This document shows, piece after piece, positions 1 through 20,569 of a stretch of DNA of 20,569 nucleotides. This stretch comes from a virus. The notes under the pieces are model-generated. The model searched no databases. It was not told the origin of the DNA and saw only the letters and a program-made list of their open reading frames with translations. Made by a program: the position numbers and the translations under genes. Each line of letters opens with the position of its first letter. Within the stretch, counting starts at the first letter, position 1. Location of the stretch: positions 1 to 20,569 of IMG/VR virus record IMGVR_UViG_3300028388_004221; one strand, given 5' to 3'.

Positions 1-1
1 T

Positions 2-580
2 GGTCTGCCAGATGAAGACTTCCATATGTTTTTGGAGTATTCGGAAATGGCTGATAAAGTAGACTTCATGAAGCAGGGTAATATTAACTCTCATTCTGGT
101 GTTGCTCTTGCATTAGCACAATCAGTATTCAACGAAGGCTTAGCTGTATTTGCTTCTTTCGTTATGCTTCTTAACTTCCAACGTTTCGGTAAGATGAAAG
201 GCATGGGTACGATTGTAGAATGGTCTATCAGAGACGAAACGCTACATGTACAGGGTAACGCTAAGTTATTCAGAGAGTTCTGTGAAGAGCATCCACGTAT
301 TGTTAATGATGAGTTAAAGTCTAATATCTACCAAATGGCTAAAGATGCTGTTAAGCTTGAAGACAAGTTTATTGAACTAGCATTTAACGGTCATGAGATT
401 CAAGGATTGACTAAGGATGAAGTTAAAACATATATTCGTCATATCGCTGATCGTCGTCTACTTCAACTGGGTCTTAAGCCTAAGTTCAAGCAGAAAGATA
501 ATCCGCTACCTTGGCTCGATTGGGTACTCAATGGTGCATCTCATGATAACTTCTTCGAGAAGCGCGGCTTGCGAAATTAA
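2..580 (+). CDS. nrdB: Ribonucleoside-diphosphate reductase small subunit, C-terminal part (5' end outside window)
   Basis: This is the C-terminal part of a class I ribonucleotide reductase beta subunit, which holds the dimetal/radical cofactor and works with NrdA to make dNTPs for phage replication. The frame is open from base 2 (GLPDEDFH precedes the first ATG at 26), so the gene continues to the left. Visible metal ligands are the Glu in FNEGLAVFASF and the E..H pair in RDETLHVQG, matching Glu204, Glu238 and His241 of E. coli NrdB. The NPLPWLDW segment near the end is typical. Oddity: the protein stops at NFFEKRGLRN. Relatives with an NFFE motif usually continue with a tail carrying the conserved radical-transfer tyrosine, and I see no such Tyr here. 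A 51-aa zinc-ribbon gene follows after 9 bases. Family assignment is secure; the meaning of the short tail is not. Confidence 0.95.
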   Translation, partial: GLPDEDFHMFLEYSEMADKVDFMKQGNINSHSGVALALAQSVFNEGLAVFASFVMLLNFQRFGKMKGMGTIVEWSIRDETLHVQGNAKLFREFCEEHPRIVNDELKSNIYQMAKDAVKLEDKFIELAFNGHEIQGLTKDEVKTYIRHIADRRLLQLGLKPKFKQKDNPLPWLDWVLNGASHDNFFEKRGLRN

Positions 581-589
581 GGCAGCTTA

Positions 590-745
590 ATGGCAGACTA
601 TTACCGGATCCAATGTGAAGAGTGTGATAATGAGTCATTGATGGAGATAGAAACTCTACCTGAGTTTTGTCCGGTATGTGGCAGGAGGGGCTTGGTTGAG
701 CCCCTTTCTGTTGAGCGAGAAGAACTGGACTTCGATGGCGACTAA
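590..745 (+). CDS. 51-aa zinc-ribbon protein
   Basis: A short protein starting MADYYRIQCEEC with two CxxC knuckles: CEEC at residues 9-12 and CPVC at 27-30. This is the layout of a minimal zinc ribbon that could bind one zinc ion, followed by an acidic tail ending DFDGD. The start is supported by AAGG about 8 bases upstream of the ATG, and the gene lies 9 bases after nrdB. A 7-bp GC-rich hairpin (686-705) lies inside its 3' half. Such small zinc-ribbon genes are common in T4-like phages, where most have no known role; nucleic-acid or protein binding is possible but not shown. Confidence 0.75.
   Translation: MADYYRIQCEECDNESLMEIETLPEFCPVCGRRGLVEPLSVEREELDFDGD
684..710 (+). terminator. Terminator-like hairpin inside the zinc-ribbon gene
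   Basis: AGGGGCT (686-692) pairs with AGCCCCT (699-705) across a 6-base loop, and two G-U pairs can extend the stem outward. It is followed by a poor T tract (TTTCTGTT). The geometry fits a weak intrinsic terminator at the end of the nrdB transcript, but it overlaps coding sequence and the T run is interrupted, so termination is uncertain. Confidence 0.35.
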
Positions 746-748
746 ATA
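741..748 (+). promoter_or_regulatory. Possible T4-type late promoter (TAAATA core)
   Basis: ACTAAATA at 741-748 matches 6 of 8 positions of the T4 late promoter TATAAATA. It sits between the terminator-like hairpin and the GIY-YIG gene. A transcript starting about 6-8 bases downstream would begin inside or after the left arm of the start-codon hairpin. Such short AT-rich matches occur by chance, so this rests on context. Confidence 0.35.
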
Positions 749-773
749 CATTCACAGTTGAAGGTGGATGTAT
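746..773 (+). promoter_or_regulatory. Hairpin covering the RBS and start of the GIY-YIG gene
   Basis: ATACATTCAC (746-755) pairs with GTGGATGTAT (764-773), giving 10 bp with one G-U pair and an 8-base loop. The right arm contains the end of the AAGGTGG ribosome-binding site and the first two bases of the start codon at 772. In a transcript reading through from nrdB this would hide the start; a transcript starting inside the left arm would not. T4 I-TevI is known to be controlled in this way. Confidence 0.5.
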
Positions 774-1227
774 GTGGTTATATAATAATAATGTATTTGA
801 TGAAACTCCAGAAGAATATCAAGGCTTTGTCTATATGATAACTGAACTTGATACTGGTATGAAATATATTGGTAAGAAGTTTTTTTGGAAGCCAAAGATA
901 CTTCCAATAACTAAAAAGCGTAAACGTAGAGTTAGAACTAAGGTAGAATCTGATTGGAGAAAATATTTTGGTTCTAACAAAGATGTTCAGCGATTAGTTG
1001 AAGATAAAGGTGCTGATAATTTCAAAAGAGAGATTTTGCATCTCTGTAAGACGAAAGGCGAATGCGCATACTATGAAGCCAAACTTCAGTTTCAGCATGA
1101 TGTGTTATTGAGAGATGATTTCTATAATGGAATTATTCAGTGTAGAATAAATGCATCTCATATTAAGGATTTAGATATGAATGATTCAGACCAATGGCCA
1201 GAATTTCCTATCCAAGATAACCCATAG
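772..1227 (+). CDS. GIY-YIG nuclease-like protein (Seg/homing endonuclease-like)
   Basis: A 151-aa protein with a GIY-YIG-type core: GFVYMIT (residues 18-24) and YIGKKFFW (32-39) form the two-strand signature. They are followed by a basic stretch, the conserved block SDWRKYFGS, and CAYYEAKLQF, whose Glu103 sits where the family's metal-binding Glu is expected. Enzymes of this fold cut DNA; phage members are often free-standing homing endonucleases. Many T4-like marine phages carry a close-looking protein of this size, often annotated only as hypothetical. No separate DNA-binding domain is obvious, so it may be a conserved phage nuclease rather than a homing enzyme. The ATG at 772 has AAGGTGG just upstream but lies in a hairpin. 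The radical SAM gene starts 3 bases after its stop. Confidence 0.65.
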   Translation: MWLYNNNVFDETPEEYQGFVYMITELDTGMKYIGKKFFWKPKILPITKKRKRRVRTKVESDWRKYFGSNKDVQRLVEDKGADNFKREILHLCKTKGECAYYEAKLQFQHDVLLRDDFYNGIIQCRINASHIKDLDMNDSDQWPEFPIQDNP

Positions 1228-1230
1228 ATC

Positions 1231-2196
1231 ATGATAAAAGAATATGTAGATACAGTAAACGTAGACCTTACGGATAAATGTATTTTAAAGTGCTCAAAAT
1301 GTCCTAGAAATTTTCCTGAAACTGATTTAAGTAAGCACGAAGATATTTCTATACAAGACTTCACTAAGTTATGTGATCATTTTGTAAGTATAAGAATTTG
1401 TGGTCAGATGAGCGATCCGATTTACCATCCAGACTTTCTTATTTTATTAGAAATAGCTTTATCTAAATGTAAAAAGATTGATATACACACCAATGGTTAT
1501 GGAAAAAAAAGAAGTTTTTGGGAAAAAGCGTTTAATTTATCTAGGGGAGTTAAAAAATGTCGTTGGAAATTTGCATTAGATGGTCTTCCTGATCAAAGTC
1601 ATATTTACAGAGAAAATCAAGACGGGTTTGAAGTATGGGAAACAATGAAAGCTGGTTCTTTATTAGGAGTTAGAATAGAATGGAATTATATTATTTTTAA
1701 ATATAATCAACATTCTATTAAATCCGCTAAAAAGCTAGCTAAACAACACAACATGGAGTTTTGTCTTGTAAATAGCTCTAGATGGGATGGAGAGGATGAT
1801 CCTTTAAAACCAGATAAAAAAGAGCATTATATTATAAAAAAATCAAAGTATCTTAGAAATAAAAATTACGAAAAAAAGAAAGTTTTAAAGCCAAGATGTA
1901 TGGGATATAATAAGGATCAAATGGCTAGAGCTTATGGATCTCAGAATCTCCTCTTAGGGTGTCGTTTTGCTGATCCTGTTTATCAGCAAGTATCTAATGA
2001 TCGAGCTTGGGATATTATATATAATGATAGCATGAAGTTAAAAAATTTTAATTCTGTTCAAGAGGTTTACGATACACCTAACTGGAAAGAGTTTCAGCGA
2101 AGGTTAATAGAAGAACCTGACAAAGCTCCGGAACTTTGTAAACAGATTTGTAGTCATAGTGATATGAGTAGAAAGGTAGATTATGATATTGATTGA
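1231..2196 (+). CDS. Radical SAM enzyme (cargo block 1)
   Basis: A 321-aa radical SAM protein. The cluster-binding motif CILKCSKC (Cys17, Cys21, Cys24; CX3CX2C) sits near the N-terminus after a beta strand (TVNVDLTDKC), as is standard for the fold. Members use a [4Fe-4S] cluster and S-adenosylmethionine to start radical chemistry. Further cysteines near the C-terminus (PRCMGYN, LLGCRFADP, CKQICSHS) suggest a SPASM/twitch-like auxiliary cluster. Substrate unknown; peptide, sugar or nucleotide modification are all possible. Codon use is AT-rich with many AGA codons, like the glycan island and unlike rnh. The start has no clear Shine-Dalgarno and lies 3 bases after the nuclease gene, so translation may be coupled. 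The 3' end overlaps rnh by 14 bases. Confidence 0.88.
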   Translation: MIKEYVDTVNVDLTDKCILKCSKCPRNFPETDLSKHEDISIQDFTKLCDHFVSIRICGQMSDPIYHPDFLILLEIALSKCKKIDIHTNGYGKKRSFWEKAFNLSRGVKKCRWKFALDGLPDQSHIYRENQDGFEVWETMKAGSLLGVRIEWNYIIFKYNQHSIKSAKKLAKQHNMEFCLVNSSRWDGEDDPLKPDKKEHYIIKKSKYLRNKNYEKKKVLKPRCMGYNKDQMARAYGSQNLLLGCRFADPVYQQVSNDRAWDIIYNDSMKLKNFNSVQEVYDTPNWKEFQRRLIEEPDKAPELCKQICSHSDMSRKVDYDID

Positions 2197-3040
2197 TTAT
2201 AACGGCATAGCAATCTCTAATGTTGTTACGCAAAAATTAGCTATAGACGAAAACTTAATTCGTCATATGATCTTAAATTCTATCAGACTCCATAGACGTA
2301 AGTTTAAAAAAGAGTACGGCGAAGTAGTTATTTGCTGTGACGGTATGAAGAACTGGCGCTTGGATGTCTTTCCTCAATACAAGCATAAGCGACGATCTGA
2401 TCGAAGAGAATCTGATATTGATTGGAAGGAAGTATTTCGTATTACTAATCTCGTTCGAGAAGAACTCAAAGAGAACTTTCCTTATAAAGTCGTAGAAGTA
2501 GACGAGTGTGAAGCTGATGATATTATTGCCCATCTTGCTCTTCGTACTCAGGAGTTCGGACAATACGAAAATGTAATGATCGTATCGGGTGATAAAGATT
2601 TTGCTCAGTTACAAATTCATAAAAACATTAAGCAGTATTCTCCAGTTCAGAATAAGTTTATCAAAGAAGATAACCCCAAGTCTCAGCTTCTTAACCTTGT
2701 TCTGAAAGGTGATACCTCTGATGGTGTACCTAACGTATTATCTGATGACGATGTCTTTGTAGAAGGGCGTAGACAAACTCCTCTCCGTCAAAAGATGATT
2801 GATGAGATAACTACTGCTATTACATCTGGAGCTGACCCAATATTACAAAATTGGTGGAGAAACTTTAATCGTAATAGACGGTTAATTGATTTATCTTGCA
2901 CTCCTCCTCCTATAGTGGAGAAGATTATACATAATTATGATAATCAAGATCAATGGTCTAATAAGGGTAAAGTATTGCCATTTTTGATTCAAAAGAAATG
3001 TAAACTATTAATTCAAGACGTACAGGATTTTATATCATGA
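2183..3040 (+). CDS. rnh: T4 Rnh-like RNase H / 5'-3' exonuclease (FEN family)
   Basis: A 285-aa FEN-family 5' nuclease matching T4 RNase H (305 aa), which removes RNA primers and some adjoining DNA from lagging-strand fragments during phage replication. The acidic metal-binding residues are all visible: Asp5 (LIDYNG), Asp53 (CCDG), Glu110/Asp112/Asp113 (CEADDIIA), Asp137/Asp139 (SGDKDF) and Asp177/Asp180 (GDTSDGVPN). GDTSDGVPN also belongs to the helix-hairpin-helix region. The start ATG overlaps the end of the radical SAM gene, and the end overlaps the next start by ATGA. In T4 rnh also lies in a replication-gene neighbourhood, so this is core phage sequence. It appears complete. Confidence 0.93.
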   Translation: MILIDYNGIAISNVVTQKLAIDENLIRHMILNSIRLHRRKFKKEYGEVVICCDGMKNWRLDVFPQYKHKRRSDRRESDIDWKEVFRITNLVREELKENFPYKVVEVDECEADDIIAHLALRTQEFGQYENVMIVSGDKDFAQLQIHKNIKQYSPVQNKFIKEDNPKSQLLNLVLKGDTSDGVPNVLSDDDVFVEGRRQTPLRQKMIDEITTAITSGADPILQNWWRNFNRNRRLIDLSCTPPPIVEKIIHNYDNQDQWSNKGKVLPFLIQKKCKLLIQDVQDFIS

Positions 3041-3459
3041 AACCTCAGCACGTATTCGAAGTATTCGATTGGGTAGCAGAAGCAAAGACTAAAGCTGATA
3101 AAGTAAAGATTTTAAAACAGAATGAGCATTGGGCTATCAAAGATGTTCTTAAAGGATGCTTTGACCCTAATGTTAAATGGCTTCTACCTGAAGGTAAACC
3201 TCCTTATGTAGCTAACAAACCTGAATCTACTCCAAGCACTCTTTATAGACAAAATCAAAACTTTAAGTATTTTGTTGCCGGAGGACCTGGTAACAAGATG
3301 CAGGCATTCAAAAGAGAGAAGATCTTTTTAGGTATCTTAGAATCTGTACATCCAGCCGATGCAGTAATCTTAGTCAATATGATCATGAAAAAAGCACCTG
3401 CTAAAGGTATTACTAAAGCATTAGTTAAAGAAGCATTCCCTGGTCTTTTATCGGAGTAA
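3037..3459 (+). CDS. Conserved phage protein, DUF6433-like
   Basis: A 140-aa soluble protein. The N-terminal part is helical with many lysines (AKTKADKVKILKQNEHWAIK), the middle has a proline-rich stretch (WLLPEGKPPYVANKPES), and the end reads ITKALVKEAFPGLL. The pattern, especially VKWLLPEGKPP and the closing AFPGLL, resembles a family of about 140-150 aa that I know from T4-like marine phages as DUF6433; this is recall, not a search. Function unknown. It overlaps rnh by ATGA and precedes the FmdB-like gene by 2 bases, so it is probably co-transcribed with replication genes. No membrane segment or catalytic motif is visible. Confidence 0.65.
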   Translation: MKPQHVFEVFDWVAEAKTKADKVKILKQNEHWAIKDVLKGCFDPNVKWLLPEGKPPYVANKPESTPSTLYRQNQNFKYFVAGGPGNKMQAFKREKIFLGILESVHPADAVILVNMIMKKAPAKGITKALVKEAFPGLLSE

Positions 3460-3461
3460 AT

Positions 3462-3713
3462 ATGCCAACGTACATTGTAAGAAAAGATGATAATACTCCA
3501 TTAGAAGAAGCAGAGACTTGGGAAGTAAATTGTTCTTACAATGAACTTCAAGAGATGTGTACTGAGCATAATCTTAAACAAATTATGCAAGCTCCATCTA
3601 TGGTTACCGATCATAAATCTCCTCTGACAAGAGCAGGATCGGAATGGAGTAACTTTTTAGGTAAGTTAAAAAAGAACGCCGGTTACAGAGTAAAAAATAC
3701 AATTAATAATTAG
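3462..3713 (+). CDS. FmdB-like small phage protein lacking the zinc ribbon
   Basis: An 83-aa protein beginning MPTYIVRKDDN and ending with a segment (RAGSEWSNFLGKLKKNAG) typical of phage proteins related to the FmdB regulatory family. Bacterial FmdB proteins begin MPxYxY and carry two CxxC pairs. Here the only cysteines are isolated (NCSYNELQEMC), so the zinc site is absent. T4-like marine phages often carry this form. Role unknown; regulation is a guess from the family name. The start is supported by GGAG 7 bases upstream, and the gene sits between the DUF6433-like gene and a small basic protein. Confidence 0.6.
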   Translation: MPTYIVRKDDNTPLEEAETWEVNCSYNELQEMCTEHNLKQIMQAPSMVTDHKSPLTRAGSEWSNFLGKLKKNAGYRVKNTINN

Positions 3714-3721
3714 GAGTAGCA

Positions 3722-3856
3722 ATGGCCAAATTTAGTCGCTTTGATCCTCGTAACAAGAAGAAGAATCGACATAAGAGACTTTCATTAGAGAGACAGCCAA
3801 AGATGCACAAACTTAAACCTAAGGATTTATCATTGTCGCAACATGAACAAACCTGA
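3722..3856 (+). CDS. 44-aa highly basic conserved-type phage protein
   Basis: A 44-aa protein starting MAKFSRFDPRNKKKNRHKR, with Lys/Arg/His making up a large part of the N-terminal half. It has a clear AGGAG Shine-Dalgarno 6 bases before its ATG. I recall similar tiny MxKFSRxDPRNKK proteins in T4-like marine phages, but have not searched. Such charge suggests binding to nucleic acid or an acidic partner; no function is known. Its stop overlaps the start of the oxygenase gene by 14 bases, so cargo block 2 seems to begin right at its 3' end. Confidence 0.6.
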   Translation: MAKFSRFDPRNKKKNRHKRLSLERQPKMHKLKPKDLSLSQHEQT

Positions 3857-4370
3857 ATATTTTTTTCTTTATGATGTTCCTACACACTCTGATGTAAAGG
3901 ATAAATTTCTCTTATATTTTGATGAGCTTACAGACAAATATAATTTAGAAGATAATCCTTCAGGAGGAACCACTAGTACTGATTATTTTAAATCGACGGG
4001 TAACGACTGGGTATCTCCTTATAAACATATATTAGAAGAGCATATATACCCAGTAGTCAAGGAAAACTTACTTTATTTTACTGGCAACTCGGGAATTAAA
4101 TTTCAAGGAGCTTGGTTTCAACAATATGATTATGGCTCATGGTTTAGTTATCACACCCACCCTAATAGCAATTTTGCCGGTATTTACTATGTAGAATTGC
4201 CAAGTGGAAGCGCTACCGAGTTTTTAAAGTTCCAGCCTCCAGAAGTAAAGGAAGGTCAGGTATTAGTTTTTCCATCTTTTTTAGCTCATAGATCTAATCC
4301 TAATCCTAGCAAAGATAGAAAAACTGTTGTGTCTTTTAATTTTGATTTATTTTATAAGGCTAGTAGATAA
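3843..4370 (+). CDS. Putative 2OG-Fe(II) oxygenase
   Basis: A 175-aa protein resembling the phage-rich 2OG-Fe(II) oxygenase group (double-stranded beta-helix fold). The region YHTHPNSNFAGIYYVELP (103-120) fits the H-x-H/D...SGxYYV block. His149 (FLAHRSNPN) would be the distal iron ligand, and Arg159 (DRKTVVSFNFD) would bind 2-oxoglutarate. Such enzymes hydroxylate proteins, sugars or other small molecules. The substrate cannot be told; the next gene is a carbamoyltransferase, and hydroxyl groups are what carbamoyltransferases modify, so a hydroxylation-then-carbamoylation pair is possible (inference). The start overlaps the small basic gene and has no strong Shine-Dalgarno. AT-rich codon use matches the glycan island. 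Confidence 0.75.
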   Translation: MNKPEYFFLYDVPTHSDVKDKFLLYFDELTDKYNLEDNPSGGTTSTDYFKSTGNDWVSPYKHILEEHIYPVVKENLLYFTGNSGIKFQGAWFQQYDYGSWFSYHTHPNSNFAGIYYVELPSGSATEFLKFQPPEVKEGQVLVFPSFLAHRSNPNPSKDRKTVVSFNFDLFYKASR

Positions 4371-4371
4371 A

Positions 4372-5835
4372 ATGCGGTATGTAGGATTTAACGAATATTA
4401 TCATGACGCTGGTATAGCAATTATAGACGATACAGGTAATATTGAATTTGCTTCTTCTGCTGAAAGATATACTAAGATAAAAAATGATAATATAATTCCT
4501 GAAGAGATGATTCAGCTGACTCAGAAAGGAGATGAGTTTTTATATTATGAAGATAGTGATTTAAGAATAGAAAGATATCTAAAAATGTACCCTAGTTGGG
4601 AAGGATTACTTCCAGAAGAATTACCTAATAAAGCCCCACTTAACTATAAAAGATTTCTCTCAAAGGATTTTACTTTTCCTTTTACAAGGTATATCGATCA
4701 CCATTTAAGTCATGCTGCAAATGGTCTTTATACAAGACCTTGGAAGTCTCTAGAGGATACTGTCATTATTACCATGGATGGAGTAGGAGAGTATGATACA
4801 TTTTGCATTTATAACCATAAACTAAAAAAACTTGATAGTTGGACGGATCCTAAGTCAGTAGGATTAATGTATACACAGACAACCCAAGATCTTGGCTTGA
4901 GATCAATGGAAGATGAATATGTTGTAATGGGATTAGCAGCTTATGGAGAACCTGTTTGCGGTGAAGAGATATATGAGTGGTTTAGTAAATTAACTGAAGA
5001 AAATTATTACAAAAACTCTGGCTCTAGAGGCTGGAGAGATAAGTTTAAAAGAGGTAAAATTAAAAAAGAAGATTATGCTGCTTCTATTCAATATTTTACT
5101 GAAAAAATTATAATGGAGCAAGCAGTTAAAGCAAGGCAGTATGGATCAAAGCTTATATTTTCTGGCGGAGTAGCTCAAAATATTTTAGCTATGTCAAAAA
5201 TAAGACCTTTATTTGATGATATGTGGATTCCGGTTGCTCCTTCTGACTCAGGATCTTCTCTTGGAGTAGCTGCATACTTTTGGTGTAAGGATAATAAAAA
5301 AGATAGAATTAACTTTGAGCATGCATATCTTGGTCATAATATTGAAAAGCAAATTAATCCTAAAGAAGTTGTAGATCATTTATTAGAGCATCGCTATTGC
5401 GGTATAGCATCTGGAAGAGCTGAGTTTGGACCTAGAGCTCTTGGTAATAGATCGCTGATTGCGGATGTGAGATACGATGTTAAAGATACGGTCAATGAGA
5501 TAAAACGTAGACAAAAATATAGACCTTTTGCTCCAGCAATTTTAGAGGAGCATGCTGATAAATACTTTGAAGGGCCTATGAATGAATATATGCAGTACCA
5601 ATGCAAGGCTCTTCATGATTATAAATCTGTTACTCATGTTGATGGAACTGCCAGAGTACAGATAGTGAAAAAGGATTGCAAATCTGTCTTTCGACAAATC
5701 ATAGAAGAATTTTATGAAAGAACAGGAGTACCAATGCTTTTGAATACATCATTAAATATACGGGGACGGCCTATAGTTAATGATCAAAGTGACGCCGAAC
5801 TATTCGAAAAGAGGTATCGAGTTAAAGTTTTTTAG
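4372..5835 (+). CDS. NodU/CmcH-family O-carbamoyltransferase
   Basis: A 487-aa carbamoyltransferase. Members transfer the carbamoyl group of carbamoyl phosphate, through carbamoyl-adenylate, to a hydroxyl group on a sugar or small molecule. Visible in order: GFNEYYHDAGIAII (N-terminal domain), DHHLSHAA (109-116, metal-binding His110/His114), ITMDGVGEYD (Asp136), GLMYT and MGLAAYGEP, FSGGVAQN, PSDSGSSLG, then the C-terminal domain with GRAEFGPRALGNRS, YRPFAPAIL and LLNTSLNIRGRPIVND. The start at 4372 is chosen over an upstream ATG (4327) because the family begins with MRYVGFN and because it avoids a 44-base overlap with the oxygenase gene. The C-terminus (FEKRYRVKVF) is shorter than in bacterial NodU but looks like other phage versions. 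The glycan-island context suggests a sugar acceptor. Confidence 0.9.
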   Translation: MRYVGFNEYYHDAGIAIIDDTGNIEFASSAERYTKIKNDNIIPEEMIQLTQKGDEFLYYEDSDLRIERYLKMYPSWEGLLPEELPNKAPLNYKRFLSKDFTFPFTRYIDHHLSHAANGLYTRPWKSLEDTVIITMDGVGEYDTFCIYNHKLKKLDSWTDPKSVGLMYTQTTQDLGLRSMEDEYVVMGLAAYGEPVCGEEIYEWFSKLTEENYYKNSGSRGWRDKFKRGKIKKEDYAASIQYFTEKIIMEQAVKARQYGSKLIFSGGVAQNILAMSKIRPLFDDMWIPVAPSDSGSSLGVAAYFWCKDNKKDRINFEHAYLGHNIEKQINPKEVVDHLLEHRYCGIASGRAEFGPRALGNRSLIADVRYDVKDTVNEIKRRQKYRPFAPAILEEHADKYFEGPMNEYMQYQCKALHDYKSVTHVDGTARVQIVKKDCKSVFRQIIEEFYERTGVPMLLNTSLNIRGRPIVNDQSDAELFEKRYRVKVF

Positions 5836-5844
5836 GAGTCACAC

Positions 5845-6153
5845 ATGGCAGAAGGTATACACCCAGCGGATACAAATGGTGATGGTGTAGTAGATGATCG
5901 TGAACATGAAATGTATTTGGAGTTTAAGCGTAAGGAACTGGATGATCAGGATGCACAACGAGATGCAATCCGTAAGATGGCATGGTTTGCCTTATTTGGT
6001 CTTTTATTATATCCTTTAGGTATATTTGTAACATCTATGTTTGGTTTATCAGAAGCAGCAGGATTAATTGCAGATATAGCTCCAACATACTTTGCGTCAA
6101 TCGCAGTATTGGTTTCAGCATTTTTCGGAGCGGATGCATTGAAGAAGAAGTGA
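5845..6153 (+). CDS. EF-hand plus two-helix membrane protein, holin-like layout
   Basis: A 102-aa protein with a cytosol-type charged N-terminus and two membrane helices (about residues 46-66 and 75-96), ending in Lys-Lys-Lys. Residues 9-20 (DTNGDGVVDDRE) match a canonical EF-hand or dockerin-type calcium loop, with Asp9, Asn11, Asp13, Asp17 and Glu20 in the ligand positions. A charged stretch (ELDDQDAQRDAIRK) joins it to the first helix. Small size and two helices are compatible with a holin, but no lysis gene is nearby and many phage membrane proteins look like this. A strong AGGAG lies 8 bases before the ATG, unlike the island genes on either side. Similar proteins occur in marine phages as far as I recall. 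Function unknown. Confidence 0.7.
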   Translation: MAEGIHPADTNGDGVVDDREHEMYLEFKRKELDDQDAQRDAIRKMAWFALFGLLLYPLGIFVTSMFGLSEAAGLIADIAPTYFASIAVLVSAFFGADALKKK

Positions 6154-6159
6154 TATATT

Positions 6160-6333
6160 ATGTGGGTATTATTAGTTATGATTATGACCTCCGGCTCTAA
6201 CCCGGAGGTCGTTGCTTATGACCAAGGATGGTTTACAAACTGGGGTGAGTGCAGAAGTATGGGTAAAGCCATGACGGCTGAACTCGATGGTAATTATAAC
6301 TATGTGTGTGTTGAGTGGAAAAAGAAAAATTAG
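6160..6333 (+). CDS. 57-aa small exported or membrane-anchored protein
   Basis: The protein starts MWVLLVMIMTSGS, a short hydrophobic N-terminus that could be a signal or anchor, followed by a small domain with two cysteines (GECRSMGK and YNYVCVEW) that could pair outside the cytoplasm. It begins 6 bases after the EF-hand membrane gene and lacks a strong Shine-Dalgarno. The 9-bp hairpin at 6186-6210 lies within it. Small T4-like phage proteins ending YxYVCV are familiar to me, but I cannot name a function. Its 3' end overlaps the GTG start of the next gene by 19 bases. Confidence 0.55.
   Translation: MWVLLVMIMTSGSNPEVVAYDQGWFTNWGECRSMGKAMTAELDGNYNYVCVEWKKKN
6186..6210 (+). other. Perfect 9-bp GC-rich hairpin inside a coding region
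   Basis: GACCTCCGG (6186-6194) and CCGGAGGTC (6202-6210) are perfect inverted repeats with a 7-base loop. It is one of the strongest hairpins in this AT-rich window. The following bases (GTTGCTT) are not a T run, so a classical terminator is unlikely. It lies just before the large glycan island. Confidence 0.6.
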
Positions 6334-7154
6334 GTTACTGGCATGATAGGGTCAGCAATTGGAAAGATAATTATGGTAAAGACTATATAGAATGGAAAGG
6401 CACTCCTGGGATAGGAGATGCTATGTATGGTCTCAACATAGCTCACATGAGAGCTTTTATTATCCAAAAACCTGTTACTATTAACATACACTGGTATCAT
6501 CCAAAAGAATTTTATTACCATTTTGAAGACCCAGAGACGATAATAGAGCGGGTAGATTATATACACACAAAATATATGTGGTCTCATATGGTTCATGTAC
6601 AGCATACTTTCAATTCAGATGATTTAAAGTTATATGCTCAAAGATATCGTAACGTTAATCGCCTTGAGAAGGATCCATTAGCTAGATATTGGATGTTTAA
6701 TCCTAAATATTTTAGTAACGTCGACCCTAGAAAAATAGTAATTTGGAGGCCTTCATTTAATGCTGATACTCCTCGATGGTTTAAATTACCTTTAAATGAT
6801 GATGAATGGATAAATATAATTGAAAAACTTAAAAACCTAGATTATTTAGTCGTTGAGATAGATTATAGAACCCCTATTAGAGAAGCATTTTATCATATAA
6901 GTTCAGCTAAATTTTGTCTTTCATATGAAGGAATGTGGCATTATGTAGCTAAAAATCTTTTTAAACCGCATTTAGTTTTAGGAGATGATTCTGTTACTAA
7001 ATGGCACACTCCATTTGCAATTATGAAAAATCCTAAACAAATACCCATTGAGAAAAAAATAAAACGAATTCATGTTCTTATTGAAAAAGCAAAAAAAAAG
7101 CAAGAAGTAGGATTTAAAAACTTTTACAAATTAGTGTTTAACAATGAAAATTGA
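6315..7154 (+). CDS. GT9/heptosyltransferase-like glycosyltransferase
   Basis: A 279-aa protein of GT-B type related to family 9 (ADP-heptose:LPS heptosyltransferase-like). The N-terminal GTPGIGDAMYGLNIA (29-43) is the glycine-rich loop of the acceptor domain. In the C-terminal half, KIVIWRPSF starts the nucleotide-sugar domain and ISSAKFCLSYEGMWHYVAK corresponds to the family's SGxxH..A motif, here with EG in place of SG. The enzyme would move a sugar from a nucleotide donor to a glycan. The frame opens only at 6315 (a stop lies directly before), so GTG is the likely start. No Shine-Dalgarno is visible, so coupling to the preceding gene is likely. The C-terminus is lysine-rich. First gene of cargo block 3; ends in an overlap with the radical SAM gene. 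Confidence 0.7.
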   Translation: MEKEKLGYWHDRVSNWKDNYGKDYIEWKGTPGIGDAMYGLNIAHMRAFIIQKPVTINIHWYHPKEFYYHFEDPETIIERVDYIHTKYMWSHMVHVQHTFNSDDLKLYAQRYRNVNRLEKDPLARYWMFNPKYFSNVDPRKIVIWRPSFNADTPRWFKLPLNDDEWINIIEKLKNLDYLVVEIDYRTPIREAFYHISSAKFCLSYEGMWHYVAKNLFKPHLVLGDDSVTKWHTPFAIMKNPKQIPIEKKIKRIHVLIEKAKKKQEVGFKNFYKLVFNNEN

Positions 7155-8091
7155 CCGCGCAGTAATTGAAATAAATGGTGGATGTAACTATCAGTGTGAG
7201 ATGTGCCCTCAAAGCCAACCTGGAGGACGCGGCAAAAACTGGTTAAAGAAGATGCCGTTAATAGAGTTCGAAAGCATTGTGTCTCAGTGCGCAGAGAAAG
7301 GGCTTAACGTAGTTAATCTAGAAGGCTCAGGCGAGCCTACTCTTAATAGAAACCTTCCTGAATATATTAAGATCGTTAAGAAGTATGGCGCTAAAGCATT
7401 TATGTTTTCTAATGGATTTAGAATGCAGGGTGACTTTATGAAAGAGTGTGTCGAAGCAGGGGTAGATTTTTATCGATTTAGTATTATTGGTTATGATCAC
7501 GAAACTTATAAACAATGGATGGTATCAGACAATTTCGATCAGGTTGTTAACAACGCTTACCACATGCAAAAGTATGTAGAAGAAGTAGGCTCTGATTGTG
7601 TAGTGGCTTCTTATCATTTAATTTTAGATAACAATAATATTGATTTCGAATTAGAAAAATACAAATCATTAGTTGAATATATGGGTATTAAAACTGAGAT
7701 TTGGAAGATGCATAATTGGTCAGGAGTGTATGATGTTAATTACAAACGTGAAGGAAAAGTTAAGACTTGCGGTAGACCGTTTTCTCCTGACTTGGTTATT
7801 CGCGCTGGAGGTCTGGATGGTCGCTCTGGTGCCGTTCATCCTTGTTGCCAAGTTCTTGGAAGAGATGATGAAGCTGTTCTAGGACATTTAAGTGAGCAGA
7901 CTATAGAACAGATTTGGAATGGTGATAAATACTCTAAATTAAGAGAGGATCATCTATCTGGTAATTATCCTGACTATTGTAAAGACTGTGATTTTTTAAT
8001 TGATGATCCAGAAGTTCTTGTATACACTAATCACGAAAGAGATCTATATAAAATGCACGGTACTAATTTTAACCTAGAAGATTATAGGTAA
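7144..8091 (+). CDS. Radical SAM/SPASM-domain enzyme
   Basis: A 315-aa radical SAM protein. CNYQCEMC gives Cys14, Cys18 and Cys21 for the [4Fe-4S]/SAM site; NLEGSGEPTLNRNL is the SAM-binding GE motif, and FMFSNGFRM follows the usual strand. The C-terminal region has the SPASM pattern: TCGRPF, HPCCQ, LGHL, TIEQIWNGDKYSKLRE and YCKDCDF, for an auxiliary iron-sulfur cluster. SPASM enzymes modify peptides, sugars (such as aminoglycoside dehydrogenases) or other substrates. Set among glycosyltransferases, a sugar substrate such as a dehydrogenation or epimerisation is plausible but unproven. Codon use here is slightly less AT-extreme than in the next genes. The start overlaps the GT9-like gene by 11 bases; the next gene starts 2 bases after the stop. 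Confidence 0.9.
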   Translation: MKIDRAVIEINGGCNYQCEMCPQSQPGGRGKNWLKKMPLIEFESIVSQCAEKGLNVVNLEGSGEPTLNRNLPEYIKIVKKYGAKAFMFSNGFRMQGDFMKECVEAGVDFYRFSIIGYDHETYKQWMVSDNFDQVVNNAYHMQKYVEEVGSDCVVASYHLILDNNNIDFELEKYKSLVEYMGIKTEIWKMHNWSGVYDVNYKREGKVKTCGRPFSPDLVIRAGGLDGRSGAVHPCCQVLGRDDEAVLGHLSEQTIEQIWNGDKYSKLREDHLSGNYPDYCKDCDFLIDDPEVLVYTNHERDLYKMHGTNFNLEDYR

Positions 8092-8093
8092 TT

Positions 8094-8756
8094 ATGGAAT
8101 CATTTCATAGTCATATTCCTGTATTTTGCATCTATATTCCTACTAATTTTATTTCTACTTTTTATATGAGTAAAGTAAAACCTTCCTGGGAAGACTATGG
8201 ATTTAACGTTACTTTATTTCCAGCAGTAGATTTAAGTAATGAGGTTTATTTAGATTTAAAAAGCAAATTTATTTCTAAAAAACGCCCTTATAATAATATA
8301 GGTAAAGCAAAATGGCGAGTATCTGAGATATCAAGATTTTTATCTCACGTATTGCTATGGAGAGAGATAAAACTTAAGAGAAACATATCTGAAGCTTTTA
8401 TTATTGAGCATGATTGTAAATTAACAAGAAATTTTCCTGAATCATTTACTGATAAAGAAGTTAATTTTTTTACTCAAAGCTCTACTCCTAATTTTATTAC
8501 TAATTATCAATTACTATCATTAAAACCTTGTTCCGGGTATTTTCTAAAAAAGTCTTTTGCAATTAAGCTGTTAGAATATTTCAGTTATAGAAACGTTGAA
8601 GTTGACATTGACGAGTTTTTATTTAATGTAGCACTGGAAGAAGAGGTAATAAATTTACCAAGTTTTTATTCAAATGATAATGTCTTTGCTAGGGAAGAAT
8701 TTGACCCTATCGTAGGAAATACTGTTTTTAAAGAAAAGCCTGATTATAATTTATGA
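8094..8756 (+). CDS. GT25-like glycosyltransferase, copy 1
   Basis: A 220-aa protein of the family 25 type (LPS biosynthesis galactosyltransferase-like). FCIYIPTNF near the start, LFPAVDL (41-47), FLSHVLLWREI (82-92) and FIIEHD (102-107, EHD equivalent to the family's ExD metal/sugar site) appear in the family order, followed by SGYFLKKSFAIKLLEYF, the substrate-closing block. It would transfer a sugar from a nucleotide donor to a growing glycan. Tandem with copy 2 through an ATGA overlap. Very AT-rich; the ATG has only a weak AGGT upstream. Confidence 0.72.
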   Translation: MESFHSHIPVFCIYIPTNFISTFYMSKVKPSWEDYGFNVTLFPAVDLSNEVYLDLKSKFISKKRPYNNIGKAKWRVSEISRFLSHVLLWREIKLKRNISEAFIIEHDCKLTRNFPESFTDKEVNFFTQSSTPNFITNYQLLSLKPCSGYFLKKSFAIKLLEYFSYRNVEVDIDEFLFNVALEEEVINLPSFYSNDNVFAREEFDPIVGNTVFKEKPDYNL

Positions 8757-9361
8757 ATTCAAAAGATTTAGTAGTATGGATGATTGTTATAAGAGATAAT
8801 CCTATTTCAATTTTACATATGGAAAAATCTCTCCCATCCTGGAAAAATTATAAAATAGAAATTTTCAATGCAGTAACTCCTAAAGATTTAAGTTTTTTAA
8901 ATGAACTTTTTTTTTACAAGAAATGGAGTTCAGGCAACAGTTTTACTGATACAGAAAAAGCGGTTTGGTATAGTCATTTTTTACTCTGGAAGCAATGCTT
9001 TTATGAAAAAAAGCCGTTGATAGTAATCGAACATGATAGTATACTTAGAAAAGATATAGGGTCGGTTACTCATAGTAAACTACTTTCTTTTTTGACTGAC
9101 AGAAAAGAAACTCCTATGGATCCAGTCGAAGACGGTAAAATTTTATCTCCTGGATCGGGCTATGTAATTTTCCCGGATGAAATCTTACCTTTTATTAATT
9201 TTATTAAAAACGTTCCTATAATTTCTAACGTAGATGGTTATATAAGAGATTTTATACAAACAAAATATGGGTGGCCTTCTGATTTTAGCTATATTGAACA
9301 AAAACAACAGAGTTGCTACACAACTATTGATCATGGAAAAAATTTTTTGGATGTATGGTAA
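8753..9361 (+). CDS. GT25-like glycosyltransferase, copy 2
   Basis: A 202-aa protein collinear with the preceding GT25-like gene: WMIVIRDNP, IFNAVTPKDL (37-46), WYSHFLLWKQC (72-82), IVIEHD (90-95) and SGYVIFPDEI. The two neighbours are clearly diverged paralogues rather than a recent duplication. The C-terminal part (DGYIRDFIQTKYGWP) keeps the Asp seen in the other copies. Start by ATGA overlap with no Shine-Dalgarno, so translation probably depends on the upstream gene. Three bases separate it from the GT8-like gene that follows. Confidence 0.7.
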   Translation: MNSKDLVVWMIVIRDNPISILHMEKSLPSWKNYKIEIFNAVTPKDLSFLNELFFYKKWSSGNSFTDTEKAVWYSHFLLWKQCFYEKKPLIVIEHDSILRKDIGSVTHSKLLSFLTDRKETPMDPVEDGKILSPGSGYVIFPDEILPFINFIKNVPIISNVDGYIRDFIQTKYGWPSDFSYIEQKQQSCYTTIDHGKNFLDVW

Positions 9362-9364
9362 AAA

Positions 9365-10150
9365 ATGAAAAGATTAATTTATCAGGTTTATGTTGGAAAC
9401 AAAAATAAATTATATGATAATTGTACTAGCTCGGTAGAACAATATTGTATTGCAAATAATATTGATCATTATGTACAAACTACTCCTAAGCTTAAAATTA
9501 AACCTGATGTGTTTGCAACAAATAGGTCTAAAGAGTCGTATGAGAAGTATGGTGGCTTCTTACCAATCTATGAAAAAGAAAATGCATTTGAGTATTTTAA
9601 AGATTATGATCAGATAGCTATAATCGACGCTGACATTTTTATTAAACCAGGCTCTCCTAATATCTTTAATGAGATTAGTAAAGGTGTAGACTTTGCTGGA
9701 GTTGTTGAGAGAGAAATGCCTCTTACGGATGCATATATGAATAAGATTATTAACTACTCTAAAATGCAATATCTTCCTCTAAAGAATAAAGCGGATTTTA
9801 GACTTAATAGTCTAGGCTTTGAGTTCTTTAATATGGGTCTGATGGTCATGAATAAATCTATTATAAGATTTTTAGATGGGCAGACTCCCAAGCAGTTTAT
9901 TCAAAGAGCTGAGTTTAAAGACTTTGTAGATGGTAAGGGTGCTTGGAAATGGTCTACTGATCAAACTCTTCTTAACTACTGGATCAAAAAATATAAGATT
10001 AGAGAACAGCATCTAGACTGGAAATGGAATGGTTTATATAAAGGTATAAAAGATGATAAAATTAAAGATGCTTATTTTGTACATTTCTTCTTAAGAGATA
10101 AGTTGCCTGATCGTGGTGAGAATATTACTGAAATATTGTCTAATATTTAA
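9365..10150 (+). CDS. GT-A (GT8-like) glycosyltransferase with DxD, copy 1
   Basis: A 261-aa nucleotide-sugar transferase of the GT-A fold. It begins with a strand typical of these phage enzymes (RLIYQVYVGN). The DxD metal site is IAIIDADIFI (Asp88, Asp90), followed by FFNMGLMVMNK, WSTDQTLLNYW and AYFVHFFLRDKLP, the usual order in GT8 and related families. It would use a Mn-bound nucleotide sugar as donor. The nearest relative inside the window is the gene at 16446, with the same start and block order. Shine-Dalgarno weak. The next gene starts directly after the stop. Confidence 0.72.
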   Translation: MKRLIYQVYVGNKNKLYDNCTSSVEQYCIANNIDHYVQTTPKLKIKPDVFATNRSKESYEKYGGFLPIYEKENAFEYFKDYDQIAIIDADIFIKPGSPNIFNEISKGVDFAGVVEREMPLTDAYMNKIINYSKMQYLPLKNKADFRLNSLGFEFFNMGLMVMNKSIIRFLDGQTPKQFIQRAEFKDFVDGKGAWKWSTDQTLLNYWIKKYKIREQHLDWKWNGLYKGIKDDKIKDAYFVHFFLRDKLPDRGENITEILSNI

Positions 10151-11041
10151 ATGTCTAAAGTAGGATTTATTGGAGAGCCGGGTTCAGGGATTAATTTTCT
10201 GTGCACTCTATATTTAAAAGATTTAGGTTTTAAAAATCATACTATCTATGTTTCTGATGCCAATGAATATATTCCTCCTAATGAGCTTAACTCTTTTAAA
10301 AAATTAGTTACTCCTGACCTACAAATAATTGACTTACCTAATAATTTACCTCCTGGTAGTTTTTCTAGTCCAATAGATTATTTTCACTATTTACATATTC
10401 ATAAATACGATGAATTAAATAACCCTTTAATTAGTAGAAATAATTTAAGAAAAACTTTTTTACTTAAAACAGATAAAATAGATAAAATTACTCAAAATAA
10501 ATTAAGTAAGTTATTTTTTATAAAACGACGAATAAGCAATTTAATACACTATAATCAAGAATATGTTGACGAAAATAATCTAGCTCCTAATTATTACAAT
10601 AGCTTTTTTCAATTAATGCAAAGGGATTATCATTATTATGAAAGCTTTTTAAAGTATGATGATTTTCTAAAAACTAATTTTAGTATGGTTTGTAGTTTGT
10701 CTATGGTAGGTATTGAATACTTTGCGTTCAACTCTGGTGCTTTAGATAAAGATATTTTTAGAGATTATATTAAACAAACCTTAAAAGAAAATTATCGTAA
10801 GTACTGGGTAGGATTAGATAATGAATGGCAAGAAGAGGCTATTAAAAAAGTAAAAGATGTATTAGCAAGACGCAAAATACCTATTTTCTTAGAAGTAGAT
10901 TATAATGATGTATTTTACCATCATAAAACTAATTCATTTTTAGATAACTATAAACAAGAAATTAGTAATTATACAAAAACTAACAGACAATTGATACAGC
11001 GATTTAATGAAGAATTTAATTTATCAGACATATACGGGTAA
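10151..11041 (+). CDS. P-loop protein, sulfotransferase-like (tentative)
   Basis: A 296-aa protein with a nucleotide-loop-like N-terminus, KVGFIGEPGSGINFLCTLYL. GxPGSGxNFL is close to the 5'-phosphosulfate loop of sulfotransferases (GxPxSGT) and to some kinases. The rest is rich in Lys, Asn, Tyr and Phe, has no clear 3'-phosphate motif that I can place, and ends with a Tyr/Asn-rich helix region. Sulfation of a glycan would fit the context, but this is weak. Strongly AT-rich, with no Shine-Dalgarno. The frame immediately after the stop continues to look coding if one base of the GGG at 11036-11038 is removed, so the true C-terminus may be about 45 residues longer. Confidence 0.45.
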   Translation: MSKVGFIGEPGSGINFLCTLYLKDLGFKNHTIYVSDANEYIPPNELNSFKKLVTPDLQIIDLPNNLPPGSFSSPIDYFHYLHIHKYDELNNPLISRNNLRKTFLLKTDKIDKITQNKLSKLFFIKRRISNLIHYNQEYVDENNLAPNYYNSFFQLMQRDYHYYESFLKYDDFLKTNFSMVCSLSMVGIEYFAFNSGALDKDIFRDYIKQTLKENYRKYWVGLDNEWQEEAIKKVKDVLARRKIPIFLEVDYNDVFYHHKTNSFLDNYKQEISNYTKTNRQLIQRFNEEFNLSDIYG

Positions 11042-11060
11042 GCTTCCGGACCATGCTAGA

Positions 11061-11174
11061 ATGAGCGCAGTATCTTTTAAAAGATATCATGAAGACACAA
11101 ATTTTATTTATTTAAATTTTTTAGATAATTTTACTTTATCTGAACGAGAAATTCGTGATAGACTTAACCCATAG
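11061..11174 (+). pseudogene. 37-aa ORF, probably the frameshifted tail of the preceding gene
   Basis: The 140 bases between genes hold one open frame, MSAVSFKRYHEDTNF through DRLNP. The frame also stays open upstream of the ATG (GKLPDHAR before it), and there is no ribosome-binding site. Removing one G at 11036-11038 joins it to the P-loop gene as DIYGKLPDHARMSAV. It is therefore more likely a detached C-terminus than a separate gene, but a real small gene or a programmed shift is not excluded. Confidence 0.35.
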
Positions 11175-11181
11175 ATAATAT

Positions 11182-11904
11182 ATGAAAGCTTTTATTATAA
11201 GTTTAGTTAATGATAGTGTATCTTCTTATGGAGCTAAGAGATGCATTAATACTATCGAGAAAACTAACAGTCATCTAGAACCGTCTATTTTTCAAGGCAC
11301 ATCACCAGATACGTTAGAATTACACTGGAAAGCTTTTCTTCCAGATGTCCGCTGGACTTACCCTGAACCTAATATAATAAGACATGATTTGCTAACCGGA
11401 TTAACTTTAACAGGTTATCCTACTAAAGATATGCGCAAACGAAAAGCTTGTCTCCTTAGTCATGTTAGATTATGGAAAATGTGTATTGAATTAAATCAAG
11501 CTATTTTAATCTTAGAGCATGATGCTGCTTTTACTAGACAGTTTATCTTTGAAGATATAAGAGATAAATTTACTGGATGTATTTTAGGAATTAACAGTCC
11601 TCTTAAAGCTACACGCAAAGCAAATGCCTTTCATCATGAAGTTATTAAGCAGCAAGATCCCAATAATTTCTTTACAATTACAGATGCTCCTTGGATAGAT
11701 GATAGGTCTATACCCCAAGGTCTAGCTGGTAACTCTGCATATATTATCAAACCTTTTGCTGCTAAGGCTTTACTAAATAGAATGAAAGATATAGGAGCAT
11801 GGCCAAACGACGCTTTAATGTGTAAGCAGCAGTTTCCATGGTTACAAGTTATTTATCCTTATTTCACAGAAGTACAAGGTTTAAAGTCGACCACATCGTT
11901 ATGA
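11182..11904 (+). CDS. GT25-like glycosyltransferase, copy 3
   Basis: A 240-aa GT25-type protein: AFIISLVND (3-11), IFQGTSPD, LLSHVRLWKMC (91-101), ILILEHDAAF (108-117), a longer middle insertion, then GNSAYIIKPFAAKALLNRM and WPNDALMCKQQFPWLQVIYP. The last block aligns well with the end of copy 5 (FLSLESFPFLQEMYPWP). This is the clearest family member with copies 4 and 5. Role: transfer of a sugar to a glycan acceptor, probably soluble or membrane-peripheral, as no membrane segment is seen. It is followed by a GT9-like gene through an ATGA overlap, the same GT25-GT9 order as at 13555-14998. Confidence 0.75.
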   Translation: MKAFIISLVNDSVSSYGAKRCINTIEKTNSHLEPSIFQGTSPDTLELHWKAFLPDVRWTYPEPNIIRHDLLTGLTLTGYPTKDMRKRKACLLSHVRLWKMCIELNQAILILEHDAAFTRQFIFEDIRDKFTGCILGINSPLKATRKANAFHHEVIKQQDPNNFFTITDAPWIDDRSIPQGLAGNSAYIIKPFAAKALLNRMKDIGAWPNDALMCKQQFPWLQVIYPYFTEVQGLKSTTSL

Positions 11905-12659
11905 AACATATTGCATTAAGATCAATGAGTGTTAGAGATAATTCTAAACCATATACAACTCCTGGTTTGGGAGATAGAGCTCATAGTGTGTTGATGGCTT
12001 ACCAATACGGTAAAGCTCATAATACTCCTGTTACTATTCATCTTACTTCAGACAAGTTTGGTAAGCCTCATAAAAAAGTTTCTTGGAAAGAGCTATCAGA
12101 AATGACTGATGGTTTTGTACAATATCAAGATTGGCCTATGTGTAAGTTACCAGAGGCTGAATGGTTAAAATATCTCAGAACACAAAATATCGAAGCTGAA
12201 ATCTATCATTACAAAGATACTATGTACATGCATAAATTTGAATTTGAAGATGGTATTGAAATATCTCAATACTTCAAAGAGCTTCCATGCATAGACCCTA
12301 TTGATTGTTCTGCTGATCTTATTCTTCCAGAAAAATTTGTCACTGTTCAATGGGATTCCACAGATGCAGGAAGAAGACCTTCACCTATCTTAGCTCATAA
12401 GCTAGAGCGAGAATGTAAAGATGCTGGTTACGAAATAGTGGTTATTGGTGGTCAAGCTAAGAATGATCTTCTCCGAGATTCTCTTAAACATATAGGCTAT
12501 GCTATTTCTAAGGCTGATCATCATCTGGGAGTAGATTCAGGTATGATCCATGTTGCTCAATTTTATAAACCATGGAATAAAATTCATATCTGGCAACCTA
12601 AATTTATCTCTCATCATTTTGTAAGAGCAAAAAATAATGGCGCGGTAATATTACAATGA
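11901..12659 (+). CDS. GT9/heptosyltransferase-like glycosyltransferase
   Basis: A 252-aa GT-B protein. TTPGLGDRAHSVLMA (19-33) is the GxGD loop of family 9, KFVTVQWDST opens the donor domain, YEIVVIGGQ is the Rossmann strand, and DHHLGVDSGMIHVAQ carries the SGxxH motif that contacts the nucleotide sugar. A start at 11901 is chosen because it gives the standard ATGA overlap and puts the first strand (HIALRSMS) at the N-terminus; an upstream ATG at 11838 would add an unlikely 21-residue extension. The donor is probably a nucleotide-activated sugar; heptose is not certain. Slightly shorter than bacterial heptosyltransferases (about 320-350 aa). Confidence 0.78.
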   Translation: MKHIALRSMSVRDNSKPYTTPGLGDRAHSVLMAYQYGKAHNTPVTIHLTSDKFGKPHKKVSWKELSEMTDGFVQYQDWPMCKLPEAEWLKYLRTQNIEAEIYHYKDTMYMHKFEFEDGIEISQYFKELPCIDPIDCSADLILPEKFVTVQWDSTDAGRRPSPILAHKLERECKDAGYEIVVIGGQAKNDLLRDSLKHIGYAISKADHHLGVDSGMIHVAQFYKPWNKIHIWQPKFISHHFVRAKNNGAVILQ

Positions 12660-13009
12660 AAGTAGAAATTAGCATAGGAGACTTTTTTGATCGAATGAGT
12701 ATATTATCGATTAAAAACGATCATGGTCTTGCTGTAGAAAAAGAACTTAAAGTATATGCTGAACAAGCTAATCAATTTGAAGAGTTTGCCTTTGCAAGAT
12801 ATTTTAATATAATAAAGAGTGTTAACAAGCAGCTCTGGGAATTAGAAGATAAGAAACGCAAAGGTGTGGAAAGATATTCAACAGAAGAAAGCGATGTAGC
12901 ATTTATGATTACCGAGCTCAATGATCTGAGACATAAAGTTAAGCAAGCCATAGATAGGTATTTCAAAAGCGAATTTACAGAAGAGAAAAGCCACAATGAG
13001 AGACACTGA
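12656..13009 (+). CDS. DUF6165-like protein
   Basis: A 117-aa, mostly helical protein starting MKVEISIGDFFDRMSILSIK. The opening (V-E-x-S-x-G-[DE]-x-x-D-[KR]-x-[ST]-I-L-x-I-K) and the helical remainder with a predicted coiled-coil-like middle match DUF6165 as I remember it, a family found in marine alphaproteobacteria and phages and often near glycan genes. No function is established. Joined by ATGA to the GT9-like gene before it and by a 14-base overlap to the methyltransferase after it, so it probably acts with them. Confidence 0.65.
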   Translation: MKVEISIGDFFDRMSILSIKNDHGLAVEKELKVYAEQANQFEEFAFARYFNIIKSVNKQLWELEDKKRKGVERYSTEESDVAFMITELNDLRHKVKQAIDRYFKSEFTEEKSHNERH

Positions 13010-13577
13010 CTACAACGCAGCTAAAACATTAGAAGATGTTTATGATATTTACAAATCGACCTGGAGTGATACAACCGCTCACAGAAACGAAGCATTAATG
13101 GAATGTGCTCGTGAATCTGAAAGCATTTCTGAGCTCGGTGTTAATCAAGGATCTTCATTTATTATGCTAATGCTACAGAATCCTAAGAAGATAGTTGGAG
13201 TAGATGTTACATTAAAAAAATGGAGAAAAGGTAATTCAAGTTTTGGATATCAAGCATTAGAACCTCTAGCATTAGAATATATGAAAAATAATCCTATGGA
13301 ATATATTATGTACGAGGGCAGCTCTACTGATAAGAAATCTGTTCATAAAGTTGATATGCTTCATATTGACAGTCTTCATAATCCGTCTCATTTAACTCGG
13401 GAATTAAAAATGCATGCTGATTCAGTCAACAAGTATATTGCATTCCATGATATTAAGCAAAACGGATATCAGTTGTGGAAAGTAGTAGAAAGATTCTTAA
13501 ATGATAATCCCCAGTGGAAGCTAAAAACTTTTTATGATGAAGGTAAGTGCGGTCATGTCGAAATCGAGCGTGCTTAA
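12996..13577 (+). CDS. Class I SAM-dependent methyltransferase-like protein
   Basis: A 193-aa Rossmann-fold protein with ISELGVNQGSSFIML (44-58; motif I, E/DxGxxxGxS), KIVGVDVT (motif II, Asp70), VDMLHIDSLHNPSHL (a D/H-rich motif typical of Methyltransf_24 and cephalosporin-hydroxylase-like enzymes) and YIAFHDIKQNGYQLWKVV. Many of these act on sugars or small molecules with a metal ion. The context suggests methylation of a glycan unit. Start chosen at the first ATG, overlapping DUF6165 by 14 bases. It overlaps the next gene by 23 bases. Confidence 0.78.
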   Translation: MRDTDYNAAKTLEDVYDIYKSTWSDTTAHRNEALMECARESESISELGVNQGSSFIMLMLQNPKKIVGVDVTLKKWRKGNSSFGYQALEPLALEYMKNNPMEYIMYEGSSTDKKSVHKVDMLHIDSLHNPSHLTRELKMHADSVNKYIAFHDIKQNGYQLWKVVERFLNDNPQWKLKTFYDEGKCGHVEIERA

Positions 13578-14271
13578 AGGTCAGATTACTTACATTAAAG
13601 GTCATAAAGACTCAGAGAAGCAAGCCGGCCAATCTCTTGCTTCTTTTCAGAAATTTAAAAACTGGGATATAACGCTAGAAGAAGGCTTAACAGCTACTAC
13701 CGCTCCTATGATCGCCGAGTTTAATAATCGTATTATTGAAGAGAGTAGACTTCATAATTTTAAAGTTGAAAACTGGGATCGGTTTTGCACTAAGATGGCT
13801 TGTGCTATCAATCACCTAGTATTTTTTAGAAAAGTAGTTACTGCCGATGAACCTATGGTTTTCTTAGAGCATGATGCTGTTTGTTTAGAGTCTTGGGGTG
13901 GATATGAATTTGATGACTATCTCTGTCTTAATGCTGAATTTGTTTTTAGACCTCCTAATAAATTAGGACTCCAACAATTTAAAGAATATAATTTTTTAGG
14001 ATTTGGAGTAAGAGACTTTCCTGAAGACTATCCTCTGCTCTATCATAAAAATAATATCTGGAAGAATAGTAAAATGGCTCCAGGTACAGGAGCATATGCT
14101 ATAACTCCAAAAGGAGCTAAGAAAATGCTTCATGCAATTGGCACTCTAGGAATTGATCAATCAGACTTTATGATCAACTCTAGTAATCTTAGAATGCAAC
14201 TGTTAATGCCTAGTCCAATTAAATTTAATTCTACTAACTTAAGCACATCGTATGGATACAATCAGAGTTAA
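13555..14271 (+). CDS. GT25-like glycosyltransferase, copy 4
   Basis: A 238-aa protein from the ATG at 13555: ITYIKGHKDS replaces the usual first strand, then ACAINHLVFFRKVV (82-95; Asn-His instead of Ser-His), MVFLEHDAVC (101-110) and GTGAYAITPKGAKKMLHAI. The ATG at 13555 is preferred over 13534 because it begins the homologous region and has GAAGGTAAG upstream. Reduced match in the SHxxLW block makes this the most diverged of the five copies, but the EHD core is intact. Ends inside the start of another GT9-like gene (20-base overlap). Confidence 0.7.
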   Translation: MSKSSVLKGQITYIKGHKDSEKQAGQSLASFQKFKNWDITLEEGLTATTAPMIAEFNNRIIEESRLHNFKVENWDRFCTKMACAINHLVFFRKVVTADEPMVFLEHDAVCLESWGGYEFDDYLCLNAEFVFRPPNKLGLQQFKEYNFLGFGVRDFPEDYPLLYHKNNIWKNSKMAPGTGAYAITPKGAKKMLHAIGTLGIDQSDFMINSSNLRMQLLMPSPIKFNSTNLSTSYGYNQS

Positions 14272-14998
14272 ATGTAAAGAACCTCCTAAGCAATTAGGTG
14301 ATTGCATTGATATGGTGTTATACTGCCATATGTTGAGCGTTGTAGAAAATAAAGAAGTAAATCTTGAAATAAACTCTAATAGTAGAATTGATTATTTTAA
14401 TAGTTTAATTAGTATTGGAGGTAAAGTTTCAGTAAATAATAGCAATAAAGGGGTCTATACGTTAGAATATAGATCTGGACTGGATGGTGCCTCTCAATAT
14501 CTCTTAATATCTACACAAGTAGATAATATAAAGACATCTGTAATACCTGAAAATTGTATAGTTAGAATACCTAAAAAGTTTGTTACAGTACAATGGGACG
14601 CAGCTCAGAAATATAGACTGCTGGATAAAGAGAGAATAATAACTATCGAACAATTTTATAAAGACCAAGGTTACGATATCGTAGACATTGGCCACAAGCT
14701 ATACTCACTACAAGCTACATCATATATTTTATCTCAAGCTGATTATCATGTAGGAGTTGATTCAGGAATGGCTCATATAGCCAAGCTTATTCTTCCTATG
14801 GATAGATTGCACTTATATGTCAATACTCGTAATAGAGAGAACGATAAAAGATTCCCCGATAGTATAGATGTAGCGTGGATGGCTAGAGAGATGTTTCGTC
14901 GGGGAGCTAAAATGAACTTCTGTGAGAATCCATCACAAGAACAAATAGATTATTTTAAGGATTCCAGTATATGGCTCGGGCTGGTCTCCTCTATTTGA
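14252..14998 (+). CDS. GT9/heptosyltransferase-like glycosyltransferase
   Basis: A 248-aa GT-B protein: PPKQLGDCIDMVLYC (11-25; the LGD loop of family 9), RIPKKFVTVQWDAAQ opening the donor domain, YDIVDIG and DYHVGVDSGMAHIAK (SGMAHIA, the nucleotide-sugar motif). It aligns well with the gene at 11901 in both halves. The last residues (SSIWLGLVSSI) lie over a region where the next frame also looks coding, so the natural C-terminus may have been altered. Transfers a sugar; donor unknown. Begins within the end of GT25-like copy 4. Confidence 0.75.
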   Translation: MDTIRVKCKEPPKQLGDCIDMVLYCHMLSVVENKEVNLEINSNSRIDYFNSLISIGGKVSVNNSNKGVYTLEYRSGLDGASQYLLISTQVDNIKTSVIPENCIVRIPKKFVTVQWDAAQKYRLLDKERIITIEQFYKDQGYDIVDIGHKLYSLQATSYILSQADYHVGVDSGMAHIAKLILPMDRLHLYVNTRNRENDKRFPDSIDVAWMAREMFRRGAKMNFCENPSQEQIDYFKDSSIWLGLVSSI

Positions 14999-15077
14999 CA
15001 ATGTTGACTTCTTAACAAGAGACAAAACAGAAGATTCTATTACTGTAAATGCTAGAGATACAGATCAACCTTCCGAT
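14949..15077 (+). pseudogene. Startless coding-like extension of the truncated GT9-like gene
   Basis: In the frame of the 15078 gene the sequence is open from just after a TAG at 14946 and reads through SGWSPLFDNVDFLTRDKTED and DSITVNARDTDQPSDV. This resembles the part of a GT9 N-domain just before the linker (acceptor side). The first 48 bases overlap the end of the preceding gene in another frame. There is no usual start codon, so it is most likely a remnant or a frameshifted part. Confidence 0.45.
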
Positions 15078-15725
15078 GTGCATATTGACTATTATCTTAA
15101 ACATAAAAAGAGAGATATACTAGGTGAAAGGCTGATTTATAGAAACTTTAAACCTTCTCCCTTTAGAATAAGATTAACAGAAAAAGAACTAGAACAAGCT
15201 AAAGACCGAGTGGAGGCACTAGATCTAGATCGCTTTTGTATAGTTAACCCTGACTATAAATCATCATTCTTTTCTAAGAATAAAAACTGGGGTTTTAAAA
15301 AGTATCAGGAATTGACTGATAGGTTAAGCTCGCATATTCCAGTAATAAGATTTCAACCACAGGATGAACAATATGGTGAGCCAGTCTTAGATAATGCTAT
15401 TAATATACCGGGTATAAATGTTAGATTAGCTTCAGCTATTATGTCATTGTCTTCGTTTGGTGTGACATTTGATGGTTTTGTCCAACATGCTATGGCTGGT
15501 TTCGGTAGACCTTGTGTAGTAATATGTGGTGGCCTAGTTAGTCAAAAATCCTTTGGATACGATAATAATATATACCACGAGTATAAACATCCATTAACTC
15601 CTTGTGGTAGTACATTTGATTGTAGCCATTGTAAGGAAGCGAACTTATCTATTACTGTAGACGATGTATTTGAATCATGTTTAAGGTTATTGAATGAAAG
15701 TAGTTCTAGTCACCGGAGGATTTGA
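15078..15725 (+). CDS. GT9-like glycosyltransferase, N-terminally truncated or startless
   Basis: From GTG at 15078 this gives 215 aa containing mainly the donor half of a family 9 enzyme: FCIVNPDYKSS, NWGFKKYQELTDRL, IPVIRFQP, and FDGFVQHAMAGFGRPCVVICGG, where DGxxxH..AxxxxP is the nucleotide-sugar site. The end (STFDCSHC) has CxxC. No N-terminal GxGD domain is present. The same frame stays open back to 14949 and reads like protein (YGSGWSPLFDNVDFLTRD), yet contains no ATG, GTG or TTG before 15078. Either the N-terminus was lost by deletion or a frameshift separates it. The GTG has no ribosome-binding site. It may be a decaying gene. Overlaps the next start by 32 bases. Confidence 0.6.
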   Translation: MHIDYYLKHKKRDILGERLIYRNFKPSPFRIRLTEKELEQAKDRVEALDLDRFCIVNPDYKSSFFSKNKNWGFKKYQELTDRLSSHIPVIRFQPQDEQYGEPVLDNAINIPGINVRLASAIMSLSSFGVTFDGFVQHAMAGFGRPCVVICGGLVSQKSFGYDNNIYHEYKHPLTPCGSTFDCSHCKEANLSITVDDVFESCLRLLNESSSSHRRI

Positions 15726-16446
15726 TCCTCTTCACTCAGGTCATATAGCTTATTTTAAAGCTGCCAAGAGCCTGGGGGATAAACTAATTGTTGGTATAAA
15801 CTCTGACAACTGGTTATCTCGAAAGAAAGGCCGACCGTTTATGAGCTGGTTCGAAAGATCTAAAATTATTCAACATCTGGATATGGTAGATTATGTTATT
15901 GAATTTAACGACGATGATAATAGTTCTAGATTAGCTCTTAAACTAGTTAAACAAACCTGGTCTGATGCTAATATAATTTATGCTAACGGTGGAGATAGAA
16001 CTGATAAAAATATTCCTGAGATGGACGTTGAAGGGGTAGAATTTGTTTTTGGAGTTGGCGGTCAGGATAAAAAGAATAGCTCCTCATGGATTCTAAAGAA
16101 TTGGGTACAACCAGCTATTGAAAGAGGCTGGGGATCTTATACTGTTTTAGATCATGGAGACGGGTGGCTTACCAAAAAGCTCTCTTTTAATGTAGGAGAG
16201 TCATTAAGTGATCAGTTTCATAAAAATAGGTCAGAGCATTGGCATGTAGTTGAAGGCAGCATTAAAATGGTATTAGAGCATGCAAATGGTATGCCAACTA
16301 ATCACTACCTAGAGAAAGGTGAAAGTGTTAATATACCAGCTGGAGTATGGCATAAAGCTACTAATATTGGTAATAAGACCGCCAGAGTCATCGAAGTTTG
16401 GCTAGGTGATGAATTATCAGAAGAAGACATAGAAAGAAGAGATTAA
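15694..16446 (+). CDS. Nucleotidyltransferase-cupin fusion (sugar-nucleotide activation)
   Basis: A 250-aa two-domain protein. Residues 1 to about 137 are a cytidylyltransferase/adenylyltransferase-like domain (GGFDPLHSGHIAYFKAAK; HSGH 14-17 is the HxGH catalytic motif; NSDNWLSRKKGRPFM and SSSWILKNW match the RfaE-C/TagD type). Residues about 150-240 form a cupin with SEHWHVVEGS (metal-type His182, His184), IPAGVWHKATN (His220) and IEVWLG, like the C-terminal cupin of mannose-6-phosphate isomerase/GDP-mannose pyrophosphorylase enzymes. The first domain would activate a sugar phosphate with a nucleotide; the second could isomerise it. If so, one protein supplies an activated sugar to the transferases around it. 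AAGG precedes the ATG. The exact sugar is unknown. Confidence 0.8.
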   Translation: MKVVLVTGGFDPLHSGHIAYFKAAKSLGDKLIVGINSDNWLSRKKGRPFMSWFERSKIIQHLDMVDYVIEFNDDDNSSRLALKLVKQTWSDANIIYANGGDRTDKNIPEMDVEGVEFVFGVGGQDKKNSSSWILKNWVQPAIERGWGSYTVLDHGDGWLTKKLSFNVGESLSDQFHKNRSEHWHVVEGSIKMVLEHANGMPTNHYLEKGESVNIPAGVWHKATNIGNKTARVIEVWLGDELSEEDIERRD

Positions 16447-17171
16447 TGAAAACATTAGTTATACAAGTAAAGGTAGGTAATACATCTGGTTATGCATACA
16501 GTGATCCTAATGCTCCAGATCTCTTTGATCAATACTTAGTTCCTACTGTTCGTCGATATTGTGAGAAGCATGGGTATGAGTACGACTACATTACTGAATA
16601 TCCTGAAGATAAAGATCTTCTCTGGTTTAATAAAAACACTAAACCTAAAAATTATGACTACTCAAAAGGTGGTAAAAATAAATCAGCTACTTTAATCCGA
16701 TACTTGCAAATGGGTCGAGATTATGATAGAATTATATCTTTAGATAATGACGTGTGGATTCCGGAATGGGCAGAACCTCTTCCTGAGCTAGATGGCCATC
16801 ATGCTTGTAGAGATTATGGTAAAACATGGGAAGGGTTTAGAAGCAAGCATCCCTTACCAGATGACATCTTTGTAAACGCTGGTGTGCAGATGGTTAACAG
16901 AGAAGCAGGTCAAAGCCTATACAAATATCTCTGTAAAGTAGTAGATAATAAAATACCTCCTATCAGTGGTTACCACAGTGATCAGGGGTATATGAACTAT
17001 TGGAGATCTAAGAATAAGCATCTAGCTCGCTACTTAGAAACGAAATGGAATTTTATGGTAGGCTGTCAACCTAGAACATCTGATTATAGTAAAATGAATT
17101 TTATTCACTATGCAGGAGATGCCACCAGAAAGCTTCTTAGACAAGATATCCAGAAAGGCTTGATTAAATGA
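16446..17171 (+). CDS. GT-A (GT8-like) glycosyltransferase with DxD, copy 2
   Basis: A 241-aa GT-A protein: TLVIQVKVGN at the start parallels the 9365 gene. IISLDNDVWI holds the DxD site (Asp100, Asp102), then DIFVNAGVQMVNR, YHSDQGYMNYW and NFIHYAGDATRK follow in the GT8-like order. It would bind a nucleotide sugar with a divalent metal. Starts with a one-base TAATG overlap with the nucleotidyltransferase-cupin gene and ends ATGA into GT25-like copy 5, so the three are probably translated together. Confidence 0.76.
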   Translation: MKTLVIQVKVGNTSGYAYSDPNAPDLFDQYLVPTVRRYCEKHGYEYDYITEYPEDKDLLWFNKNTKPKNYDYSKGGKNKSATLIRYLQMGRDYDRIISLDNDVWIPEWAEPLPELDGHHACRDYGKTWEGFRSKHPLPDDIFVNAGVQMVNREAGQSLYKYLCKVVDNKIPPISGYHSDQGYMNYWRSKNKHLARYLETKWNFMVGCQPRTSDYSKMNFIHYAGDATRKLLRQDIQKGLIK

Positions 17172-17818
17172 AATCTTTTGTAATTACTATTATTGATAAT
17201 GAAAAATCAGTTAAAGCAGCTGACAGGTGTATTGCTTCCGCTAAAAAATATGGTTTAGAAGTAGAAAAGTTTCAGGCTATTACACCGGCTGATGATCCAG
17301 TAGCAATTGCAGAAAGTAAAAAAATATCTTTAAAATTATTTAAAGAGCCTTATTCAAGATTTTATAACTGTGTATCTGCGTTTTTGTCTCATTATAGTTT
17401 ATGGGAACAGTGTTTAAAAGATAATGAGCGTTATATAATTTTTGAGCATGACGCTATAGTTACTAACAATATTAATACTAGTGTTAATTCTAGAGGGTGT
17501 ATCAATATTGGTAAGCCTTCATATGGAGGATATAGAAACCCAGGTATACTAGGTGTGGGACCTCTTAGATCTAAAGCATATTTTCCTGGGGCTCATGCAT
17601 ATATCCTAGAACCATTTGCGGCTAGATTTCTTATTGAAAGAGCTAGATTGTTTGCTAAACCAACGGATCTATTTTTAAGTCTGGAATCATTTCCGTTTTT
17701 ACAAGAAATGTATCCATGGCCGGCAGAAGCGAAAGATTCATTTAGTACTATTCAAAAGAAGCTAGGCTGTCTTTCTAAGCATAATTACGGAGAAGAATAT
17801 GTCATCGAAGATGTATGA
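17168..17818 (+). CDS. GT25-like glycosyltransferase, copy 5
   Basis: A 216-aa GT25-type protein: SFVITIIDNEKS (3-14), KFQAITPAD (34-42), FLSHYSLWEQC (72-82), YIIFEHDAIV (89-98), PGAHAYILEPFAARFLIERA, and LFLSLESFPFLQEMYPWP. All the family blocks are intact. It would extend a glycan using a nucleotide sugar. Flanked by two DxD enzymes with overlapping ends, forming a GT8-GT25-GT8 trio with the upstream sugar-activation enzyme. Confidence 0.78.
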   Translation: MKSFVITIIDNEKSVKAADRCIASAKKYGLEVEKFQAITPADDPVAIAESKKISLKLFKEPYSRFYNCVSAFLSHYSLWEQCLKDNERYIIFEHDAIVTNNINTSVNSRGCINIGKPSYGGYRNPGILGVGPLRSKAYFPGAHAYILEPFAARFLIERARLFAKPTDLFLSLESFPFLQEMYPWPAEAKDSFSTIQKKLGCLSKHNYGEEYVIEDV

Positions 17819-18461
17819 TAAAGCTTTTCTTACCGGATGTGATAAAACTACAGAATGGATGCTGCCATGGTTCTTAGATAATTATCATAAGCATAATAAT
17901 ACCCCTCTTGTTCTTGCTGACTTTGGCATGACAAAATTTACTCTTGAGAGCATAAAAGAACAAAAGAGAGTATCAGCGGTGATGGACCTTACTAATACAT
18001 CTGAGAAAGGATGGTTCAAGAAGCCTTTGTCAATGTATAACTGTCCATCTAAGTTAACCTGCTGGATAGATACTGATTGTGAGGTGCTTGGAGATATATC
18101 TTCTGTATTTAATTACGTTGAAGATCAGAAACTTGCTATGGTGTGTGATAGACCTTGGTCTAAAAGAAGTAAAGAGACTTGGTATAATTCAGGTGTAGTA
18201 GCTTTTAAGAATAAGCCTAAAATTTTAGAAAAATGGGTCCAAGCTGTAAAGAAAAATCCCTCTAGAGGTGATCAAGAAACACTGCATCTCCTGTTAGAGA
18301 CCCCTCTAGATCAAATGATCTATATTACTGAACTACATAACAAATATAATTGGCTTAGAGTGCAGATAGAAAACGACAAACAGGATTCTAAAGATAAGTT
18401 AGTGATGCATTGGACAGGTCAAAAAGGTAAAGATAAGATTAAGGGTATGATGAATGGCTAA
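17799..18461 (+). CDS. GT-A glycosyltransferase-like protein with DxD, copy 3
   Basis: A 220-aa protein of the same general layout as other phage GT-A enzymes: DKAFLTGCD at the start, LTCWIDTDCEVLGD (DxD at Asp91/Asp93), WYNSGVVAFKNKP, SRGDQETLHLL and LVMHWTGQKGKDKIKG near the end. The block order fits GT8-like families, with HWTGQKGK as the late His/Lys donor motif. More distant from copies 1 and 2. ATG overlaps the preceding gene by 20 bases and has GGAGAAG upstream. Last gene of the glycan island; the following gene begins inside its 3' end. Confidence 0.75.
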   Translation: MSSKMYDKAFLTGCDKTTEWMLPWFLDNYHKHNNTPLVLADFGMTKFTLESIKEQKRVSAVMDLTNTSEKGWFKKPLSMYNCPSKLTCWIDTDCEVLGDISSVFNYVEDQKLAMVCDRPWSKRSKETWYNSGVVAFKNKPKILEKWVQAVKKNPSRGDQETLHLLLETPLDQMIYITELHNKYNWLRVQIENDKQDSKDKLVMHWTGQKGKDKIKGMMNG

Positions 18462-19050
18462 AGTTGCTCATGTTATTGGTAATGGTGATATGGCTCACAT
18501 GTATAAGCAAGGCTCTAAAGGTCTTAAAGTAACATGTAATCTTCCTCCATTTCCTGTAGAAGGTGTATATACTACCTGCATGGTTGATTTTAAAATGATG
18601 TATGCGATTACAGAAGGTTCTGTAGTAGTTCCTGGTGATTGGACGCTTGGTGCTAGACCTCGTAAGTATATGGAAATGAATCCAGCGTTTTATATGAAGC
18701 ATGCTCCTCAGATTAAAGCTTTCTATCTTACCCTTCCTAAGTATGTTCCTAACTATACAGACTTTAATTGCGGCCATATGGCCGTTCACATGACAGCTAA
18801 TAAGCTGAAAGCTGACGAGATTCATCTATATGGATTTGATTCTATGTTTGATATGAATCTTAGAAGCTGTACTGACTTCTATCTGAATTCTGATAGAGGC
18901 GCTAATAATAACGTCAGACTAAACGATAACTGGCGACCAATCTGGTTAAAGATGTTCGAAGAATTCTCTCAAGTTCAATTCGTTCTCCATCACAAGCATA
19001 ACTCATTGAAATTTAACAAACCTTTAAATGTTGAGATCGTAACAAAATAA
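18454..19050 (+). CDS. Conserved-type phage protein with Rossmann-like N-terminus, function unknown
   Basis: A 198-aa protein. It begins KVAHVIGNGDMAHMYKQGS, followed by LKVTCNLPPF, and later has CGHMAVHMTANKLKADEIHL and YGFDSMFDMNLRSCTDFY. An early GNG loop plus a short C-N-L-P strand is a pattern I recall from cyanophage and pelagiphage hypothetical proteins and, more distantly, from DUF115/MptE-like or sialyltransferase-like folds; this is tentative. AAGGG lies 8 bases before the ATG. Codon use and the good Shine-Dalgarno resemble the core phage genes more than the island, so I place the island boundary here. It contains a 14-base perfect palindrome at 18771-18784 with no known role. Confidence 0.55.
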   Translation: MAKVAHVIGNGDMAHMYKQGSKGLKVTCNLPPFPVEGVYTTCMVDFKMMYAITEGSVVVPGDWTLGARPRKYMEMNPAFYMKHAPQIKAFYLTLPKYVPNYTDFNCGHMAVHMTANKLKADEIHLYGFDSMFDMNLRSCTDFYLNSDRGANNNVRLNDNWRPIWLKMFEEFSQVQFVLHHKHNSLKFNKPLNVEIVTK

Positions 19051-19051
19051 G

Positions 19052-19080
19052 TTGATCTGATTCTCAATTGTTCATATAAT
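19052..19080 (+). promoter_or_regulatory. Sigma70-like promoter (TTGATC - 17 - TATAAT)
   Basis: TTGATC (19052-19057) and a perfect TATAAT (19075-19080) are separated by exactly 17 bases, in the 57-base gap after the preceding gene. The start would be near 19087, with a leader of about 20 bases to the ATG at 19108. This is the best host-type promoter I see in the window and suggests early expression of the next four genes, possibly reading on into the tRNAs. Confidence 0.7.
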
Positions 19081-19107
19081 ATATGTATTGAATGAGAGGA
19101 GAGAGAT

Positions 19108-19305
19108 ATGATTAAGTACGAAGTTAGAGTGAATGGTAAAGATTCAATGTACTGTGAGTCCTTTATTCTTTTCGGTACCAGCAAGCTTCATGCGATGAAG
19201 CGCGGTATTGAGATTGCTCGTAAGTGTGATAGAGTAAAAGGTGAGTTGCATGCTACTGCGACTCTTATCTGCGAAGAAGTATTTACTCCAGGGATCTGCG
19301 TATGA
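19108..19305 (+). CDS. 65-aa protein, unknown, early-operon leader gene
   Basis: A 65-aa protein MIKYEVRVNGKDSMYCESF, mixed alpha/beta by eye, with three cysteines that are not in CxxC pairs. No motif recognised. It has a strong GAGAGGAG Shine-Dalgarno, the first position after the sigma70-like promoter, and an ATGA overlap into the metalloprotease-like gene. More CGT/CGC codons than the glycan island. A small early regulatory or accessory protein is possible, but nothing in the sequence shows this. Confidence 0.65.
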   Translation: MIKYEVRVNGKDSMYCESFILFGTSKLHAMKRGIEIARKCDRVKGELHATATLICEEVFTPGICV

Positions 19306-19790
19306 CGATTCCTCGCGATAAAAAACTTATTGTCGAGAAGATGGTTAAGCAGTGTATTAAGCATCTTCGTAAGAAGAAGTATGAGCTGAATATTCCTAAG
19401 TCTGCTTTAGAAGATTGTATTCTAGACCTGAACGTATACAAGCGAAAGAATGGACGTTCTAATGCCGGTTTTAAAGAGATTAATATTAACGTCCTTTGCT
19501 GGCAGTTTCATAACAAAGTATGGACTGAGTATAAATCGTTTGACGATGATCCTGTGATTGGAAAGATCGAAGTTAATGATAACTCTGATATCCTGCTTTG
19601 CTTAGTAGCTCATGAAGTATCGCATTATGTGCAGTATACTTACCGGAACTGGTTCCCTGAGTATCTGAAGAAGGACTATCGTAAGCCTCATGGTAAGACG
19701 TTTCAGAAGATCTATCGCTACCTGAGAGCTGATCTCGTTAACCCAACGATTGAGTCTAAGCGAGAAGAGTATCTGAGGAGACTGGCATGA
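19302..19790 (+). CDS. SprT-like HExxH metalloprotease
   Basis: A 162-aa protein with LLCLVAHEVSHYVQYTY (98-114). HEVSH at 104-108 is a zinc-binding HExxH, and KPHGKTFQKIYRYLR (128-142) supplies His130 as a likely third ligand, as in SprT-family proteins where HGxxF follows the zinc helix. SprT-like enzymes in hosts cut proteins crosslinked to DNA; small phage versions are common and of unknown target. The N-terminal half is basic (KHLRKKKYELN). Starts with an ATGA overlap and ends ATGA-like into the next gene. No signal peptide, so it probably acts in the cytoplasm. Confidence 0.72.
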   Translation: MTIPRDKKLIVEKMVKQCIKHLRKKKYELNIPKSALEDCILDLNVYKRKNGRSNAGFKEININVLCWQFHNKVWTEYKSFDDDPVIGKIEVNDNSDILLCLVAHEVSHYVQYTYRNWFPEYLKKDYRKPHGKTFQKIYRYLRADLVNPTIESKREEYLRRLA

Positions 19791-20014
19791 ACTATATGTC
19801 TAAGAGTAAGGAAGAAAGACTAGAAATTATTTTAAATGCAATTGAACATGCATATGAAAACGAGAGAGAAAACGATGATCAAGATTTTTCATATGAGAGT
19901 TTAATGTATCATATTGAAATGAGCTATATCCAGCCTGCCGAGGCTGATGCTGGTTATTATTATACTGATGTAAAGAACATCTTAAAGCATACTCTAGAGA
20001 AGCCCTTACAATGA
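19787..20014 (+). CDS. 75-aa acidic helical protein, unknown
   Basis: A 75-aa protein rich in Glu, Asp and Tyr (NAIEHAYENERENDDQDFSY), probably helical, with no recognised motif. Coupled by 4-base overlaps to metalloprotease-like genes on both sides, so it is likely made with them. It may be an inhibitor or partner of one of them (guess from position and charge only). The ATG at 19787 is followed by another at 19796 (MNYMSK); either may be used. Confidence 0.6.
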   Translation: MNYMSKSKEERLEIILNAIEHAYENERENDDQDFSYESLMYHIEMSYIQPAEADAGYYYTDVKNILKHTLEKPLQ

Positions 20015-20412
20015 ACGTTATAGGTGTTTACGGTTCAACTATATACAAACGTAAGCTGGTAGAGCGTATTGTTGACTTCTGTATAAAGAAGTTAACTCCA
20101 AGGATAAAAACGCTTGACATTTGCGTGGAGCTAGACAATAATATGGATACTGCTGATGGTTATTGTTACAGCGTTAACCCTCGGGAGTTTGTATTACAGA
20201 TTGATAATCGTCTTAAAGGAGATGATTTTATTACTGCCGTATGTCATGAGATGGTTCATGTTAAGCAGTATGCTAAGGGTGAATTAACTGAGAAGAGATC
20301 AGCTAAGACCTTTGAAGAATACTTAGAGCTCTGGTACGAAAAAGAAGCATATAAGATGCAAGAAGTATTGCTAGAGCAGTTTAAGGAATCTCGTCGTAGC
20401 ACAGCTGGATAG
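20011..20412 (+). CDS. Second HExxH metalloprotease-like protein; 3' end overlaps tRNA-Arg
   Basis: A 133-aa protein with FITAVCHEMVHVKQYAKGEL (73-92). HEMVH at 79-83 is a zinc HExxH, and LWYEKEAYKMQ (107-117) provides Glu residues at the position of the third ligand in gluzincin-type minimal peptidases. It differs from the SprT-like gene in this third ligand (Glu rather than His). Target unknown. ATGA overlap with the preceding gene. The last 7 codons plus the stop lie inside the tRNA-Arg gene (20390-20412), which is unusual; the protein tail (ESRRSTAG) is thus partly fixed by tRNA structure. Confidence 0.68.
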   Translation: MNVIGVYGSTIYKRKLVERIVDFCIKKLTPRIKTLDICVELDNNMDTADGYCYSVNPREFVLQIDNRLKGDDFITAVCHEMVHVKQYAKGELTEKRSAKTFEEYLELWYEKEAYKMQEVLLEQFKESRRSTAG

Positions 20413-20466
20413 TGCATCTGCCTTCTAAGCAGAGGGTCGCAGGTTCGAGTCCTGCCGACGGGGCCA
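20390..20466 (+). tRNA. tRNA-Arg (anticodon UCU)
   Basis: A full cloverleaf can be folded by eye: acceptor CTCGTCG/CGACGGG (one U-G pair), D stem GCAC/GTGC, anticodon stem TCTGC/GCAGA with loop CTTCTAA (anticodon TCT), T arm GCAGG-TTCGAGT-CCTGC, discriminator G and an encoded CCA. It reads AGA, the Arg codon used heavily in the glycan island. Overlaps the 3' end of the preceding gene by 23 bases. Confidence 0.95.
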
Positions 20467-20470
20467 ATCA

Positions 20471-20544
20471 TCCGGTGTGGTGTAACGGTAACACAGGAGT
20501 CTCCAAAACTCTTAATGGCGGTTCGATTCCGTCCATCGGGGCCA
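20471..20544 (+). tRNA. tRNA-Trp (anticodon CCA)
   Basis: Acceptor TCCGGTG/CATCGGG (two G-U pairs), D stem GTGT/ACAC, anticodon stem GGAGT/ACTCT with loop CTCCAAA (anticodon CCA, U33 present), T arm GGCGG-TTCGATT-CCGTC, discriminator G and encoded CCA. The anticodon gives Trp; the discriminator G agrees. It lies 4 bases after tRNA-Arg. Confidence 0.88.
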
Positions 20545-20547
20545 AAT

Positions 20548-20569
20548 TGGGATATAGCTCAGTTGGTAG
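20548..20569 (+). tRNA. Partial tRNA, 5' end only (identity not determinable)
   Basis: TGGGATA followed by TA-GCTC-AGTTGGTAG has the form of an acceptor 5' strand and the start of a D arm (GCTCAGTTGGTAG is very typical). The window ends before the anticodon. It lies 3 bases after tRNA-Trp, so the tRNA cluster continues beyond the window. Confidence 0.8.

Follow-up and report, generated by a model that had tools for sequence, protein, structure and literature searches.

A putative late-expression switch in front of a SegE-type GIY-YIG gene of marine T4-like phages

Late promoters and hairpins over ribosome binding sites

The combination of a late promoter with a hairpin over the ribosome binding site (RBS) is an established principle. 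It is described for e, soc, I-TevI and segB of T4 and for mobE of Aeromonas phage Aeh1 (PMC2988022, PMC3014915). A sequence-only reading of the DNA studied here proposed I-TevI-like control of a GIY-YIG gene. Its account of I-TevI, in which an RBS hairpin silences early read-through transcripts and the late promoter lies within that hairpin, matches the published ones (PMC2988022, PMC3014915). The window that we analysed is a whole record of 20,569 bases from an uncultured marine T4-like virus, probably a fragment.

I-TevI, in the td intron of T4, resembles the window in having a GIY-YIG gene, a late promoter in the region of the left arm and a hairpin that forms on read-through RNA only. It differs in being intron-encoded, with a control that also protects splicing, whereas the gene in the window is free-standing. 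The homing endonuclease genes segB of T4 and mobE of Aeh1 are free-standing, and each has an RBS hairpin and a late promoter (PMC2988022, PMC3014915). mobE, too, belongs to an nrd locus, and the late consensus of Aeh1, a/gC-TAAATA, is matched by ACTAAATA in the window. However, mobE encodes an HNH enzyme and is embedded in nrdA, and segB is located in a tRNA region. A terminator fused to the element is not described in either review (PMC2988022, PMC3014915). With the leaders of e (lysozyme) and soc, too, the 5' strand of the inhibitory structure is missing from late transcripts, but these are not endonuclease genes; for the e leader, conservation in related phages is predicted (PMC3014915). 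T4 SegE belongs to the same protein family as the window gene, PF19835, but the marine genes lie between nrdB or a Zn-ribbon ORF and RNase H, not at inh/uvsW. The switch mechanism is already known and the window adds another case. The fused and leaderless forms found in relatives may be new variants, and no description of either was found in the literature searched.

The locus, its hairpin and its promoter box

Five genes are consecutive on the + strand (Table 1). nrdB and the Zn-ribbon ORF lie directly upstream of the GIY-YIG gene on the same strand, which on gene order would place it downstream of an early/middle unit, with nrdB as the presumed source of read-through transcription toward it. 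A Zn-ribbon homologue lies directly upstream of the gene in many relatives. Among the marine relatives the gene is usually found before RNase H and often after the Zn-ribbon ORF. In B23, S-SRM01 and ACP17 it runs antisense to the genes on either side, so there it should need its own promoter. The radical-SAM gene that separates GIY-YIG from RNase H in the window is missing at that spot in one relative (L315), and two others (L064 and L066) have a related gene at the same spot.

Table 1. Features of the window around the GIY-YIG gene
Feature	Position	Strand	Basis
nrdB, 3' part	2..580	+	Pfam Ribonuc_red_sm 8.5e-39; open at window's left end
Zn-ribbon-like ORF, 51 aa	590..745	+	weak Zn-ribbon matches, below curated cut-offs
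Terminator-like hairpin, 7 bp then TTTCTGTT	686..705	+	inside Zn-ribbon ORF; interrupted U-tract
Late-promoter-like box ACTAAATA, core TAAATA 743-748	741..748	+	equals Aeh1-type late consensus; TAAATA peak in relatives
RBS hairpin, left arm, ATACATTCAC	746-755	+	fold, comparative pairing
Predicted late transcription start	754	+	last A of TAAATA plus 6; from T4 late-promoter register and TATAAATA-N5-ATG peak
Shine-Dalgarno AAGG	761-764	+	sequence, fold
RBS hairpin, right arm, GTGGATGTAT, into start codon 772-774	764-773	+	fold, pairing probabilities
GIY-YIG gene, SegE-type, free-standing, 151 aa	772..1227	+	PF19835 2.9e-36; phrog_447 2.8e-40; conserved residues
Radical-SAM gene	1231-2196	+	
T4 RNase H-like gene	2183-3040	+	

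The gene behind the hairpin does encode a GIY-YIG protein, as had been claimed. Its product scores 124.9 bits in Pfam SegE_GIY-YIG against a cut-off of 25 (2.9e-36), and the GIY-YIG region residues, one E and one N are invariant across 11 orthologues. A PDB sequence search with the protein gave no useful match. It was also said that such proteins are usually called hypothetical. This holds for some isolate records, but others say GIY-YIG or homing endonuclease and many say 'NAD synthetase', which is also the label of the matching family phrog_447. That label sits on proteins matching the SegE GIY-YIG family and looks like a propagated misannotation. An intron-encoded homing endonuclease, I-TevI proper, is ruled out: Rfam at the gathering threshold matches only two tRNAs in the window and no group I intron, and the neighbouring genes are uninterrupted.

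The claimed 10-bp hairpin over the start region is present. It has one G.U pair (752.767) and a loop at 756-763. RNA 735-790 has a minimum free energy of -16 kcal/mol, whereas its shuffles average -7.5 (z -4.27) and 0 of 200 are as stable. The stem, which was claimed to bury the RBS and start codon, covers the last G of AAGG together with the A and U of the AUG, and the AAG of the Shine-Dalgarno (SD) lies in the loop. When read-through RNA 650-850 is modelled, positions 764-772 are unpaired with a probability of about 0. An RNA beginning at 754 is unable to form the hairpin in the model, and the same positions are partly open only, at about 0.1-0.5. Predicted structure, pairing probabilities and conserved pairing all point to sequestration of the SD and AUG in read-through RNA, as in I-TevI-type control. 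After 773 the window reads GTGGTTATAT, which has no U-tract, and by that measure the 746-773 hairpin is not an intrinsic terminator.

Late promoters of T4 consist of a TATA box of 8 bp that precedes the start by about one turn, and Aeh1 has the consensus form a/gC-TAAATA (PMC2988020). NATAAATA is the late-promoter form in marine T4-like cyanophages (PMC2984593). The TAAATA core that had been proposed is there, and its box has the published Aeh1-type form. The core overlaps the left arm of the RBS hairpin, and its TAA (743-745) is the stop codon of the Zn-ribbon ORF. It must be noted that TAAATA is common by chance: counting both strands, the 20.6-kb window has 28 copies. Since the hexamer is so frequent it is weak evidence alone, and the claim rests on comparative data. 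Upstream of 869 ORFs from 14 sequences TAAATA peaks at -34..-29, with 32 in that 6-nt bin against 4 to 14 in the others, and half of those in the peak take the form TATAAATA. The AC context of the window's copy occurs in 5 of 62 in the genome-wide upstream scan. Elsewhere in these genomes, TATAAATA with a spacer of exactly 5 nt to an ATG that opens at least 80 codons is found 9 times, against 0-3 for each other spacer from 0 to 18, and this supports the +1 register. A late RNA beginning at the predicted +1 would lack 8 of the 10 left-arm bases and so 8 of the 10 pairs. This is the promoter placement of I-TevI-type control, and it bears out the proposal that the spacing would let a late transcript omit the left arm.

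No gp55 or gp33 gene is present in the 20.6-kb fragment that makes up the window. The late sigma and coactivator genes are annotated in the related complete genomes C48C1 and Melnitz-2, and judging from these relatives the window's phage may have late machinery too.

The hairpin at 686-705 is the only strong terminator-like element that our own scan found in the window, and it is kept in the closest relative (L001). The sequence-only reading called it terminator-like, and the 7-bp stem is indeed there. But its U-tract is broken, it sits in coding sequence, and a standard terminator scan of the window does not list it. Everything that the sequence-only reading described is thus present in the DNA.

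Hairpin, fused and leaderless forms in relatives

Four scans gave 243 loci with 92 distinct upstreams of GIY-YIG orthologues. In 39 of the 92 (40 with the window) TAAATA belongs to the left arm of a hairpin and is 27-38 nt upstream of the ATG. Counting from TAAATA onward, 28 of the 40 are distinct. These 28 fold at a mean of -15.0 kcal/mol, which becomes -1.0 when the RNA starts six bases after TAAATA. Truncation at +1 removes a mean of 11.3 of about 13 pairs and leaves a stem of 0-4 bp in every TAAATA hairpin. The arm sequences differ almost completely between phages, yet complementarity is kept, and G.U pairs are frequent, as expected for RNA. Pairing was examined by swapping arms; a MAFFT alignment (A1), with right arms out of register, was left out. 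Native arms pair at a mean of -10.5 kcal/mol against -5.6 when permuted, with 0 of 20,000 permutations doing as well (20 distinct left arms, including two isolates), in a test that takes one row per distinct left arm and in which non-independence by descent is reduced but still present. The sole stem change in L001 turns U.G into U-A. Conservation with compensating changes in relatives was the check suggested beforehand for this hairpin, and it came through with 40 upstreams whose arms differ and remain complementary.

In nearly all of the relatives with a hairpin, the right arm is continued by a U-tract, after which comes the ATG (for example TAAATAGCTCCGAAAGGGGCTATTTTTTTATG in L030). Their hairpin would be a terminator, an RBS mask and a late promoter fused in about 30 bases. 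Every U-tract hairpin before a GIY-YIG gene holds TAAATA. There are 27 terminators in 11 contigs. The 7 with TAAATA are all at the GIY-YIG gene, and the other 20 lack it. TAAATA as a general property of terminators is rejected, since in these contigs only the GIY-YIG gene's terminators have it. Among isolates, BUCT-ZZ01 has the fused terminator form and SynMITS9220M01 a window-like form, and ACG-2014d has TAAATA in the loop. The GIY-YIG gene of BUCT-ZZ01 (L288, about 1383-1839) is unannotated and starts directly after the TAAATA-bearing terminator-like hairpin.

Both the window and L001 lack a U-tract behind the stem. In a grouping based on few columns and with many weak forks, the window's GIY-YIG protein falls in with sequences of the terminator type, so that terminator and RBS-mask functions may have become separated in the window. 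We conjecture that the terminator function is now at the 686-705 hairpin. In pattern searches, further copies of the window's exact form came only from the contig of L001 and one unrelated match. A blastn search against phage isolates did not show the hairpin, the isolates being too distant at the DNA level for it to be seen this way.

Such a hairpin encloses 7 of the 72 TAAATA sites at -42..-18 of other genes; for control hexamers the count is 10 of 386, and for random positions it is 53 of 1011. The promoter-in-hairpin arrangement is not general to late promoters here, but a few other genes have it. Hairpins with TAAATA in the left arm are seen before other genes at G004:1942 and 13538 (L095) and at G009:420 and 12016 (L105). 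The ORFs concerned include ones of 154 aa and 122 aa, and one of 266 aa at C48C1 30147 (L274) that is behind a terminator-like form.

Many GIY-YIG orthologues have no hairpin. TA[ACT]ATA is exactly at -11 in 35 of 53 distinct hairpin-less upstreams and at -10 in 4 more. Examples, both at -13..-6, are CATAAATA in ACP17 (L290) and TATAGATA in C48C1 (L082). An SD-like word occurs in 3 of these 53 compared with 29 of 39 in the hairpin class. Going by position only, the simplest reading is that the late transcript of the hairpin-less class would start at the AUG, that is, it would be leaderless. The TATAAATA-N5-ATG class likewise predicts leaderless late mRNAs. Literature searches on leaderless late mRNA in such phages gave nothing relevant among the listed titles and abstracts. 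Candidate leaderless late genes, with (T)ATAAATA, exactly 5 nt and the ATG of a long ORF, are at G001:2849, G012:73196, G013:35340 and G014:1153. Further ones are at G012:11349 and G013:96588, in Melnitz-2 at 54825, 62263 and 121041, and in C48C1 at 104644. Four candidate positions are annotated starts. G012:73196 and its relatives in G001, G013 and G014 have TATAAATA at the position of the leaderless class.

The proposed switch, its rivals and possible gene mobility

We argue that a two-state late-expression switch, which would keep the GIY-YIG gene silent until late, best explains the element, and we put its probability at roughly three in four. Early and middle transcripts through nrdB and the Zn-ribbon ORF would carry the whole hairpin, which would tie up the start codon and part of the SD so that GIY-YIG is poorly translated. 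Some of these transcripts may stop at the 686-705 hairpin already. Late in infection RNA polymerase with a gp55-type phage late sigma would start at about 754 from ACTAAATA. Without 8 of 10 left-arm bases this RNA would form no hairpin and the enzyme would be made. Structure, conservation with changing arms, promoter motif with its register and gene identity are what we observed; we infer promoter use, timing and the size of repression. Points against the switch are that the start region of late RNA is only partly open in the model, that many orthologues are hairpin-less, that the window has no gp55 or gp33, and that the Zn-ribbon stop adjoins the hairpin, which a ribosome finishing that ORF could melt. 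The comparison, with its conserved pairing, +1 register and late consensus, nonetheless favours the idea of I-TevI-like logic in a different phage.

The strongest rival, and a serious one, is translational coupling, where the hairpin ties GIY-YIG translation to the Zn-ribbon ORF with no late silencing. A ribosome that halts at 743-745 would lie over the left arm and free the start site, and the gene would be expressed along with its neighbour. From the established footprint size, a ribosome terminating at the Zn-ribbon stop would reach about 755. The gap from the upstream stop to TAAATA is 0-10 nt in 38 of 40 upstreams, and in none does the stop fall within the hairpin. However, close stops are expected anyway from genome compactness. 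Coupling also does not explain why TAAATA is in every hairpin, why most relatives have a U-tract, or why there is an SD-less class with a TATA box at -11. We consider it unlikely as the full explanation, but it could coexist with late control and may make early silencing leaky. It is very improbable that the hairpin is mainly an intrinsic terminator of the nrdB/Zn-ribbon transcript whose position at the start codon is incidental. The U-tract at its end in nearly all relatives fits this, but the reading fails for the window itself, where as in L001 the U-tract is absent, and the other terminators in the 11 contigs lack TAAATA.

The inverted repeat could instead act as DNA, for example as an operator to which the endonuclease binds and so represses its own promoter. 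I-TevI offers a precedent, with an operator that it binds and that overlaps the late promoter of its gene (PMC2988022). But arms that are almost wholly different among orthologues and rich in G.U pairs fit RNA pairing and not a shared protein site, which makes this reading highly improbable. A DNA operator or palindrome is rejected as the sole reading; autorepression in addition to the RNA hairpin could occur. The last alternative is chance: in AT-rich DNA, TAAATA would be no more than a stop codon followed by ATA, and the hairpin would be functionless. The many copies of the hexamer in the window, and its TAA serving as a stop codon there, speak for this. Conservation with complementary change largely refutes it, and TAAATA is apart from the upstream stop codon in 31 of 40 upstreams, so we find it scarcely credible. 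For those 31, which have no overlap with the stop, TAAATA as a by-product of the stop codon is rejected.

Returning to the late-expression switch, a broader scenario seems to us evenly balanced between true and false. Marine T4-like phages would wire this endonuclease for late-only expression by interchangeable designs. These are the RBS hairpin with an embedded late promoter seen in the window, a three-in-one terminator with the late promoter in the left arm and often the SD in the right, and a leaderless form with a late box 11 nt before an SD-less AUG; leaderless transcription would also serve some other late genes. The recurrence of several solutions on one gene suggests that early expression of the enzyme is costly. 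The comparison separates the parts that are kept (late box and pairing) from those that vary (arm sequence, U-tract and SD position), and it carries a control circuit long known from T4 over to a marine endonuclease gene that is widespread and often labelled, wrongly, 'NAD synthetase' or hypothetical. The element can be tested in culture, since two cultured phages share it: BUCT-ZZ01, with Synechococcus elongatus PCC 7942 as host, and SynMITS9220M01, with Synechococcus sp. MIT S9220.

Positions of about 500-1226 in the window match 1-785 of L315, where the nrdB end, Zn-ribbon and GIY-YIG are about 91-100% identical against about 61-82% for the other matching genes. Fourfold-degenerate sites are kept at 100% in the nrdB end, 73% in the Zn-ribbon and 78% in GIY-YIG, compared with 38-58% in the other genes. 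In this one genome pair the pattern fits a recent exchange of the nrdB-GIY-YIG tract, as homing with co-conversion would give, and ordinary recombination would give it equally. The raised identity to L315 and the antisense placement in some phages would be compatible with mobility of the gene, whose homing activity is putative. Two tRNA genes are at the window end (20390-20541), and window 20387-20569 is 98.9% identical to L315.

Follow-up and report, generated by a model that had tools for sequence, protein, structure and literature searches.

A recurring glycan-gene island with exchangeable payload in T4-like marine phages

The window, a whole stretch of 20,569 nucleotides from IMG/VR record IMGVR_UViG_3300028388_004221, is part of the genome of an uncultured T4-like marine myovirus. 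Its nrdB is 85% identical to that of Phage C48C1 (Kyanoviridae), and the portal of one related record is 66% identical to that of C48C1, 52% to that of Melnitz, and 51% to that of HTVC008M. We identify an island of glycan genes (Table 1) at a site between rnh/carbamoyltransferase and SprT-like genes. T4-like phage genes flank the island on both sides and the same layout is found in many contigs, which argues against an assembly join with bacterial DNA, a test named in an earlier note on this sequence. Neighbors in the window and in most mapped loci come from the set nrdB, rnh, PhoH, and SprT-like rather than from virion genes; PhoH is present in 69 of 80 loci of the island's radical SAM gene, rSAM2 (one member profile-tested), and absent from the window. 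Two tRNAs lie 3' of the island in the window, and tRNAs lie no more than 4 kb from the Maf-like gene in 7 of the 19 loci that have ≥2 kb of sequence there. Close relatives of rSAM2 in bacterial and archaeal assemblies were found nowhere outside the same phage island.

Table 1. Genes of the island and its upstream accessory genes, with the evidence for each assignment.
Feature	Position	Strand	Evidence
2OG-Fe(II) oxygenase, upstream accessory	3843..4370	+	Pfam 2OG-FeII_Oxy_5 E 9.9e-11; PHROG 81 E 2.9e-29
NodU/Nol-type carbamoyltransferase	4327..5835	+	Pfam Carbam_trans_C E 1.2e-46, Carbam_trans_N E 3.5e-33; PHROG Nol-like
GT9a, heptosyltransferase-like GT-B, frame 5' end	6315..7154	+	AF2 fold
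rSAM2, radical SAM/SPASM	7144..8091	+	Pfam Radical_SAM E 7.9e-15, SPASM E 3.7e-11
GT25a	8094..8756	+	Pfam GT25 37.1 bits; EHD
GT25b	8753..9361	+	Pfam GT25 45.2 bits
GT8a, GT-A with DAD, frame gene	9365..10150	+	Pfam GT8 E 0.0014, sub-cut-off
P-loop-like gene, no family	10151..11041	+	Motif judged by eye
GT25c, frame family	11182..11904	+	Pfam GT25 51.8 bits
GT9b	11838..12659	+	Pfam GT9 E 0.014, sub-cut-off; GLGD and DSGMIH
DUF6165/DUF4254-like small protein	12656..13009	+	Pfam E 1e-5 and 1.7e-5, slightly under cut-offs
Methyltransferase-like (Methyltransf_24)	12996..13577	+	Pfam E 0.0034, sub-cut-off; PHROG 2675 E 4.3e-5
GT25d	13534..14271	+	Pfam GT25 30.8 bits
GT9c	14252..14998	+	Pfam GT9 E 0.0088, sub-cut-off; LGD and DSGMAH
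GT9d, heptosyltransferase-like, N-terminally truncated	15078..15725	+	4-member family profile
Nucleotidyltransferase (HldE C-terminal-like)-cupin (mannose-6-P isomerase-type) fusion	15694..16446	+	Pfam CTP_transf_like E 1.3e-14, MannoseP_isomer E 2.1e-19
GT8b, GT-A with DND	16446..17171	+	Pfam GT8 E 0.00045, sub-cut-off
GT25e, frame family	17168..17818	+	Pfam GT25 49.3 bits
GTnt, GT-A with DTD, frame family	17799..18461	+	Pfam Nucleotid_trans E 0.0024, sub-cut-off
Maf/GT42-fold glycosyltransferase-like, frame 3' end	18454..19050	+	AF2 pLDDT 90.6

The gene calls of the earlier note were correct, and profile searches do not place most of these genes in non-glycosyltransferase families. Its interval of 6315-18461 proved too short, as the set also takes in the oxygenase, the carbamoyltransferase, and the Maf/GT42-fold gene, and its description of the genes as almost all overlapping applies to 11 of the 16 junctions among 17 genes. 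All five GT25 genes exceed the curated Pfam cut-off of 24 bits and carry the EHD block, while the SH..LW block reported with it is present in four and absent from GT25d. The three genes described as DxD GT-A do contain the motif, with Pfam matches all below cut-off. The GxGD motif ascribed to four GT9-like genes is found in GT9a and GT9b, is reduced to LGD in GT9c, and is missing from GT9d. Evidence for the GT-A and GT9 assignments consists of profile matches under threshold, motifs, a single predicted fold, and a single family profile. Among the accessory genes, the DUF6165 match (25.7 bits against a cut-off of 27) and the methyltransferase match (18.7 against 26.3) fall below threshold; the P-loop motif at 10151 was seen by eye, profile searches assign that gene to no family at E < 0.05, and the loci searched hold no relative. 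The nucleotidyltransferase-cupin gene matches NCBIfam rfaE_dom_II at E 9.5e-22, yet below that profile's cut-off. Relatives of GT9b start ~60 nt downstream of the 11838 start, and a short frame at 11042-11181, judged by eye, is perhaps a remnant.

GT9a has no Pfam, PHROG, or PDB sequence match. Its predicted fold is GT-B (pLDDT 85) with heptosyltransferases at the top: WaaC at Z 11.9 (206 aligned, 4.0 Å) and TibC at Z 11.2, the latter also the top Foldseek match (E 7.8e-4); other rows lie within 1 Z, and other GT-B proteins and a nucleoside hydrolase within ~2 Z. For GT9d, which has no Pfam glycosyltransferase match, a profile built from four family members matches LPS heptosyltransferase I at E 0.0023; compared with locus L006, ~72 nt are gone near 14970, including the start and the GxGD region. 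The GT8a family profile makes weak contact with WbbM (E 0.027) and LgtC (E 0.16). The predicted fold of the Maf-like gene is a sialyltransferase/Maf fold, with a putative role as a CMP-sugar transferase: VIA-align gives Z 11.8 to Maf (5mu5), 10.3 to Cst-I, and 10.2 to Cst-II, with archaeal HPPK, a pterin diphosphokinase, at Z 9.5, and Foldseek alone gives no PDB match under E 0.001. Across 19 sequences of this family, 37 columns are invariant.

In viral contigs, 325 relatives of rSAM2 were found, of which 80 were kept and examined (67-76% identity among them); GT9a lies directly 5' in 65 of the 80. Across 27 distinct complete islands there is a common frame of GT9-radical SAM, GT8, GT25, GT25, GT-A, and Maf-like genes, with GT8a, GT25c, and GT25e each present in 25 and GTnt in 19. 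Six loci found through GT9b all lack rSAM2, and five of them retain GT25c, GT25e, and the Maf-like gene. This pattern speaks against a reading in which the radical SAM/SPASM enzyme and its neighbors make a modified peptide or small molecule that the glycosyltransferases then decorate. SPASM enzymes often act on peptides, and the NCBIfam neighbors of rSAM2 include maturases, all far under cut-off; an informal look noticed no precursor peptide, and we regard this reading as improbable.

The payload carried between frame genes turns over faster than neighboring upstream genes. In 24 close pairs, with one length filter applied to payload and upstream genes alike, 100/258 payload genes versus 113/166 upstream genes had a partner of ≥70% identity; sharing was lower for payload in 20 pairs and higher in two. 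Relatives' islands also carry sugar-modifying enzymes (sulfotransferase, methyltransferases, epimerase, and nucleotidyltransferase). Purifying selection acts on most island families about as strongly as on phage core genes: with one filter for all, median dN/dS is 0.04-0.13 for all but three families (0.055-0.130 for frame genes) versus 0.087 for rnh and 0.084 for phoH. These values, and the finding of the same frame again in many contigs, leave little room for non-functional "stuffer" DNA or a decaying island, a possibility that published work on cyanophage LPS clusters has put forward (PMC3037559). What such a reading has in its favor is the truncated GT9d, the possible remnant frame, three families with looser dN/dS (0.25-0.34), and single pairs that reach 0.52 for GT9a and 0.41 for GT25b; we consider it highly unlikely. 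The recurring frame, purifying selection, mostly soluble enzymes, and sugar-modifying genes together give good support to the dedicated multi-step glycan pathway proposed earlier.

Nearly all island proteins look soluble from their sequences. On a 19-residue hydropathy window, 329 of 333 proteins from the 27 islands stay below 1.6, and four reach 1.6, one of them 1.9; no protein of the window's island reaches 1.6. The island therefore seems to bring no flippase, polymerase, or ligase of its own. Bacterial O-antigen and LOS outer-core loci have conserved flanks and a variable middle of glycosyltransferase and sugar-modifying genes, a plan the island shares. Unlike O-antigen loci, the island is virus-borne, no flippase, polymerase, transporter, or ligase was seen, and its hydropathy does not match the membrane flippase/polymerase or transporter and initiating transferase expected there.

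With several glycosyltransferase/sugar genes in one block, the island is a variant of the marine T4-like phage LPS/glycan clusters already in print, and its earlier description as an undescribed system was too strong: large clusters are reported, in the accessible parts of these accounts, for P-SSM2 and S-SSM7 (PMC3037559, PMC2984593) and for pelagimyophages (PMC7029224). The P-SSM2 and S-SSM7 LPS clusters are likewise blocks of many glycan genes in T4-like marine myoviruses of the Kyanoviridae; in print they are placed near phoH and tRNA genes, and the accessible text does not describe a frame with exchangeable payload (PMC3037559, PMC2984593); nor did our searches of the open-access literature find this arrangement. 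Like the window, the P-SSM2 block near phoH (236-241 kb) encodes a carbamoyltransferase (30%) together with a relative of the nucleotidyltransferase half of the window's fusion gene (39%), an adenylyltransferase annotated beside phosphoheptose isomerase, kinase, and carbamoyltransferase. In contrast, P-SSM2 glycosyltransferases are annotated as GT1, GT2, or plain, several epimerases are present, and the 55-252 kb compared yielded no match to the window's glycosyltransferases, rSAM2, or Maf-like gene at E 1e-3. Pelagimyophages share GT8-rich glycan genes, rfaE, radical SAM cassettes, and a hypervariable island, whereas their host recognition cluster, as far as that survey's accessible text describes it, lies between VrlC and gp14 with tail fibers, a position the window's island does not occupy (PMC7029224). 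Between its nrdB and rnh genes, HTVC008M carries a GTnt homologue (33%), a carbamoyltransferase (27%), and, more distantly related, a radical SAM gene (26%). C48C1 (OQ984149) is the only GenBank phage record, among 50,697 searched at E 1e-5, that matches rSAM2 or the Maf-like gene, and it holds the carbamoyltransferase (51%), GT9a (34%), rSAM2 (67%), and Maf-like gene (47%) in the same order. Unlike the window, its island is short, with one PHROG-assigned glycosyltransferase from another family and no match to GT8a or the GT25 families.

We propose, giving it roughly an even chance, that the enzymes of the island work in the cytoplasm to assemble a variable oligosaccharide on the host LPS/LOS core, for superinfection exclusion. 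This reading is favored because GT25, GT8, and GT9 are LPS/LOS enzyme families, because GT9a and the GT9d profile are nearest to LPS heptosyltransferases, and because the island has an HldE-C-like nucleotidyltransferase. Frame genes (GT9a, rSAM2, GT8a, GT25c, GT25e, GTnt, and Maf/GT42-like) probably make a common core, and exchangeable payload genes may attach branches or modify them, using further sugars and methyl, sulfate, or other groups. The most likely acceptor would be the host LPS/LOS core on the cytoplasmic side of the inner membrane. Host ADP-heptose would be the donor for the GT9 enzymes and a host CMP-sugar, such as CMP-Kdo, for the Maf/GT42-like enzyme; NeuB was found in none of 14 records, so any CMP-sugar would come from the host. 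We infer that, in the presumed host and at the presumed stage of infection, the altered LPS would be exported by the infected cell's own route and would block adsorption of competing phages, and that recombination in the conserved flanks may swap payload and thereby change the glycan type. The accessible text of the pelagimyophage survey interprets glycosyltransferases likewise and proposes superinfection exclusion for LPS-related genes (PMC7029224). Sitting less easily with a host LPS target are the absence of rSAM2 from all six GT9b-found loci, the Maf/GT42-like fold's being common to pterin diphosphokinase, and the tail-lysozyme gene near the C48C1 carbamoyltransferase. We know of no place for rSAM2 in LPS synthesis.

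Virion proteins (capsid, tail, or fibers) are a second candidate acceptor: cytoplasmic glycosylation would yield a coat glycan that varies within the lineage like serotypes, a strong rival reading, though less likely in our view than host LPS. TibC glycosylates proteins. Maf modifies flagellin, in the accessible part of its account (PMC11339370). Both enzymes are among the closest folds, to GT9a and to the last island gene respectively, which suits virion proteins too; against this, LPS enzymes score equal to protein-modifying ones in the fold comparison. The low hydropathy, the lack of visible glycan export, and the adjoining 2OG oxygenase are consistent with a virion target, as is the upstream side of the C48C1 island, which holds three large unassigned genes and, ~2.5 kb before the carbamoyltransferase, a tail-lysozyme gene; the island's setting amid nrdB, rnh, PhoH, and SprT-like genes speaks against one. 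The late motif TATAAATA is absent from the window, a weak argument against a virion target given the controls: in C48C1 it precedes 7/31 structural starts, 2/14 early-type starts, and 1/8 island starts, and 42 sites fall within islands in 37 of 81 loci. A more specific and rather doubtful proposal is a serotype locus of virus particles, in which glycan-core machinery and swappable cassettes would give each strain a different virion glycan, the apparently phage-specific radical SAM enzyme and the Maf-like transferase being the common steps.

Glycosylated DNA is known in T4-like phages, and hypermodification, with the enzymes glycosylating modified bases of the phage genome, was the third target suggested earlier. 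PF00303 (thymidylate synthase/dCMP hydroxymethylase) has no match in the complete C48C1 genome and none in 10 of 11 other records (fragments, or of completeness not established), the eleventh having a partial match, and a dozen enzymes of swapped families misfit a single base modification. We regard this target as highly unlikely; host LPS and the virion both stand as candidates.

The accessible account leaves undecided whether the LPS clusters of marine phages have a function or serve as filler (PMC3037559). Purifying selection, a recurring frame, and cassette turnover indicate that the clusters are functional in this lineage and that demands on the payload change. The conserved radical SAM enzyme and Maf/GT42-like transferase offer well-defined enzymes for biochemical work. 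Such phages would serotype-convert their hosts during infection if the pathway acts on host LPS; if it acts on the virion, they would possess antigen-like coat types.

The window is the complete IMG/VR record (20,569 bases) and a genome fragment, as the record start truncates its first gene, nrdB. T4-like phage genes in it comprise nrdB, a SegE-type GIY-YIG endonuclease, rnh, members of the PHROG 461 and 385 families, a SprT-like gene, a metallopeptidase-like gene, and two tRNAs. The rnh product is 44% identical to those of Methylophilales phage Melnitz and HTVC008M, and nrdB and the endonuclease are 85% and 67% identical to their counterparts in Phage C48C1, a 156-kb Kyanoviridae record labelled complete in which no host is given. 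DNA-level comparison with GenBank phages found nothing in common beyond one tRNA stretch, and an open-access literature search found no paper naming C48C1. The earlier note had named an assembly join with bacterial DNA as one outcome that would refute its reading; we reject this explanation, as phage genes flank the island on both sides and an identical gene order recurs across many contigs. A scan of 84,980 species (one genome each) with an alignment of the island's radical SAM/SPASM gene, rSAM2, using two peptide patterns that reach close relatives only, matched 49 stretches, two of which encode a relative. Both relatives sit in the same phage island, on contigs that had been assigned to bacterial or archaeal MAGs. 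Loci L179 and L180 carry this phage island and are binned into a Sphingobacteriales MAG and a Euryarchaeota MAG.

Selected features of the window, by position
Position	Feature	Observation
772-1227	SegE-type GIY-YIG endonuclease	PHROG 447 names the family 'NAD synthetase', as do GenBank annotations of HTVC008M, P-SSM2, and C48C1
1231-2196	Second radical SAM-like gene	Between endonuclease and rnh; PHROG E 1.5e-10; no Pfam match at E 0.05; one relative among collected loci
5845-6153	Small hydrophobic protein	No family match
6315 (start)	GT9a, GT9-like by predicted fold
15078 (start)	GT9d, truncated
15694-16446	Nucleotidyltransferase-cupin (HldE-C-like)
18454-19050	Maf-like gene, putative transferase	Directly 3' of the interval (6315-18461) delimited by the earlier note
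20390-20412	tRNA-Arg overlap	23 nt shared with the 3' end of the metallopeptidase-like gene

All twelve glycosyltransferase-like genes claimed for the island are present, with profiles that are low-confidence for seven of the twelve and predicted structure models that cover two genes. The five GT25 genes are beyond doubt. The three genes described as DxD enzymes do conserve that motif, but their matches to GT8 or Nucleotid_trans are all sub-threshold. The call of four GT9-like genes holds less evenly: two have weak Pfam matches, GT9a is a putative member by predicted fold only, and GT9d, which lacks the expected GxGD, is placed solely by a profile built on four family members. The predicted GT9a fold resembles WaaC (Z 11.9) and TibC (Z 11.2), as well as a nucleoside hydrolase over half the length (Z 11.5) and other GT-B enzymes (Z about 10); TibC is also the top Foldseek match (E 7.8e-4), and a PDB sequence search with the GT9a profile gave no match. 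The same search gave weak, doubtful matches for GT9b and GT9c. Relative to locus L006, GT9d is missing about 72 nt and with them its start and the GxGD region; in L006 its counterpart overlaps the preceding gene. Upstream, the gene set extends to a 2OG oxygenase and a NodU-type carbamoyltransferase.

The structure model of the Maf-like gene is confident (pLDDT 90.6), and its best structural neighbour is the Magnetospirillum Maf glycosyltransferase (Z 11.8, 163 aligned, 3.3 Å); the Campylobacter sialyltransferases Cst-I and Cst-II score Z 10.3 and 10.2. Because an archaeal pterin diphosphokinase has the same fold (Z 9.5, 135 aligned), transferase activity is putative and taken from gene context. 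Eleven viral models match with E ≤ 0.001, none of the named ones being characterised, and a Foldseek search against the PDB returned nothing under E 0.001. One weak match emerged from the PDB sequence search with the Maf-like profile.

IMG/VR contigs hold 325 relatives of rSAM2, of which 80 (67–76% identity) were kept and examined. C48C1 is the one match among 50,697 GenBank phage records; a distant relative in HTVC008M (26%) falls outside the counts on these 80 loci. GT9a lies immediately upstream of rSAM2 in 65/80 loci, GT8a is found in 74/80, and PhoH in 69/80, and many of these loci stop short of the island 3' end. Thirty-six loci span the whole stretch between rSAM2 and the Maf-like gene, or 27 once near-duplicates are removed, and in these 27 distinct islands GT8a, GT25c, and GT25e each occur in 25 and the frame gene GTnt in 19. 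The order GT25c, GT25e, GTnt, Maf-like is kept in 30 of the 40 loci that hold GT25e and the Maf-like gene. The 5' pair GT9a-rSAM2 is common, not universal, since rSAM2 is missing from five of those 40 loci and from all six found through GT9b. The window itself deviates from the usual order, with GT25c mid-island and GT25e, GTnt, and the Maf-like gene consecutive at the end.

Within this frame, the payload genes show faster turnover than the genes upstream. We compared 24 pairs of distinct islands that share ≥85% rSAM2 protein identity and offer four or more upstream genes for comparison, applying a 240-nt length filter to upstream and payload genes alike. A partner at ≥70% identity was found for 113/166 upstream genes and 100/258 payload genes, the payload set including the semi-constant GT8a and GT25 genes; 12/166 and 68/258, respectively, had no partner. 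By pair, the payload was less shared in 20, more in two, and equal in two, although pairs have members in common and are not independent. A 450-nt filter gave 95/138 upstream and 96/244 payload genes with a partner, with 18 pairs less shared versus three more. The clearest case is the comparison of loci L151 and L158, where rSAM2 is 98% and upstream genes are 64–97% identical, and payload genes range from no partner (4/12) up to 94%. Metagenomes assembled independently of one another contain near-identical payloads (as in L158, L160, and L161), which argues against random chimeras.

Among the payload families are a sulfotransferase, methyltransferases, a class-I amidotransferase, a cupin, an NAD-dependent epimerase, and a HAD-nucleotidyltransferase fusion; for several families Pfam gives no match. 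The amidotransferase family f58 may resemble a capsule phosphoramidate enzyme. One payload block (12.4–14.9 kb in locus L108; family f57, in 12 loci) starts with a ferritin-like gene (sub-cut-off), followed by a class-I glutamine amidotransferase, a cupin, and a P-loop-like protein, and its first gene has the motif TATAAATA no more than 90 nt upstream in 12/12 loci.

Clusters of a known kind occur in P-SSM2 and S-SSM7 (PMC3037559) and among pelagimyophage LPS genes. As far as the consulted parts of these accounts describe them, the present island differs in its glycosyltransferase families, in its position between rnh and SprT-like genes, and in having a frame with exchangeable payload. In P-SSM2, the block near phoH has genes annotated as heptose genes next to a relative of the window's HldE-C-like nucleotidyltransferase. 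The nucleotidyltransferase-cupin gene (window and loci L007-L085) has 238 relatives in viral contigs; among the 80 kept most lie outside rSAM2 islands, and one collected locus also holds rSAM2. Forty-five GenBank phage records match it, none over 80% of the protein. TATAAATA stands within 90 nt upstream of 13/82 copies outside rSAM2 loci.

Since only 4/333 island proteins reach 1.6 in a 19-residue hydropathy window (one reaches 1.9), the glycan is probably assembled in the cytoplasm, with the host providing any export. The GT8, GT9, and GT25 genes and the HldE-C-like nucleotidyltransferase point to LPS/LOS-type chemistry, in line with the heptose genes near phoH in P-SSM2; the likeness to Maf and TibC points to a protein acceptor. 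A CMP-sugar donor would be host-supplied, as NeuB was found in 0/14 records and CTP_transf_3 in two, one over cut-off; Kdo, in the part of PMC11339370 consulted, is usable by a Maf enzyme. Glycosylation of the virion is compatible with the gene neighbourhood, given that in C48C1 some 2.5 kb separate the carbamoyltransferase from a tail-lysozyme gene on its upstream side. The window contains no copy of the T4-type late motif TATAAATA, but the motif is also sparse in C48C1, a weak control in which it precedes 7/31 structural, 2/14 early-type, and 1/8 island starts (early-type and structural lists hand-picked from annotation). Related islands hold 42 copies, 12 of which precede a single payload family. 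A promoter and terminator scan gave no excess over shuffles (76 versus 75.1; 6 versus 6.8). Hypermodification of phage DNA is disfavoured, as a base-hydroxymethylating enzyme was not found in C48C1.

Cyanophage LPS genes, according to the consulted part of PMC3037559, may be functional or 'stuffer DNA', it not being known which. We estimated dN/dS from pairs at 85–98% protein identity only, with at most 12 pairs per family and 2–4 in some. Medians are 0.069 for rSAM2, 0.068 for GT8a, 0.087 for GT25c, 0.073 for GT25e, 0.090 for GTnt, 0.055 for the Maf-like gene, and 0.130 for GT9a, and the core genes rnh and phoH, under the same pair filter, give 0.087 and 0.084. Looser values come from the payload families f58 (0.344) and f47 (0.273) and from the 2OG oxygenase (0.251), and single pairs go up to 0.52 in GT9a and 0.41 in GT25b. 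The window compared with L006 gives 0.058–0.347; in many genes the synonymous sites are close to saturated, and rnh yielded no value. The closeness of most island medians to the rnh and phoH values speaks against stuffer DNA, and on this sequence evidence we favour the view that the island genes are functional, rather than filler, in this lineage.
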